The notes under the pieces: model-generated
The model's database searches: none
Seen by the model: the letters and a program-made list of their open reading frames with translations, nothing else
What the model was told of the DNA's origin: nothing
Shown here: positions 1-64,000 of the stretch, piece by piece
Layout of the letters: each line of letters opens with the position of its first letter
Numbering within the stretch: the stretch's first letter is position 1
Program-made: the position numbers and the translations under genes
Origin: Conexibacter sp. SYSU D00693
GTDB taxonomy: Bacteria; Actinomycetota; Thermoleophilia; Solirubrobacterales; Solirubrobacteraceae
Length of the DNA: 64,000 bases
Direction of reading: 5' to 3'
NCBI RefSeq assembly: GCF_017084525.1
Contig: NZ_CP070950.1
Coordinates: 2,418,001 to 2,482,000 of the forward strand

Positions 1-2
1 TC

Positions 3-98
3 TACTCCGCGCCGGAGGGCAGCGCCTCCGCCAAGGGCCTGGACCTGCTCGCGAGCTGGATCGCCGAGCCGGCCGGGCCGGGTCTGCTCACGACCTGA
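3..98 (+). CDS. C-terminal fragment of an unidentified protein
   Basis: An open frame enters from the left edge and stops at TGA 96-98, giving 31 residues that end in GLLTT. The piece contains a short amphipathic helix (GLDLLASWIAEP) that would suit the end of a regulator or enzyme. It is too short to assign. It is included because the frame is open to the edge and has the codon pattern of a real gene end. Confidence 0.4.
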   Translation, partial: YSAPEGSASAKGLDLLASWIAEPAGPGLLTT

Positions 99-206
99 GG
101 CGGGCGCCGGCCAGCCGGCGCGCCTCGGCCAGGATCCGGCCGAGCCCCGGGTCGCCAGCGCGCCTCTCGGCCGTCCGGGGCGGGGCAGTGGCCCAGCCGC
201 GGTGGC

Positions 207-785
207 TCACCGGGGCGCCGGGAACAGCCGCTCGGCGGCGAGCACGGCGGCGGCCCGGCGGCGGGCGACGACCTCGGGGTCGGCGGGATCCTCGAGCTGG
301 TGGAACTCGACCGCCATCAGCCATCCCATGCTGAGGTGGACGAGGAGGAGCAGGACGTCGAGCGGCGCGAAGGCGTCGTCGAGCACCCCGTCGGCCTGGC
401 CCTGGGCGATCGTGGCGAGCTTGGCCCGCAGCGACGCCTGTCCGGCGGCGCCCATCCCGGCGAGTGCCTCGTTGGGCTCCAGCCGTCCCCACCCGACGAG
501 CCGCAGCATCTCGGGGTGCGCGACGTAGAAGTCGAACAGCTCGCCCACGTAGCCCGGCAGGTCGGCGGGGTCGAGCTGCGTGCTCTCCATGACCTGCTGC
601 AGCTGCCCGGCGGCGACGGCCACGTACAGCTCGTCCTTGGAGCGGAAGTACGCGTACACGCGCTCCTTGCTGGTCTTCGCCGCTCGCGCGATGCGGTCGA
701 CCCGCGCCCCCGCCACCCCGTGCTCGGCGAACTCGCGCAGCGCCGCGTCGAGCACTCGCTCCCTGGGCGTGACGGTCGTCGGCAC
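207..785 (-). CDS. TetR-family transcriptional regulator
   Basis: The 192-residue protein has an N-terminal TetR helix-turn-helix (RERVLDAALREFAEHG, then VDRIARAAKTSKERVYAYFRSKDEL, roughly residues 7-50). A helical ligand-binding domain of about 140 residues follows, a normal length for the family. The start is a GTG (VPTTVTPRER) because no in-frame ATG lies nearby upstream. The gene is divergent from an aldo/keto reductase with only 78 bp between the starts, and that gap holds a clear inverted repeat. It therefore probably represses itself and the reductase. The inducer is unknown; a small hydrophobic or carbonyl compound is a guess from the neighbour. Confidence 0.9.
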   Translation of the reverse strand: MPTTVTPRERVLDAALREFAEHGVAGARVDRIARAAKTSKERVYAYFRSKDELYVAVAAGQLQQVMESTQLDPADLPGYVGELFDFYVAHPEMLRLVGWGRLEPNEALAGMGAAGQASLRAKLATIAQGQADGVLDDAFAPLDVLLLLVHLSMGWLMAVEFHQLEDPADPEVVARRRAAAVLAAERLFPAPR

Positions 786-819
786 GCCCCGAGCATAGAT
801 CGCGCGGGAGCGTGGTAGT

Positions 820-844
820 GTCAAACCGAACCGTTTGGTTTGAC
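820..844. promoter_or_regulatory. Inverted repeat, probable TetR operator
   Basis: The arms GTCAAACC and GGTTTGAC are perfect 8-bp complements around a 9-bp centre, with partial extension outwards (GTG...CAC). The site ends 19 bp before the reductase ATG and sits 35 bp upstream of the TetR start. That suits simultaneous control of both genes. Size and symmetry are typical of TetR sites. Confidence 0.7.
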
Positions 845-863
845 CACGACTGAAAGGCACGAC

Positions 864-1850
<987 letters not shown>

Positions 1851-1876
1851 TCGGCCCGGTCCCGCGACCACCGTGG

Positions 1877-1903
1877 GCGCCGCACGGCCGTGCCGTGCGG
1901 CGC
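1877..1903. terminator. Bidirectional terminator hairpin
   Basis: A 12-bp perfect stem (GCGCCGCACGGC / GCCGTGCGGCGC) with a 3-nt loop fills the gap between the convergent ends of the aldo/keto reductase (stop at 1850) and the glycine-rich protein gene (stop at 1904). There is no T run. Confidence 0.65.
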
Positions 1904-4900
1904 TCAGGTCGTGGCGTTGTCGCGGTAGAAGGGCAGCACGCAGATCCGCACGATGAAGCGGAACTGGAACAGGCTGCAGTCGGGCAGCACGGTGAACGCC
2001 TTGGTCGCCGGGCTGGGATCGACGAGGCCGGTCTGGTCGGTGGCGCGCACGCTGAAGGTGTGCTGACCGTCGCGCAACCGCGAGGCCGTGAACGGGCTCG
2101 TGCACGGCGACCAGCCACCGCTGTCGACCCGGCACGCGAACGTCGCACCCGCCTCGCTGGTGAACCGGAAGACCGGCGTGCGGTCGTTCGTCGTGGCCGG
2201 CGGCGAGAACACGCCCGTCGGGCCGCTCGTGATCGTCGTCTCGGGCGGGGCGCTGTCGACGGTCCAGGACCGCGTCGCCGGCGTCGGGTCGGCGTTGCCC
2301 GCCTGGTCCACCGCCCGCACGCTGAACGTGTGCGCGCCGTCAGCAAGGCCGCTCAACGCCTTCGGCGACGTGCACGTCGCGTACTCGCCGCCGTCCAGCT
2401 TGCACTCCAGCCGGCTCACGTCGGTGTCCGACGAGCCGAAGACCAACGAGGCCGAGCGGCTCTTGGTCAGCGCCGGCGGACCCCCGGTGATGACGGTGTT
2501 CGGCGCCGCGGTGTCGACGGTCCAGCTCCGCGAGGCCGGCGACGGGTCGACGTTGCCTGCCTGGTCGACCGCGCGCACCCGCAGGACGTGCGGGCCGTCG
2601 GCGAGGTCGCTGAGCGCCTTGGGCGTGGTGCACGTCGCGTAGTCGCCGCCGTCGAGCTGGCACTCGAACCGCGCGACGTCGGTGGCCGTCGAGCCGAAGC
2701 CGATCGACGCGGTCGTGCTGTTGGTCAGGGCGGGCGGACCGCTGCTGATCTCCGTGTCGGGTGCGGTTGCGTCGACGAGCCAGCTCACGACCGCCGGCTG
2801 GGCCGTCTCGTTGCCCGCGTGGTCGATGGCCTTGACGCTGAAGACGTGCACGCCGTCGGCGAGGTCGCTCAGCGACTTGGGCGGGGTGCAGGTGGCGTAG
2901 TCCCCGGCGTCGAGCTTGCAGGCGAAGCGGTCGACGTCGCCGTCGCTCGAGCCGAACTCGATCGTCGCCGCCCGGCTGCTGGTGAGCCCGTTCGGCGCCG
3001 AGGTGATGGACACGCCCGGAGGCGTCTGGTCGGTCACCGTGTAGGCCGCCGAGACCGTGCGGGTGTTGCCCGCCTCGTCCGTCGCCGTCACCGAGAACGA
3101 CGCCGGGCCGAGCGACGAGGTGTCGATCGGCTGGCCGTCGGCCACCGTGCCGACGCACGACTTCAGGCCGCTGCCGCCCTGCTCGTCGGCGCAGGCGAAG
3201 TCCGCCTCGACGGTCGCGCCCTGGGCGTACGTCGCGCCATCGGCCGGGGTCGTGATCGAGACCGCCGGCTTCGTCTCGTCGGCGACCAGGTAGACCGCCG
3301 TGACCGTCCGGGTGTTGCCGGCGTCGTCGGTCGCCGTGACCGAGAACTGCTTCGTGCCCAAGGACGACGTGTCGATCGGCTGGCCATCGGCGACGGTGCC
3401 CACGCAGGAGGTCAGGCCGCTGCCGCCCTGCTCGTCGGCGCACGCGAAGTCCGCCTCGACCGTCGCGCCGCGCGCGTAGGTCGCACCGTCGGCGGGCGTC
3501 GTGATCGACGCCGTCGGGTCCGTGGCGTCGACCACCTCGTAGCCGACCTCCACCGTCCGGGTGTTGCCCGCGTTGTCGGTCGCCGTGACCGAGAGCGTCT
3601 TCTTGCCCAGCGACGAGGTGTCCACGGGCTGGCCGTCGGCGACGTCGCCGACGCACGACTTCAGGCCGCTGCCGCCCTGCTCGTCGGCGCAGGCGAAGTC
3701 CGCGAGCACGGTCGTGCCCCGGCCGTAGCTCGCGCCGTTCTCGGGCGAGGTGATCGAGACGGTCGGCCGCGTCTGGTCCTCGACGACGTACGTGATGGCG
3801 TCGGTGTGCGTCAGGCCGTCCTGGCCGGTGGCGGTCACCGAGTACGTGAACGTGCCGGGCGTGCTCGTGGCCAGCGTGCCGGTGCCGTCGGTCTCGCCAC
3901 CGGAGTCCTGGCACGAGCTCACGGCGAACGTGCCCGCCGCGCAGGTGAAGCTGGTCGCCACCGACTGGCCGACGGCGAAGTGCTGGCCGTCGGCCGGCGC
4001 CACGATCGTCGCGCTGGGTCGCGACGCCTCGTAGCTGATCGTCACGGCCGGGGCAGCTGCGTCATCTGCGGTCGCGATGCTCGCCGACTGCGCCGGGTCG
4101 GCGCCCAGGTAGCTCGAACCGCCGCCACCGGCGCCCGCCCCACCGCACCCCAAGGCCGGTCCTCCCCCGCCGCCGAACCAGCCGCCGCCGCCTCCGGCCC
4201 CGGCGATGGGCTGGCAGTTGTCGCGGAGGTGGAGGGCCCCGTCGCCGCCGGAAGCGGCGGTGCCGTTGGTGCCGTTCACGCCCACGTTGGTCCAGAAGCG
4301 CGACTCGCCGCCGCCGTCGGTGCCGTCGGTCGGCCCGACACCGCCCGGCGCCGCGAGGTTGGAGTTGGGGGTGAACGCGTCGCCGGCGCCGACGACGTCG
4401 GCGACCCCCGCGTCCCCAGCCCGGACGAAGCTGTAGCCGACGCCGCCTCCGCCGCCACCCGCGACGAGCAGACGAGAGTCCGTGGCCGCGTTGCCGGTGA
4501 ACGTCGCCGAGGCCCGCGGGTCACGGCTCAGCGCCGAGGATCCGCCACCACCGCCCGCGTTGCCGGCCGGGCAACCGCTGAAGAGGTTCCAGCCGGAGCG
4601 GCCGCCGTCGAACTCCCCACGGGCCGTCGGGGACGCAGGGCAGAGGCCGTTCGCCGGCCCGCGCGATGCCACGTCGACGTAGAGCGTGGCTCCGCCTGTC
4701 ACCGGAAGCGACGGGTTCTCGACCGTGGCACCGCGTCCGCTGAAGCCCCCGCCACCGTGGGCACCGACGGCGATGACGTCGAGCCGCGTCACGTCGGAGG
4801 GGACGACGAACGTCCCCTCGGTGCCGGCCTCGGTGTACGTGCACGTGAAGGTCGTCCCGGACTGCGTGAAGACGCCGCGCTCACCGCACGGCGCGAAGGC

Positions 4901-5017
4901 CGCATCGGCTGCGGCTGGAGTCACCCAGAGCGCCAGCGCCGCCGCGCCGGCGACCATCGTCGCGCGTCGAAGCAGCCCGCGCGCATGCGGCGACGAGCCC
5001 GTCCTGCTGATCCCCAT
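1904..5017 (-). CDS. Secreted glycine-rich multi-repeat surface protein
   Basis: A 1037-residue protein with a Sec-type signal peptide (basic start, hydrophobic core MVAGAAALALWVTPAAADAA). The N-terminal third is glycine-rich (runs such as AGGGGGGG and GGGGSSYLG). One degenerate and three near-identical 83-residue beta-type modules follow, each beginning like VSITTPADGATY and carrying a Cys pair (FACADEQGG...LKSCVG). Next come about four 86-residue modules with ITSGP...ECKLDGGDYATCT...VRAVDQAGN. The Cys pairs suggest disulphides outside the cell. The ATG at 5017 starts the signal peptide directly; the longer open frame upstream lacks one. No anchor or catalytic motif was seen. Adhesin or matrix protein is inference. 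Confidence 0.8.
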   Translation of the reverse strand: MGISRTGSSPHARGLLRRATMVAGAAALALWVTPAAADAAFAPCGERGVFTQSGTTFTCTYTEAGTEGTFVVPSDVTRLDVIAVGAHGGGGFSGRGATVENPSLPVTGGATLYVDVASRGPANGLCPASPTARGEFDGGRSGWNLFSGCPAGNAGGGGGSSALSRDPRASATFTGNAATDSRLLVAGGGGGGVGYSFVRAGDAGVADVVGAGDAFTPNSNLAAPGGVGPTDGTDGGGESRFWTNVGVNGTNGTAASGGDGALHLRDNCQPIAGAGGGGGWFGGGGGPALGCGGAGAGGGGSSYLGADPAQSASIATADDAAAPAVTISYEASRPSATIVAPADGQHFAVGQSVATSFTCAAGTFAVSSCQDSGGETDGTGTLATSTPGTFTYSVTATGQDGLTHTDAITYVVEDQTRPTVSITSPENGASYGRGTTVLADFACADEQGGSGLKSCVGDVADGQPVDTSSLGKKTLSVTATDNAGNTRTVEVGYEVVDATDPTASITTPADGATYARGATVEADFACADEQGGSGLTSCVGTVADGQPIDTSSLGTKQFSVTATDDAGNTRTVTAVYLVADETKPAVSITTPADGATYAQGATVEADFACADEQGGSGLKSCVGTVADGQPIDTSSLGPASFSVTATDEAGNTRTVSAAYTVTDQTPPGVSITSAPNGLTSSRAATIEFGSSDGDVDRFACKLDAGDYATCTPPKSLSDLADGVHVFSVKAIDHAGNETAQPAVVSWLVDATAPDTEISSGPPALTNSTTASIGFGSTATDVARFECQLDGGDYATCTTPKALSDLADGPHVLRVRAVDQAGNVDPSPASRSWTVDTAAPNTVITGGPPALTKSRSASLVFGSSDTDVSRLECKLDGGEYATCTSPKALSGLADGAHTFSVRAVDQAGNADPTPATRSWTVDSAPPETTITSGPTGVFSPPATTNDRTPVFRFTSEAGATFACRVDSGGWSPCTSPFTASRLRDGQHTFSVRATDQTGLVDPSPATKAFTVLPDCSLFQFRFIVRICVLPFYRDNATT
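2000..3020 (-). repeat. 258-bp tandem coding repeats
   Basis: About four in-phase units encode the C-terminal modules of the surface protein. The same anchor, around CACGTCGCGTA, recurs at 2373, 2631 and 2889, an exact 258-bp (86-codon) spacing. The high DNA similarity points to recent duplication and possible copy-number change. Confidence 0.75.
3030..3780 (-). repeat. 249-bp tandem coding repeats
   Basis: Three in-phase units encode the central modules of the surface protein. CTGCCGCCCTGCTCGTCGGC recurs at 3171, 3420 and 3669, an exact 249-bp (83-codon) period. DNA identity between units is high enough to read by eye. Confidence 0.8.
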
Positions 5018-5209
5018 GTTCCCCAGCCTCCGGCGTGTGGCGTTGTGCGCCGGGGAAGCTAGTTGACTGTCCGGCTGCTGACCGTCTGGCCGTCGATTGA
5101 TCGAGGAACGGTGAGCTTGCGACCGCTGACGGCACACTGACTGCCGGTCGCCGCGCTGCACGACCGCACGTGGATCCCCCCGGAGAGGACGCGACGGGGC
5201 CGTGCCCGT

Positions 5210-5229
5210 TGTACGTACTAGTTGGTACA
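5210..5229. promoter_or_regulatory. Inverted repeat, probable autoregulatory TetR operator
   Basis: TGTAC (5210-5214) and GTACA (5225-5229) form a 20-bp interrupted palindrome that ends 8 bp before the GTG start of the TetR gene at 5238. A bound repressor here would block transcription of that gene and of gap downstream. Confidence 0.5.
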
Positions 5230-5237
5230 GTCAAGGT

Positions 5238-5807
5238 GTGAGTGCCCGGGAGCAGCTGCGGGACGCCATGGCCGACCTGCTGTGGGAACGGGGCTACGCC
5301 GCCACGAGCCCGCGCGACGTCCTGGCCCGTGCCGGCGTCGGTCAGGGCAGCATGTACCACCACTACGCGGGCAAGCACGACCTCGCCCTCGACGCGTTCT
5401 CGTCGGTGGCGCAGGAGATGGCCGGCCAGACGTCGGAGCTCGACGGCGACGGGTCGCCCTTGGAGCGGATCATCCGGTACCTCACGGTGCCGCGGCCCGG
5501 AACGCGGGGCTGTCGCGTGGGCCGCATGACCCAGGACCCGCAGGTCGTCGCCGACCCGGAGCTCCTGACCGTCGTGGCCGAGGCGTTCGCCACGGTGCTG
5601 CGGCGGTGGGAGGCCGTCATCGCCGAGGCCGTCGAGGTGGGCGAGCTGCCTGCCGACGTCGACCCGGCCGACCTCGCCCGGACCCTCGCGGCGGTGCTGC
5701 AGGGCGGCTACGTCCTCGCCAGGGCGCAGGGCGACCAGGAGCCCATGGACGCGGCGGTCCGAGGTGCGGTGTCGCTGCTCGAGGCCGCCCGCGCCGCCGC
5801 GCGCTGA
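5238..5807 (+). CDS. TetR-family transcriptional regulator upstream of gap
   Basis: A 189-residue regulator. The N-terminal TetR HTH is clear (REQLRDAMADLLWERGYAAT, then PRDVLARAGVGQGSMYHHYAGKHDL). The C-terminal part (GCRVGRMTQDP... through LLEAARAA) resembles the helical domain of LmrA/YxaF-like TetR proteins. The GTG at 5238 gives a normal N-terminus; a GTG at 5202 in frame would run through the putative operator. The stop lies 18 bp before gap, so the two are probably co-transcribed. A GAPDH gene under a TetR regulator is unusual, and the ligand is unknown. Confidence 0.88.
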   Translation: MSAREQLRDAMADLLWERGYAATSPRDVLARAGVGQGSMYHHYAGKHDLALDAFSSVAQEMAGQTSELDGDGSPLERIIRYLTVPRPGTRGCRVGRMTQDPQVVADPELLTVVAEAFATVLRRWEAVIAEAVEVGELPADVDPADLARTLAAVLQGGYVLARAQGDQEPMDAAVRGAVSLLEAARAAAR

Positions 5808-5825
5808 ACCAGGAGGAGGACGCAG

Positions 5826-6821
5826 ATGGCTGTCCGCATCGGGATCAACGGCTTCGGCCGCATCGGCCGGGCCTACCTGCGGGCGGCGCTGCGCAGCTCG
5901 GCCGACGTCGAGGTCGTCGCCATCAACGACGTGGCCGACGCGGCCACGCTCGGAGCGCTGCTCGAGTGGGACTCGGTCGGCGGCCGCCTTGCCGGCGTCC
6001 GGGTCGAGGACGGCGCCCTCGTCGTCGGTGACGCGCGGATCCGGGCGACCGCGGAGCGCGAGCCCGCGCGCATCGGCTGGGGCGACGTCGGGGTCGACGT
6101 CGTCGTCGAGTCCACCGGGCGGTTCACCGACGCGGCGAGCGCGCGGCAGCACCTCGCCGCCGGCGCGCGCAAGGTCATCATCTCCGCACCGGCCTCGAAC
6201 GACGTGCCGGCGGTCGTCCTGGGCGTCAACGACGACGTCCTCGAGGACGCCGGCGACCTCGTCTCCAACGGCTCGTGCACGACGAACTGCCTGGCGCCGA
6301 TGGCCAAGGTGCTGCACGAGGCCTTCGGCATCGAGACCGGGCTGATGACGACGATCCACGCCTACACCAGCGACCAGCGCCTGCAGGACGCCCCGCACAG
6401 CGACCTGCGCCGCGCCCGCGCCGCCGCCCTGTCCACCATCCCGACGTCGTCGGGCGCCGCGAGCACGATCGGGAGGATCATCCCGGAGCTCGACGGCAGG
6501 CTCACCGGCCTGTCGCTGCGCGTGCCCGTGCCGGTCGGCTCGATCACCGACCTCACCGCCAAGCTCACGCGGCGCGCGTCGGTCGAGGAGGTCGACGCGG
6601 CCTTCCGCTCGGCGGCAGCGACGCCTGGCCTGTCGCCGTACCTGGCCTACTCGGAGGCGCCGCTCGTCTCCGCCGACATCGTCGGCGACCCGCACTCCGC
6701 GATCTTCGACGCGCCGCTCACCCAGGTCGTCGGCGACCAGGTGAAGGTCTTCGCCTGGTACGACAACGAGTGGGGCTTCTCGAACCGCCTCGTCGAGCTC
6801 TCCGAGCGCCTCGGCAGCTGA
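5826..6821 (+). CDS. gap: Glyceraldehyde-3-phosphate dehydrogenase, type I
   Basis: A 331-residue NAD(P)-dependent GAPDH converting glyceraldehyde-3-phosphate to 1,3-bisphosphoglycerate in the cytosol. The N-terminal Rossmann motif is GINGFGRIGR, the catalytic Cys is C151 in SNGSCTTNCLAP, and the general base is H178 (TTIHAYT). The conserved ALSTIPTSSGAA and WYDNEWGFSNR segments are present, and the length is normal. A strong AGGAGGA lies just upstream of the ATG. It follows a TetR gene instead of the usual pgk-tpi neighbours, so it may be a second, specialised GAPDH; whether another copy exists cannot be seen here. Confidence 0.95.
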   Translation: MAVRIGINGFGRIGRAYLRAALRSSADVEVVAINDVADAATLGALLEWDSVGGRLAGVRVEDGALVVGDARIRATAEREPARIGWGDVGVDVVVESTGRFTDAASARQHLAAGARKVIISAPASNDVPAVVLGVNDDVLEDAGDLVSNGSCTTNCLAPMAKVLHEAFGIETGLMTTIHAYTSDQRLQDAPHSDLRRARAAALSTIPTSSGAASTIGRIIPELDGRLTGLSLRVPVPVGSITDLTAKLTRRASVEEVDAAFRSAAATPGLSPYLAYSEAPLVSADIVGDPHSAIFDAPLTQVVGDQVKVFAWYDNEWGFSNRLVELSERLGS

Positions 6822-6822
6822 A

Positions 6823-6853
6823 GCCCGCCTCGACGACGCGCTCCGTCGCGGGC
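6823..6853 (+). terminator. Possible terminator after gap
   Basis: Two stacked stems, GCCCG/CGGGC and CGACG/CGTCG, separated by a 3-nt bulge, lie directly after the gap stop. There is no T run, so this is a moderate call. Confidence 0.4.
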
Positions 6854-7006
6854 CGAGATCAGACCTGCGCCGTCGCGGGGTCCGTCCTCCCTGGCTCCAC
6901 GCCTCGCCCCGACCAGACCCCCGGCCGCGCTTCGCCTGGACGCCCTCGCTCGCCCAAGTCGGCGCGAGCGTCGAGATGAGAGGACAAGCTCGACCCGCGG
7001 ACGATC

Positions 7007-7768
7007 GTGCCGCGCCGCCGGGGGACCAAGCCGTTGCCTGGCGCACGGTACCGGCGCACCGCGGGCCGGCGTCGTCGGTGGTTGCAAGCCCACCACCGGT
7101 GCCCTCGGCGGACGGCCGCCGGGTACGGACGCAGCATCGACCACGCACCTCCGCACAGCGCCTCGGGCCGCCCCCACTACGAGGACCTGTCCATCGGTCA
7201 GCTCGTCCTGAAGAACCGGCCGTGGCGGCTGGTCCGCGACCTCTCCAAGGTCCTGGTCGCCATCCTCGGCAGCGCCGGGTTCTTCGTCGTCAACACCAAT
7301 GCGTGGGCGATCGCCGACCAGCAGGACGTCACCCGCCTCGTGGTGATCGCCGTCGTGGCGCTCGTCGGTCTCGGCGCCTGGCTGGTCGTCGCGCACTCGC
7401 TGTGGGAGGACGCGAGTCGCACGCCCGATCCGCAGCTGATGAGGCGCATCAACGTCGCGACCGTGCTGACGCTGCTGCTGGGCCTGGTGTTCGCCTACGT
7501 GGTGCTCTACGCCGTCGTCCTGGCCGCGATGGCGCTCGTGGTCCCCAGCGCGTCGATGGCGTCCAACCTCTCGCACGACGCCGCGTTCGAGGACTACGCA
7601 GCGGCGGCGTGGTTCGCCACGTCGATGGCGATCGTCGTCGGCGCGATCGGGTCCGGGCTCGAGAGCGACGACGAGGTCCGCGAGACCATCAGCCGCTACC
7701 GGCCTCCGTCGCCTGCGCCCCAGGACCAGGCCGTGGGTGCTGGCCCGTCGTCGACTTCGGACGACTGA
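7007..7768 (+). CDS. Multi-pass membrane protein of unknown function
   Basis: The reliable part starts near YEDLSIGQLVLKNRPWRLVRDLSK and contains four predicted membrane segments: LVAILGSAGFFVV, VVIAVVALVGLGAWLVVA, VLTLLLGLVFAYVVLYAVV and AAWFATSMAIVVGAIGSG. A polar Pro/Ser-rich C-terminus follows. The first roughly 60 residues from the GTG at 7007 are Arg-rich and may not be translated; in-frame TTG codons at 7034 and 7082 are alternatives, and none has a clear ribosome site. I do not recognise a named family, and the neighbours give no functional hint. Confidence 0.6.
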   Translation: MPRRRGTKPLPGARYRRTAGRRRRWLQAHHRCPRRTAAGYGRSIDHAPPHSASGRPHYEDLSIGQLVLKNRPWRLVRDLSKVLVAILGSAGFFVVNTNAWAIADQQDVTRLVVIAVVALVGLGAWLVVAHSLWEDASRTPDPQLMRRINVATVLTLLLGLVFAYVVLYAVVLAAMALVVPSASMASNLSHDAAFEDYAAAAWFATSMAIVVGAIGSGLESDDEVRETISRYRPPSPAPQDQAVGAGPSSTSDD

Positions 7769-7846
7769 CCCCACCCCGCCGGCGAGTCCAGCGGGTCGCC
7801 TTCCGCGTGGCCGGTAGCTCCCGGTCCCCACCGACAGGAGATCGAC

Positions 7847-8173
7847 ATGGCGGACATCGCTGGACCGACGACGACGGTGACGAAGGGGCTGTTCGTCCGC
7901 ATCGAGGCCAAGGCGGGCCACGAGGGTGACGTGGAGGCGTTCCTCGACGGGGGCCTGGACCTCGTGCTCGACGAGCCGGCGACGACGGCGTGGTTCGCCA
8001 TCCGGCTCGGGCCGTCGACCTTCGGGATCTTCGACGTCTTCCCCGACGATGCCGGGCGCGACGCCCACCTGAACGGCAGGGTGGCCGCGGCACTGATGGA
8101 GAACGCCGGGACGCTCTACGACGAGCCGATGATCGAGAAGCTCGACGTGCTGGCGGCCAAGCTCCCCGGCTAG
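7847..8173 (+). CDS. Small ABM-like (dimeric alpha/beta barrel) protein
   Basis: A 108-residue protein whose pattern (GLFVRIEAKAGHEGDVEAFL, then WFAIRLGPSTFGIFDVFPDD, then AHLNGRVAAALME) matches the antibiotic-biosynthesis monooxygenase-like fold. Members act as small monooxygenases or ligand-binding dimers. ACAGGAG seven bases before the ATG supports the start. It is followed, convergently, by the MMPL gene only 26 bp away. No specific substrate is implied. Confidence 0.75.
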   Translation: MADIAGPTTTVTKGLFVRIEAKAGHEGDVEAFLDGGLDLVLDEPATTAWFAIRLGPSTFGIFDVFPDDAGRDAHLNGRVAAALMENAGTLYDEPMIEKLDVLAAKLPG

Positions 8174-8199
8174 CCACCCTCGCACCGCGCCGGCCGCGG

Positions 8200-10407
8200 T
8201 CACGACTCGGCGGCCGGCGTGACCGCGGGCAGGCGCAGGAGCCGCCGGCCGCGCTCGGGCATCCACCAGTTCCAGCGGCCGAACCACGAGACGGTGGCGG
8301 GGACGAGGAGCGAGCGCACGACGAGCGCGTCGATGAGGACGCCCGCCGCGAGTCCGGTGGCGAGCACCTGCAGGTCCGCGTCCCCGGCGGTGGCCATCGA
8401 GGCGAACGCGAGGAAGACGATCAGCGCCGCGCTGGTCACGAGCCGCCCCGTGCCGGCCATCCCGCGCACGACCGCCTCGTCGGTGGAGCCGGTGCGGTCG
8501 TACTCCTCGCGCATCCGGGCGAGGATGAACACCTCGTAGTCCATCGACAGCCCGTAGATGAACGCGAACACGATCACCGGCGCCCACGACAGCACCGAGC
8601 CCGAGGGGTCGACGCCGAACAGCTGCTCGGTGCCCACGCCGTGCTGCCAGACGAGCGTCATGACGCCCCAGGTGGCGAACACCGACAGCAGGTTCATCGC
8701 GATCGCCTTCGCGGGGAGCACGATCGAGCGGAATGCGCGCGCCAGGAGGACGAACGTGACGAGCGAGATCAGCGCGAGCATCAGCGGGAACGAGCCGTAG
8801 ACGCCGTCGATGAAGTCCATCGTCTCCGCCGTGCCCCCGCCGACGGTGGTCGCCGGCTGCGCCGCGGCGACATCGCGCACGGCGTCGACCGTCCTGCGTC
8901 CGGCCTGCGAGTTGGTGTCGCTGCGGGGGAAGACCTCGACGACCGCGACACCGTCGGCGTGCCACGCGCCGCCCGGGGCGCTGGCGGCGCGGACGCCGTC
9001 GACCGTCGCCATGCGGGCCGCGGTCTCGTCCGCGCGGCCGGCCGGGGTCAGGACCTCGATGGGCGCGAGCGGCGCGGCGTCGATGCCGGAGCGATCGAGC
9101 TGTTCGAGCGCGGCCTTCGCGCCGCCGGTGCCGCCGAGCGATCGTGCCTCGGGCGTGCCGAGCAGCATGCCCTGCGCGACGACGCAGAGCGCGACGAGCA
9201 CGGCCGTGCCGCCCAGCGCCGCGGCGACGCGATGGCGGATGACCAGGCGCGCCCAGGTGGCCCAGTGCCGCTCGGCGCGGTCGGTGCGTCGCAGCCGGCG
9301 GGCGTCGGCGACCGGCCCGACCGTCGCGAGCACGACGGGCAGCAGCGTCAGCGCGACGGCGACGGACACGAGCGGGATGAGCAGTCCCCCGTAGCCCATC
9401 GAGCGCAGGAACGGGACCGGGAGCACGAGCGCCGAGAGCAGTCCGATCGCCACCGTGCTGCCGCTGAACAGCACCGCGCGCCCGGCGGTTCCGGCGGCGC
9501 GCACGATCGCCTGCTCGTCGCTCTCGCCGCGCTCTCGTTCCTCCCGCCAGCGCATGACGACCAGGAGCGCGTAGTCGATCGCGATGCCGAGGCCGATCAG
9601 CGAGACGAGGAAGACCACGACCAGGTTGACCTCGGTCAGCGCGGTGAGCCCCCAGACGGCCAGCAGCGTGACCGGGATGGCGACGATCGCCATCATCAGC
9701 GGCACGAGCGCCAGGGCCGACGCGAACACGAAGGCCAGCACGACCAGGGCCGCGACGCCGGCGATGAGCGTCTCGTTCAGGAAGCCGGGACCGCCGCCCT
9801 CGCCTTCGGCCTCGCGGGCCAGCAGCGCGGCCCCCGTGAGCCGGACCTCGGCGCCGCCCACGCGGGCGCCGGCGACGGCCCGCTCGGCGCTCGCGAGCGT
9901 CGCGTCGCTGATCTCGTTGCCGCTCGGTCCGGCGTCTTCGACCACCGCCGTCGGCGGGTGCACGATCGCGAACGTGGTGCGGCCGTCGTCGGAGACATAG
10001 GCCCGCTCGGAGGTCGAGCCGAAGGACGCGATGCGAGCGCCAGGGACGGCGCGCTGGAGGTCCTGCTCGAGCGTCCGCAGGTCAGCGCGGACCGCCGGAG
10101 CGCTGGCCGTCGTCCCGGGTGGCAGCGTCACGACCGCGACGAGCGGCGGCGTGGCGCCGCCCGACGCGAAGCGATCGGCGATCCGGTCGTTGGCGATCGT
10201 GCTCGCGCTGTCGGGCATCGTGAAGCTCTCGTTGAGCGCGTCGGTGACCTTCGCGGAGCCGAAGAACCCGAGCAGGGTGAGCACGAGCCAGCCGACCGCG
10301 ACCAGGCGCTTGTGGGCCAGGACCCAGCCGGTGAGGCCGGCCAGCCAGCGCCCGGTGCGGTCCGCCGGCGGGGCGGATGGCGGGGCGGAGATCGTCGTCG
10401 TTCGCAT
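8200..10407 (-). CDS. MMPL/RND-family membrane exporter
   Basis: A 735-residue transporter with the two-fold MMPL layout: one N-terminal membrane helix (LVAVGWLVLTLLGFFG), a periplasmic-type domain, a cluster of five helices, a second extracytoplasmic domain and a final five-helix cluster. Proton-relay-type residues appear in LIGLGIAIDYALLVVMRWREE and in FIYGLSMDYEVFILARMREEY, the two SxxxDY motifs expected of MMPL proteins. Such proteins export lipids, siderophores or drugs using the proton gradient. The ATG at 10407 is preferred to a frame reaching 10491, because that extension would cover the palindrome. It is divergent from a two-component pair that may regulate it. Confidence 0.93.
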   Translation of the reverse strand: MRTTTISAPPSAPPADRTGRWLAGLTGWVLAHKRLVAVGWLVLTLLGFFGSAKVTDALNESFTMPDSASTIANDRIADRFASGGATPPLVAVVTLPPGTTASAPAVRADLRTLEQDLQRAVPGARIASFGSTSERAYVSDDGRTTFAIVHPPTAVVEDAGPSGNEISDATLASAERAVAGARVGGAEVRLTGAALLAREAEGEGGGPGFLNETLIAGVAALVVLAFVFASALALVPLMMAIVAIPVTLLAVWGLTALTEVNLVVVFLVSLIGLGIAIDYALLVVMRWREERERGESDEQAIVRAAGTAGRAVLFSGSTVAIGLLSALVLPVPFLRSMGYGGLLIPLVSVAVALTLLPVVLATVGPVADARRLRRTDRAERHWATWARLVIRHRVAAALGGTAVLVALCVVAQGMLLGTPEARSLGGTGGAKAALEQLDRSGIDAAPLAPIEVLTPAGRADETAARMATVDGVRAASAPGGAWHADGVAVVEVFPRSDTNSQAGRRTVDAVRDVAAAQPATTVGGGTAETMDFIDGVYGSFPLMLALISLVTFVLLARAFRSIVLPAKAIAMNLLSVFATWGVMTLVWQHGVGTEQLFGVDPSGSVLSWAPVIVFAFIYGLSMDYEVFILARMREEYDRTGSTDEAVVRGMAGTGRLVTSAALIVFLAFASMATAGDADLQVLATGLAAGVLIDALVVRSLLVPATVSWFGRWNWWMPERGRRLLRLPAVTPAAES

Positions 10408-10462
10408 GGCCGGCGAAGCTAGGTCGGCGGCCGCCTCGCCGAAACGTCCGCTCGACGGATCC

Positions 10463-10490
10463 TGCGTCTCCTCCCGCGGGAGGAGACGCA
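10463..10490. promoter_or_regulatory. Perfect 28-bp palindrome between MMPL and kinase genes
   Basis: TGCGTCTCCTCCCG is followed immediately by its exact reverse complement, so all 28 bases are symmetric with no spacer. It lies 56 bp upstream of the MMPL start and 57 bp upstream of the kinase start, almost midway. A dimeric NarL-type regulator site is the simplest reading. A second half-site-like CGCGGGAGG follows within 20 bp. Confidence 0.65.
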
Positions 10491-10546
10491 TCGTGCCGCG
10501 GGAGGTGTTCGGGTTGGGGGCGCGCCACTACGCTCGGCTCGTGTCG

Positions 10547-11716
10547 ATGACCAGGCCCGGGTCGCGCTCGCGCCAGCTGGCGCTCGACGCCGCGCTCACG
10601 GCTGCGGTGTTCGGCTTCTCGGTCGCGCAGATGGCCACCGAGGCGTTCGGCGCCAAGGAGGGCCAGGCGAGCGACGGCGACGTGGTCGGCGCGGCCGTCT
10701 GCCTGCTCGCCGCGCTCCCGCTGCTGGCGCGCCACCGGGCGCCGCGAGCGGCGCTGGCGGCGGTCCTCGCCGGCTCGGTAGCGCTCGTCGCGCTCGACCT
10801 CGCCGTGCTCACCGCGCCCGCTCCGGCGATCGTCCTCGCCACGCTCGCCGCGCGCGACCGCAGCAGGCAGGACGCCCTCGTGGTCCTGGGCGTCTGCGTC
10901 GCCGCCTTCGCGGCGTTCGCCGCCGTCGCCTCGGTCCGCTTCGAGCCCGAGGCGGGCGAGTACGCGATCACCGCGCTACTGTGGGCGGGCGGCTGGATCG
11001 TCAGCGATCGCCGCCGTCTGGCCCGGGAGCGAGCCGCACAGGAACGCGAGCAGGCCGCGCAGGAGCGCGAGCGCGTCGCGCGCGAGCAGCGCCTCGCGGT
11101 CGCCGAGGAGCGCACGCGGATCGCTCGCGAGCTCCACGACTCGGCCGGGCACGCGATCAACTCGATCCTCATCCAGGCCGGGGCGGCGCGGCTCGTCCAG
11201 GACAGTCAGCCCGAGCGCAGCCGCGAGGCGATCGCCACCATCGAGGCGATCGCCCGCGAGACCATGCAGGAGCTCGACGCGATCCTGGGCGGGCTGCGCG
11301 ACGGCGCGCCGGCAGACCTGGAGCCGCTGCCCGGCATCGACCGCATCCCGGCGCTGGTCGAGCGCCACCGGGCCGCCGGCCTGGACTTCTCGCTGCACGA
11401 CCGCACGGGGCCCGCGCTGCGCCTGCCGCCGGCGGTCGACCGCGCCGCCTACCGCATCGCCCAGGAGGCGATGACCAACGCCGCGCGCCACGGAGCCGGC
11501 GCCGCGGAGCTGACGCTCGAGTGCCGCGACGGCGTGCTGGCGCTCACCGTCGTCAACCCCGTCGCCGGCGGCGCACCGGCGCGGCCCTCGGGCGGCCACG
11601 GCCTGACCGGGATGCGCGAGCGCGCCGCGCTGCTCGGCGGCACGCTGGACGCCCGCAGCGTCGGTGGCCGCTTCGAGGTCCGTGCGACGCTGCCCCGGGG
11701 CGCGAGGACGCCGTGA
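10547..11716 (+). CDS. NarL-type sensor histidine kinase
   Basis: A 389-residue kinase. About four hydrophobic segments occupy residues 12-150. A charged coiled coil (ARERAAQEREQAAQERERVAR) leads into the HisKA_3 box RIARELHDSAGH, with phosphoacceptor H197. The C-terminal HATPase_c domain shows the N box (AYRIAQEAMTNAARHG) and GGHGLTGMRERA. Start choice is between GTG 10541 and ATG 10547. Its TGA overlaps the GTG of the response regulator by four bases, so the two are translationally coupled. The signal is unknown; membrane or cell-wall stress would suit the divergent MMPL gene. Confidence 0.93.
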   Translation: MTRPGSRSRQLALDAALTAAVFGFSVAQMATEAFGAKEGQASDGDVVGAAVCLLAALPLLARHRAPRAALAAVLAGSVALVALDLAVLTAPAPAIVLATLAARDRSRQDALVVLGVCVAAFAAFAAVASVRFEPEAGEYAITALLWAGGWIVSDRRRLARERAAQEREQAAQERERVAREQRLAVAEERTRIARELHDSAGHAINSILIQAGAARLVQDSQPERSREAIATIEAIARETMQELDAILGGLRDGAPADLEPLPGIDRIPALVERHRAAGLDFSLHDRTGPALRLPPAVDRAAYRIAQEAMTNAARHGAGAAELTLECRDGVLALTVVNPVAGGAPARPSGGHGLTGMRERAALLGGTLDARSVGGRFEVRATLPRGARTP

Positions 11717-12396
11717 CCGACGCGCCCGGGGCGATCCGCGTGATGCTGGTCGACGACGACGACCTGGTCCGCCGCGGCCTGCGCCTGATCCTCTCCAACG
11801 ACCCGGCGCTCGAGGTCGTCGCCGAGGCCGAGGACGGCGACATCGCGCTGCGCCGCGCGCCGCACCACCGCCCCGACGTGGTGCTGATGGACGTCCGCAT
11901 GCCCCAGATGGACGGCATCACGGCGACCCGCGAGCTGATCGCCCGGGTGCCCGACGCGCGCGTGGTCATCCTCACGACCTTCAACGAGGACGAGTACGTC
12001 GTCGGCGCGCTGCGCGCCGGCGCCAGCGGCTTCCTGCTCAAGCGCAGCGCCCCCGAGGACCTGCTGCGCGCGATCCACGTCGTCGCCTCCGGCGACGCGC
12101 TGCTCTCCCCCGCGGTGACCCGACGCGTGATCGAGCGGGTGGTCGAGCAGCCGGTCCTGAGCCCCTCCCAGGATCCGCGGCTCGCCGAGCTCACGCCCCG
12201 CGAGCTCGAGGTCTTCCTGCTCATCGCCCAAGGGCACGCCAACCGCGAGATCGCCGCCGCGCTGACCGTCGAGGAGACGACGGTCAAGAGCCACGTGCGC
12301 AACGTGCTGACCAAGCTCGGCGCACGCGACCGGATCCACGCGGTGATCCTCGCCTACGAGTGCGGCGCGATCTCGCCCGGCGGGCGGGCGGCGTGA
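11713..12396 (+). CDS. NarL/LuxR-family response regulator
   Basis: A 227-residue regulator with a receiver domain (acidic pocket DDDD near residue 15, phosphoacceptor D60 in VVLMDVRMP, conserved K in FLLKRS). A C-terminal LuxR-type HTH follows (LTPRELEVFLLIAQGHANREIAAAL...TVKSHVRNVLTKL). It is the cognate partner of the kinase immediately upstream. Its likely target is the palindrome at 10463-10490 and hence the MMPL gene, which is inference. This is the last chromosomal gene before the integrated element. Confidence 0.94.
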   Translation: MTDAPGAIRVMLVDDDDLVRRGLRLILSNDPALEVVAEAEDGDIALRRAPHHRPDVVLMDVRMPQMDGITATRELIARVPDARVVILTTFNEDEYVVGALRAGASGFLLKRSAPEDLLRAIHVVASGDALLSPAVTRRVIERVVEQPVLSPSQDPRLAELTPRELEVFLLIAQGHANREIAAALTVEETTVKSHVRNVLTKLGARDRIHAVILAYECGAISPGGRAA

Positions 12397-12410
12397 TGGC
12401 CGAGCAACGA

Positions 12411-12438
12411 GGAAGTCCCCGCGGTGGAGGGGTCTTCC
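12411..12438 (-). terminator. Original terminator of tRNA-Arg, left of the element
   Basis: GGAAGTCCCC pairs with GGGGTCTTCC (one T-T mismatch) around an 8-nt loop. It lies directly beyond the displaced tRNA 3' half, just as a similar hairpin at 32549-32573 lies beyond the intact tRNA. It may also end the response regulator transcript. Confidence 0.6.
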
Positions 12439-12441
12439 GAA

Positions 12442-12484
12442 GCGCGCCCGAGAGGATTCGGACCTCTGACCTTCGGTTCCGTAG
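12442..12484 (-). repeat. Left attachment site: displaced 3' half of tRNA-Arg(ACG)
   Basis: These 43 bp match 32578-32620 with one mismatch, covering the tRNA from the anticodon loop to the 3' end. Similarity continues outwards for another 13 bp with three mismatches. No 5' half of a tRNA follows, so this is the original chromosomal 3' half, separated when the element inserted at the anticodon loop. The single mismatch changes the T-loop TTC to TCC, an invariant position. Confidence 0.88.
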
Positions 12485-12729
12485 GCGGTCCGGAGGGTCT
12501 CGGAAAGGGCTGGAAAGCAGGGAGAACGTAGCAGCCCGTCTGGTCGCCGGGAGCAGGATCGGCTCGGTCGGGGACCTAAACGGGGACCCGTTTTCGGTGA
12601 GCCTGCCGGCGGGCCTCTGAGCCTCTCCGAAGCGAGCATTCACCGCCGGTCGGAAGCTTTGTTGTCGTCAGGGGCAGCAGCGGCCAGCTACAGCCCCGGA
12701 GGATCGCCCGTCATGCGAAGCTCGAGCCG

Positions 12730-13620
12730 ATGCTCGCCTTCGGCGATAGGTGCCCGCAGTGCGGCGGCGCGTGGGATATCCGTCCTGAAATGCTGGGGAA
12801 GCCGGCGGCGGACTTCGACTCATGCGCCTTCCGCTGCCACCGTTGTGGGCTGGGCTTCTCCAACGCTTCGACGCCGAACGGTCGTGTGTCGATCACCGCC
12901 ACGCCGCAGCTGAATGTGCCTGAGCAGGCACGTCCTGGGCTGACGGACGCGCTGGCCGGCGCGATCAATGTGCACAACCGGCCGACGAAGGCCAAGAAAT
13001 TCTGCTCTGGTCGCAGCGAGGACGCGGTGACCTGGACGGTTGTCGCTGGGCTGCGCGCGGTCGGTGCGATCGGCGCACTGGTCGGCGAGCCTGACCTCGG
13101 CGAGCCGGAGGCGCTGCTCCTGTGGGGGCATCCGGTGGCCGGCTCGCGCGCGGCGGAGGTGCTCGAGCTACTCGTGCAGGTCAGCGACCGCCTCGAGGAG
13201 CACCCGAAGCGGCGCTCCGAGCCGGACGTCATCGCTCTGTGGCCGGAGTTGCTGGCGCTCGTGGAGGCCAAGCACGGCAGCGCCAACGACTCACAACCCG
13301 GCTACGTCGGCTACGACAAGTATCTGGCGGCGCGTGAGCTCTTCTCGGTGGATGAGATAGCCGTGAGGTCGGAGGGCTCATACCAGCTGACGCGCAACTG
13401 GGTGATCGGGGCCGCCATGGCGGAACGGCTCGGGGTGCCGCTGCGACTGGTCAATCTCGGCCCCGCGGGCGTCGCCGAGCACGCGGCTAACTTCGCCGCG
13501 CTGCTCGAGCAGACGCCGGGCCGCCGCTTCGAGCACCGCACCTGGCAGCAGGCGCTCGGCGACACCTCACCCCCCGACTGGCTGATCGACTACGCCGAGC
13601 TGAACGGACTCTGCTCGTAA
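12730..13620 (+). CDS. Zinc-ribbon PD-(D/E)XK nuclease-like protein
   Basis: A 296-residue protein not belonging to a family I can name. C8-P-Q-C11 and C36-H-R-C39 form a four-Cys zinc ribbon. A PD-(D/E)XK-like core follows: E98-D99 in SEDAVTW could be the helical acid, D166 is in SEPDVIAL, and E179-A-K181 is in LALVEAKHG. Conserved-looking downstream elements include QPGYVGYDKYL. This layout suits a DNA-binding restriction-type endonuclease. It is the first gene inside the left end of the island and has no obvious ribosome site at its ATG. A methyltransferase partner is not adjacent; the Mod gene lies about 4 kb away. Confidence 0.7.
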   Translation: MLAFGDRCPQCGGAWDIRPEMLGKPAADFDSCAFRCHRCGLGFSNASTPNGRVSITATPQLNVPEQARPGLTDALAGAINVHNRPTKAKKFCSGRSEDAVTWTVVAGLRAVGAIGALVGEPDLGEPEALLLWGHPVAGSRAAEVLELLVQVSDRLEEHPKRRSEPDVIALWPELLALVEAKHGSANDSQPGYVGYDKYLAARELFSVDEIAVRSEGSYQLTRNWVIGAAMAERLGVPLRLVNLGPAGVAEHAANFAALLEQTPGRRFEHRTWQQALGDTSPPDWLIDYAELNGLCS

Positions 13621-13704
13621 GCGGCGACGCGCCAGCAAGGTGGCTTCCGACCTGCCGGGTGCCCGGTGCCCGTGACCCGTTCCGCATGGAGCTCGCCGCC
13701 TGAT

Positions 13705-14223
13705 CTACGCCGCGCGGTACGTCGCGTCGTACCAACGGATGAAGCCCAGGGTGTCGCCCCACTGCTCGGAGATGCGGGCGTGGACAGCCCTCTGGTCGTG
13801 GCCCGGGACGAACGCCCGCCCCGCAGCGGCCGTCTCGCCGCACCCGCAGGCGCACTCTCGCGCGCCCGTTGCAGGGTCGTCGAAGTAGGTGACAGGGTTC
13901 CGGAACGAGTCCGGCGCCGGCGCGCCGACCCACCGCCGGACTACGGGGTGATCCGAGCCCAGGACGCGCCCCACGATCACCCGCTTGTCCTCCGACGTCT
14001 CGTAGCCGTCGATCTCGGCGACGAACTTCACCGTGTGGTCCCCGGTGTAGGAGAACACCGCGTAACGCTCGAGGTCAGCGCGCTTCCCCAGGACCCACCG
14101 GCCGCGGTTCTGGTCGAAGAGGACGTCGAGCGACTCTTCGGGGTCGTACCCGACCCACGTCCGACCCATTGGGTCAGTCTCGGCGTCGATGGTCCGGCGA
14201 TCGTGCAGCTTGACGTGAAGCAT
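13705..14223 (-). CDS. Small Cys-motif protein of the island, unknown function
   Basis: A 172-residue protein starting at ATG 14223 (MLHVKLHDRRTIDAETDPMG). The C-terminal part carries a compact Cys motif, ECACGCGE, then AFVPGHDQRAVHARISEQWG and FIRWYDATYR. This tail recurs, from memory, in small proteins of actinobacterial phages and islands; I cannot name the family. A sigma70-like promoter (14264-14292) on the minus strand precedes it. It is divergent from the UvrD/RecB gene and ends convergently with the nuclease-like gene. Metal binding by the CxCxC cluster is likely; the role is unknown. Confidence 0.65.
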   Translation of the reverse strand: MLHVKLHDRRTIDAETDPMGRTWVGYDPEESLDVLFDQNRGRWVLGKRADLERYAVFSYTGDHTVKFVAEIDGYETSEDKRVIVGRVLGSDHPVVRRWVGAPAPDSFRNPVTYFDDPATGARECACGCGETAAAGRAFVPGHDQRAVHARISEQWGDTLGFIRWYDATYRAA

Positions 14224-14235
14224 ACCTATACCCCC

Positions 14236-14316
14236 AAGGGCTTGAGCGTTGACTATGCAGACGACTCTAGTTGGTCGATAGCTTAACGTCAAGGGCTTAG
14301 GCGTCAACTATGGCAG
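14236..14316. repeat. Direct repeat pair upstream of the small Cys protein
   Basis: AAGGGCTTGAGCGTTGACTA (14236-14255) and AAGGGCTTAGGCGTCAACTA (14291-14310) match at most positions, and both continue into TATG-CAG-like sequence. The spacing is 55 bp. On the minus strand each contains a TTGAC-like hexamer or its neighbour, so they may be regulator sites or a duplicated promoter. Confidence 0.55.
14264..14292 (-). promoter_or_regulatory. Sigma70-like promoter for the 13705-14223 gene
   Basis: Reading the minus strand, TTGACG (14287-14292) and TAGAGT (14264-14269) are separated by exactly 17 bp. A start point near 14257 would leave a leader of about 30 nt before the ATG at 14223. A second TTGACG at 14302-14307 lies 15 bp further upstream. 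Confidence 0.55.
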
Positions 14317-14452
14317 CACGGCCGGGCGGCGCTGAGAAGGTCGTCGCGCGCTGGAGTCGGCTCGCGCTCGAGCAGCTGGCTTCGGACGACGTGAGGCAGT
14401 CGATAAGCGCGGAAGGACAGGTCGTCACCCGGTTACGGTTTCGCTATGCAGC

Positions 14453-17212
14453 GTGAACCGGACAGGGACGGCCTCCGTGGCTGACGTCCCCGTTCTCAGC
14501 GGGCCTGCCCTCGACGCGGTCCGCCACCGCGGCAGCCACATGCAGATCATCGCCTCGGCCGGCTCCGGGAAGACCGAGGTCGTCTCGCAGCGGGTCGTCG
14601 ACCTCCTCGCCGATGGCGTCGCGCCGGAGGGCATCGTGGCGTTCACCTTCACGGAGCGCGCAGCGGCGGAACTCAAGGATCGGATCACGAAGCGAGTGGA
14701 GACGCGCCTCGGGCGCGAGACGCTCGACAGGCTCAACGGCCTGTTCGTGGGCACGATCCACGCCTACTGCTTCCGGTTCTTGCAGCAGCACGTTCCTCGG
14801 TACGAGACGTACGACGTCCTCGATGACAACCAGCTGACCGCGTTTCTGTCGCGTGAGGCTCGGCGGCTTGACGTGCGTCAGCTCGATCCGGGTGACCGCC
14901 TGTTCGCATCGATCGATGCCTTCCTGACCGGCGTCGACGTCGTCGAGAACGAGATGCTCGACCCGAAGTCCGTCCCCGACCCCTTCGGGACGGTCCTTCG
15001 CGACTACTACGAGACGCTCGAGCGCTACCGACTACTGACGTATGGGCAGCAGATCGTCCGCGCGGTCCGCGAGCTCCAACGGCCCGAGCTCGCGTCGAGC
15101 ATCCACGAGACGCTCCGTCAGCTGATCGTCGACGAGTACCAGGACATCAACCCGGCGCAGGAGCGGCTGATCGAGCTCCTCGCCGGCCCCGACGTCGAGC
15201 TGTGCGTCGTCGGCGACGACCAGCAGGCGATCTACCAATGGCGCGGGTCAGACGTTTCCAACATCGTCACCTTCGCAACCCGGTACGACAACGTCGCCAC
15301 ATTCGCGATCACGACGAACTACCGGTCGCGCCCGCAGCTCATCGCCGCCGCCAACAAGTTTGCCGAGTCGATCCCGGATCGGCTCGACAAGCAGATGCTG
15401 CCGTCACGAACGTCGGCCGGCCCGCGCCCCGAGGTCGTCGTCTGGGACGAGGACACCGCAGCCGACGAAGCCGGACAGATCGCGTGGCTGGTCGACGAGC
15501 TGATCAGCGCCGGCGTGCCCCCGCGCGACATCGCGGTGCTCGTGCGTGGCCGGGCCTCCTACAAGGCGCTGACCGACCAGTTCGCGACGTTCGGCATCCC
15601 GGTGCAGCCGGGCGGCAGGACCGGGTTGTTCGACCAGCCCGAAGGTCGCGTCCTCGGCAGGACCACGGCGTGGCTGAGCGACGTCGACTGGCGCGACCCG
15701 TACCAGCGTGGCAACCCGGTCACCGAGCGCGACCTCCTCGACGAGTTCCAAGCCGCGTTCCATCTCGACGACGCAGCGCGGAATCGTCTGCGCCGAGTTC
15801 TGCTCGACTGGAAGGCGGCCGTCCCGAGGACGGACCGCACCGCCGACCTCGTAGGCGAGCTCTACGAACTGCTCACGGTCCTGGAGGTCCGGGAGTGGGA
15901 TCTCGGCGACCCGCTCGAGGTGAATCGGCTCGGGACGCTCGCGAGGTTCTCCGCCTTGCTAGCCGACTACGAGTCCGTCCGTCGGCGGGCCCGACCCGAC
16001 GCGGCCGCCGCGGGGGAGCAGGTCGGCGGCGAGAGCCGAGGCATCTGGTACTACCGCAACCTCGCCCTCCACATCATCAACTACGCGCAGGGCGCGTTCG
16101 AGGGCTTCGATGGCGAGGACGACTTCGCGCTCAACGCGATCGACCTGACCACCGTCCACCGCGCGAAGGGCTTGGAGTGGCCCGCGGTCTTCGTGCCGGC
16201 CGTCACCGCGAAGCGATTCCCGTCCTCGCGGACCGGCGAGGTCCGCGACTGGCTCGTCCCTCGCTCGATGTTCGACGCGCCGCGCTACGAGGGCAGCGAT
16301 GCCGACGAGCGTCGGCTCTTCTACGTCGCGATGACTCGCGCGCGCGACTGGCTCTCGGTCTCGCGACATCAACGCGTCACCAAACAGCGGGTCGCGCAGA
16401 GCCCGTACCACGCAGAGCTCTCAGAACACGCCACTTCCCCCGACGACATCCATCTGCCGCCGATCGAGCCGCGCGGCGAGGGCGACGACGCCGAGCTCCT
16501 GATCACGTTCAGCGAGCTGGCTTCGTTCATCGACTGCGGGATGGCCTACCGGCTGCGCAAACTCATCGGCTTCCAGCCTCGGCTCGCCCCCGAGCTCGGC
16601 TACGGCAAGGCGGTCCACCACGTCCTGCGCCGCGTCGCCGAGACGACACGCGACACCGGGCACGTTCCGACCTCATCCGAGATCGACGCCCTCCTCGACT
16701 CGAGCTTCTTCCTCCCGACGGCGAACAAGGTCGCGCACCGACAGCTCAAGGACGCCGCTCGCCGCCTGATCACGACGTACGCGACCAAGCACGAGGGCGA
16801 TCTCCATCGCATCTGGGAGACGGAGCGTCCCTTCGAGCTCCACCTCGACGGCGTCACGGTCAGCGGCCGCGCCGACGTCATCCTCGATCACGAGGGCGGC
16901 GTCCCGACCGCTCTGGCGTTGGTCGACTACAAGACGTCGGTCCGTGGAACCGCGCTCGATCACGCCCTGCAGCTCCAGGTCTATGCCAACGCCGGGCTGC
17001 GCGAGGGCCTCGATGTTCGCGCCGCGTTCGTCCACGACCTCAAGCGGGCTGCGCGGGACCCCGTCGGCGTTGCTCCGGGGGACATCCAGGCCGCGGAGAA
17101 GACGGTGACCGACGCCGCCGCTCGGATCCGGGCGCGGGAGTACACGCCGAACCCGGGGGTCGCGTGCCGAAGCTGCGAGGTGCGCTCAGTCTGCAAGCAC
17201 GCGCAGCCCTGA
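14453..17212 (+). CDS. UvrD/Rep-family helicase with C-terminal RecB-like nuclease
   Basis: A 919-residue SF1A helicase-nuclease. Walker A is ASAGSGKT (residues 34-41), followed by motif Ia TFTERAAAEL, the Walker B/II segment VDEYQDINPAQ near residue 226, motif III GDDQQAIYQWRG, motif IV NYRS, motif V TVHRAKGLEW and motif VI VAMTRARDWL. The C-terminal PD-(D/E)XK core shows GRADVIL and LVDYKTS near residues 805-828. It is bracketed by a Cys near 695 and CRSCEVRSVC at 904-913, as in Fe-S RecB/AddB-type nucleases. GTG 14477 is a good alternative start because AGGGA precedes it. It converges on the Mod gene with 10 bp between stops. It resembles stand-alone DNA end-processing enzymes of defence islands; no Gabija GajA partner is present. 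Confidence 0.9.
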   Translation: MNRTGTASVADVPVLSGPALDAVRHRGSHMQIIASAGSGKTEVVSQRVVDLLADGVAPEGIVAFTFTERAAAELKDRITKRVETRLGRETLDRLNGLFVGTIHAYCFRFLQQHVPRYETYDVLDDNQLTAFLSREARRLDVRQLDPGDRLFASIDAFLTGVDVVENEMLDPKSVPDPFGTVLRDYYETLERYRLLTYGQQIVRAVRELQRPELASSIHETLRQLIVDEYQDINPAQERLIELLAGPDVELCVVGDDQQAIYQWRGSDVSNIVTFATRYDNVATFAITTNYRSRPQLIAAANKFAESIPDRLDKQMLPSRTSAGPRPEVVVWDEDTAADEAGQIAWLVDELISAGVPPRDIAVLVRGRASYKALTDQFATFGIPVQPGGRTGLFDQPEGRVLGRTTAWLSDVDWRDPYQRGNPVTERDLLDEFQAAFHLDDAARNRLRRVLLDWKAAVPRTDRTADLVGELYELLTVLEVREWDLGDPLEVNRLGTLARFSALLADYESVRRRARPDAAAAGEQVGGESRGIWYYRNLALHIINYAQGAFEGFDGEDDFALNAIDLTTVHRAKGLEWPAVFVPAVTAKRFPSSRTGEVRDWLVPRSMFDAPRYEGSDADERRLFYVAMTRARDWLSVSRHQRVTKQRVAQSPYHAELSEHATSPDDIHLPPIEPRGEGDDAELLITFSELASFIDCGMAYRLRKLIGFQPRLAPELGYGKAVHHVLRRVAETTRDTGHVPTSSEIDALLDSSFFLPTANKVAHRQLKDAARRLITTYATKHEGDLHRIWETERPFELHLDGVTVSGRADVILDHEGGVPTALALVDYKTSVRGTALDHALQLQVYANAGLREGLDVRAAFVHDLKRAARDPVGVAPGDIQAAEKTVTDAAARIRAREYTPNPGVACRSCEVRSVCKHAQP

Positions 17213-17222
17213 ACCAGCCGGT

Positions 17223-19907
17223 TCAGACGTCGAAGACCTTCAGGACCTCGTCGCCATAGTCGTTGACGACCTTGACGGCGATGCGGCCGGAGTCGGGCCG
17301 GGCGAACGGTCGCGACGTCGTGCCGTAAAGCTCGGCCCAGGCTTCCTCATCGATGTCTGCCTTCAGCGCCTTCTTGAGCTTCTCGTAGGGCTTCTGGTTC
17401 CCGGTGAAGTAGCAGTGGCGCACGAAGAACGACTCGCCGTCGTACGCCGTGTCGATCATCCACAGCGCGATCTGACCGGTGTCGTTGCTCCGTAGCTCGC
17501 CGGTGTTCGGGTCGTACACATCGACGCCCTTCAGCTCGACGCGCAGCTCGTCGCCGTCCTTGGTGATCTCAACGTCGGGCTCGCCGAAGACCGTGAAGAG
17601 GTTCCCGGCGCCGGTCTTCTTCAGCTCTTCGCCCATCACGAGGTCGGCGTTCATGCGCACCAGCAGCACTGGGATTCGTCCGAGGCGCCGCTCGGCTGCC
17701 ACCTCGGCGAAGTCGTCGGCTGAGGCCGCGTATTCGGCCTGTGCGCCGAGGACCTGGGGGTCGAACGCGAACGCGAGCACACACAAGAGGTCGAGTTCGT
17801 TGTCCTTGATCGCCTCACGAGCGGCGTCCTTCACAAAACCAGGCCCGACCGTCCCGTACTGTGAGCCGATCGTGATGCCGATGCGCTTGGGCGTGCCTTC
17901 CTCTGCGTCTTGCCGCGTTGCGACCGCCTGGATATACGTGCCCGCGTAGGTTTCAACGGCATCGAGTTCGAGGCGCTCGTTGCGTCGCCCGTTCTGGATC
18001 CCGGCAGCCTGAAGGTTCGCCATGATCGACTGCTCGAAGTCGGCGTCGCCATGACCCGGATCGGTAACCGTGTCGGCGTTCATCGCACCGCCGTCTCCGA
18101 TTGCGCTGCCGGCGAAGCCGAGCGAGCGATGCGGCGACAGCGATTCGACAGTGAATGGCCCGGCGACCCGAACCTTCTTCTTATCCTCGTAGGGCTTGTC
18201 GTAGAGCAACTCGTACTCTGCGTGCCGCTTGATGGCCGCGTCAATCTCCTCTCGCGATATCGCGTCCACTATGTCCGGATTGTTGGCGATCGAGCCGAGA
18301 GTGATCCGCTGCACCCGCTCGTAGACAAAGCCATGGCGAATGTCGTTCGTCGGCTTCATCGGCGGTAGCGGTTCCGCAGAGAGCTCGCTCTCCTTCTGCC
18401 GCCCCGTTTCTGAATCGCTGAGGAGAAAATAGGGGAAGCGCGACCCCATCAACCGCTGTCGTGCGAGTGTCAGCGCGACTCGAGATGTGTCGACCGTGAT
18501 CCAGCGACGCCCCCAGTGCTCGGCGACCGCCGCGGTCGTTCCAGAACCGCACGTGGGGTCGAGGACCAGGTCGCCCGGATCGGTGGCCATGAGCAAGCAG
18601 CGCTCAATGACCTTCGGAGATGTCTGCACGACGTAGATCTTCTCCGCGGCAAAGCCGGAGATGACTGTGTCGTCCCACAGGTTGGTGTACGGCGCGAACG
18701 GAAAGTCCGTCGCAAGTCGCTTGTAGCGCAACCGTTTACCAATCGGAACCACCCTGTTGGCGAACACCAAGCGCGAGAGACCGTCGCGATGAGTCTTCCA
18801 ATGCGTGTTCGGCGGGACCGAGTACTCGGTTCCCTCAAACTCAAACGGCTGACTCCCAACCTCCGATGCACCGGAGGACGACATGTCTCCAGGCATGAAG
18901 CGAGCCGCACCCTCTGGGATGTCAACCGTGCCAAGAACTTCATCGCGCGTCGCCCGCCTAACCCCGTCCTCGCCGAGGTCGAGCATCGTGTACTGCTCTC
19001 GGAGAGTGTGGGCCGGTCGTTCTTTCCAGAGGCCCCGATACTTCACGACGTCGCGGTCGGCCGCATACCACAGCAGTCGATCAGAGACTGAGTCGAGATA
19101 GGCGGCGCCGCGTCCGCTGGTAGTGAAATACGAAACGTCGGCAACGAAGTTCTCGCTGCCGAATACCTCATCCATCAATGACCGAACGAGATGAACATTC
19201 TCGTCGCCGATCTGCACAAAGCACGACCCACTATCTGTCAGTAGGTCTCGCGCCGCGACCAGCCGATCCCGTAGATACGTGAGGTACGAATGGATGCCGA
19301 GCTCCCACGTATCCCGGAAGGCCTTGATCTGCTCGACCTCACGCGTAGCGTCGGCGAGCTTGCCGTCCTTGACCTCGCGCTTCCGCGCTGAGGACTGCCA
19401 GTTGCTTCCGAACTTGATGCCGTATGGCGGGTCGATGTACACCATCTGGACCTTGCCGCGGAGCGCCTCGCGCTCTGCCAGACTCGCCATGACGTTGAGC
19501 GAGTCGCCCAGGATCATGCGGTTCGACCAGTTCGCGTCGTGCTCATAGAACTCGACGTTCTCGAGCGCGTCGAGCCCGTCGAAGGACTCGAACAGCGTCA
19601 GCTCCGGCTCGTCCTCAGAACGCTCCGCCGTGCGCCGTAGGTTCTCGATCAGGACCCGCGGGTCGATCTTCTCTTGGATGTAGATCGGGGGCGCTTCTGC
19701 GACGAGGTCCTCGCCGTCGAGCTCGTCCTTGCCCTTCCAGACGAGCTGCGGATCGAGGGTAGGGTCGCGTGGATACCGGACCTCCACGGGCTGCTCGATC
19801 TCGGGTGCAACGAACTCGTGCGCGTCGGCCGTCGGGATGTTCGTGCGCTTGTCGGCGTGGGTGATCGCGTCGACGGGCGTCGGGCCGCTCTTCTTCTTGG
19901 GTGGCAT
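17223..19907 (-). CDS. Type III Mod-like adenine-specific DNA methyltransferase
   Basis: An 894-residue N6-adenine methyltransferase of the beta class. The catalytic DPPY motif comes first (MVYIDPPYG, near residue 159) and the AdoMet-binding motif later (LDPTCGSGTT, near 447), the order used by type III Mod subunits. The long C-terminal half (about residues 500-894), with ELKGVDVYDPNTGE and a conserved tail, is larger than in simple methyltransferases and may bind the partner helicase. It is the third gene of the sacsin-Res-Mod operon, starting 11 bp after the Res stop. Modification of host DNA for self-protection is the expected role. The target sequence cannot be read from the protein. Confidence 0.9.
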   Translation of the reverse strand: MPPKKKSGPTPVDAITHADKRTNIPTADAHEFVAPEIEQPVEVRYPRDPTLDPQLVWKGKDELDGEDLVAEAPPIYIQEKIDPRVLIENLRRTAERSEDEPELTLFESFDGLDALENVEFYEHDANWSNRMILGDSLNVMASLAEREALRGKVQMVYIDPPYGIKFGSNWQSSARKREVKDGKLADATREVEQIKAFRDTWELGIHSYLTYLRDRLVAARDLLTDSGSCFVQIGDENVHLVRSLMDEVFGSENFVADVSYFTTSGRGAAYLDSVSDRLLWYAADRDVVKYRGLWKERPAHTLREQYTMLDLGEDGVRRATRDEVLGTVDIPEGAARFMPGDMSSSGASEVGSQPFEFEGTEYSVPPNTHWKTHRDGLSRLVFANRVVPIGKRLRYKRLATDFPFAPYTNLWDDTVISGFAAEKIYVVQTSPKVIERCLLMATDPGDLVLDPTCGSGTTAAVAEHWGRRWITVDTSRVALTLARQRLMGSRFPYFLLSDSETGRQKESELSAEPLPPMKPTNDIRHGFVYERVQRITLGSIANNPDIVDAISREEIDAAIKRHAEYELLYDKPYEDKKKVRVAGPFTVESLSPHRSLGFAGSAIGDGGAMNADTVTDPGHGDADFEQSIMANLQAAGIQNGRRNERLELDAVETYAGTYIQAVATRQDAEEGTPKRIGITIGSQYGTVGPGFVKDAAREAIKDNELDLLCVLAFAFDPQVLGAQAEYAASADDFAEVAAERRLGRIPVLLVRMNADLVMGEELKKTGAGNLFTVFGEPDVEITKDGDELRVELKGVDVYDPNTGELRSNDTGQIALWMIDTAYDGESFFVRHCYFTGNQKPYEKLKKALKADIDEEAWAELYGTTSRPFARPDSGRIAVKVVNDYGDEVLKVFDV

Positions 19908-19918
19908 CTCCTATCTCC

Positions 19919-22900
19919 CTACCGCGCCACGCCAAGGAGGTCGCGGTCGTTGACGTACAGCTTGCGGATTGCGTTCTCGACCGCCTCGGCCTGGTCGGCC
20001 AAGGCGGGGTTGCCGATCTCCACGTAGCCCCACACGCCGGCCTGCCCCCAGTTGTTCACGGCCGCGCACCACTGGTCGCGCGCCGTGGTCGCCTTGGCGC
20101 CCGCCGCGCTCGCGGACTTCATCGTTCCCGACACCTCGATGATGAGCGTGCGGTCGACGTCATCGTGTTCGGTCTCGAGACGCACGAGGAAGTCTGGGAC
20201 ATATTCATGGGTCGACCCTTGGTGCACGTACGGGATCGTGAATCCAAGTCGCTCGTTCTTGACGTAGGAGAGCACGCGGCTGTCACGCTCGAGGATCTGT
20301 GCGAGCCCTTCCTCCCACGAGTTGCCCTTCAGTCCATCGAGGACCACGTGGTTGAGCGGGGACTTGGTCGGCGGCGGATCCATGACGACCTTCCGGGTGA
20401 GGTAGCGAACTTCGTCCGTGCTTCCCTTCGGATCAAAGCGGCGGATGATCGGCATCACGAGCGGCGCGCGGCTGCCCGGCCGGTGGACGATCGACCCGAA
20501 GACCTTCTCCGCGGCCTGCGCACAGGCCTGCGTGAGGAGCAGGTAGCCGATGGTCGTGTCCTTGGCCGTCGTGACGCACTCGTCGAGCCACTGCTTGCTG
20601 ATTGCGACGAGACGTGGGTAGAGCCACGGCTTCTCGACTCCGTCCATCGCGGCGAAGAACTCCTCACGCGTGATGAGGGCCTTCGCGATCGCGTACGCGA
20701 CGCGCTGCGGCCGGGCGTCGCGCATCTCGTCGAGGTCGACTGTCGCCGCCGCGCCCACGATGCCCTGGTTCTTGACCCATAGCGCGACCGACTCTTGGTC
20801 GAGATGCAGCAGTGAGTCGTCGCCGAACGCTGGTTCGAGCTCGTCGTCGGGCAGTTCGATCCGGTACCCGTCGAGCTTGGGGAAGCGGATCGAGAGGTCG
20901 GCGCGGTCGAGCAACGCGCGGACCTCGATTGCCGGTCGCGGATCCTTGCCCTTGGGCGGGGTCTTGTCGCCGGGGATGAAGCTGAACGGCACGCCGTAGA
21001 CCTCGGCGTACTCCGGTGCGTAGTGGCCGGTGTCGGGCGCGACCGCGTAGCTGCGTCGCCGGAGTCCTCGGCCTACGACCTGCTCGCAGAGGAGCTGACT
21101 GCGGAACGGACGGACGCCGAGAACGTGAGTCACCGTGTTCGCGTCCCACCCCTCGGTGAGCATAGAGACGGACACCACGCAGCGGATGTGCTCCCCGAGC
21201 TTGCCCTTCTTGCCGATCGTGTTCATCGCCTCGCGCAGGAGGTCTCCGTCTGTGAGCTTGTCCGGGTCGGCGCCTGGGTTACGGTCGAGGTAGGCGCGCT
21301 TGAAGGCCGCGATCTCTTGGGCCGCGTCCTTCTTGAACTCTCGGGTGAGCGGTTCACCCGACTCGATCTGCGCCGAGTCGACGAGCAGCGTGCGTTGGCG
21401 TGTGGTCCAAGAGCCGTCGACGACGTTGCTGAGCAGCGGAAGATTGCCGGGGACGAATTGTTTGGTGCCGTCGGACTTTTCGAACTCGCGGCCGGCGATC
21501 CAGTCGAACACGAGCTTTGAGACGACGGTGTTCGGACAGACGACGATCAGCACCGGCGGCGGCTCTCCGAGGTGAGCGAGCTCCCTCTCGTAGGTCTCGT
21601 GGTTCTGCTCGTAGCTGCGGTAGAGGCTGCGCATGGCGCCTTCGAGGACGACGGGTGGAACCCAGCCGGTCGCTCCGAAGTCGACGTCCTTCTTGAGCTT
21701 CTTGGGGAGCGGAGGGTCGATCTTGTCCCACAGGTCCCGGTAGGCGAGGCCCTTCTCGGGCGCGTCGTCGTCGACCGGGATGCGCGGCACCTTGACGATG
21801 CCCGACTCGATCGCGTCCATCAGGGAGAAGTCGCTCACCGTCCAGGGAAAGATGAACCCCTCGTTGTAGCCGGAGCCCTTCAGGTAGTACGGGGTGGCGG
21901 ACAGGTCGTAGACGGTCTTGACACCGGCTGCACGGTGCAGGTCTGCGATGCCGCGGAACCACACGCGAGCCTCGCGGTTGCGCTCCTCGTCTTCCTTTTC
22001 GGCGTCCTCGTCGGGACGTTCGAGGAGCTTGTCCTGGTAGCAATGGTGCGCCTCGTCGTTGAGGACGACCACTTCGCCCTTCCCAGAGCCGAGTCGTCCG
22101 AGGATCCGCGCGGCGACGTGCTGCGGGGTCTCGCGAAACGCGTCCGCCACCTCAGGCTTGCCTCCCCGCAGCAGCTTGCGGGTGGTCGCGGAGACGCCCT
22201 TGATCTCCTTCGCATCCTTGGGCAGGAAGGCGTGGTAGTTGATGATCTCCACCTGGGCCTGGAGCACCGCCTCCCAGAGGTCGGGCGGTACGAGGTCGCG
22301 CTCTCGGTAGTAGCTGTCGTCGCGCTCCGGCTTCAGCACGCCGAGGCGGTCGCGGATCGTGATGCCGGGGGCGATGACGAGGAACCGCTTCGCGAAGCGC
22401 GCATCCCGTGGAGCGTGGACCTTGTTGACCGTCAGCCAGGCGATCAGCATTGCCATGACGACGGTCTTGCCGGTTCCGGTCGCCATCTTCAGCGCAACAC
22501 GGGGAAGCCCATCGTTGTGGAGGTCGTTCTCGGGCTCGAGCCTGCGGCGGTAGTCCGCGGTCCCGTGGCGGCCGGCGATCTCTGCGAGGAAGATCGCCGT
22601 CTCGACAGCCTCGCGCTGGCAGAAGAGCACAGGCTCCTCGCGGTCGCTCCAGTAGGTGAGGAGCTTGCGCGTATACGGGGTCACCCCGTTCCAGTTGTTT
22701 GCACGCCAGCGCTCGACCTCACGACGGATGTCGTTGATGAGCGTGTTCTGCTCGCGGCGCTCGCCGGTCACGTCGAAGTCCATCGCGATGGTGTCGCTGG
22801 CGGCCGCCTTGCCCTTCCTGCTGACCGGGACCGGAATGAAGGACTCGCTCGGTCGGCGCCCCGGAAGGATCTCGCCGGTCGGCCCTTGCTCGCCGAGCTC

Positions 22901-22966
22901 GAAGTGCGCCGCCGGAGGTTCGTACGGCGAGTTCAGGATCGGGTTGCTGAGGTCGTGGGTAGTCAT
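19919..22966 (-). CDS. Type III Res-like DEAD/DEAH helicase-nuclease
   Basis: A 1015-residue SF2 helicase. Walker A is KMATGTGKT (near residue 164), the DEAH box is LNDEAHH (near 303), motif III is LSATPYYL, and motifs V-VI are SMLTEGWDANTVTHVLG and QVVGRGLRRRSY. The C-terminal domain has the Res-type nuclease fold: EYVPDFLVRL then LIIEVSGTMK near residues 930-950. The usual E-x-K lysine position is occupied by Ser (EVS), with a Lys four residues later, so cleavage activity is uncertain. Its ATG overlaps the TGA of the sacsin-like gene (ATGA), and Mod follows 11 bp downstream. Restriction by ATP-driven translocation is known for the family; here it is inference. Confidence 0.9.
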   Translation of the reverse strand: MTTHDLSNPILNSPYEPPAAHFELGEQGPTGEILPGRRPSESFIPVPVSRKGKAAASDTIAMDFDVTGERREQNTLINDIRREVERWRANNWNGVTPYTRKLLTYWSDREEPVLFCQREAVETAIFLAEIAGRHGTADYRRRLEPENDLHNDGLPRVALKMATGTGKTVVMAMLIAWLTVNKVHAPRDARFAKRFLVIAPGITIRDRLGVLKPERDDSYYRERDLVPPDLWEAVLQAQVEIINYHAFLPKDAKEIKGVSATTRKLLRGGKPEVADAFRETPQHVAARILGRLGSGKGEVVVLNDEAHHCYQDKLLERPDEDAEKEDEERNREARVWFRGIADLHRAAGVKTVYDLSATPYYLKGSGYNEGFIFPWTVSDFSLMDAIESGIVKVPRIPVDDDAPEKGLAYRDLWDKIDPPLPKKLKKDVDFGATGWVPPVVLEGAMRSLYRSYEQNHETYERELAHLGEPPPVLIVVCPNTVVSKLVFDWIAGREFEKSDGTKQFVPGNLPLLSNVVDGSWTTRQRTLLVDSAQIESGEPLTREFKKDAAQEIAAFKRAYLDRNPGADPDKLTDGDLLREAMNTIGKKGKLGEHIRCVVSVSMLTEGWDANTVTHVLGVRPFRSQLLCEQVVGRGLRRRSYAVAPDTGHYAPEYAEVYGVPFSFIPGDKTPPKGKDPRPAIEVRALLDRADLSIRFPKLDGYRIELPDDELEPAFGDDSLLHLDQESVALWVKNQGIVGAAATVDLDEMRDARPQRVAYAIAKALITREEFFAAMDGVEKPWLYPRLVAISKQWLDECVTTAKDTTIGYLLLTQACAQAAEKVFGSIVHRPGSRAPLVMPIIRRFDPKGSTDEVRYLTRKVVMDPPPTKSPLNHVVLDGLKGNSWEEGLAQILERDSRVLSYVKNERLGFTIPYVHQGSTHEYVPDFLVRLETEHDDVDRTLIIEVSGTMKSASAAGAKATTARDQWCAAVNNWGQAGVWGYVEIGNPALADQAEAVENAIRKLYVNDRDLLGVAR

Positions 22967-25900
22967 ACGTCCGAGTCGGTGTTGCCCTGGGCGGGTGTGG
23001 GCGCCGACTCTGCCAGGCCCCTCCAGCCATCGTCGAACATGTAGTCCGTGATCTGGTCGACGGGGTCCGGGATGGCCCAAACGCGTCGTCGCTCGTCGTC
23101 GAGCGCGTACTCCACGACGTAGAGCCAGCACTGGCCGTCGTCTGCCCTCTGCGCGAAGCGGAACTGAGCGGGCGAGAGTCCCACGCCTTTGGCATCCCAC
23201 GAGCCGGCCGTCGACTTGACTTCGATCCATCGGGCGAGCTCGCCATCGGAGTAGTACGAGATGACGTCGTAGCCCTCGTTCGCCGGGTTTGTCTCGTTCA
23301 TGTCCTCCGGCGTACGACCCTGTGCGCGCTCGTAACGAAGCACTTCCTTGATGCCGGCGGCATCAATCGCGGAGATCCGTCCGTCCTGCTCCTGCGTCGT
23401 CTTATCTGAGCCCACGTCGTCCATGGCGGGGACGACGTAAGAGCGCAAGCGGCTCCTCGACTCCGTCGATTGCATAGGCCTTGCGGTTCGCGAGGACCCA
23501 CCGGCTTGCCTGCCGCCGCCCGCCTCCCTACCTGTGCCAGCGTCGCCAGCAGACCAACCTCGCCGGTCCCCGTCGCCGGTACTCGCTTCAGCGCCGTATT
23601 CCGCGCTATCTCGCGCGCCACCGACGTTCGTTTGCGGGTCGGGAACGCCTCGTATGTCGGCGTCGTCCGCGCCGCTTGAGTCCGTTCCGGTTGTGTGGCG
23701 GTTGCTTCCGTGCGTTTCGGATGCGGCATCCGAGTCCGAAGTGTCTTGCGAGGCCCGGTGGACCGTGTCGACCTCTGCCGGCGAGCGTCCATCGTCGACG
23801 CCGTCCGACGATGGGTCGGGCCCGGCGATCGAATCGCCGACGCCCTGCGGTTCGCCCTCGACGAGGACATCGGTGCCAGACCCGTCCTCCGCGACGGTGG
23901 CCCGTTCCGACTCGACGTCGTCGGCTTGGTCGGACTCATCGGCGACGGTCTGGCTTTCCGCAGCCGCGCGCCGTTCGCGTTCGGCGCAGATGGCGGCGAA
24001 CTCGGCGAAGGCGTCCTCCTCGATCGTCGGGTATCCGTCGTCGTCGAGGTCGCGGTGGGCTTGCTGGGCGCTCTCGGTTGCCAGCACGTTGCGGACGACG
24101 TGCGCGATCGCTCGCGAGGACTCGCGCGGGAACAGACCCTCGAGGACGCAGCGCGAGACCGCTGCCCAGTCGGTGCGTCCGTGTGCCCGCACGACAGCCA
24201 GCAGACCGTCGCGCCGCACATAGTGCGCGGGAACGACCTCGGGCTCGGTGGACTCGGCGTCGAAGTCCTCGATCTCGTAGCGCACGGCAAGGTGCTCGTA
24301 GGTCTCGACCCGCAGCCCTTGCGCGAAGTCGAGCACGACGTTCCACCTGACGTTCTCGCCAGTGGCGATGCGGGCCAGGTGCTCGAGTCGTGCATCGATG
24401 CGCCGTGACACGTGCTCGTCTTCCAGCGGCATGCCGTGGTCGACCAAGCGTGTGACCAGGCGGTCCGAGAGACGCTCGACACCGGCATCTGCCAGCGCGT
24501 CGCTGATGTCGCCCGCCGGGATCAGGCGATCACAGGTAGCCTCGTCAAATCGCTCGGCGACCGCCGGCACGTCGTTGATCAGAACGTCTCCGGCCTCGTA
24601 CAGAACGCCGCTTCGGCCCAGCACGACACGCTCCCCGGCCAGTGCGTCCAGCTCCGCTCCCGGCGCCTGCAGGAGACGCCAACACTCTCGGACGACACGG
24701 CGCGTGGTGCCGGCAATCGGCTCGTCGCCGGCAGCCGACGAGATTTCGAGCAGCACCTCCGAACCGTCGGCTGGTCCGGGCGCCGCGGGGATCCCGACCG
24801 CCTCGAGCAACGCGCGTCGACCGCGCACGGACTCGGCGAGGACCAGGCGATAGGGCGTTAGCTGGTGCTCAGCCGCGAACGCGCCTGCAGCGGTGACGTG
24901 CTCACCGTCGGTCGTCGGCCAGCAGACGACGTCTGCCAGCGCGGTGACAGCAGGCTCGACGTTGTCATCCAGGAACGCCCAGACCTCGGCGGGAACTGGC
25001 TCCTTTCGACTGGCGAGATTTCGGACGTGATCGACGACGAGTTGCACCGGGGGTGTCGGGCGCACACCGACACCGGTGTCGACGCCGAGAACCGAGCGCA
25101 GGCGGTCCTGCTCGCGGCTGGGCAGGTCCACGAAACGCCCGGTGCTGGCGAAGAGACCGCGTCGACGCGTGAAGAACAGGTCCGAGGGCATCGCCCAGGC
25201 GGCGGTCCCTTCCTCCGGGAGCCACGCGTGGTCACGCAGTGCAGCGAACGGACCGTGCTCGCTTAGGTCGGCGTGCGTAGCAGACAGGTGATCGAGGACG
25301 CGGCGGATTGCCGCCAGCGACGTCTGCGTCGCCGCCGTCGCGGTCAGCATGCGCACGTGGCGGACCACGTCCTCGGGGGCCGGCGAGTCGCGGGCTCCGA
25401 GGAAACGCAGAAGGTCGGCAGCGCCGCCCTCCACCCCGATCTGCGGATGCACAAGCGTGGCAGAGTCACCCAGGAGTTCACGAACGAGCGGAACGTCCAA
25501 GTACGCGCCCCCCGGCTTGGCGCGTTCCCCGTCGACGCACGGAACCCACGCGGTGTCGCGCAGCGCGCCCGCCAGCGTTGGGTCGTCGTCGACGGTTCGC
25601 CGGTGGTCGACGAGCAGGTCCAGGAGCCGCAGCAGCGCTTCGGCCGACGCGTTCCCTACTCCGCGCTCGGCGTGCTCGCAGACGTAAGTCGTCAGGTCAA
25701 GTCGTCCGATCCCAAGCCGTGAGAACAGCGCCGGGAACCGCGCCGCGAGTTCCTCCGCGACATCGTCTGTCACACCGAGCGGGTCGGTGAAGCCGCCGGG
25801 AACGACGCTGCTTCGCGGCGTCGCCAGGCCGCGCCCAGTGGGGACCATGCGGACGTCGAGCAGACGGTCGCGGTGTTCGTCCGTGAGTTCGGCGGCGCGA

Positions 25901-27687
25901 GCCTCCAGCCAGGCCAAGACGTTCGTCGCCCGCGTACCGTCGGTGATTTTCATAGCGCCGGTGGACAACGTCTCGATGGCCTTGTCGATCGGCCAGCGAT
26001 CGCCATTCGCGACGAGGGCTCCATGGTCCGCCTGGACACGCTCGTCGACGAACGCGTATGGCGTGGCTTCGGCGAAGAGCCGGGCAGTGTCGCGATCGGC
26101 GATCCAGACGTCGTCAAGGCATTCGTAGGTCCTGCGGTTCGTATGCCACAGCGCCAGCGTTCTCAGTCGGCTCGACTGCTCGTCCAACTCATCGGCCGAG
26201 AAGTCGCACAGCACACGCTTGAGCAGGTTGCGACGTGCCTTTCCCCCGAGGCCTGCCGGCAGCTCCCCGGCGGTGAACGGCCCACCGTCCAAGCCAATGT
26301 TCTCTAGGGCCTCGAGCAGGACCGGCAGCGTGAGGCGCGCGGTTGGCACTGCAGCGCCCATGTCGGTGACGGCGGCCCGCAGTTCGGGTGAGACGGTTTC
26401 GATCCCGACTGCGTCCAACAGCTCAAGTAGTTGCGGTTTGTACTTCGCCGATGGCAGGACGGTCTGACCCACATGGGCCCACCGACCGCGAGTTGTCCAC
26501 ATGACCGGCGCCTGCTCGAGCCGCCGGTGGATCGCCGTCCAGAACCCTGCGAAGAGATCACCAGTCGCCCGCCGCCCGCCCTGACGCTGGTTGTGTGCAT
26601 CTCGAACAAGTCCCCAAAACCGTTTGTGACCCAGCGAGTGGGCAAGAATCTCGAGGTTCTCGGCTAGGAGGTCGGCGGCGCATTCGATTGCCGCCCGATT
26701 CCACTCACCCTCTGGCCCTTCAAGAACCACGCCCTTGCGACTGAGATCCGGAAAAAAGGTCGCATCGACGTGGAGTCGCATCCCTGTGCGGACATGCGTC
26801 GGAAGCGTCGCGTAAAGCAGCCCGTTGGCGCGGCGGGTGTCTGGCTGCACCGCAACCCTTACCCGTGCGTGCCGCCGCCCGATAGACGGATGTTCGTCGA
26901 CGAGTTGCTGCGCGCGATCGTCGAACTGTCCCTCGAGCACCACCCACGACTCGTCGACACCCGGTGCGACGATGTGGACACGCCCGTCGACCTCCTGACG
27001 CCGGTAGGTCAACGAGTCCCCGGGCCACGCAACGGTGATCGATTCCAGCTTGCGCAAGAACACCATGGCGGCCGGCACCGCCTTGCAGAACTCCTCCCGG
27101 ATCCGGACTTGCTCGGAGGACGGGACTGGGTCGGCTCGCAGGCGGGTGCGTAGCGCGGTGTGCCGCGTGGCCCAGGGAAGCCGCAACACGGTGCCTTCGG
27201 TGTCATGGTCGTGGCCACACCCGCCGGCACAGACAACGATCCGCTGGTCTTCGCGCGCGGCCTCGTCCAGCACCCAGTGCTGCCCGGCCGACAGCAGCTC
27301 GGGTCGATCGGTCACCTGGTAGACGGACAGGAAACCGACCCCGAACGCCCCGGTGAGCTCCGGGTCGTCCTCCTTGCTAGCCCCGGCGAGCTCTTCGAAG
27401 GCGTGAAAGTCGCACCGCGCCCGTCCCTGACGCCCGCTGCGTTCCCAGGCACAGACCTCGGCCTCCAAGTCGTCGCAAGGCTCGAACCCACCGTCATCCG
27501 ACACCTCGAGGGCATCCGGCTTGAACGAGAACACGAGCTGCCGCGCGCCAGCAGCGTCGTCGGCGTTCTGGATCATTTCGTTGGCGAGCGCCCCCGCACC
27601 CCGCAGGTTCTGCAGGGCTCGAGCGATCATCTTCAGGTGGTTGAAGCCCCGCCGACGGTAACCGGCGACGGGCACGTCGCTCGTCAT
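22963..27687 (-). CDS. Sacsin-like GHKL ATPase with C-terminal DUF3883 domain
   Basis: A 1574-residue protein. The N-terminus is an HSP90/sacsin-type GHKL ATPase: N box NEMIQNADDA (36-45), G1 DDGGF (64-68), G2 GAFGVGF (113-119). A long helical middle region follows, with repeated LLxxLG / ALRDxAWVP-like segments similar to sacsin repeats. From about residue 1290 an acidic, low-complexity Ser/Asp/Gly linker runs for roughly 150 residues. The last 95 residues form a DUF3883-type domain with GYDVISYYS then WIEVKST near 1490, a PD-(D/E)XK-like core. It is the first gene of the operon with Res and Mod. The start at ATG 27687 precedes SDVPVAGYRRRG. The exact role is unknown; an ATP-dependent sensor or nuclease subunit is inference. 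Confidence 0.87.
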   Translation of the reverse strand: MTSDVPVAGYRRRGFNHLKMIARALQNLRGAGALANEMIQNADDAAGARQLVFSFKPDALEVSDDGGFEPCDDLEAEVCAWERSGRQGRARCDFHAFEELAGASKEDDPELTGAFGVGFLSVYQVTDRPELLSAGQHWVLDEAAREDQRIVVCAGGCGHDHDTEGTVLRLPWATRHTALRTRLRADPVPSSEQVRIREEFCKAVPAAMVFLRKLESITVAWPGDSLTYRRQEVDGRVHIVAPGVDESWVVLEGQFDDRAQQLVDEHPSIGRRHARVRVAVQPDTRRANGLLYATLPTHVRTGMRLHVDATFFPDLSRKGVVLEGPEGEWNRAAIECAADLLAENLEILAHSLGHKRFWGLVRDAHNQRQGGRRATGDLFAGFWTAIHRRLEQAPVMWTTRGRWAHVGQTVLPSAKYKPQLLELLDAVGIETVSPELRAAVTDMGAAVPTARLTLPVLLEALENIGLDGGPFTAGELPAGLGGKARRNLLKRVLCDFSADELDEQSSRLRTLALWHTNRRTYECLDDVWIADRDTARLFAEATPYAFVDERVQADHGALVANGDRWPIDKAIETLSTGAMKITDGTRATNVLAWLEARAAELTDEHRDRLLDVRMVPTGRGLATPRSSVVPGGFTDPLGVTDDVAEELAARFPALFSRLGIGRLDLTTYVCEHAERGVGNASAEALLRLLDLLVDHRRTVDDDPTLAGALRDTAWVPCVDGERAKPGGAYLDVPLVRELLGDSATLVHPQIGVEGGAADLLRFLGARDSPAPEDVVRHVRMLTATAATQTSLAAIRRVLDHLSATHADLSEHGPFAALRDHAWLPEEGTAAWAMPSDLFFTRRRGLFASTGRFVDLPSREQDRLRSVLGVDTGVGVRPTPPVQLVVDHVRNLASRKEPVPAEVWAFLDDNVEPAVTALADVVCWPTTDGEHVTAAGAFAAEHQLTPYRLVLAESVRGRRALLEAVGIPAAPGPADGSEVLLEISSAAGDEPIAGTTRRVVRECWRLLQAPGAELDALAGERVVLGRSGVLYEAGDVLINDVPAVAERFDEATCDRLIPAGDISDALADAGVERLSDRLVTRLVDHGMPLEDEHVSRRIDARLEHLARIATGENVRWNVVLDFAQGLRVETYEHLAVRYEIEDFDAESTEPEVVPAHYVRRDGLLAVVRAHGRTDWAAVSRCVLEGLFPRESSRAIAHVVRNVLATESAQQAHRDLDDDGYPTIEEDAFAEFAAICAERERRAAAESQTVADESDQADDVESERATVAEDGSGTDVLVEGEPQGVGDSIAGPDPSSDGVDDGRSPAEVDTVHRASQDTSDSDAASETHGSNRHTTGTDSSGADDADIRGVPDPQTNVGGARDSAEYGAEASTGDGDRRGWSAGDAGTGREAGGGRQAGGSSRTARPMQSTESRSRLRSYVVPAMDDVGSDKTTQEQDGRISAIDAAGIKEVLRYERAQGRTPEDMNETNPANEGYDVISYYSDGELARWIEVKSTAGSWDAKGVGLSPAQFRFAQRADDGQCWLYVVEYALDDERRRVWAIPDPVDQITDYMFDDGWRGLAESAPTPAQGNTDSDV

Positions 27688-28642
27688 GCGTTCACTCCGT
27701 CGTCTTCGACCCGTTGCGAACATCGGTACGAATGCACGCTGCAGTCTGCTGGCCGCCAGCGTTCTAGACGAGCTCGGAGACCCTCGTGCTGGGCCCGGGC
27801 GAGCCCCCGAAGAGTGCCTCCGGTCAGGGCGCTGTGATGGTTCTCGCGGCTGCGCTTCATCGTTCGTGAAGTGTGAAGCTCCGTCACTGATCGTGGAGTT
27901 GAACTCAGACTCTGGCGCGTGTCAGGTCGGCCACGAGGGTTTCGACCTCGGCGCTCGCCGCCACCACGATGGGAGAGTCGCCGAACCACGCGCACATCTG
28001 ACGGTTCCTAGGTCGTGAGCGGACGTCGGACGGGAGCCGTGAACGGACTTCGCGACCGGCGTGACCTTCTCCCGGCAACACATCGAGGCCGTCGAGAGCT
28101 ACCCGAAGTCGGTGATGCTCGCACTCACGAGCGGCCGCCGTGCGAGAGCCCAGGGGGCAGCTGAAGCAGGGGCAACTCCTCCGAGTGAAGGCAGGCGGCC
28201 TTAGGAATCGAAGGCGCGGCCAAGCGTCGCCGCGCGCACTCGATGGGATGGAGCGAGACGATGTCTGCCTCGTCCCGAAGGCCGAGGCCTCGCTCGTTCA
28301 CAACGAGATCCAGATGCGGGCACTGATTGCCGGGGATCCAAGAGGCTGCCCTTGATTCTCCGGGCTTTGGCTCGCAGACATCTCCGCGAGGCTCCAGAGC
28401 CAAGACCAACTTGCCGGAGGAGCGGTGGTCAGCGTGAGGCGGACGGGTCGCGACCTGCGGCGGCGCACGCCAACAGCATCCCAGCCTCCGGCCCAGCGCT
28501 TCTTCCACGAGACAGCGACCCGCCGCGCGGACGGTTGGGTAATGACAAGCCCCGATGGGCCTCGGCACGCCCACCTTCGGGCCCGCCTCCGTGATCGCAC
28601 CGCAAGTCTCCTCGACCGCGCGTCGTCGGTACGTTCCCGGTG
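27688..28642. other. 955-bp region without a convincing gene
   Basis: This lies between the divergent sacsin-like and AIPR genes and must hold both promoters. Open frames here have no recognisable domains or ribosome sites. A 47-codon plus-strand frame at 28061-28204 (VTFSRQHIEAVESYPKSVML...) looks more protein-like than the rest and may be a gene remnant. No tRNA or transposase traces were seen. Confidence 0.6.
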
Positions 28643-30295
28643 ATGAGCCAGTTCCACGTCAGCCAGATCGAGACGCATGTCAGGGACTTGTACGCGGCCG
28701 ACCACTGGGACTCGAACCTTGACGAGACGAACAACATGTCCCGGTTGCTCGCTCTGCACGCCGTAAATCTGGTTCTCGGAGCGGACGAGGACGCTCAACG
28801 CACCATCGAGATCACCGACGGCGGAGAGGACCGGGGCATCGACGCGGTTGGCGTGGATCCGAACGCCAAGCTTGTTGTCTTCGTGCAGTCCAAGTGGCGA
28901 CGGGACGGCTCCGGATCGATGTCGCTGGCGGACGTCCTGAAGTTCCTTGATGGCGTGAAGGCTCTCCTCGGCATGCAGACGCAGGACGAACCAGCGCACG
29001 CGTCAGAGCAAATGCGCATCGCCGTCCGCGATCTGCTCAAGACCCCCGGAGCCAAGATCCGCCTCGTCACTGTCACCACTGCGAGCGATCCGCTTGCAGA
29101 GGCGGTGGAGACTCCAGTCAGGGAGTTGCTGGGCCAGCTGAACGACCTCGAGGACGTCGAACCGCTCGCTGAGCACACGCACCTCGCACAGGCGAATGTC
29201 TTCAACGCCATTGCTGATGCCGCCAAGCCGGCGGTCGACCTTGAGGTTCAGATGCTTGATTGGGGGCGCGCTGCCGAGCCTCAGAAAATGTTCTACGGCA
29301 GGGTCAACGCTGCGGATGTCGCGGCTTGGTTCGCGGCGCACGGCACGGACTTGTTCGCCGAGAACATCCGAGTCGTGATCCCGCGCTCGGATATCAACGA
29401 CGGCATCCTGCGGACGGTCGAGGGCGAGCCGGAGAACTTCGCCTACTACAACAACGGCATCACGATTCTGGCCGAGGCGCTCGAGGTCGGTCCCGGTGGC
29501 TTGCTCAACCGAGACGTGGGGTTCTTTCGGCTCTCGGGAGCGAGTGTTGTCAACGGCGCCCAGACAGTGTCGACCCTTGGAGCGGTCCTGGGGACAGACC
29601 AAGAGACTCAGCTGGGCAGCGCATTCGTGATGGTTCGCTGCATCGAGGTGCCGGCGAATGAGGAAGGCCTTGGGCGAAGGATCACGCGCTTCGCAAACAC
29701 GCAGAACGAGGTCTCGAGCCAAGACTTTGCGTTCCTCGACGCTCAGCAGCACCGCCTCGCCCGGGAGTTGCAGGTTCTAGGCCTCGAGTACATCCTCCGC
29801 TCCGCTGAGGTGCCGAAGTCGAAGGACCCAGGCCAGGTGATCGAAGTGCGTCCCGCGGCCGTGGCCTTGGCGTGCGCATCGCCGAACGTCGGGCACGCAG
29901 TGGTAGCGAAGCGAGAGGTCTCTCGGCTGTTCTCCGACCCGTCAATCTACCCGGCGCTCTTCAACGAACAGACGGACCCGCTCCGCTTGAGTCGAGCAGT
30001 CGAGATCGTCCGGCGGGTCGACGCTCTCCTCGACGATATTGAGCGAGACAACGACGGGATCAAGGCGGGAATTGCGGTCCACGGTCGCCGGGTGATCGCT
30101 CACCTCATCATGCGACGGATCGGCGACACGGCGATGAAAGATCCGGAGAAGGACCTCGACGACCTCATCGCCGATCTTGAGCAAGAAGCGACAGGGCACG
30201 TCGACGCGCTCACGGCCGTTTTTCCGGCGAACGCCTATCCCGGGAACGTTTTCAAGAATCAGACGCGCGTCAACGAATTGCTCGCCGCCGTCTGA
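28643..30295 (+). CDS. AIPR-family abortive-infection protein
   Basis: A 550-residue protein of the abortive-infection phage-resistance (AIPR) family. Its signature is present: LFAENIRVVIP, then LRTVEGEPENFAYYNNGIT near residue 270, then GASVVNGAQTVSTLG and RFANTQNEVSSQDF. The N-terminal part has a PD-(D/E)XK-like core (GIDAVGV near residue 66, VFVQSKW near 83) with Gln in place of the acidic residue, as in Mrr-like nucleases. ATG 28643 is preferred; a GTG immediately before it is equally possible. It stands alone with its own promoter region. Family members are linked to phage resistance through cell arrest or death; the trigger is unknown. Confidence 0.9.
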   Translation: MSQFHVSQIETHVRDLYAADHWDSNLDETNNMSRLLALHAVNLVLGADEDAQRTIEITDGGEDRGIDAVGVDPNAKLVVFVQSKWRRDGSGSMSLADVLKFLDGVKALLGMQTQDEPAHASEQMRIAVRDLLKTPGAKIRLVTVTTASDPLAEAVETPVRELLGQLNDLEDVEPLAEHTHLAQANVFNAIADAAKPAVDLEVQMLDWGRAAEPQKMFYGRVNAADVAAWFAAHGTDLFAENIRVVIPRSDINDGILRTVEGEPENFAYYNNGITILAEALEVGPGGLLNRDVGFFRLSGASVVNGAQTVSTLGAVLGTDQETQLGSAFVMVRCIEVPANEEGLGRRITRFANTQNEVSSQDFAFLDAQQHRLARELQVLGLEYILRSAEVPKSKDPGQVIEVRPAAVALACASPNVGHAVVAKREVSRLFSDPSIYPALFNEQTDPLRLSRAVEIVRRVDALLDDIERDNDGIKAGIAVHGRRVIAHLIMRRIGDTAMKDPEKDLDDLIADLEQEATGHVDALTAVFPANAYPGNVFKNQTRVNELLAAV

Positions 30296-30353
30296 CCCGA
30301 CCAGGAGGACAGAGTCGCGGCGACGGTGACGTCCGCCGAGGCTGTTGCTGTCA

Positions 30354-30401
30354 GCGAGGGAGCGGTACCCCGCACCTCGACCCGCGCTTTCGCTCCCTCG
30401 C
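30354..30401. repeat. Inverted repeat, 11-bp arms
   Basis: GCGAGGGAGCG at 30354-30364 is matched exactly by its complement at 30391-30401, around a 26-nt loop. It lies 60 bp beyond the AIPR stop and could be part of that gene's 3' end. Confidence 0.6.
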
Positions 30402-30452
30402 GTAGAGACCAAAGCGCACCCGTGGCACCGAGGCGCAGGCCGCAGTGTTGCG

Positions 30453-30481
30453 CCCAGTGTTTCGACGGGCGAAACACTGGG
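30453..30481. terminator. Perfect 12-bp hairpin downstream of AIPR
   Basis: CCCAGTGTTTCG and CGAAACACTGGG flank the 5-nt loop ACGGG. It is the most stable simple hairpin after the AIPR gene and a plausible terminator, although no T run follows. Confidence 0.5.
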
Positions 30482-30485
30482 GCGG

Positions 30486-30624
30486 CCGCTCGACCCCGCT
30501 GCTGAGCCGAATGTGGCGCCGTCTGCGAGCCCGACCACCCGCCCACACCATGGACTACGTCCGATGATGAGCGCGGGTGGTCGGGCTCTGGACGGCTTGA
30601 CGGGCAGGCAGCGGGGTCGAGCGG
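30486..30624. repeat. Large nested inverted repeat (17-bp outer, 16-bp inner arms)
   Basis: Outer arms CCGCTCGACCCCGCTGC (30486-30502) and its exact complement (30608-30624) enclose inner arms GAGCCCGACCACCCGC (30527-30542) and its exact complement (30573-30588). The inner loop is 30 nt, and the inter-arm spacers are 24 and 19 nt. Such structures occur at origins of transfer or replication and as recombination or regulatory sites. No relaxase or replication initiator is present on the element. Confidence 0.75.
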
Positions 30625-30906
30625 CAGCCATGCGGGGCCTGGGTCCTGGGACAGGACAGGTCAACAGCCACGAGTGATCGTGGGTGATGGCTGGCGGACC
30701 CGGCGGATGTGGGCGGCCAGGCAGTCAGTACGGAACGTGCGGTTCGGCTGCGGCAGAGCGATGCGAGCAGGGGAGGCTGCGGGGCAGTGCTAGAGGTCGC
30801 CTCGCTGCGATGTGGGCGCGGCCGGGTTGGCTCAACGGGTCGGCGAGGGGAGGGGGCCGGCAGGACGGACCGGCGAGGACGGTCGGGGAGCTGGTTGGCG
30901 GCCTCG

Positions 30907-30926
30907 GGAGCGAGCTCGCTCGCTCC
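30907..30926. repeat. Short inverted repeat, 9-bp arms
   Basis: GGAGCGAGC and GCTCGCTCC are separated by 2 bp. It lies about 190 bp upstream of the excisionase start and may be a recombination-protein or regulator site. Confidence 0.4.
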
Positions 30927-31115
30927 ATTCCGAGCTGGCTCGACCACTGGCGGTTTCGCTCGCGCGCGATCGCCTCCGCCCGCTCGACAACTCTCGGTCG
31001 AGCTCCCGAGCTATCTGGCGCGTCCGCGGTTCAGCTGGCTAGCAAGCGTGCAAGCAGCGCGTGCGGTCGGGACAGATCCGTGCCGGTCGCTTCGACCTGG
31101 CGCGCCCTGGTGGGC

Positions 31116-31349
31116 ATGACCAACCTCCTCAACCTCGAGCCGGCGCCCGTCGTCGGTGTCCATCTCGACGAGCCGCTGCTCACCGCCGACGACGTCGCCG
31201 GGCTCCTGCGCGTCCCCCGCTCGAGCGTCTACGAGTACGCCCGGCGCCGGCGCGACCCGCTGCCCTCAGTCGCGGTCGGCCGGCACCGGCGCTTCTACCG
31301 GTCTGACGTGGAGGCCTGGCTCACGACGCAGCGAGCCGCTCGACGCTGA
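31116..31349 (+). CDS. Excisionase-like MerR-type HTH protein
   Basis: A 77-residue protein with a winged-helix DNA-binding domain of the excisionase/HTH_17 type: LLTADDVAGLLRVPRSSVYEYARR, then LPSVAVGRHRRFYRSDVEAWL. The size and position beside the integrase identify it as the recombination directionality factor of the element. The ATG at 31116 is chosen because the upstream frame is low-complexity. Its last 29 bases overlap the 3' end of the integrase gene on the other strand, so transcription of one may oppose the other. Confidence 0.85.
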   Translation: MTNLLNLEPAPVVGVHLDEPLLTADDVAGLLRVPRSSVYEYARRRRDPLPSVAVGRHRRFYRSDVEAWLTTQRAARR

Positions 31350-32484
31350 GCGGCGCGGTGACGGCGAAGGCCTCGGCGACCAGGCGTGCGTCGTCGGGGC
31401 GCGGCGTGTAGTGCAGGTAGCGCATCGTGGTCTGCACGTCGGCGTGGCCCATCCACTCCTTCACGCGCAGGATGTCGGCCTTGGCGATCATCCGCGTACC
31501 GAACGTGTGGCGCAGGTCGTGGAAGCGCAGACGCCGCAGCCCGGCCCGCTCGAGCGCGATGTTGAACCGGCGGCGCAGCGCCGAACCGTCGAGGTAGCCG
31601 CCCAACTCGCCGACGAAGACCAGGTCATCGTCGGCCGTCCACCTCTCCCGCTGACCGAGCCGGGCGAGCGTCGCAGCGACGTCGGGTGCGAGCGGCACGG
31701 CCCGGACTTTGCCGCTCTTGGGCGTTGACTCGACGCCGGCGCAGAAGCTGGCCCGCACCCGGACCGTGGACCCGGCGAAGTCCACGTCGCGCCACCGCAG
31801 GGCCAGCAGCTCGCCGCGGCGCAAGCCGGTGTACGCGGCGGTCAGGTAGATCGCCGCGTCCTGCTCGCACGCCGCAGCGCGCACGAGCGCCTGGACCTCC
31901 TCGGGCTCGAGCACCTGAAGGTCCAGCCGCCGCGGCGCCCGCAGCCGCTCCACCTGCGCGGCAGGGTTGTCGCGCAACCCGTAGACCTTCTGGGCGCGGC
32001 GGAAGACGCCGTGCATCTCGATGAGCATCTTGTTCTTCGACCGCGGCGAGACCGGCAGCTGGGCGAGCCAGCGCTCGATGTGCAGCGGCGTGATGTCGCC
32101 GACCTTCATCGCGCCGAACGCGGGCAGCAACCGGCCGTTGAGCGACCCGCGGTAGGAGCGCATCGTCGAGGGCTTGCACCCCCGGTCCTGCTCGCAGTAG
32201 CGGAGCCACTCCGCCGCGGCGTCGGCGAACGTCGCCTCATGGGCCTTCGAGCCCGGCACCCAGCGCTCGCGGGCCTCGTCGAGCACCTCGCGCAACCACG
32301 CCTCCGCGGTGCGCTTCGTGACGTAGCCGTTGGCCGGCCGGCCGCGGCCGGTCCACGCCGGGCCGATCTTGCGCTTGACCTGGCGGCCGTCCGGCAGCCG
32401 GTACTTGGCGTACCAGACCGGGCCCTTCTTGCGGTCGACCCGGAACACGTGGCCGGAAGCCGGCGGGATCCGACTGAACTGCAC
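31321..32484 (-). CDS. Tyrosine site-specific integrase
   Basis: A 387-residue phage-type integrase. It has an N-terminal arm-binding domain (YAKYRLPDGRQVKRKIG), a SAM-like core-binding domain (about residues 85-180, STMRSYRGSLNGRLLPAFG), and a catalytic domain with the R-K-H-x-R-H-Y set: TGLRRGE (near 222), STPKSGKVR, HDLRHTFGT (near 322), MGHADVQTTMRYLHY with the nucleophilic Tyr near 356. It starts 94 bp from the attachment repeat in tRNA-Arg and so catalyses insertion and excision of the 20-kb element. All catalytic residues are present, so it is probably active. Confidence 0.95.
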   Translation of the reverse strand: MQFSRIPPASGHVFRVDRKKGPVWYAKYRLPDGRQVKRKIGPAWTGRGRPANGYVTKRTAEAWLREVLDEARERWVPGSKAHEATFADAAAEWLRYCEQDRGCKPSTMRSYRGSLNGRLLPAFGAMKVGDITPLHIERWLAQLPVSPRSKNKMLIEMHGVFRRAQKVYGLRDNPAAQVERLRAPRRLDLQVLEPEEVQALVRAAACEQDAAIYLTAAYTGLRRGELLALRWRDVDFAGSTVRVRASFCAGVESTPKSGKVRAVPLAPDVAATLARLGQRERWTADDDLVFVGELGGYLDGSALRRRFNIALERAGLRRLRFHDLRHTFGTRMIAKADILRVKEWMGHADVQTTMRYLHYTPRPDDARLVAEAFAVTAPLSVERLAAS

Positions 32485-32548
32485 TGCGCACTCCTCTCGG
32501 GACCTTTTCGGGACCTTTCCGGTCCTTCCGAGAGGGGCGCGACAAGCA

Positions 32549-32573
32549 GAAAGCCCCGGTATGCGGGGCTTTC
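32549..32573 (-). terminator. Terminator of the intact tRNA-Arg, brought by the element
   Basis: A perfect 10-bp stem, GAAAGCCCCG / CGGGGCTTTC, with a 5-nt loop. In the tRNA direction the stem ends in TTTC, giving a short T stretch. It mirrors the hairpin at 12411-12438 on the other side of the element. Confidence 0.75.
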
Positions 32574-32577
32574 CGAG

Positions 32578-32652
<75 letters not shown>

Positions 32653-32739
32653 AGCGAACGCCAGTCTAGAGCCCCTCGGCGTGCGGTGCGGTCACGGGGC
32701 TGACGGTCCGCAGACGGGGGCGGTGCCACGCTCGCCGGG

Positions 32740-34086
32740 ATGCGGTGGTGGACGAGCGCGGTGGTCGGGTGCGTCCTCGCCGCGGGCGCGGTGGGCTGCG
32801 GTGGCGACGACGGCCAGGAGCCGCGAAGCGCGGCCGAGGCGGACCGGCGCGCGACGCCACCGAGGACGGCGCCGGCACCGCCTGCCGACGCAGGCGACCG
32901 GGCCGTCGAGCACCTCGAGGCGATCGCCCGCCTGACCGAGCGCGCCGGCGGCGACCGGGTCGCGTCGAGCGACGGGGAGCGGGCGCTGGCCGACTACGCG
33001 GCGGACCGTCTGCGGGCGGCGGGCTACCGCGTGCGCTTCACGGCCGCGCGGTTCCCGTTCTTCGAGGAGCGCTCGCCGGCGCGGCTGACCATCGGTGGCG
33101 ACCGGGTCGGCGCTCGACGGGAGGTCCGCGGGCTGGCCTACGCGCCCGGGGGCACGGCGACGGGACGGGTGCGGCGGATCGCGTACGACCGCCCCGACAG
33201 CGGGTGCCGGGAGAGCGACTTCGCGGCGTTGCGGCGGGGCGAGGTCGCGGTGCCGGGCCGCGGGGTCTGCCCGTTCGCGACGAAGGTGCGCCTCGCGCAG
33301 CGCGCCGGCGCGGCGGCGGTCGTCGTGGTCGACCGCGAGGAGGACGAGGCGGTGCCGGCGACGCTCGGTCGTCCCGGCGTGGCGCGGATCCCGGCGGTGG
33401 TCGTGGGGCGCGGGCTGGCGGAGCGCCTCGAGGACGGCGCGCGCGTGCGTGTCCGGACCGACGCGGTCTCCGAGACGCGGACCGCGCGCAGCGTCATCGC
33501 CGACGCGCCGCCCGCGACGCGCGGCGGTCGCGTCGTCATGGTCGGCGCCCACATGGACTCGGTCCCCGAGGGGCCGGGGATGAACGACGACGCGTCGGGC
33601 GTGGCGGCGACGCTCGCGGCCGCGGAGGCGCTCGCGCGCACCGGCGCGCGCGTGCGGGTCGGGCTGTGGGCGGCGGAGGAGCTCGGCCTGCACGGCTCTC
33701 GCGCGTACGTGCGCGGGCTCGGCGCGCGCGAGCGCCGCGCGATCACGGCGTACGTGAACCTCGACATGGTCGGCTCGCCGGAGGGCGACCCCGAGGTCTA
33801 CGCGGGCGGACCAACCTCGCGCGCCGAGCGCGTCCGCCGCGCCCTCCTCGCCGGGCTGCGCGTCGCCGGCGTCGAACGCCCCGGCCGCACCGCCCTGCGG
33901 GGCGGCAGCGACCACGCGCCCTTCGTCCGCGCCGGCATCGCGGCGGGCGGGATCTTCACCGGCGCCGGCCGCCCGGAGGACCCCTGCTACCACCGCGCCT
34001 GCGACGACCTCGACAACGTCGACCGGACGGACCTGCGCCGCAGCGCGCGGGCCACCGTGACGGCGCTCCGACGCCTCAGCCCGTAG
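32740..34086 (+). CDS. M28-family zinc aminopeptidase with PA domain, lipoprotein
   Basis: A 448-residue secreted peptidase. The N-terminus has a lipobox (VLAAGAVGC), so it is probably membrane-anchored outside the cell. A protease-associated insert runs from about residue 110 to 235 (GVCPFATKVRLAQRAGAAAVVVVD). The M28 zinc and catalytic residues are visible: VGAHMDSV, GMNDDASG, AAEELGLHG, YVNLDMVGS, GGSDHAPF. Substrates of the family are N-terminal residues of peptides. It is the first gene beyond the tRNA-Arg and ends 13 bp before a small membrane protein gene. Confidence 0.9.
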   Translation: MRWWTSAVVGCVLAAGAVGCGGDDGQEPRSAAEADRRATPPRTAPAPPADAGDRAVEHLEAIARLTERAGGDRVASSDGERALADYAADRLRAAGYRVRFTAARFPFFEERSPARLTIGGDRVGARREVRGLAYAPGGTATGRVRRIAYDRPDSGCRESDFAALRRGEVAVPGRGVCPFATKVRLAQRAGAAAVVVVDREEDEAVPATLGRPGVARIPAVVVGRGLAERLEDGARVRVRTDAVSETRTARSVIADAPPATRGGRVVMVGAHMDSVPEGPGMNDDASGVAATLAAAEALARTGARVRVGLWAAEELGLHGSRAYVRGLGARERRAITAYVNLDMVGSPEGDPEVYAGGPTSRAERVRRALLAGLRVAGVERPGRTALRGGSDHAPFVRAGIAAGGIFTGAGRPEDPCYHRACDDLDNVDRTDLRRSARATVTALRRLSP

Positions 34087-34099
34087 GTTCCCCGCCGCC

Positions 34100-34411
34100 A
34101 TGACGCCCGACGCCGCCACCATCCGCAAGGAGCTCGACCGCGTCCGGATCGTCGCGATCATCGACGGCATCGCGCTCATTGCGCTGCTGATCTGCGCGGC
34201 GACCGACCAGGAGGGGATCATCAACGTCCTCGGGCCGATCCACGGCGTCGGCTTCCTGATCCTGCTCTACCTCACCGGCAAGGGGGCCGGCGAGGGCCGC
34301 TGGGGCTGGTGGTTCCCCGCGGTCACGCTCGTGACGACCGGCCCGCCCGGCTCGATCTACGGGCACATCCGGATCAGTCGAGCGCTCGACGCAGCGCAGC
34401 AGCGCCCCTGA
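34100..34411 (+). CDS. DUF3817-like small membrane protein
   Basis: A 103-residue protein with three hydrophobic segments (VRIVAIIDGIALIALLICAA, GPIHGVGFLILLYL, WWFPAVTLVTTGPPGSIYG). The IHG and P-rich turns resemble DUF3817 integral membrane proteins, whose function is unknown. The end overlaps the convergent NYN gene by 38 bp. Confidence 0.7.
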   Translation: MTPDAATIRKELDRVRIVAIIDGIALIALLICAATDQEGIINVLGPIHGVGFLILLYLTGKGAGEGRWGWWFPAVTLVTTGPPGSIYGHIRISRALDAAQQRP

Positions 34412-34757
34412 CCTGCGCGCCCAGCGCGCGCACGCGCCTGGCCAGCTCGCGGTCAGAGGTGACGACCTCCACCGCGACCGGATCCTCCTCCAGGCCGACG
34501 AGCCGCACCAGCTCGTCGTCACCGGCGTTGCGCCCGCCGGGCGCCCAGACCACGCGCACGCCGTCGGCGCAGCCGTCGAGCCCGAGGTCGCGCTCGCGCC
34601 CGTCGAGCACCACGACCGCCTCGACCTCCTCCCGCGCGGCCCACGCCGCCACGTCGCGCACGAGCCGCGCCATCGCGCCGGTGCGGTCGCGCCACCAGCC
34701 GTCGGGCCGCGACCCGATGACGTTCAGGCCGTCGACGTAGACGCGGCGCCGCAGCAC
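34374..34757 (-). CDS. NYN-domain (YacP-like) RNase family protein
   Basis: A 127-residue PIN-like NYN protein with its acidic residues in order: VYVDGLNVIGSRP, VVVLDGRERD, NAGDDELVRLV and VVTSDRELARRV. Such domains act as metal-dependent ribonucleases in RNA maturation. GTG 34757 starts the protein one base after the GST stop, so the two genes are co-transcribed. The last 38 bp overlap the opposing gene. Confidence 0.85.
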   Translation of the reverse strand: MLRRRVYVDGLNVIGSRPDGWWRDRTGAMARLVRDVAAWAAREEVEAVVVLDGRERDLGLDGCADGVRVVWAPGGRNAGDDELVRLVGLEEDPVAVEVVTSDRELARRVRALGAQVRGAAALRRALD

Positions 34758-34758
34758 G

Positions 34759-35424
34759 TCACCCCGCCGGCGCGTTGATCGCCAGCTGCGCCGCGAAGGC
34801 CCGCTGGTACGCGGGCCGCGCCTCGGCGCGGGCGACGTAGGCCGCAAGCGTCGGGAACTCGTCGAGCAGGCCCGAGGGCCGCGCGCGCTGCAGCACCGAG
34901 ACCATCATCAGGTCGCCCGCGCTGAAGGCCCCGTCGAGCCACTCGGCCTCGCCCAGCCGGTGCGACAGCTGCGCCAGGCGCACCCGGATGCGGTCGTGCA
35001 CGAGCGGCGCGCGCTCCGCCGCCCACGACCGGTCGCCCTCGACGAACTTCACCGTCACGAGCTCCAGGATCGGCGGCTCGACCGTGCTGAGCGCGGCGAA
35101 CATCCAGGTGATGGCGCGCGCCCGCGCGGCGGCGTCGTCCGGCAGCAGGCCGCCGAAGCGCTCCGCGACGTGGAGGACGATCGCGCCGGTCTCGAAGAGG
35201 ACCAGGTCGCCCTGCTCGTAGGTCGGGATCAGCCCGAAGGGGTGCCGGTCCAGGTGCGGCCGCTCCTGCTTGGCGGCGAACGAGACCAGCCGGACCTCGT
35301 AGGGCTGGCCCACCTCCTCGAGCGCCCAGCGCACGCGCGTGTCGCGCGCCAGGCCCTTGCCGCCGTCCGGCGACCGCTCGAAGGCGGTGATGACGATGGT
35401 CTCCGGGTCTCGCGTCGAGGTCAT
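34759..35424 (-). CDS. Glutathione S-transferase family protein
   Basis: A 221-residue GST. The N-terminal thioredoxin-like domain includes FGLIPTYEQGDLVLFETGAIVLHVAERFG, with the cis-Pro and the E-[ST]-type residues that bind the gamma-glutamyl part. A helical C-terminal domain follows (WLDGAFSAGDLMMVSVLQRA). Many actinobacteria lack glutathione, so the thiol partner is uncertain. The ATG at 35424 is preferred over one at 35457 because homologous proteins begin close to the first beta strand. Confidence 0.87.
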   Translation of the reverse strand: MTSTRDPETIVITAFERSPDGGKGLARDTRVRWALEEVGQPYEVRLVSFAAKQERPHLDRHPFGLIPTYEQGDLVLFETGAIVLHVAERFGGLLPDDAAARARAITWMFAALSTVEPPILELVTVKFVEGDRSWAAERAPLVHDRIRVRLAQLSHRLGEAEWLDGAFSAGDLMMVSVLQRARPSGLLDEFPTLAAYVARAEARPAYQRAFAAQLAINAPAG

Positions 35425-35466
35425 GCACCCAAGACGCGGCGCGCGCCGGATCCTCATCGGACGCAG

Positions 35467-35555
35467 CGGACAGGGCGGGATTCGAACCCGCGAACGAGGT
35501 TACCCCCGTTACTCGCTTAGCAGGCGAGTGCCTTCAGCCACTCGGCCACCTGTCC
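35467..35555 (-). tRNA. tRNA-Ser (anticodon GCU)
   Basis: An 89-nt class II tRNA: acceptor GGACAGG/CCUGUCC, anticodon arm CUCGC-CUGCUAA-GCGAG, long variable arm (UAACGGGGGUAACCUCGUU), T arm GCGGG-UUCGAAU-CCCGC, discriminator G. It decodes AGC/AGU. Confidence 0.96.
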
Positions 35556-35787
35556 GGGAAGGGGCCAGTGTAGACAGCCGCCCGGAGCCTCGCAGCGCGG
35601 GCGAAGCGGGAGGTCGGGGTGGGTGCGAGCCCTCGGCCCAGGCTGGGAGACGCTGGATCGGGCGCGTTCGTGGACCCGCCCGGCGTGGCATCCCAACGTG
35701 GACCGGCCTCGGTGCAGGTGAACGGGTAGGCGAGGTGGTCGGTGGCGACCCGCGGAGAGGCCGCGGTCTGGTGTGAGAGAGGAGCCC

Positions 35788-36891
35788 ATGGCACGTTCGC
35801 CGCAGGTCGCAGTGGTCGGTGGCGGGATCGTCGGGCTGTCGACGGCCTACGCGCTCGTCGAGCAGGGTGTCGCCGTGCGGCTGTACGAGGCGGGCCTGCC
35901 GGGCGGGGGCCAGTCCGCCGGCGAGTCGCGGATCTTCCGCCATGCGCACGACGACCCGCGGCTCGTCGCCTTCGTGCGCGAGAGCCGCGCCGTGTGGGCC
36001 GACTGGGCCGAGCGGTTCGGCGTGGAGCTCGTCTCGCCGGACGGCGCGCTGGCGATCGGCGACAGCGCGCTCGAGCGGTTGCACGTCCTCGAGCAGGTCG
36101 GCGGCGTGGCCGCGCGGACGATCGCGCCCGATGAGCTCGCCGACCGCATGCCGCTGCTCGCCACGTACGCCGGACCGGCGATGTTCGACGAGGCGGGCGG
36201 CGCGATCCGCACGCGCGCCGCGATCGAGGCGCTCACGGCGGCGCTCGGGGACGCCGTCGCGACCGCCGAGGTGATCTCCATCGACCCGCGCGAGGACGGG
36301 ACGGTCGAGGTCCGCAGCGTCACCGACCGCGCCACGTACTCGACCGTGGTCGTCTGCGCCGGCCGCGAGACCGCCCGCCTCGCGCGGAGCGTCGGGCTCT
36401 CGCTGCCGGTGCGGCTCGCCGCCCACGTGCGCCTGACCTTCGCCGTCAAGGGCACGGCGCCGGCGCGGGTCGCGTGCCTGCAGGACGGCAGCGGCGACTT
36501 CGGTGAGGTCGGCGTCTATGCGACGCCGATGCCCGGCAACGCCCGCTACGCGGTCGGGCTCAGCCAGACCGTCGGCGTTCGCGACGACGGGACGTTCATC
36601 GACGCGGCGGCTCTCCGGTCGCTCGACGAACGCGCCCGCGCCTACGTGGCCCGGGCGCTGCCCGGCCTCGACCCGCAGCCGGTCGAGTTCGTGCACTGCT
36701 GGGTGACGGACCTGCCGTGGAGCGAGGACGGCGTGGCGGTCTGGGAGGCCGGTCCGGTCCTCTTCGTCGCCGGTCACAACCTCTTCAAGCAGGCACCGTC
36801 GCTGGGTCGCGCCCTGGCCCGGGCCGCGACCGGCGGCGGTCTCGCCGCCGAGCTCATGCCGCAGGCCCGCCTCGGCGAGCCGCAGCAGTGA
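35788..36891 (+). CDS. FAD-dependent oxidoreductase (DAO family)
   Basis: A 367-residue flavoprotein. The dinucleotide-binding motif VAVVGGGIVGLSTAYAL starts at about residue 6, followed by the acidic strand end YEAG. The DAO fold continues with TRAAIEALTAAL and ends with a second FAD contact, FVAGHNLFKQAPSLG. It resembles N-methyl amino-acid or sarcosine oxidases, including QSAGESRIFRHAH near the isoalloxazine. GAGAGGAG just upstream fixes the ATG at 35788. It sits alone between two tRNA-Ser genes. The substrate is unknown. Confidence 0.88.
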   Translation: MARSPQVAVVGGGIVGLSTAYALVEQGVAVRLYEAGLPGGGQSAGESRIFRHAHDDPRLVAFVRESRAVWADWAERFGVELVSPDGALAIGDSALERLHVLEQVGGVAARTIAPDELADRMPLLATYAGPAMFDEAGGAIRTRAAIEALTAALGDAVATAEVISIDPREDGTVEVRSVTDRATYSTVVVCAGRETARLARSVGLSLPVRLAAHVRLTFAVKGTAPARVACLQDGSGDFGEVGVYATPMPGNARYAVGLSQTVGVRDDGTFIDAAALRSLDERARAYVARALPGLDPQPVEFVHCWVTDLPWSEDGVAVWEAGPVLFVAGHNLFKQAPSLGRALARAATGGGLAAELMPQARLGEPQQ

Positions 36892-36914
36892 CCCCCGGCG
36901 GCGTTCCTCGTCAG

Positions 36915-37002
36915 CGGAGGGGGCGGGATTCGAACCCGCGAGGGGCTCAGCACCCCTAGCGCTTTTCAAGAGCGCCGCATTCAACCGCTCTGCCACCCCT
37001 CC
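36915..37002 (-). tRNA. tRNA-Ser (anticodon UGA)
   Basis: An 88-nt class II tRNA: acceptor GGAGGGG/CCCCUCC, anticodon loop CUUGAAA (anticodon UGA) on stem GGCGCU/AGCGC-type, long variable arm GGGGUGCUGAGCCCC, T arm GCGGG-UUCGAAU-CCCGC. It decodes UCA and other UCN codons. Confidence 0.95.
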
Positions 37003-37021
37003 AGAGGCCGACCACGGTAGC

Positions 37022-37807
37022 TCAGCGCCGCACGCGAGCCAGCAGGTACCGGCTCGTCGTCCGGAAGGCGGCGGGGTCCTCGTTGGCCGCCCGGAAGTGC
37101 GCGAGCGCCTGGGCCTGGAGGTCGTCCCAGCGGTCGGCGGGCACCGCCGCGCGCGCGGCGAGCCAGACCGGGTGGTAGCGCGTCTGCTCCTCGACCCACG
37201 CCTCGGGCGACGCGCCGCGGAACGGCAGCTCGTGCTCGACGACCTCGACCACGGCGCACGCGGCGAAGAGCTCGCGCAGGACCGCGGGATCGCCCCAGGC
37301 GAGGGGTGGTGGGGTGGGTGGGGACGAATCTGGCGGCGCGACCGACTCGATCGCCTCGCGGACCATCCGCCCGTACTCGTGGATCGGTCCCTCGGCGACC
37401 CAGCTCGTCACGACGATCCGCCCGCCCGGACGCACGGCGCGCACGAGCTCGTCGACCGCGCTCTGCGCGGGCCGGGCGAAGATCACGCCGAAGACCGAGA
37501 CCGCCGCGTCGAACGCCGCCTCGCCGACGGGGAGCGCCGTCGCGTCGCCCTGGAGGACGATCCCCCGTCCGTCGCCGAAGCCCTCGGCGTCCAGCCGCGC
37601 CCGCGCGACCTCCACCAGCCGCGGAGCGAGGTCGACCGCGACGACCTTCGCCCCCGCCCGAGCGGCGGCGAGCGCCGCGTTGCCCGTGCCGCACGCGACG
37701 TCGAGGACCTGCTCGCCCTGGCGCAGGCGCAGCGCCTCGACGGCGACCTGCGCCGCCGGCTCGAGCGCGACGGCGGTCCGCTCGTACTCCCCCGGGCTCC
37801 AGTCCAC
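37022..37807 (-). CDS. Class I SAM-dependent methyltransferase
   Basis: A 261-residue methyltransferase. Motif I is VLDVACGTGNAALAAA, the acidic end of strand 2 is VAVDLAP, and motifs II-III are GDATALPVGEAAFDAAVSVFGVIFA and VRPGGRIVVTSW. The overall sequence is close to UbiE/Coq5-like or actinobacterial class I enzymes that start with a WSPGEYERTA segment. GTG 37807 gives the N-terminus VDWSPGEYE; no ATG is available nearby. It is divergent from the STAS protein gene by 73 bp. The substrate is unknown. Confidence 0.87.
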   Translation of the reverse strand: MDWSPGEYERTAVALEPAAQVAVEALRLRQGEQVLDVACGTGNAALAAARAGAKVVAVDLAPRLVEVARARLDAEGFGDGRGIVLQGDATALPVGEAAFDAAVSVFGVIFARPAQSAVDELVRAVRPGGRIVVTSWVAEGPIHEYGRMVREAIESVAPPDSSPPTPPPLAWGDPAVLRELFAACAVVEVVEHELPFRGASPEAWVEEQTRYHPVWLAARAAVPADRWDDLQAQALAHFRAANEDPAAFRTTSRYLLARVRR

Positions 37808-37880
37808 GGTGGCATCACAACGGATCTGGCGGATGACCACCTGCACGGCCGAGCTCCGGCCGGGTAGGTTCGGCCACTGG

Positions 37881-38264
37881 ATGTCCCTGGACACGAAGTT
37901 CCGGCTGCGCGAGGACGAGCCCGATGAGCGGACCACCGTCATCGGCGTCGCCGGCGAGATCCACGTCAGCACCGCGCCGGAGTTCAGCCGTCGCCTCAAC
38001 GACGCGATCGCCGGCGGCAAGACCGCCGTCGTCCTCGACCTGCGCGACACCACGTTCATCGACTCGACCGGCCTGAGCGTCCTGCTCAACGGCCTGCGCC
38101 GGGTCACCCGCCGCAACGGGCGCATGGCGCTGGTCTGCACGAACCCCACCGTCCTGCGCCTGTTCGAGATCACGCGCCTGGACACGACGTTCGACATCCG
38201 CCAGTCGCTCGACGCCGCGCTCGAGGGCGTCGGCGCGGGCCGCGACGGCGACGGCGCGCGCTAG
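37881..38264 (+). CDS. STAS-domain anti-sigma factor antagonist
   Basis: A 127-residue single-domain STAS protein: VIGVAGEIHVSTAPEFSRRLND, then VVLDLRDTTFIDSTGLSVLL with the phosphorylatable serine, then LVCTNPTVLRLFEITRLD. Proteins of this kind bind a serine-kinase anti-sigma factor when unphosphorylated and so release an alternative sigma factor. The partner kinase is not in this window. Its TAG shares bases with the convergent serS stop (CTAG). Confidence 0.88.
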   Translation: MSLDTKFRLREDEPDERTTVIGVAGEIHVSTAPEFSRRLNDAIAGGKTAVVLDLRDTTFIDSTGLSVLLNGLRRVTRRNGRMALVCTNPTVLRLFEITRLDTTFDIRQSLDAALEGVGAGRDGDGAR

Positions 38265-39502
38265 GCGGCGACGGCGCTCGGGAGCGCCTCGGGCATGCCG
38301 TAGGCCTGCAGGCACGCGGGCATCGCGATGGAGCCGTCGTCGCGCTGGCCGTTCTCGAGCAGCGCGATGATCGTGCGGCCGACCGCGACGGCCGTGCCGT
38401 TCAGGGTGTGCAGCGTCTCGGGCTTGCCGCCCTCGGGGCGGAAGCGGATGCCCAGCCGGCGCGCCTGGAAGTCCGTCGTGTTCGAGCAGGACGTCAGCTC
38501 GCGGTAGCGGCCCTGGCCCGGCAGCCACGCCTCGCAGTCGAACTTGCGCGCGGCGCTCGCGCCGAGGTCGTCGACTGCGATGTCCACCACCCGGTAGGGG
38601 ATGCCGAGGTCGGTCAGCACCTCCTCCTCGATGGCGAGGATGCGCTCGTGCTCGGCGTCGCTCTGGTCGGGCTCGACGTAGGCGAACATCTCGACCTTGT
38701 CGAACTGGTGCACGCGGAAGATCCCGCGCGTGTCCTTGCCGGCGGCGCCCGCCTCGCGGCGGAAGCACGGCGAGAAGCCGGCGTAGCGCAGCGGCAGCTC
38801 GTCGACGACCTCGCCGGCGTGCAGCGAGGCCAGCGCGACCTCCGAGGTCCCGACGAGGTACAGGTCGTCCTCGGGCAGGCGGTAGATCTGCTGCTCGGTG
38901 TCGGGCAGGAAGCCCGTCCCGTACAGGGCCTCCTCGCGGACGAGCACCGGCGGGATCACCGCCTCGAAGCCGTGGCCCGCGAGCTTGTCCATCGCCCACG
39001 AGACGAGGGCCAGCTCGAGGCGGGCGAGGTCGCCGCGCAGGTAGGCGAAGCGCGAGCCCGAGAGACGCGCGCCGCGCTCCATGTCCACGCGCGCGCCCGC
39101 GAGCTCGAGGTGGTCGCGGCCGGTGCGGCCCGCCTCGCCGACCTCGCGCAGCACGGTGTCCTGCGCGGGCGCTCGCGGGTCCGGCAGGTTGGGCAGGTGG
39201 CGCAGGCGCTCCTGGAGCTGCTCGTCGACCTGCGCGAGCTCGGCCTGCAGGCCCTTGAGCTCGCCGGCGACCTCCTTCATCCGGGCGATCGCCTCCGCGG
39301 CGTCCTCGCCGGAGCGCTTGGCGGCGGCGATGCCGTCCGACGCGCGGTTCTGCTCGGCGCGCAGCCCCTCGACGCGGGGCAGCAGCTCGCGCCGGCGCGC
39401 GTCGAGGTCGAGGACCTCGTCGAGCGGGACGTCGTCGCCACGGCGCGCGAGCGCGGCGCGCACGCCGTCCGGGTCCTGGCGGAGCAGCTTGAGGTCGAGC
39501 AC
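38261..39502 (-). CDS. serS: Serine--tRNA ligase
   Basis: A 413-residue class II aminoacyl-tRNA synthetase that charges tRNA-Ser with serine. The N-terminal coiled-coil arm (about residues 30-105) grips the long variable arm of tRNA-Ser. Motif 2 is FSPCFRREAGAAGKDTRGIFRVHQF and motif 3 is LNGTAVAVGRTIIALLE; the serine pocket includes VGTSEV and ELTSCSNTTDFQARR. The length is close to the norm. Two tRNA-Ser genes lie within 4 kb on the same strand, an unusual local grouping of enzyme and substrates. Confidence 0.96.
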   Translation of the reverse strand: MLDLKLLRQDPDGVRAALARRGDDVPLDEVLDLDARRRELLPRVEGLRAEQNRASDGIAAAKRSGEDAAEAIARMKEVAGELKGLQAELAQVDEQLQERLRHLPNLPDPRAPAQDTVLREVGEAGRTGRDHLELAGARVDMERGARLSGSRFAYLRGDLARLELALVSWAMDKLAGHGFEAVIPPVLVREEALYGTGFLPDTEQQIYRLPEDDLYLVGTSEVALASLHAGEVVDELPLRYAGFSPCFRREAGAAGKDTRGIFRVHQFDKVEMFAYVEPDQSDAEHERILAIEEEVLTDLGIPYRVVDIAVDDLGASAARKFDCEAWLPGQGRYRELTSCSNTTDFQARRLGIRFRPEGGKPETLHTLNGTAVAVGRTIIALLENGQRDDGSIAMPACLQAYGMPEALPSAVAA

Positions 39503-39553
39503 CGCCCGGGAGGCTAGTCGCGGGCGGGCGGTGCGGGCAGCGCGGTGCGGCGG

Positions 39554-40012
39554 CTAGCCGTTGCCGCCGACCTGGCTGGAGAGGTCGCCCTCGTCCGCCG
39601 GGTTGCCGCCCTCGTCGGCCTTGCCGCGGCCGGCGTACTTCGCGACGAACGCCGCGACGGCGTCGGCCTCGCGGCCGACCACGATGTTCTCGGGCATGAT
39701 CGCGCCGGAGTAGCCGCCGTTGCGGATCGCGTAGAGGACCGAGTCGACCGTCTCCTTGCGGACGTCGAAGTTCGGGCCGTCCGGACGCTCGCGGTCGCGG
39801 ATCTTCGTCGCGGAGCCCTCGCCCCCGGCCGCGTCCATGGTGTGGCACATCGTGCAGTTGCGCTGGAAGAGCTGCTGGCCCTGCTTGACCATCGCGCTCT
39901 CGCCCTGCGGCAGTTCCTGGGGCGGGTTGGACGAACAGGCCGCCAGCGGGACCGACACCGCCACGACCGCGAGGGCGACAAGAGGACGACGCGACATGCG
40001 GCCGGGCATCAT
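39554..40012 (-). CDS. Cytochrome c-type lipoprotein
   Basis: A 152-residue exported monohaem cytochrome. The signal peptide ends with a lipobox (VPLAACSS). The haem site is CTMCH, and the distal Met is in GAIMPENIV. It belongs to the cytochrome c6/cbb3-type class I fold. Twin ATGs at 40012 and 40009 have GAGG six bases upstream; ATG 39997 is a less likely alternative. It is divergent from a cupredoxin-like lipoprotein gene with only 11 bp between starts, suggesting a shared extracellular electron-transfer job. Confidence 0.87.
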   Translation of the reverse strand: MMPGRMSRRPLVALAVVAVSVPLAACSSNPPQELPQGESAMVKQGQQLFQRNCTMCHTMDAAGGEGSATKIRDRERPDGPNFDVRKETVDSVLYAIRNGGYSGAIMPENIVVGREADAVAAFVAKYAGRGKADEGGNPADEGDLSSQVGGNG

Positions 40013-40023
40013 AGGGGACCTCG

Positions 40024-40416
40024 ATGCGGCGGCTCCTCCCGGTCAGCCTCCTCGCCGCCGCCCTCGCCATGGCGGGCTGCGGCAGCGGTCCCGACTACGT
40101 GACGGACCGCGACGGCGTGCTGCGCCTGGAGCTGGACGAGTTCCGGGTGGATCCCGAGTACCTGCGCGTCCGCGAGGGTCGCATTCGCATCATCGCCCGC
40201 AACGTCGGACGGCTGACCCACAACGTCGAGGTGCAGTCGATCGAGGAGGAGGAGACCGCGGAGCCCACGCACTACGTCCGCCTCGACACGATGCACCCGG
40301 GCGAGCAGGCGGCGGACAACGTCACGCTCGGCCCCGGCAAGTACCGGCTGGTCTGCACGATCGGCAACCACGACGACCTCGGCCAGTACGGCGAGCTCGT
40401 CGTCACGCGCCGCTGA
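40024..40416 (+). CDS. Cupredoxin-like lipoprotein
   Basis: A 130-residue protein with a lipobox (LAMAGCGSG) and a single beta-barrel domain. Copper ligands of a type-1 site would be His in LTHNVEV and the pair Cys/His in LVCTIGNHDDLGQYG. The usual C-terminal Met ligand is replaced by Leu or Gln, so the centre may be altered. It pairs with the divergent cytochrome c lipoprotein. Any shared promoter must sit within coding sequence. Confidence 0.8.
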   Translation: MRRLLPVSLLAAALAMAGCGSGPDYVTDRDGVLRLELDEFRVDPEYLRVREGRIRIIARNVGRLTHNVEVQSIEEEETAEPTHYVRLDTMHPGEQAADNVTLGPGKYRLVCTIGNHDDLGQYGELVVTRR

Positions 40417-40453
40417 GCAGGACCCGGCCCGGGGGCGCCGAACCCCACGGGCA

Positions 40454-40547
40454 ACGCGGGCGCCGGCGCACGCGCCGGCCGCCAACCGCTGTCCCAGCGC
40501 GCGGCCGGCGCGACACAACGGCGGCAACCGAGAGCCGGCGCCCGCGT
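40454..40547. repeat. Nested inverted repeats upstream of flavin reductase
   Basis: Outer arms ACGCGGGCGCCGGC (40454-40467 and its complement at 40534-40547) enclose inner arms CGCGCCGGCCGC (40471-40482 and its complement at 40501-40512). All arms are perfect. The structure ends 19 bp before the GTG of the flavin reductase. It could be a terminator of the cupredoxin gene or a regulatory fold. Confidence 0.65.
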
Positions 40548-40566
40548 CCCACTACCCTGCGCCGCA

Positions 40567-41055
40567 GTGGCGGCCACGAGCACCGACCAGGCGCGCTTCC
40601 GCGAGGTCATCGGCCACTTCGCCAGCGGCGTCGCGGTCGTCACGGCCCACGGCTCCGACGGTCCCGCCGGGCTCACGACGAACGCCGTCTCGAGCGTCTC
40701 GCTGGACCCGCTGCTGCTCCTCGTCTGCTTCGAGCGCTCCTCGCGCACCCTGCCCGTCGTGCGGGAGACCGGCCGCTTCGCGGTCAACGTCCTCGCCGCG
40801 GGCCAGGAGGACCTGGCCCGCGTCTTCGCGTCGCGCCGCGTGGCGCGCGAGAAGTTCGAGGGCGTCACGCACGACGTCGCCCACGGGGTCCCCGTGCTCG
40901 ACGGCGCGCTGGCGTGGCTGGCCTGCGACCTGCAGCAGCTGGTCGAGGCGGGCGACCACGTCATCGGCATCGGCGCCGTGACGCAGATGGACGCCCGCGA
41001 CGACCTCGAGCCGCTCGTCTTCTACGCGGGCAGCTACCTGCGCGTCACGCCCTGA
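40567..41055 (+). CDS. Flavin reductase domain protein (FMN-binding split barrel)
   Basis: A 162-residue protein of the flavin reductase-like family (FREVIGHFASGVAVVTAHG, then GLTTNAVSSVSLDPLLLLVCF, then GRFAVNVLAAGQEDLARVFA). Members transfer electrons from NAD(P)H to flavin for a partner monooxygenase, but none is adjacent. The GTG at 40567 is the only good start. The stop overlaps the convergent phoD end by 11 bp. Confidence 0.9.
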   Translation: MAATSTDQARFREVIGHFASGVAVVTAHGSDGPAGLTTNAVSSVSLDPLLLLVCFERSSRTLPVVRETGRFAVNVLAAGQEDLARVFASRRVAREKFEGVTHDVAHGVPVLDGALAWLACDLQQLVEAGDHVIGIGAVTQMDARDDLEPLVFYAGSYLRVTP

Positions 41056-42610
41056 CCGCGCCCGGCTTGCCGCGCTCGGTCACCCACGTCTGCAGCGTGC
41101 GACCGGGGGCGGTGTCGGTCAGCACGGTGTCGACGACCCGGTAGTCCGCGGTGAAGCGCCGCGCGGTCAGCGTGCAGCGGACGTAGCCGTGGTGGTTGTC
41201 CAGCAGCCGGCGGTGCGGGTTGTTGGCGAGGTCGGGGTCCACCTGCGTGCTGAGGGCGCGGTCGCCGCCGGAGGTGATCGACGTGCCGATGAACTCCGTG
41301 GCGACGGGCGCCGCGTCGAGGTGGGCCGGCGAGGGCGGCACGTCGCGGACCTCGTTGACGTGGACGTCGCCCGTGATGACGACGGGGCCGTCGACGGTCG
41401 CCAGCGCGTCGGTCACCCGCTGGCGGTCGGCGGCGTAGCCGTCCCACTTGTCGGGGTTGTGGAAGCGCTTGCGCGCCGGGTCGGCGTCCTGGTCCAGCGG
41501 CGCGACGGGGACCTGCTGGGCGAGCACGTCCCAGGAGGCGCGCGAGCCGGCCAGGCCGCTGCGCAGCCAGTCCAGCTGGTCGGCGCCCAGGATCGTGCGG
41601 CCCTCGCGCAGGGCCTCGGTGCAGAAGCCGCCGTTGGCGTCGGACTCCTGGGGCGGGCAGGCCGGCGGCTGGTCGTCGCGGTGCTGGCGGGTGTCGAGGA
41701 CGTGGAAGGTCGCCATGGCGCCGTAGGAGACGCGGCGGAAGAGCGGCAGGTCCTTGCCGACGGGCCGCTGGGCGCGGCGCAGCGGCATGTGCTCCCAGTA
41801 GGCCTGGTAGGCCGCGGCGCGGCGGGCGGCGAAGACGTCGACCGGGCTGTCGGGGTCGGCCTCGAGGTCGGCGTAGTTGTTCTGCACCTCGTGGTCGTCC
41901 CAGGTCACGAGCCACGGCGCGACCGCGTGGGCGGCCTGGAGGTGCGGGTCGGTCTTGTACTGCGCGTGGCGCACGCGGTAGTCGCTGAGCGTCTTGATCT
42001 CCGCGGCGGGGGCGTGGGCGCGCGGGCCGGTGCCGCCGGCGCCCTCGTAGATGTAGTCGCCGAGGTGCACGACGAGGTCGAGCTCCTGCTGGGCCATGTC
42101 GCGGTAGGCGGCGTACTGGCCGGCCGGGAAGTTCTGGCAGCTCGCGAAGGCGAAGGTCATCGGCCGCCGCGCGCCGGCCACCGGCGCCGTCTTCGTCCGG
42201 CCGACCGGGCTGACGTCCCCGCCGACCTTGAAGCGGAAGAAGTACTCGCGGTCGGCGCTGAGGCCGTCGGCCTCGACGTGCACCGTGTGCGCCTCCTCGG
42301 GCCGCGCGACGGCGGTGCCCTGGCGCAGGACCTTGCGGAAGCCCGCGTCGGGCGCGATCTCCCAGCGGACCGGCACCGCCTGCGCGGGCATCCCGCCGCT
42401 GCCGTCGAGCGCGAGCGGGTCCGGCGCCAGCCGCGTCCACAGCACGACCGAGTGCGCCCACGGGTCGCCCGACGCGACGCCGAGGGAGAACGGGTCGGCG
42501 GCGAAGCTCGCGCCGCGAGCGAGCTGGACGCCGGGGAGGAAGAGCGCGGTGGCACCGGCGCCGCCGGCGAGGAGGAGGTGGCGGCGGGAGAGGCGGGTCT
42601 GGTCGGCCAT
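41045..42610 (-). CDS. phoD: PhoD-like alkaline phosphatase/phosphodiesterase
   Basis: A 521-residue Tat-exported metallophosphatase. The N-terminus carries a twin-arginine signal (RLSRRHLLLAGGAGATALF). An N-terminal beta domain (FSLGVASGDPWAHSVVLWTRL) is followed by the catalytic domain: LVVHLGDYIYEG, VTWDDHEVQNNY, GPVVITGDVHVNE and EFIGTSITSGGD. The PhoD family hydrolyses phosphodiesters and phosphomonoesters outside the cell, using Ca and Fe. ATG 42619 is an alternative start. No Pho box was identified upstream. Confidence 0.93.
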   Translation of the reverse strand: MADQTRLSRRHLLLAGGAGATALFLPGVQLARGASFAADPFSLGVASGDPWAHSVVLWTRLAPDPLALDGSGGMPAQAVPVRWEIAPDAGFRKVLRQGTAVARPEEAHTVHVEADGLSADREYFFRFKVGGDVSPVGRTKTAPVAGARRPMTFAFASCQNFPAGQYAAYRDMAQQELDLVVHLGDYIYEGAGGTGPRAHAPAAEIKTLSDYRVRHAQYKTDPHLQAAHAVAPWLVTWDDHEVQNNYADLEADPDSPVDVFAARRAAAYQAYWEHMPLRRAQRPVGKDLPLFRRVSYGAMATFHVLDTRQHRDDQPPACPPQESDANGGFCTEALREGRTILGADQLDWLRSGLAGSRASWDVLAQQVPVAPLDQDADPARKRFHNPDKWDGYAADRQRVTDALATVDGPVVITGDVHVNEVRDVPPSPAHLDAAPVATEFIGTSITSGGDRALSTQVDPDLANNPHRRLLDNHHGYVRCTLTARRFTADYRVVDTVLTDTAPGRTLQTWVTERGKPGAVRA

Positions 42611-42755
42611 GGGCCGCATGCGAGCGGCCCGGGACGTTCACGTGGTTTGCGGGGGTGTGAACCGTCCTGGGTGGGACCGGGGTGGTTTCAGGCGGGCCGC
42701 CAAGGGGGTCGAGGGCGCCCACCTCCCACCACCTCCTTCGCGCCTACCCCGCGCC

Positions 42756-42798
42756 GCGTGACGCCTCGTGCAGCCATGACATGCACGAGGCGTCACGC
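42756..42798. terminator. 17-bp hairpin between the 42826 gene and phoD
   Basis: A perfect 17-bp stem, GCGTGACGCCTCGTGCA and its complement, around a 9-nt loop. It lies 27 bp beyond the stop of the membrane protein gene (minus strand) and upstream of phoD. It is probably that gene's terminator. Confidence 0.7.
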
Positions 42799-42825
42799 AC
42801 CGCAGCGCCTACCCCTCGGACCGCG

Positions 42826-43269
42826 CTAGACCGTCGGGAACACCCGCGCCGCCAGGAACGCCGTGACGAGCGCCGCGGCCACCATCACGCCCAGCTCGCG
42901 CCGCAGGATCGCGGCGACGATCGTCCGCTGGGCGATGTCGTCGAGCTCCCCGACCGCCTGTGCGTCCGGGAGGCCGCGGGCCTCCAGCACCTGCTCGGCC
43001 GACGCGATCCGCAGCTGCTCGGCCACGAACCCGACACCGACCGGGAGCAGGACGTAGAGCCAGAACAGGCCGTCGTCGGGTTCGAAGCCGAACGCCGCGA
43101 ACAGCCCCGCGAGCATCGCGGAGAGGCCCGCCACGACCTGCGCGCCGCGGATGAGGGGCCAGATCCAGCGCGCCGTGTCCACCCGCCACCACAGCCATGC
43201 ACCGGCCAGGCCGGCGGTCGCGTTCGTGACGAGCACCGCGGCGGCGGCGACCTCGACGGCGGTCTTCAC
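42826..43269 (-). CDS. Membrane protein of unknown function, divergent from nuoA
   Basis: A 147-residue protein with four hydrophobic segments (VAAAAVLVTNATAGLAGAWLWW, AQVVAGLSAMLAGLFAAFG, LFWLYVLLPVGVGFVAEQL and a last VMVAAALVTAFLAARVF). A conserved-looking charged stretch (LPDAQAVGELDDIAQRTIVAAILRRE) separates the last two. I cannot name the family. It starts 61 bp from the nuo operon, facing away. Confidence 0.7.
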   Translation of the reverse strand: MKTAVEVAAAAVLVTNATAGLAGAWLWWRVDTARWIWPLIRGAQVVAGLSAMLAGLFAAFGFEPDDGLFWLYVLLPVGVGFVAEQLRIASAEQVLEARGLPDAQAVGELDDIAQRTIVAAILRRELGVMVAAALVTAFLAARVFPTV

Positions 43270-43330
43270 TGTCTCGTGCTCCCTGACACTTTGTGGCTGG
43301 TCGGCACAAGCCCGTGGTAGAACGCAGTCA

Positions 43331-43696
43331 GTGCTGCGCTCCTACCTGCCCGCCCTCGTCTTCATCGCGCTCGGTGCGGGCGTGGGATCGCTCTTCGCCG
43401 GACTGAACCGGCTCTTCGGCTACCGCAACAAGCGCAAGCCGACCACCTACCGCGACGACCCGTACGAGTGCGGTCTCCCCTCGGAGATCCAGCAGGGCTT
43501 CCGCTTCGGGATCAGCTTCTACCTGATCGCGATGCTCTTCATCCTGTTCGACATCGAGGTCGTCTTCCTCTACCCCGTGGCCGTCCAGCTGAAGGAGTTC
43601 GGGACCTTCGCCCTGGTCGAGCTCTCGGTCTTCATCGCCCTGCTCCTCGTCGCCTTCGTGTACGTCTGGCGTCGAGGTGCCCTCGAGTGGCGCTAG
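43331..43696 (+). CDS. nuoA: NADH-quinone oxidoreductase subunit A
   Basis: A 121-residue three-helix membrane subunit of complex I. The diagnostic segment DDPYECGLPSEIQQGFRFGISFYLIAMLFILFDIEVVFLYP is present in overlapping parts: the ECG cysteine loop near the quinone site and the FDIEV motif. The GTG at 43331 is the start. It is the first gene of a nine-gene run; a TAGAAC -10-like element just upstream suggests a short or absent leader. Confidence 0.96.
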   Translation: MLRSYLPALVFIALGAGVGSLFAGLNRLFGYRNKRKPTTYRDDPYECGLPSEIQQGFRFGISFYLIAMLFILFDIEVVFLYPVAVQLKEFGTFALVELSVFIALLLVAFVYVWRRGALEWR

Positions 43697-43708
43697 AAAG
43701 AGTCGTCG

Positions 43709-44381
<673 letters not shown>

Positions 44382-44389
<8 letters not shown>

Positions 44390-44891
44390 CGCCACCGGCC
44401 TCGAGCTGCTCGCCGGCGAGCTGCACGACGCGGTCAGCGACTGCGTCGTCGACACCACGCACTTCCGCGGCAAGGGCGCCGTCGAGGTCCAGGCCCAGTC
44501 GATCGTCGAGGTCCTCGAGGCGCTGCGCGCCAAGGGCTTCGACTTCCTCGCCTCGGTCCACGGCGTCGACTACCACCCGCACGAGCCGCGCCTGGGCGTC
44601 CACTACGAGCTGCTGGACATGCGCGGCCTGGACCGCCTGACGGTGAAGCTCCGCGTCTCGACCGAGGCGCCGCGCGTCCCCTCCGTGACGCCCCGGTGGC
44701 CGACCGCCGACCACCAGGAGCGCGAGGTCTACGACTTGTTCGGCGTCGAGTTCGAGGGCCACCCGGACCTGCGCCGCATCCTCATGCCCGAGGACTACGA
44801 GGGCTTCCCGCAGCGCCGCGACTTCCCCGTCGGCGGCGAGCCGGTCCTCTTCACCTACAACCAGACCAAGGGCACGGACTACACCCAGTGA
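44382..44891 (+). CDS. nuoC: NADH-quinone oxidoreductase subunit C
   Basis: A 169-residue 30-kDa-type subunit of the connecting module. The family signature [20 protein letters not shown] then [18 protein letters not shown] is present. It starts at GTG inside the end of nuoB, and its TGA overlaps the GTG of nuoD (GTGA), so translation is coupled. It is not fused to nuoD, unlike in E. coli. Confidence 0.96.
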
Positions 44892-46168
44892 GCACCACCG
44901 AGCCCGGCACCGACCTGCAGGCCGCCCGCACGGCCTACCGCGAGATGGAGGAGAGCATCGACCTCTCCGCCCAGCTCCACCCCGTCGGCGAGGCGGACCT
45001 CGAGTCCGAGCTGCTGACGCTCAACATGGGTCCGCACCACCCGGCCACCCACGGGGTGCTGCGGCTCCTGGTCACGCTCGAGGGCGAGGTCGTCCGCGAC
45101 CTCAAGCCCATCATCGGCTACGTCCACACCGGCATCGAGAAGACCGCCGAGGACAAGAGCTACTGGAAGGCCATCCCCGTCATCGAGCGGATGGACTACC
45201 TGGCGTACTTCTTCAACGCCTACGCCTACTGCGGCGCGGTGGAGACGCTGCTCGAGCTCGAGGTGCCCAAGCGCGCGCAGTACCTGCGCGTGATCCACAT
45301 GGAGCTCAACCGGATCATGAGCCACCTCGTGTGGCTCGGGACGAGCGCGCTGGACCTCGGCGCGATCTCGATGTTCTGGTACTGCTTCCGCGAGCGCGAG
45401 GCGATCCTCGACCTCTTCGAGTACTCGACCGGCGCGCGCATGCACACGCGCTACATCCAGGTCGGCGGCGTGATGGACGAGCCGCCGCGCGGGTGGGCCG
45501 AGAAGACGCTGGCCTTCGCCCAGGCGATGCACGAGCGCGTGGACCAGTACGGCGCGCTGCTCAACAAGAACGAGATCCTGCTCCAGCGCCTGCGCGGCGT
45601 CTGCCCACTGCCCGAGGAGACGCTGCTCGAGCTCGGCGTCACCGGCCCGCTGCTGCGCGCCGCCGGCAACCCGTGGGACCTGCGCAAGGCGATGCCGTAC
45701 TGCTCCTACGAGGACTTCGACTTCAAGATCCCGGTCGGCACGCAGGGCGACAACTACGACCGCTACGCCGTGCGCCTGCAGGAGATGAAGGAGTCGGCCA
45801 GGATCATCGAGCAGGCCATCCAGGGCCTGCCCGAGGGCCGGCACATCTCCGACGACCGCAAGGTCGCGCTGCCGCCGCGCCATGAGCTCGCCACCTCGAT
45901 GGAGGCGCTCATCCACCACTTCAAGCTCGTCACCGAGGGCTACCGGGTCCCGCCGGGCGAGGTCTACTTCCCGATCGAGGGCCCGCGCGGCGAGTACGGG
46001 TGCTTCGTGCGCTCGGACGGCTCGTCCAAGCCGGCGCGCGTGCACATGCGCGACCCCTCCTTCGTGAACCTGCAGTCGACCTCGGCGATGACGAAGGACG
46101 CCTACATCGCGGACCTCATCGCGACGCTGGCGATGATGGACCCGGTGCTCGGAGGGATCGACCGCTAG
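44888..46168 (+). CDS. nuoD: NADH-quinone oxidoreductase subunit D
   Basis: A 426-residue 49-kDa-type subunit that forms the quinone pocket with NuoB and NuoH. Key parts are NMGPHHPATHGVLRLL with the quinone-site His, IGYVHTGIEKTAEDK, and GGVMDEPPRGW; the C-terminal EGPRGEYGCFVRSDGS and MDPVLGGIDR are typical. The GTG at 44888 overlaps the nuoC stop. The nuoE ATG follows directly. Confidence 0.97.
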   Translation: MSTTEPGTDLQAARTAYREMEESIDLSAQLHPVGEADLESELLTLNMGPHHPATHGVLRLLVTLEGEVVRDLKPIIGYVHTGIEKTAEDKSYWKAIPVIERMDYLAYFFNAYAYCGAVETLLELEVPKRAQYLRVIHMELNRIMSHLVWLGTSALDLGAISMFWYCFREREAILDLFEYSTGARMHTRYIQVGGVMDEPPRGWAEKTLAFAQAMHERVDQYGALLNKNEILLQRLRGVCPLPEETLLELGVTGPLLRAAGNPWDLRKAMPYCSYEDFDFKIPVGTQGDNYDRYAVRLQEMKESARIIEQAIQGLPEGRHISDDRKVALPPRHELATSMEALIHHFKLVTEGYRVPPGEVYFPIEGPRGEYGCFVRSDGSSKPARVHMRDPSFVNLQSTSAMTKDAYIADLIATLAMMDPVLGGIDR

Positions 46169-46833
46169 ATGGCCACCACGGACGGCTTCGAGGACGGGCT
46201 CGGCCCGGTCCGCCGCTTCGCCCACGGCTCCCGCGTCCCCGGCTGGGACGACGCGGTCGACCTGACCAAGGACCCGCAGGGCATCCCGGACGCGGTCGCG
46301 ACCGAGGTCCCGCCCGCGCTGCGCGAGCGCATCGAGCTGCTCGTCGAGCGCTACCCCGACAAGCGCTCCGCCGCGATCCCCGCCATGGCCGCCGCCCAGG
46401 AGGTCCACGGCTGGATGTCACCGACCGCCTTCCGGCAGGTCGCCGCCGTCCTCCAGGTCACCCCCGCCTACCTCGTCTCCGTCGCGAGCTTCTACGACAT
46501 GCTCGACACCGAGCCCCGCGGCTCGCGGCGCGTCTACGTCTGCACGAACATCTCGTGCTCCCTGCGCGGCGGGCGCAAGCTGCTCGGTGAGCTGCAGGAG
46601 GCCCTCGAGGGCGCCGACGACGTGCAGGTGCGGCCCTTCGAGTGCCTGGGGGCGTGCGACATCGCGCCGATGGCCTCGGTCGAGGGCGTCTTCGTCGGCC
46701 CCATCGACGACGGCGAGGTGGGCGAGCTGGCCGAGCAGATCCGCGCCGGCGCCGACCCCCTCCCGGCCAAGCAGCTCGTCAAGCGCGCCTCGGTCGACCC
46801 CTCCGCGAACACGAAGGACTGGAGCTCGCAGCC

Positions 46834-46837
<4 letters not shown>
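46169..46837 (+). CDS. nuoE: NADH-quinone oxidoreductase subunit E
   Basis: A 222-residue 24-kDa-type subunit with the N1a [2Fe-2S] cluster: ligands in YVCTNISCSLRGG and ECLGACDIAPMA. The N-terminal helical bundle (RYPDKRSAAIPAMAAAQEVHGWM) contacts NuoF. The start abuts the nuoD stop without a gap, and the end overlaps nuoF by 4 bp (GTGA). The roughly 50-residue N-terminal extension before the family core is not conserved. Confidence 0.96.
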
Positions 46838-48156
<1,319 letters not shown>

Positions 48157-48176
48157 TGCCCCGCCCCGAGGTCAAG

Positions 48177-50666
48177 ATGGTCACCCTCTCGATCGACGGT
48201 CGAGAGGTGCAGGCCCCCGAGAACGCGATGCTCGTCGACGGCGCCAAGTACGGCGACGTCGAGATCCCGGTCTTCTGCTACGAGCCCAAGCTCGGCGCGC
48301 CGGTCGGCGCCTGCCGCATGTGCCTCGTCGAGATCGAGGGCATCCCGAAGCTCCAGACCGCGTGCTCCACGCCGGTCAAGGACGGCATGGTCGTCCACAC
48401 CCAGACCGACCGCGTCAAGCAGGCCCAGCAGGCCGTCGTCGAGTTCCTGCTGATCAACCACCCGCTGGACTGCCCGGTCTGCGACAAGGGCGGCGAGTGC
48501 CCCCTGCAGGACATCTCCTTCGGCTGGGGCGGCGGGCGCTCGCGCTTCATCGAGCCCAAGCGCCACTTCCAGAAGCCGCTGGCGCTGTCGCCGCTCATCG
48601 CGATCGACCGCGAGCGCTGCATCCTCTGCTACCGCTGCGTGCGCTTCTCGCAGGAGGTCTCCGAGGACTACCAGCTCGTCTTCCAGGAGCGCGGGGCCCA
48701 CACGTTCGTCGGCACGTTCGACGGCCACCCCTACGTCGCGCCGTTCAGCGGCAACATCGTCGAGCTGTGCCCGGTGGGCGCGCTCACGTCGCAGCCCTAC
48801 CGCTTCCGCGCCCGCCCGTGGGACATCGAGACGGCGGGCTCGGTCTGCACGCTGTGCCCGTCGCAGTGCAACGTCCAGTTCACCGTCCGCGACGAGCGCG
48901 TCCTGCGCGTCAACTCGCGCGACCACGACGGCGTCGACGACGGCTGGCTGTGCGACAAGGGCCGCTTCGGCTACCAGTCCGTGCACGTCGACGAGCGCAT
49001 CACGCGCCCGATGGTGCGCGACGGCGGCGAGCTGCGCGAGGTCTCCTGGGAGCGCGCGCTGGACGACGCGGCCGCGGCGCTCAAGCGCGCGGGCTCGCGT
49101 GCGGCGGCGCTCGTCGGCGGCGAGGCCACCAACGAGGAGGGCTTCCTCGTCCAGCGCATCGTCCGCGAGGCGCTGGGCTCCCCCGACCTGGACTCGCGCA
49201 CGCACGAGACGGTCTCCCGCGAGGCACTGGCCGCGCTGCACGCGCCGGCGCTCCAGGCGTCGGTCCCGGACCTCGAGTTCGCCCACGCGGTGCTCGTCCT
49301 CGGCACCGAGCCGGTCGACGAGTCGCCGATCCTCGACCTGCGCCTGCGCAAGGGCGTGCGCCGCCGCGGCGTGCAGCTCGCCGTCGCCACGGCGCGCCCG
49401 TCGTCGCTGGACCCCAACGCGAAGGCGATCGCCCGCTTCGCCCCCGGGGGCGAGGGCGCGTTCGTCGAGGCGCTGGCCGCCGCGATGTTCGGCGGCGACG
49501 TCGACGGCCCGGCCGCCCGTGCGGGTGCGGCGCCCGAGGCCGTCGCGGGCATCGCCGAGCTCCTGCGCACCGCTGGTGAGGACCTCGTCGTCCTCTACGG
49601 CGAGCGCGTGCTGCGCGGCGGCGACGCCGTGGCCGCCGCCCTGCTGAAGGTCGCCGGCGGGCTCAACGTCCGCGACCGCGAGGGCGCCGGCCTGCTCGCC
49701 GTCCCGGCCGCGACGAACGCGCGCGGCCTGCGCGAGGTGGGCGTCCTGCCGGACGCCGGCCCGGGCCTCGGCGCGATCGCCGCGCCCGGCCGTGGGGCCG
49801 CCGGCATCGCCGCGGCCGCGGCGGGCGGCGAGGTCCCGGCCCTGTGGCTCGTGGGCAGCGACCCGCTCGTCTCGCACGACGACCGCCGCACCTGGGAGCA
49901 GGCGCTCGAGCGGACCACCACCGTCATCGCCCACGCCGGCTTCCTCACCGAGGGGCTGCGCGACCACGCGACGATCGTCTTCCCGGCCGACAGCTACGCG
50001 GAGAAGGAGGGCACGGTCGTGCACCCCGACGGCCGCGTCCAGCGCCTGCGGCCGTCGATCGCCCGCCAGGGCCAGGTCCGGCCGGGCTGGTGGGTGCTCA
50101 AGGAGCTCGCCGAGCGCCTCGGCCTCGACCTGCGCGCGTGGCACGGCCCCGCCGTCTCCCAGCAGGTCTTCGACGCCGTCCCGTTCTACGCCGGGCTGAC
50201 GCTCGACGTGCTGGGCGGCAAGGGCGCGCGCTGGCCCGAGGGCGAGGCCGCCGCGGCGTGGCCCGAGGCCGACGCCCCGTCGGTCTCGTCGACCACGGAC
50301 GCGGTGCCGTCGGCCAACGGCCGCCTGCGCCTCGGCACCTTCCGCTCGATCTGGGCGGGCCCGGAGGTCGAGGTCTCCCCCGCGCTGAAGTTCCTCGTCC
50401 CCAAGCCGCGCGCCGAGCTGTCGCCCGACGACGCCCGCCGCCTGGGCATCGCCGACGGCGAGCGCGTGACCGTCGGCGGCGTCCACGCCACGGCGGCGGT
50501 CCGGGCGACCGTGCCGGCCGGCAGCGTCTTCGTCGAGGGCAACCGCATCAGCGGCCCGCTGGTCGAGGTCGCCGGGCGCGCCGACTGGAAGGTGCCCGCG
50601 GGCGCCGCGGCCGCCCTCGGGGCGGACGACGCACCGAGCGCCGAGCAGGCAGGATCCGAGGCGTGA
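48177..50666 (+). CDS. nuoG: NADH-quinone oxidoreductase subunit G
   Basis: An 829-residue subunit with the N-terminal ferredoxin domain (VFCYEPKLGAPVGACRMCLVE), the His-Cys cluster loop (DCPVCDKGGECPLQD), two further cluster sites (RCILCYRCVRF, ELCPVGAL) and the extra CTLCPSQCNVQF site near residue 225. A molybdopterin-oxidoreductase-like middle follows. ATG 48177 with GAGG five bases upstream is preferred; GTG 48156, which overlaps the nuoF stop, is possible. The terminal Ala/Gly-rich part is variable. Confidence 0.95.
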   Translation: MVTLSIDGREVQAPENAMLVDGAKYGDVEIPVFCYEPKLGAPVGACRMCLVEIEGIPKLQTACSTPVKDGMVVHTQTDRVKQAQQAVVEFLLINHPLDCPVCDKGGECPLQDISFGWGGGRSRFIEPKRHFQKPLALSPLIAIDRERCILCYRCVRFSQEVSEDYQLVFQERGAHTFVGTFDGHPYVAPFSGNIVELCPVGALTSQPYRFRARPWDIETAGSVCTLCPSQCNVQFTVRDERVLRVNSRDHDGVDDGWLCDKGRFGYQSVHVDERITRPMVRDGGELREVSWERALDDAAAALKRAGSRAAALVGGEATNEEGFLVQRIVREALGSPDLDSRTHETVSREALAALHAPALQASVPDLEFAHAVLVLGTEPVDESPILDLRLRKGVRRRGVQLAVATARPSSLDPNAKAIARFAPGGEGAFVEALAAAMFGGDVDGPAARAGAAPEAVAGIAELLRTAGEDLVVLYGERVLRGGDAVAAALLKVAGGLNVRDREGAGLLAVPAATNARGLREVGVLPDAGPGLGAIAAPGRGAAGIAAAAAGGEVPALWLVGSDPLVSHDDRRTWEQALERTTTVIAHAGFLTEGLRDHATIVFPADSYAEKEGTVVHPDGRVQRLRPSIARQGQVRPGWWVLKELAERLGLDLRAWHGPAVSQQVFDAVPFYAGLTLDVLGGKGARWPEGEAAAAWPEADAPSVSSTTDAVPSANGRLRLGTFRSIWAGPEVEVSPALKFLVPKPRAELSPDDARRLGIADGERVTVGGVHATAAVRATVPAGSVFVEGNRISGPLVEVAGRADWKVPAGAAAALGADDAPSAEQAGSEA

Positions 50667-51706
50667 GCTCCATGGTCGGGCCCCTCGCCGAGGTCGGCTA
50701 CTACGAGGCCTGGTGGATCCAGGTCGTCAAGTCGATCGCCGTGTTCTTCGTGCTGCTGAACCTGCAGCCGATCATCATCGTCGGCGAGCGCAAGATCCTC
50801 GGGCGCTTCCAGGGCCGCTACGGGCCCAACCGCGTCGGCCCGTACGGCCTGCTCCAGCCGATGGCGGAGATCGTGAAGTTCGCCACCAAGGAGAACTTCC
50901 GCCCCCGCACGTCGATCGGCTGGCTCTTCGCGCTGGCCCCGGTCGTGTCGATCATGACCGCGATCGGCGCGCTCGCGATCGTGCCGTTCGGCGACACGCA
51001 GGACATCTTCGGCACCGAGGTCGGGCTCTACGGCCTCGACGTCTCCATCGGGCCGCTCTACCTCTTCGCGATGGGCGCGATCGCCTTCTACGGGATCATG
51101 CTCGGCGGCTGGGCCTCGGGCTCGAAGTACTCGTTCCTGGGCTCGATGCGCGCCGCAGCGCAGCTCATCTCCTACGAGGTCTCGCAGGGCCTGGCGCTGG
51201 TCGGCGTCGTCATGCAGGCCGGGACGCTCTCGCTCGTCGGGATCGTCGAGGCCCAGCAGGACTACGGGCTCTGGTACATCGTCCCGCAGTTCGTCGGCTT
51301 CCTGATCTTCCTCACGGCGTCCTTCGCCGAGACCAACCGCGCGCCGTTCGACCTCGTCGAGGCCGACGCGGAGCTCGTCGGCGGCTACTTCACCGAGTAC
51401 GGCGGCGGCCGCATGGTCGCCTACCTGTTCGCCGAGTACATGAACATGTGCGTGGTCTCCCTGATCACGGTCACGCTGTTCCTCGGCGGCTGGCACCTGC
51501 CCTTCGGCATCGACGCACCCGGCTGGCTCGACCCGTTCGTCGTGCTCGGCAAGGCGTCGCTGTTCCTCATCTTCTTCTTCTGGATCCGGGCGACGCTGCC
51601 GCGCCTGCGCTACGACCAGCTCATGTCGTTCGGCTGGAAGGTCCTCCTGCCGCTGGCGACGCTCAACGCGCTGGTGACCGCGGTGCTGGTCGTCGAGCCC
51701 TGGTAG
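50663..51706 (+). CDS. nuoH: NADH-quinone oxidoreductase subunit H
   Basis: A 347-residue membrane subunit with eight to nine helices that links the peripheral arm to the proton pumps. Typical segments are GERKILGRFQGRYGPNRVGP, GLLQPMAEIVKF, SYEVSQGLALVGV and FAETNRAPFDLVEADAELVGG. GTG 50663 overlaps the nuoG stop; ATG 50672 is an alternative. It is the only large membrane subunit in this cluster. Confidence 0.96.
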   Translation: MSSMVGPLAEVGYYEAWWIQVVKSIAVFFVLLNLQPIIIVGERKILGRFQGRYGPNRVGPYGLLQPMAEIVKFATKENFRPRTSIGWLFALAPVVSIMTAIGALAIVPFGDTQDIFGTEVGLYGLDVSIGPLYLFAMGAIAFYGIMLGGWASGSKYSFLGSMRAAAQLISYEVSQGLALVGVVMQAGTLSLVGIVEAQQDYGLWYIVPQFVGFLIFLTASFAETNRAPFDLVEADAELVGGYFTEYGGGRMVAYLFAEYMNMCVVSLITVTLFLGGWHLPFGIDAPGWLDPFVVLGKASLFLIFFFWIRATLPRLRYDQLMSFGWKVLLPLATLNALVTAVLVVEPW

Positions 51707-51727
51707 ACCCAAGGACGGAACTTCCCC

Positions 51728-52261
51728 ATGACCTGGCCTCCCTCCCCCGACGAGCTGCACGTCGTCACCGCGCCCAAGCCGGGCGGGGCCGGCGGCTTCT
51801 ACCGCGCGTTCGGCGAGACGCTGCGCGGCCTGAAGACGACCTTCGGCCGCGTGGTCGAGGGCGTGCACACGATCCAGTACCCCGAGGAGAAGGTGCCGGT
51901 CTACCCCCGCTTCCGGGGCCGTCACCGCCTGCACCGCTTCGAGGACACCGGCCTGGAGAAGTGCGTCGGCTGCTCGCTGTGCGCCGCCGCCTGCCCGGCC
52001 GACTGCATCCGCGTCGTCGCCGCCGAGAACACCCCGGACGACCGCGTGTCGGCCGGCGAGCGCTACGCCGCGGTCTACGAGATCAACCTCTCGCGCTGCA
52101 TCTTCTGCGGCTACTGCGAGGTCGCGTGCCCGTTCGACGCGATCACGATGGGCCACGACTACGAGATGTCGGACTACAACCGCAGCGACCTCATCTTCAC
52201 CAAGGAGATGCTGCTCGCGGAGCCGTTCGAGCGCACGCCGCTGCGCTCCGAGGGCGAGTAG
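51728..52261 (+). CDS. nuoI: NADH-quinone oxidoreductase subunit I
   Basis: A 177-residue ferredoxin-like subunit with clusters N6a and N6b: two CxxCxxCxxxCP motifs, [15 protein letters not shown] and [15 protein letters not shown]. It passes electrons to N2 in NuoB. AAGGACGGAA lies upstream of the ATG. It is the last nuo gene here; a strong hairpin follows within 60 bp and nuoJ does not. Confidence 0.96.
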
Positions 52262-52308
52262 CCCGCTCTCGGCCCGGCGTCCTCGGCGCCGGCGCGACCC
52301 CGCGACGC

Positions 52309-52353
52309 TGAGTGGGGACCCGCGCTCGCCATGCGAGCGCAAGTCCCCACTCA
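52309..52353 (+). terminator. Strong terminator hairpin after nuoI
   Basis: An 11-bp outer stem TGAGTGGGGAC/GTCCCCACTCA and an 8-bp inner stem GCGCTCGC/GCGAGCGC are joined by a 2x2 internal loop with a 3-nt apical loop. It starts 48 bp after the nuoI stop and marks the end of the operon. There is no T run. Confidence 0.75.
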
Positions 52354-52426
52354 CGACCACGCGCCCTCCCGCTCGGCGCGAGCCGCTCGCCCTGTCGCAG
52401 ATCGACTGCTAGGTTCGCCGCGCCTG

Positions 52427-52732
52427 ATGCGCGGGCGGATGCTCAAGCTGGCCGGGGTCGTCCTGGTCGTGGCGCTGCTGGCCATGGCCGGCGCGCTGCT
52501 CGCCGCGCTGCCCGCGCTGGTCCTCTTCGCCGCGCTCGCGGCGCGGTGGTTCCCGGGCGAGCGGACCGTCCAGCGGTGGCGCGCCGCGCTGCGGCGCCAC
52601 CGCAAGCGCACGGCGGTCGCGGTCGTCCGCGTGCCCCGGCGCGCGATCCGCGCCCTGCGCGCGGCCGGCACGCCGCTCCTCGCGCTGCACCTCGCGAGCC
52701 GGCCGCCGCCGGCGGGCGCCTGCGCCCGCTGA
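52427..52732 (+). CDS. Small basic membrane-anchored protein, hypothetical
   Basis: A 101-residue protein with one or two membrane segments (LAGVVLVVALLAMAGALLAALPALVLFAALAARW in overlapping pieces) and a strongly Arg-rich remainder. ATG 52427 is the likely start; an upstream extension would run through the terminator hairpin. No family is recognised, and coding status is moderate. Confidence 0.45.
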   Translation: MRGRMLKLAGVVLVVALLAMAGALLAALPALVLFAALAARWFPGERTVQRWRAALRRHRKRTAVAVVRVPRRAIRALRAAGTPLLALHLASRPPPAGACAR

Positions 52733-52870
52733 GCGACCGCCGCACACCGCCACCCGGAACGACGGCGTCGACTCGGCCTGCACGAGACGGCGGGGCCACC
52801 CCCGCCGCGGCCACGCCGTGCACGCCCGTGCACGGCCGTTCGACCCACCTTCCGAGAGGACCAGAAGACC

Positions 52871-53842
52871 ATGCAGCTCGTCCGTCCCGGCACGCCCGCT
52901 CTGGGCGTCGCCGCCATCCTCGCCGCGCTCGCGGCGGCGCCCGCCCAGGGCCACACGCCCTCCACCTCCACCTCCACCACCACCAGCACCACACCGGCCA
53001 CCCCCAGGACCCAGGCGGTCGACCTCCGGTTCGCCGCCGTGGCGGGCGACGCCCCGGTGCGCTGCGCCACGGCGATCCCCGGCCTCGGCACGTCCGGGGC
53101 CGCCGCGCAGCTCACCGACCTGCGCTTCTACGTCTCCGACGTGCGCCTCGTGCGCGCCGACGGCCGCGCCGTCCCGGTCAAGCTCGCCAAGGACAACGCG
53201 TTCCGCACGTCGCGGGGCGGCCAGGGCGTCACGCTGATCGACCTCGAGGACGGCAAGGGCGCCTGCGCCGAGGAGGGCACCGCGGCGACGAACGCGTCCG
53301 TGCGCGGGACCGTCCCGCGCGGGCGCTACACCGGCGTGCGCTGGACCGTCGGCCTCCCGCCGGCGCTCAACCACTCAGACGTCGTCGGCGCGCCGGCGCC
53401 GCTGACGAGCGCCGCCATGGCCTGGTCGTGGCAGTTCGGGCGCAAGTTCCTGAAGGTCGAGCTGTCCGACGCGGGCTCCGGCCCGGCGCCGTGGGCGGCG
53501 CGGACGTCCTACGTCCACCTCGGCAGCAGCGGCTGCGTCGGTGACCCCGCGGCCGGCGAGCAGACCGTGTGCCGGGCGGCCAACCGCGCGTCCGTGCGGC
53601 TGAAGCGCTTCGACCCGCGCAAGCAGCGCGTCGCCTTCGACGTGCGCCGGCTCGTCGCCGGCGTCGACCTGGCCGCCAAGGACGGCGGCGGGGCTCCCGG
53701 CTGCATGTCGGGCCCGACCGACCCGGAGTGCGGCAGCGTGCTGGGCGCGCTGGGCGTGGAGTGGCGGCCCGACGGCAGCGGCAGCGGCGCGTCGCCGACG
53801 GCCGCGGCCACGCAGACCGTCTTCCGCCCGATCGGCCGATGA
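52871..53842 (+). CDS. mbnP: MbnP-like copper-binding four-Cys protein
   Basis: A 323-residue exported protein of the metallo-mystery pair four-Cys family. It has a signal peptide (LGVAAILAALAAAPAQG), a Thr/Ser-rich linker, and the core QLTDLRFYVSDVRLV, VRWTVGLP, and AMAWSWQFGRKFLKVEL with the tryptophan region that MbnH enzymes oxidise. Cysteines occur in VRCAT, GACAEE, SGCVGD, TVCRAAN and GCMSGPTDPEC. Its end overlaps the next gene (ATGA). In the known system the protein binds copper after Trp-to-kynurenine conversion; the same role here is inference. Confidence 0.83.
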   Translation: MQLVRPGTPALGVAAILAALAAAPAQGHTPSTSTSTTTSTTPATPRTQAVDLRFAAVAGDAPVRCATAIPGLGTSGAAAQLTDLRFYVSDVRLVRADGRAVPVKLAKDNAFRTSRGGQGVTLIDLEDGKGACAEEGTAATNASVRGTVPRGRYTGVRWTVGLPPALNHSDVVGAPAPLTSAAMAWSWQFGRKFLKVELSDAGSGPAPWAARTSYVHLGSSGCVGDPAAGEQTVCRAANRASVRLKRFDPRKQRVAFDVRRLVAGVDLAAKDGGGAPGCMSGPTDPECGSVLGALGVEWRPDGSGSGASPTAAATQTVFRPIGR

Positions 53843-55005
53843 CCCGCCGGCGGCGCGGGCGCGCCGCCGTGCCGGTGCTGGCGTCGGCGGCCCTCGCCCT
53901 CGTGGCGTGGGCCGTCGTCGCCGACGCCCGGCCCAGCGCGCCCTGGACCTGGAAGCTCCCGAAGGGCTTCCCGACGCCGAAGGTCCCGGCGACCAACCCG
54001 ATGTCCAAGGAGAAGGTGGAGCTCGGCCGGCGCCTGTTCCACGACACGCGGCTGTCGGGCAACGGCACGCAGTCGTGCGCGAGCTGCCACCGCCAGGAGC
54101 TCGCCTTCACCGACGGCCGGGGCCAGGCGGTCGGCTCGACCGGCGAGACGCACCCCCGCGGCGCGCAGTCGCTGGTCAACGTCGCCTACCAGCAGACGCT
54201 CACGTGGGCCAACCCCGCGCTGACGTCGCTCGAGCGCCAGATGGAGGTGCCGCTCTTCGGCAGGCACCCCGTCGAGATGGGGATCACGGACCGCAACCGC
54301 GGCGCCGTCCTCAAGCGCCTGCGCCGGGACCCCTGGTACCGCGCGCGGTTCCCCAAGGCGTTCCCCGGGTCCAAGCAGCCGCTGTCGTACACGACGGTCA
54401 TCCGCTCGATCGCCGCGTTCCAGCGCAGCATCGTCTCGGCGAACTCGCGGCTGGACCGTGCCCGGCGCGGCGAGCTGGTGATGACGGGGCCGGAGCGCCG
54501 CGGCCTCGCGCTGTTCAACGGCGAGCGGGCCGAGTGCCACCACTGCCACGGCTCGTTCATCTTCAACGACCAGGCCACGTACGCGGGCGCGCCGCCGGCC
54601 AGGCCGCTGTTCCACAACAACGGCCTCTACAACCTCGGCGGCACCGGCGCCTACCCCGAGCCGAACACCGGGATCTTCGAGTTCACCGGCCGTCGGACCG
54701 ACATGGGCCGCTTCAAGGCCCCGTCGCTGCGCAACGTCGGGCTGACCGCGCCCTACATGCACGACGGGTCCATCACGACCCTGCGTGAGGTCGTCGAGCA
54801 CTACCGGGCCGGTGGGCGCACCATCGTCGACGGGCCGCTGGCGGGCGACGGGCGGGCGAACCCGAACAAGAGCCCGAACGTCCCCGGGCTCGCGCTGAGC
54901 GACCAGGACGTGACCGACCTCGTCGCCTTCCTCGAGTCGCTCACCGACCGGTCCGTCACGACGAACCCCCGGTTCTCCGACCCGTTCAGGACCCGGGGCC
55001 GGTGA
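53839..55005 (+). CDS. mbnH: MbnH-like di-haem cytochrome c peroxidase family protein
   Basis: A 388-residue exported di-haem enzyme of the MauG/CCP superfamily. A signal anchor (VLASAALALVAWAVVADA) precedes two haem motifs, SCASCH and CHHCHG; further family segments are RRLFHDTRLSGNGTQ, MGRFKAPSLRNVGLTAPYMHDGS and LVAFLESLTD. Linked by ATGA overlap to the MbnP-like gene, it matches the metallo-mystery pair partner that oxidises a Trp in MbnP. A plain cytochrome c peroxidase is the alternative. Its last 20 bp overlap the cobK end on the other strand. Confidence 0.85.
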   Translation: MTRRRRGRAAVPVLASAALALVAWAVVADARPSAPWTWKLPKGFPTPKVPATNPMSKEKVELGRRLFHDTRLSGNGTQSCASCHRQELAFTDGRGQAVGSTGETHPRGAQSLVNVAYQQTLTWANPALTSLERQMEVPLFGRHPVEMGITDRNRGAVLKRLRRDPWYRARFPKAFPGSKQPLSYTTVIRSIAAFQRSIVSANSRLDRARRGELVMTGPERRGLALFNGERAECHHCHGSFIFNDQATYAGAPPARPLFHNNGLYNLGGTGAYPEPNTGIFEFTGRRTDMGRFKAPSLRNVGLTAPYMHDGSITTLREVVEHYRAGGRTIVDGPLAGDGRANPNKSPNVPGLALSDQDVTDLVAFLESLTDRSVTTNPRFSDPFRTRGR

Positions 55006-55720
55006 CCCAGGCGACGGCCTCGTCGAGCGTCGCCACCGTCCGCAGGCCGGCGGGCAGCGCCGGCCGGCGGACGACGAGCACGGCGACGCCGAGCTCGCGC
55101 GCCGCGTCGAGCTTCGCGCGGGCGCCGGCGCCGCCGGCGTCGCGCGTGACGACGAGGTCGATCGCGTGGCGCTCGAGCAGCGCGCGCTCGGCGGCGAGGT
55201 CGTAGGGGCCGCGGTCCAGGACGACGTCGTGCTGCGGTGGCAGCGGCGGGTCGGGGCGCTCGATCGCGCGGACGAGGAACCAGGCGTGGTCGACGCCGGC
55301 GAAGGCGACGACGTGCTGGCGGCCGAGGGCGAGCAGCACGCGTGCGCCCTCCGGGATGGCCCGTGCGGCCCCCTCCAGGTCGTCCACCCACCTCCAGCGG
55401 TCGCCGGGCGCCGGGTTCCAGCCGGGGCGCTCGAGGCGCAGGAGCGGCGTGCCGGTCGCCCCGCAGGCGGCCGCCGCCCGCGCGGTGATCTGCGACGCGA
55501 ACGGGTGCGTCGCGTCGACGACCGCCCGGACGTCCCCGTCGCGCAGGAACGCCGCGAGGCCGTCCGCGCCGCCGAAACCGCCGACCCGGACGGCGCCGGC
55601 TGGGAGGCGCGGCGCGCTCGTGCGGCCGGCGAGCGCGCTGACGACGGCGACACCCTCGCGGTGCAGCGCCTCGGCGAGCTCGCGCGCCTCGGCGGTGCCG
55701 CCGAGGACGAGGACGGTCAT
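54986..55720 (-). CDS. cobK: Precorrin-6A reductase
   Basis: A 244-residue NADPH-dependent reductase of the aerobic corrin pathway, converting precorrin-6A to dihydro-precorrin-6. The N-terminal dinucleotide motif VLVLGGTAEARELAEAL and VVDATHPFASQITA, plus LDRGPYDLAAERALL and VTRDAGGAGARAKLDAA, are characteristic of CobK/CbiJ. Its ATG overlaps the cobF stop by four bases. The length is typical. Confidence 0.93.
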   Translation of the reverse strand: MTVLVLGGTAEARELAEALHREGVAVVSALAGRTSAPRLPAGAVRVGGFGGADGLAAFLRDGDVRAVVDATHPFASQITARAAAACGATGTPLLRLERPGWNPAPGDRWRWVDDLEGAARAIPEGARVLLALGRQHVVAFAGVDHAWFLVRAIERPDPPLPPQHDVVLDRGPYDLAAERALLERHAIDLVVTRDAGGAGARAKLDAARELGVAVLVVRRPALPAGLRTVATLDEAVAWVTGPGS

Positions 55721-56484
55721 CGCCCGGAGCCGCGGCGCCGGCGCAGGAGGTACGTGTCGAACATCCAGCCCTTGCGCTGCGCCGCCTCCGCGCGCACGCG
55801 CGCGGCCTCCTCGCCGGCCTGGGGCAGCGGGCCGCGGACGAGCAGCTCGTCGGGCCGGCCGAGGTAGGCGCCCCACAGCAGCTCGACGCCCTCCTCCTGC
55901 ACCTCGCGGAAGCGCAGGTCGGGGTCGAGCAGCACGACGACGTCGTCGGCGCCGTCGGGCAGGCCGTCGGCGAGGCGCCGGCCGGTCGTGACGAGCACCG
56001 AGCCGCCGACGCGGTTGAGGCCGGTGCGGTGGGCGGCGACGAGCGCGCTCGCGGCGCTGATGCCGGGGACGACGTGGACGTCGAGCTCGAGGTCCTCGAC
56101 ACCCTCGAGGACCCCGAGCGTCGAGTCGTAGAGCGCCGGGTCGCCCCAGGCGAGGATGGCGACGCGCGCGTCGTCCCCCGCGGCACGCAGGGCGTCGGCG
56201 AGCTTCGCCGAGCGCGCCGCCCGCCACGCGGCGACCGCCGCCCGCTGCTGCGCCGGGTCCGCCGCCCGCCCCCGCGGCGCGTCCTCGAGCTCGACGAGCC
56301 TGGCCCGCCAGTCGCCGCCGACGTGGCGGTCCAGGACCTCCGCGCGGGTGTCGACGAGCTCGGCGGTCTCGTCGCGCTTGACCCACACGACGTAGGCGTC
56401 GGCCGCGCGCAGGGCCTGCACCGCCTCGACGGTCACCTGGTCGGGGTTGCCCGGGCCGATCCCGACGACGTCCACGCGGCGCAC
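55717..56484 (-). CDS. cobF: Precorrin-6A synthase (deacetylating)
   Basis: A 255-residue SAM-dependent methyltransferase of the tetrapyrrole type (VVGIGPGNPDQVTVEAVQAL, then WGDPALYDSTLGVL, VVPGISAASALVAAHR, and LLDPDLRF). CobF methylates C1 of precorrin-5 and removes the acetyl group, and is specific to the oxygen-dependent pathway. GTG 56484 is preferred; a GTG at 56475 is also possible. It forms a minus-strand pair with cobK. Confidence 0.9.
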   Translation of the reverse strand: MRRVDVVGIGPGNPDQVTVEAVQALRAADAYVVWVKRDETAELVDTRAEVLDRHVGGDWRARLVELEDAPRGRAADPAQQRAAVAAWRAARSAKLADALRAAGDDARVAILAWGDPALYDSTLGVLEGVEDLELDVHVVPGISAASALVAAHRTGLNRVGGSVLVTTGRRLADGLPDGADDVVVLLDPDLRFREVQEEGVELLWGAYLGRPDELLVRGPLPQAGEEAARVRAEAAQRKGWMFDTYLLRRRRGSGR

Positions 56485-56521
56485 GACGGGCGAGGCTACC
56501 GACGCCGGGTAGCGCCCCCGG

Positions 56522-57304
56522 GTGAGCGGCCGCGACCCCGACGACATCTACGACGAGAGCACCGACGAAGGCGAGCGCCGGCTGAGCCGGGGGACGACGG
56601 CCCTCGCCGCCACCGGCGTGGTGGGCGGCGTGGACGTCATGCTCGGCATCCTCGCCCTGACCGTCGTCAGCGGCGCCCTCCACGTGGCGGTCCCCGCGGA
56701 GATCGCCCACGTCGGCGGCTCGCTGGTCTTCGGGATCGGCCTGGTGCTCATCGTGGTCGGTCGCTCCGAGCTGTTCACCGAGAACTTCCTCGTGCCGGTG
56801 GCCGCGGTGCTGCGCCGCCGCCGCGGGCCGGCCAGCCTCGCGCGACTGTGGGCGGTGACGTTCGTGGCGAACGTCGCGGGGCTCCTGCTGCTGGCGGCGA
56901 TCTTCACGCGCGCGGGCCTCGTCCCGCCCGAGTCGCTCGACGCGGCCGGCACGATCGCCGACACCTTCGCCGACCGCGACATGGTCGCGGCGAGCCTCAG
57001 CGCCGTCGTCGCCGGCACCGTGATGACGCTCTTCACGTGGCTCACCCACGCGGTGCAGACCGACATCGCCCGCATCCTCATCGCGATGCTCATCGGCTTC
57101 CTCCTGGCCGCGCCGAGCCTCAACCACGCCGTCGTCTCGGTCGGGGAGATGGCGTTCGGCATCTTCGCCGGCACGGCCGACAGCGCCGACATGGGCGACC
57201 TGGCGCAGAACCTCCCGCTCGCGGTCCTCGGCAACCTGGCCGGCGGCCTGCTCCTCGTCACCCTCACGCGGGTGCTCCAGGTCCGCGGCGAACCGGCGGG
57301 CTGA
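56522..57304 (+). CDS. Formate/nitrite transporter family protein
   Basis: A 260-residue six-helix channel protein of the FNT family. Typical segments are GGVDVMLGILAL, GSLVFGIGLVLIVVGRSELFTENFLVP, ARLWAVTFVANVAG and LAQNLPLAVLGNLAGGLLLV. The family conducts formate, nitrite or other small anions. The GTG at 56522 faces away from cobF. No functional link with cobalamin is evident from sequence. Confidence 0.88.
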   Translation: MSGRDPDDIYDESTDEGERRLSRGTTALAATGVVGGVDVMLGILALTVVSGALHVAVPAEIAHVGGSLVFGIGLVLIVVGRSELFTENFLVPVAAVLRRRRGPASLARLWAVTFVANVAGLLLLAAIFTRAGLVPPESLDAAGTIADTFADRDMVAASLSAVVAGTVMTLFTWLTHAVQTDIARILIAMLIGFLLAAPSLNHAVVSVGEMAFGIFAGTADSADMGDLAQNLPLAVLGNLAGGLLLVTLTRVLQVRGEPAG

Positions 57305-57334
57305 CGCCGCCGTGGCGCGGCGCCACGGCGGCGT
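57304..57334 (+). terminator. Terminator hairpin after the FNT gene
   Basis: ACGCCGCCGTGGCG and its complement form a perfect 14-bp stem with a 3-nt loop, starting at the transporter's stop codon. It separates that gene from the riboswitch. Confidence 0.7.
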
Positions 57335-57337
57335 GTA

Positions 57338-57470
57338 GGGTCCCGACCCTTCCGCACGACGACGCGAGGAAGCCGGTGCAAGTCCGGCACGGTCGCGCCA
57401 CGGTGACCCGCCAAGGGAAGTCCGAGACTCGTCCGTCGTGTGCCCATCGTCCGGGGACGCTCGATCCCCG
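57338..57470 (+). promoter_or_regulatory. Cobalamin riboswitch
   Basis: The core is easy to read: GAGGAAGCCGGTGCAAGTCC then GGCACGGTCGCGCCACGGTGA, then AAGTCCGAGACTCGTC, the consensus B12-box pattern. Closing arms GCACGACG (57354-57361) and CGTCGTGTGC pair around it. A small hairpin CGGGGA/TCCCCG (57452-57470) lies right before the AGGAGG of cbtB, so translation control by masking the ribosome site is plausible. It probably governs cbtB-cbtA and the genes beyond. Confidence 0.9.
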
Positions 57471-57486
57471 TAGGAGGCTCACCACC

Positions 57487-57678
57487 GTGGACCACACCAC
57501 CACCGCCCCGACCCCGATCCCGCTCAAGGACCTCCGTCCGGCGCTGATCGTGGCGTTCGCCGCGCTGCTCGGCATCTTCCTCATGGCGTTCGACCAGGGC
57601 GCGGTCTCGCAGACCGGCCTCTGGCTCCACGAGGTCATGCACGACGGCCGGCACCTGCTCGGCGTCCCCTGCCACTAG
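57487..57678 (+). CDS. cbtB: CbtB-like cobalt transporter subunit
   Basis: A 63-residue single-helix protein (LRPALIVAFAALLGIFLMAFDQG) with a His-containing C-terminus, LHEVMHDGRHLLGVPCH, the CbtB signature that is thought to bind cobalt. GTG 57487 has TAGGAGG about nine bases upstream. The riboswitch precedes it and cbtA follows 13 bp later. Confidence 0.9.
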   Translation: MDHTTTAPTPIPLKDLRPALIVAFAALLGIFLMAFDQGAVSQTGLWLHEVMHDGRHLLGVPCH

Positions 57679-57691
57679 GCAGCTCGGTGAC

Positions 57692-58438
57692 ATGGTCTTC
57701 CCGCTGATCAAGCGGGGGCTCGTCGCAGGCGCCATCGGCGGCCTGCTCGCCGGCGTGTTCGCGTTCTTCGTGGGCGAGCCGCTGGTCCAGGACGCGATCG
57801 ACATCGAGGAGGCCGGCTCGGCCTCCGCGGCGCTGACGCCCGTGCTCGCGCACATCTCGGACTGGTCGGTCAGCCGGGGCGAGCAGCGCGGCGGCCTCTT
57901 CCTGGCGACGATCCTCTACGGCACGTGCTTCGGCGCGCTCTTCGCGCTGGTCTTCGCCGTCGTCCGCGGCCGCATGGCCGCCCGCGACGACTGGCAGCTG
58001 TCCACGCGGCTGGCCGGGCTGCTCTTCGTGGCCCTCGTCCTGCTGCCGTTCCTCAAGTACCCGGCCAACCCGCCGGCGGTGGGCGACCCCGAGACGATCA
58101 ACGAGCGCACGTGGCAGTACCTCGCGATGCTCGCGGGCGGCATCTTCGCCCTGCTGGCCGCCTACCGGGTGCGCAACGCCGTGGCCGACGACGCGCCGTG
58201 GAAGCGGCCGGTCGCGGCCGGCGCGACGTTCCTCGCGCTGGCGGCGGTGCTCTACCTCGGCATGCCGAAGCTCGACGAGGTCCCGGCCGACTTCCCGCCG
58301 ACGCTGCTGTGGGAGTTCCGCCTCAGCGCGCTCGGGACGCAGGCGATCCTGTGGGCGGGCCTGGGGACGGCGTACGGGATCCTCTCGCTGCGGGCGGCGC
58401 GCGCGGGTGCGCGGGCGCCGATGGCCGAGCCGGCCTGA
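57692..58438 (+). CDS. cbtA: CbtA-like cobalt transporter subunit
   Basis: A 248-residue membrane protein with about five helices ([20 protein letters not shown] at the start). It contains conserved CbtA features: [47 protein letters not shown], and [28 protein letters not shown] in pieces. CbtA/CbtB are predicted B12-regulated cobalt importers. It lies downstream of cbtB and the riboswitch. Confidence 0.9.
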
Positions 58439-58444
58439 GCGGCG

Positions 58445-59017
58445 GTGCGGCGCCTCGTGCTCGTGCGGCACGCCACCACGTCAGCCGTGCGCGCCGCGGC
58501 GTTCGGCGGCGACGAGCCGCTGGACGAGCGCGGGCGCGTGGCCGCGCGGGCGCTGGCGGGGGCGCTGCCGCGCACGGACGTCGCCTACGCCAGCCCCGCC
58601 GGCCGCGCGCGGGAGACCGCGGCGGCGGCCGGCCTGGACCCGGTGACGGTGGAGCCGGCGATCGCGGAGTGCGACTTCGGCGCCTGGGCCGGCCGCCCGC
58701 TCGCCGAGGTCCACGCCGAGGACCCGGACGCGACGGCGGCGTGGATGGCCGACCCGGACGCGGCGCCGCACGGCGGCGAGTCGCTCACGCAGCTGCTCGC
58801 GCGCGTGCGCGCGTGGCTCGACGAGCAGGCCGCGCAGGACGGCCGCGCGATCGCGGTCACCCACGGCGGCGTGGTCAAGGCGGCCGTCGTCTGCGCGCTC
58901 GACGCGCCGGCCAGCGCGTTCTGGCGGGTCGACGTCTCCCCCCTGTCGTTCACCGAGCTCCACGCCCACGCCGGGCGCTGGACCGTGACGCGCGTCAACG
59001 CGACGGTGGCGGCGTGA
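58445..59017 (+). CDS. Histidine phosphatase, probable CobC-type alpha-ribazole phosphatase
   Basis: A 190-residue phosphoglycerate mutase-like phosphatase. The phosphohistidine motif is [10 protein letters not shown], the second Arg/Glu positions are [11 protein letters not shown] and ECDFGAW, and the second His is AVTHGGV. Position inside a cobalamin operon argues for alpha-ribazole-5-phosphate dephosphorylation. The GTG start follows cbtA by 6 bp and the end overlaps cobQ by 4 bp (GTGA). Confidence 0.82.
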
Positions 59018-60537
59018 GCGGCGCGCTGCTCGTCGCGGGGACGCACTCCGACGCCGGCAAGTCGCTCGTGACGGCCGGGATCTGCCGGTGGCTCACGCGC
59101 CGCGGCGTGTCCGTCGCGCCGTTCAAGGCCCAGAACATGGCGCTCAACAGCGCGGTGACGCGCGGCGGGGCGGAGATCGGCCGCGCGCAGGCGATGCAGG
59201 CGGCCGCCGCCGGGATCGAGCCCGAGGCGGCGATGAACCCGGTGCTGCTCAAGCCGTCGGGCACCCGCCACTCGCAGGTGGTCCTCAACGGCAAGCCCTA
59301 CGCCGACGCCGACGCGCGCTCCTACCAGGAGCTCAAGCTCGGCCTGCGCGCGCCGGTGCTCGCCGCGCTGGCGGACCTGCGCTCGCGCTTCGACGTCGTC
59401 GTCTGCGAGGGCGCCGGCTCGCCCGCGGAGATCAACCTGCGCGCCGGGGACCTGGCCAACATGGGCCTGGCGCGGGCCGCCGACCTCCCGGTCCTGCTCG
59501 TCGGCGACATCGACCGCGGCGGGGTCTTCGCCTCGCTCTACGGGACGTTGGCGCTCCTCGAGCCCGCCGACCAGGCGCTGGTCTCCGGCTTCCTCATCAA
59601 CAAGTTCCGCGGGGACGCCTCGATCCTCGCGCCGGGCCTGGACCAGATCCGCGCGCTCACCGGCCGTGAGACGCTCGGGGTCCTGCCCTTCCGCGAGGGC
59701 CTGTGGCTCGACGTCGAGGACTCGCTGGCGCTCGACGCGCCCCGGCCCGAGGCCAAGCCCGCCGCGGGGACCGACACGCTCGAGGTCGCCGTCGTGCGCC
59801 TGCGCTGGATGAGCAACTTCACCGACGTCGACGCGCTCGCGAGCGAGCCGGGCGTCCGCGTGCGCTTCACGCGCTCGGCCTCCGACGTCGCGCGCGCCGA
59901 CCTCGTCGTCCTACCGGGCACGAAGGCGACGGTCGAGGACCTCGAGCGGCTGCGGGCCGACGGCCTGGACGCCGCCCTCGCCCGGCGCGTGGCGGCCGGC
60001 GACCCGGTGCTCGGCGTCTGCGGCGGCTTCCAGATGCTCGGCGAGCAGATCGACGACGAGGTCGAGTCGCGCGCCGGCGTCGTCGCCGGGCTCGGGCTCC
60101 TGCCGGTCCGCACGACCTTCGCGGCCGACAAGCTCCTGCGCCACGTCGCCGGCACGGCCTTCGGCGCGCCCGCCACGGGCTACGAGATCCGCCACGGGCG
60201 CCCGGAGCGCCACGGGGCCGATCCGCTCATCGACGACGGCTCGTCCGCGGGCGAGGGCTGCGCCGCGGGCGTCGTCCTCGGGACCTCATGGCACGGCCTG
60301 CTCGAGGGCGACGCGGTCCGCCGTGCCATCCTGCAGTGGGTCGCCGCCCACCGGGGGCGCGACTGGGCGCCCGGCGACGAGCCGTTCGCCGCGGTGCGCG
60401 AGCGCCACCTCGACGTCCTCGGGGACCTCGTGGAGGAGCACTGCGACACCGACGCGCTGCTCGCGCTCCTGCGCGACGGCGCCCCGTCCGACCTCCCCGT
60501 CCTGGCGCCCGGAGGTGCCGCTTGCTCGCCTTCCTGA
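59014..60537 (+). CDS. cobQ: Cobyric acid synthase
   Basis: A 507-residue glutamine amidotransferase that amidates four side chains of adenosylcobyrinic acid a,c-diamide. The N-terminal ATP-binding motif is [11 protein letters not shown], followed by [14 protein letters not shown] and GRAQAMQA. The C-terminal class I amidotransferase domain has its nucleophile in [12 protein letters not shown] (near residue 335) and a conserved [14 protein letters not shown] 59014 overlaps the phosphatase stop. It is part of the riboswitch-led cluster. Confidence 0.95.
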
Positions 60538-63500
60538 CGACCGCCGACACCGAGGTCCTCGCCGCCGCCCACGCCGTGGCCGAGCTGCCCGACGACTTCC
60601 CGCGCGTGCGGTGCGCGAACCCGTACGGCGTCGAGGACGTCGAGCCGTTCCTCGACGACGTCCTCCAGGACGCCCGCGTCGTCGTCGTCCGCCTGCTCGG
60701 CGGCCGCCGCGCGTGGCCGGAGGGCGTCGCGGCGCTGCGCGCGCGAGCCCAGCGCGACGGCCTGGCCCTCGTCCTGCTCGCGGGCGAGGCGGAGCCCGAC
60801 GCCGAGCTCGCGGAGCTCTCGACGGTGCCGGCCGGCGCGGTCGCCCAGGCCTTCGCCTACCTGCGCCACGGGGGCGTGGAGAACACCGCCCAGCTCCTGC
60901 GCTTCCTCGCGGATTCGTTCCTGCTGCGCGGCGACGGCTTCGAAGAGCCGCGCGAGCTGCCGGACCTCGGGGTCTACGTCCCCGGCCGCGGCGACGTGGC
61001 GCTGGACGACGCGGTGGCGGCCTTCGACCCGGCCAAGCCGACCGTCGGCATCGTCTTCTACCGCTCGCACCGCGTGACCGGGAACACGGCGTTCGTCGAC
61101 GCGCTGGCCCGCGAGGTCGAGGCGGCGGGCGCCAACGCGCTGTGCGCCTGGTCCTACTCGCTGCGCCCCGACGCCGAGGGCCGCGTGCCGGTGCTCGAGC
61201 AGCTGCGCGGGCGGGTCGACGCGCTGGTGACGACGGTGCTCGCGTCCGGCGGCGCCCACGCCGGCGACGCCGAGGACTGGCAGGCGGAGGCACTGGAGGC
61301 GCTCGACGTCCCGGTGCTCCAGGCGCTGTGCGCGACGACGAGCCGCGCCCGCTGGGAGGAGAGCGACATGGGCCTGACGCCGCTGGACGCGGCGATGCAG
61401 GTCGCGATCCCCGAGTTCGACGGGCGGATCATCGGCGTCCCGGTGTCGTTCAAGGAGCCGCTGGAGGAGGGCGGCGCCTCGCCGGTCGGCACGCCGGTCC
61501 TGCACTACCGCCCGGACCTCGAGCGCTGCGGCCGGATGGCGCGCCTGGCGGTCCGCCACGCGCGGCTGGGCAAGACGGCGCCGGGCGAGGCGAAGGTCGC
61601 GATCGTCCTGTCGTCGTTCCCGACGAAGCACGCGCGGATCGGCAACGCCGTGGGGCTGGACACGCCGGCCTCGGCGCTCGCCCTGCTCGACGCGCTGCGC
61701 GACGCCGGCTACGTCGTGGAGCACGACTTCGCCGATGGCGACGCGCTGATCCACGCGCTCATCGCCGCGGGCGGCCACGACCAGGAGTTCCTCACCGACG
61801 AGCAGCTGCAGACGTCGACCGCGCGCCTGCCCGCCGCCGACTACGCGCGGTGGTTCCAGACGCTGCCCGAGGAGCTGCGCACCTCGATCACCGAGACGTG
61901 GGGGCCGCCGCCGGGCGAGTGGTACCTCGACGACGGCGACTTCGTCGTCGCCGGCCTGCGGCTGGGCAACGTCTTCGTCGCCATCCAGCCGCCGCGCGGC
62001 TTCGGCGAGGACCCCGTCGCGATCTACCACGACCCGGACCTCGCGCCCGCCCACCACTACCTCGCGGCCTACCGCTGGCTCGACGAGGTCTTCGGTGCCG
62101 ACGCGATCGTCCACCTCGGCAAGCACGGCACGCTCGAGTGGCTGCCGGGCAAGGGCCTCGGGCTAAGCAACGCATCGGCGCCCGACGCGTGCCTGGGCGA
62201 CACGCCGCTCTTCTACCCCTTCGTCGTCAACGACCCCGGCGAGGGCGTGCAGGCCAAGCGCCGCGCCCACGCCGTCGTCGTCGACCACCTCGTGCCGCCG
62301 ATGATGCGCGCCGAGACCTACGACGAGCTGGCCCAGATGGAGCAGCTGCTCGACGACTTCGGTCGCGCCGAGGCGCTGGACCCGGCGAAGCTGCCGACGC
62401 TCGCGACGCGGATCTGGACGTTGCTGCACGAGGCCGAGCTGCACCGCGACCTCGGCATCGAGGCCGCCGAGCAGCCCGAGCTCGAGGAGTTCGGCGAGCT
62501 CATCGAGCACCTCGACGGCTACCTCTGCGAGATCGCCGACATCCAGGTCCGCGACGGCCTGCACGTCCTGGGTCGCGTGCCCGAGGGCGAGCAGTTCCGC
62601 GGGCTGCTGGCGGCGATCCTGCGCCTGGGTGCCCCGGGCTCGGTGCCGGGTCTGCGCCGCGCGATCGGCGGGGCCTTCGGGCTCGACGAGCCGGCGCTGC
62701 TGGCCGATGCCGCCGCCACGCCCGCCGACCTGCCGCCGGCGCTCTTCGCGCGCTTCCCCGGCCCGGACCGCACGAACGCCGACCTCGTCGACCGCCTCGA
62801 GGACGCGCAGCGCGCGCTGCTGCTGGCGCTCGAGGCGACGGGTTGGGACGCGGACGCCGCGACGCGGCTCTGCGCCGACGTGCTCGGCCACGAGGACGAG
62901 GGCGTCGTCGCGGCGCTGCGCTTCGGCGCCGCCGACGTCGTGCCGCGGCTGCGGGGCACGTCGGGCGAGCTGGACGCGCTGGTCGGCGGCCTGCGCGGCC
63001 GCCACGTGCCGGCCGGGCCGTCGGGCTCGCCCACGCGCGGGCGCATCGACGTGCTGCCGACGGGGCGCAACTTCTACGGGGTCGACCCGAAGGCGCTGCC
63101 GAGCGACCTCGCCTACGACACCGGGACGCGGCTGGCCGACGCGCTGCTCGCGCGGGAGGTCGCCGACCGCGGCGAGCACCCCGAGACGGTGGGCATCGTC
63201 GTCTGGGGCACCGCCGCCATGCGCACGGCCGGCGACGACGCGGGGGAGATCCTCGCGCTGCTGGGCGTCCGGCCGACGTGGCACCAGGAGACGCGGCGGA
63301 TCACCGGCCTCGAGCCGATCGCGCTCGAGGAGCTCGGCCGCCCGCGCATCGACGTGACGGTGCGCATCTCGGGCTTCTTCCGCGACGCGTTCCCGGGCCT
63401 CGTGCACCTGCTCGACGACGCGGTCACGCTCGTGGCCGGCCTCGACGAGCCGGTTGAGCAGAACTTCGTGCGCAAGCACGCGCTCGAGGACCGCGAGCGG

Positions 63501-64000
63501 CTCCTGGCCGAGCTGGGCTCCGAGGAGGCCGCGTGGCGGCGCGCGACGACGCGCGTCTTCGGCACGCCGCCCGGCTCGTACGGCGCGGGGCTGCTGCAGC
63601 TCATCGACGTGCGCAACTGGCGCGACGACGGCGACCTCGCCGCGGTCTACGAGGCCTGGGGCGGCCACGCCTACGGCCGCGGTCTGGACGGCGTCGAGGC
63701 GCGCTCGGCGATGCGCGAGCAGTTCGCCCGCATCGACGTGGCGGTCAAGAACGTCGACACGCGCGAGCACGACCTCCTGGACTCCGGCGACTACTTCGCC
63801 GAGCACGGCGGGATGGTGGCCTACGTCCGCCACCTCTCCGGCGAGCAGCCGCGGGCGATGATCGGCGACAGCGCCGACCCCGAGCGGGTCCACGCCCGCA
63901 CGCTGGCCGAGGAGTCGCGGCGCGTGTTCCGCGCCCGCGTCGCCAACCCGCGGTGGATCGCGTCGATGATCCGCCACGGCTACAAGGGCGCCTTCGAGCT
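60522..64000 (+). CDS. cobN: Cobaltochelatase subunit CobN (runs off right edge)
   Basis: The first 1159 codons of the large ATP-dependent subunit that inserts cobalt into hydrogenobyrinic acid a,c-diamide in the aerobic pathway. Start is TTG 60522 ([12 protein letters not shown]), because GGAGG lies six bases upstream; it overlaps the cobQ end by 16 bp. Diagnostic CobN/BchH segments include [46 protein letters not shown] (near residue 531), and [15 protein letters not shown]. The frame stays open to the last base, so it has no stop inside the window. Partner subunits CobS/CobT or ChlD-type are not seen here. Confidence 0.95.

Follow-up and report, generated by a model that had tools for sequence, protein, structure and literature searches.

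A conserved long hairpin in a relaxase-less defence island of Conexibacter, a proposed origin of transfer of MOB_C type

MOB_C origins of transfer (oriT) of the pAD1 and pAM373 kind are characterised by a large inverted repeat close to the gene for the relaxase. The oriTs of these two plasmids are said, after work by Francia and Clewell in 2002, to consist of a large inverted repeat of about 140 bp accompanied by direct repeats. In pAM373 (PLSDB type MOBC), we found a single hairpin of 290 nt (12166-12456, z -11) that is intergenic and lies about 0.5 kb from the replication-relaxation gene. PMC5587640 cites inverted repeats for the oriTs of both plasmids, and TraX is described in PMC12857230 as binding direct repeats away from nic. 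Integrative elements that possess an oriT and no relaxase have been named iOriT (PMC11389934). As kinds, relaxases of MOB_C type, oriTs with hairpins and islands devoid of a relaxase are all already known.

We report here a hairpin carried by an integrated island of Conexibacter sp. SYSU D00693, within a stretch of 64,000 nucleotides (64 kb) that was analysed as a whole and is called the window below. As in pAD1 (oriT2) and pAM373 of Enterococcus faecalis, the family to which this hairpin belongs presents a putative, hairpin-containing oriT region near a MOB_C-type relaxase gene. Both the relatives of the window and pAM373 have a large inverted repeat close to the relaxase gene; this likeness is one of position, the pAM373 hairpin being compared as a long hairpin near a relaxase gene and not as a mapped oriT. 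The pAM373 hairpin is located beyond the 3' end of the relaxase gene, whereas those of the window's relatives are located upstream of it. The two plasmids also belong to another phylum with another base composition, no sequence similarity was noticed, and they carry a relaxase gene, in contrast to the island of the window. The island resembles iOriT elements, with an integrase, cargo, an oriT-like site similar to that of relaxase-bearing elements, and no relaxase.

The island and its long hairpin

The two borders of the island carry 50-bp copies of a tRNA-Arg 3' end, with 48 of 50 bases identical, and so delimit a 20,186-bp element (12435-32620). Integrase and attachment repeats correspond to the integration module of relaxase-less mobilisable islands, and the borders together with the integrase show the hairpin's host DNA to be mobile. 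The main features of the island are as follows.

12435-32620, no strand: integrated island, 20,186 bp long, whose insertion site is the 3' end of tRNA-Arg (border direct repeats, integrase by the tRNA)
12435-12484, + strand: distal attachment-site repeat, 96% identical to 32571-32620
14453-17212, + strand: cargo, UvrD-type helicase with a PDDEXK_1 nuclease domain, not a relaxase family
17223-23230, - strand: cargo, methyltransferase and helicase/restriction gene of type III restriction-modification (PADLOC MTase_III, E 5e-255; ResIII)
22963-27723, - strand: cargo, TmtA-type defence protein with sacsin and NOV_C domains (PADLOC TmtA, E 1e-286)
28640-30295, + strand: cargo, AIPR/AbiU-type abortive-infection protein (PF10592, E 3e-28; PADLOC AbiU)
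31116-31349, + strand: HTH_17 protein, probable excisionase (PF12728, E 4e-12; start at 31116 picked by eye)
31321-32484, - strand: tyrosine integrase adjoining the tRNA (PF00589, E 5e-30; PF14659)
32571-32620, + strand: proximal attachment-site repeat, overlapping the tRNA-Arg gene

The UvrD-PDDEXK helicase, the type III restriction-modification genes, TmtA and the AIPR/AbiU protein may together form one defence locus. The TmtA reading frame overlaps the restriction gene.

The hairpin is located between the cargo and the integration genes. An earlier note on this DNA had described two nested inverted repeats in this region, with perfect arms of 17 and 16 bp, preceded by two smaller hairpins. 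Both nested repeats are present, the outer perfect arms being 18 bp long and the inner ones 16 bp as announced.

30443-30452, + strand: direct repeat 1 (CAGTGTTGCG); repeats with the same 12-nt spacing recur upstream of other copies
30455-30464, + strand: direct repeat 2 (CAGTGTTTCG), which doubles as the 5' arm of the small hairpin 30453-30481
30470-30479, + strand: repeat in inverted orientation (CGAAACACTG), which forms the 3' arm of this small hairpin
30481-30629, + strand: long hairpin, conserved element and proposed origin of transfer (fold, conservation, covariation)
30485-30502, + strand: outer 5' arm, 18 bp perfect, partner of 30608-30625
30527-30542, + strand: inner 5' arm, 16 bp perfect, containing the conserved core GACCACCCGC
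30573-30588, + strand: inner 3' arm, pairing with 30527-30542
30608-30625, + strand: outer 3' arm, pairing with 30485-30502

The outer perfect arms sit inside a 22-nt arm (at 95%) and the inner ones inside a 25-nt arm (at 88%). An additional GCCGTC/GACGGC pairing between outer and inner arms produces a single near-continuous hairpin of 149 nt (30481-30629), whose apical part of 30 nt is itself mostly paired. Single-strand folding of this segment gives one hairpin on either strand, with folding-energy z values of -10.8 (+) and -12.0 (-), and none of 200 dinucleotide shuffles was equally stable. The hairpin site is the most stable 160-nt stretch of the 64-kb window, in a near tie with one at 58481. 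Perfect inverted repeats of at least 16 bp within 150 bp occur at one further place in the window (42756-42798), and when the window was shuffled 60 times, such a repeat appeared once. Immediately 5' of the hairpin, two 10-bp direct repeats 12 nt apart and an inverted copy occupy 30443-30479; the p value of this set against shuffles (0.016) is the lowest attainable with 60 shuffles.

Other structures were observed elsewhere in the window. A 160-nt segment at 58461-58660 nearly matches the hairpin in stability (-120.4 kcal/mol), the inverted repeat at 42756-42798 is located just past the start of a gene (41045-42619, - strand), and a cobalamin riboswitch is predicted at 57321-57450 with a score barely above gathering.

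The smaller hairpin at 30453-30481 was recovered with 12-bp perfect arms and a 5-nt loop, and belongs to the same site as the long hairpin. The one at 30354-30401 also exists (11-bp perfect arms, 26-nt loop), but we found no conservation of it in relatives. It lies just after the AIPR gene and is perhaps a terminator. We rejected a terminator as an explanation for 30481-30629, which is too long, lacks a T tract and is conserved beside relaxases. The remark of the earlier note that no gene explains these structures holds, as the open reading frames spanning the region gave no match in a Pfam scan and no recognisable gene runs across the site. The hairpin is real and conserved, and it is not a gene.

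Copies of the hairpin in the order

Comparison of positions 30290-31120 with relatives by blastn returned the palindrome alone, without its flanks, in five other genomes at 73-77% identity. A search with a covariance model built from six hairpin copies retrieved 28 copies in 18 of the 232 genomes of the order. The window's genome (G000) has a single copy. The same structure is therefore present in related islands, where the earlier note had suggested looking for it, and its arms are conserved there, in a region that did not prove to be part of a gene. All 28 copies fold as single hairpins of about 130-165 nt. In most of them the outer stem and the inner core (GACYACCCGC / GCGGGTRGTC) are common features, the middle being variable. 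In the alignment of six sequences, changes on both sides (compensatory) were found at 18 pairs, and all five covariation measures exceeded those of 500 out of 500 shuffles and dropped sharply with slid partners.

Covariation, a very stable fold and an intergenic position would also suit a structured non-coding RNA that mobile islands carry, such as one regulating transfer in the manner of the small RNA reported for SGI1 (PMC9299015). However, covariation in a palindrome is equally expected from DNA, and no Rfam family matched at the hairpin site. Furthermore, neither strand of the hairpin copies folds clearly better overall, and G-U pairs are nearly as frequent on one strand as on the other (114 of 1782 pairs versus 90 of 1740). 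This last balance would fit selection on DNA rather than on RNA, and because of it we consider a structured RNA, one of the options raised in the earlier note, to be quite unlikely.

Direct repeats are a recurrent companion of the hairpin. Directly upstream of 12 of the 28 copies, that of the window included, two direct repeats of 8-11 bp are accompanied by an inverted one (p<0.05 versus shuffles). The repeat sequence varies between elements and the spacing is almost always exactly 12 nt. Varied repeats beside a common hairpin are the pattern that would be expected of element-specific binding sites.

We extended the searches beyond the order. A gapped core pattern matched viral contigs at 13 places, all without relaxase and without the conserved apex, and these were taken as chance or coding matches. 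In a phylum-wide pattern scan, the conserved apex was absent from matches other than G000. Searches of plasmids by DNA and by relaxase protein gave no match, and provided no named plasmid of this clade as a yardstick. Neither the hairpin family, nor the 12-nt repeat pair, nor their spread among relaxase-less islands of the order was found in the literature, Rfam, plasmid and viral collections searched.

The relaxase linked to the hairpin

Clustering of the proteins encoded around the copies revealed two recurrent families: tyrosine integrases, and a protein whose gene lies closely downstream of the hairpin in the same orientation. A tyrosine integrase was found within 10 kb in 21 of 27 loci. 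This proximity, and the presence of ParA/ParB beside some copies, would be compatible with an accessory site of the integrase/excisionase (recombination directionality) or with a binding site for a partition protein. Nevertheless, hairpin and integrase are about 0.1 to 7 kb apart, depending on the locus, and the hairpin is kept at L080, L082, L083, L084, L086 and L090 with no tyrosine integrase in reach, L090 having instead a serine-recombinase-like gene (sequence read by eye). ParA/ParB are also absent from the window's island. Since elements in which no neighbouring tyrosine integrase was found also retain the hairpin, the recombination-factor site proposed in the earlier note is disfavoured, and we regard either kind of site as very improbable. 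The G+C-rich sequence and the resemblance of the arms to terminal inverted repeats could similarly evoke the remnant of a non-autonomous transposon (MITE), or a structure that high G+C produced by chance. However, a MITE should give dispersed copies, whereas the window's genome has one; the copies hold the same position relative to mobility genes, and chance is excluded by the conservation and the shuffles. This explanation is scarcely credible.

The second family was found as a same-strand gene starting within a few hundred nucleotides downstream in 13 of the 28 copies (12 loci by clustering, 13 with L086). Its best members match PF13814 (Replic_Relax) above the cut-off, with E values of 2e-8 and 5e-7, and matches to the NCBIfam 'MobC family replication-relaxation protein' are weak but consistent (19-39 bits versus a subfamily cut-off of 200 bits). 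The motif PD..ExE..K is invariant in the 13 relaxase-like proteins. In the predicted structure (mean pLDDT 81), the N-terminal winged helix-turn-helix (HTH) resembles MarR proteins (Z 10.6). The C-terminal domain, modelled alone (pLDDT 88.5), resembles nucleases with a restriction-endonuclease fold: Bax1 (Z 9.8, 110 residues), BsaWI (Z 9.1, 141 residues), Can2 and the nickase BspD6I (Z 6.5). PMC12857230 describes MOB_C relaxases as combining, in this way, a winged HTH with a PD-(D/E)xK nuclease. On these models, the linked proteins appear to be of MOB_C type, an assignment that concerns the relatives, the relaxase being absent from the window. They share this architecture and the replication-relaxation family with MobC of CloDF13 and TraX of pAD1, but belong to a clade separate from the NCBIfam MobC subfamily, their scores being far under its cut-off.

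At four loci (L080, L082, L083, L090), the gene following the relaxase encodes a coupling protein of the TraG/TraD kind (TrwB_AAD_bind, TraG-D_C). At L083, ParA, ParB and a replication-like HTH_36 gene are additionally located upstream, beside the site. The linked copies therefore sit in apparent conjugative or mobilisable elements. Among the options listed in the earlier note (transfer, replication or recombination-factor sites, or an RNA), an origin of transfer is favoured because this structure adjoins, in related islands, genes for relaxases of MOB_C type.

Rolling-circle and single-strand origins are likewise marked by long imperfect hairpins and repeats next to them. The main rival reading is that the excised circle has here its origin of replication, or an sso/ssi-like origin for single-strand initiation; the downstream protein would start rolling-circle-like replication and the hairpin would start second-strand synthesis. 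The family name 'replication-relaxation' and PF13814 imply a role in replication, and the HTH_36, ParA and ParB genes of L083 point in the same direction. In contrast, the type IV coupling protein encoded immediately behind the relaxase in several linked loci argues against this reading, as do the integrases of 21 of the 27 loci and the retention of the site by relaxase-less islands. We hold the replication reading to be rather improbable. A dual role in transfer and replication is possible, because relaxases can also drive replication.

The linkage was also examined from the relaxase side. A relaxase profile has members in 75 of the 232 genomes of the order. In a reciprocal test, relaxases that had not entered model building were found to have a long hairpin upstream at L105, L107, L108, L109, L122/L123 (two loci that are nearly identical) and L131. 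No such hairpin was found within 700 nt upstream of the more distant Replic_Relax genes L111-L120, L124, L130, L132, L133, L135 and L136. As close members have the hairpin and more distant ones do not, it is confined to one part of the relaxase family. Distances between hairpins and distances between relaxases are correlated (Mantel r 0.82, p 2e-4); this correlation partly reflects the shared ancestry of the elements, as descent of whole elements would yield the same.

Palindromes of other sequence were observed beside related genes. At L110/L134, a long palindrome (z about -8 to -9) without the conserved core is located upstream of a relaxase relative. At L127, from another class of the phylum, a different long hairpin with a 14-bp inner stem (z -5.3) precedes the Replic_Relax-type domain of a distant relaxase by 235 nt, which hints that the architecture is wider than the present sequence family.

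Copies without relaxase and the proposed transfer

No linked relaxase was found for 15 of the 28 copies, that of the window included; some of the contigs concerned are short, and a few of these orphans may be misjudged. L072 and L081 have weak partial relaxase matches elsewhere within 10 kb. Genome G002 contains both situations: three orphan copies (L072-L074) adjoin integrases, and four other elements of the same chromosome carry the hairpin and a relaxase. The G002 orphans are 76-79% identical to their nearest linked copy in that genome, where a putative helper with a matching site is thus at hand for them.

The relaxase profile, run at full sensitivity against the window's island, revealed no relaxase or remnant (best E 0.013), and no relaxase family was found in the cargo by PADLOC and by Pfam scans of its main genes. 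The window's genome contains no member of the relaxase profile and no PF13814 match above the cut-off. The relaxase-linked copy nearest to the window's hairpin (L066) is in another genome. In this respect the island differs from iOriT elements: its helper is only presumed, as the genome has no such relaxase and this nearest linked copy is just 71% identical.

A non-coding site with inverted and direct repeats, located near relaxosome genes in related elements (13 of 28 copies linked to a relaxase, 12 of 28 with significant repeats), has the characters of an oriT. Judging from sequence comparison and the predicted architecture of the linked proteins, segment 30443-30629 is probably a MOB_C-type origin of conjugative transfer that has no relaxase of its own and would be mobilised in trans by a helper. 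The layout would be that of short direct repeats beside a long imperfect palindrome, the two forming the oriT of an island that possesses its own excision genes and no relaxase. The island would first excise by means of its integrase and the probable excisionase, and circularise. A MOB_C relaxase from a co-resident helper would then bind the direct repeats, presumably by its winged-HTH domain, and its PD-(D/E)xK domain would nick at the palindrome, where we infer the nic position to be. The coupling protein and type IV channel of the helper would pass the strand to the recipient, and the island would integrate there at tRNA-Arg.

A wider proposal can be made tentatively, and we consider it somewhat doubtful. 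The order may possess a so far undescribed family of long-hairpin transfer origins, read by relaxases of restriction-nuclease type whose target would be the 150-nt structure itself, as a cruciform or as a single-strand hairpin. Islands without a relaxase, many in number and phage-defence ones included, would carry the hairpin only and spread by borrowing these relaxases.

For most genomic islands, no means of transfer can be seen. An alignable family of transfer origins, tied to a poorly studied class of relaxases, would make such islands findable by sequence and allow them to be paired with helpers. The system would also permit tests of how DNA is chosen by a relaxase that does not use the usual tyrosine/HUH chemistry. 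For the island described here, it suggests a route by which a set of defence genes (type III restriction-modification, TmtA, AIPR) may pass between cells without conjugation genes of its own.
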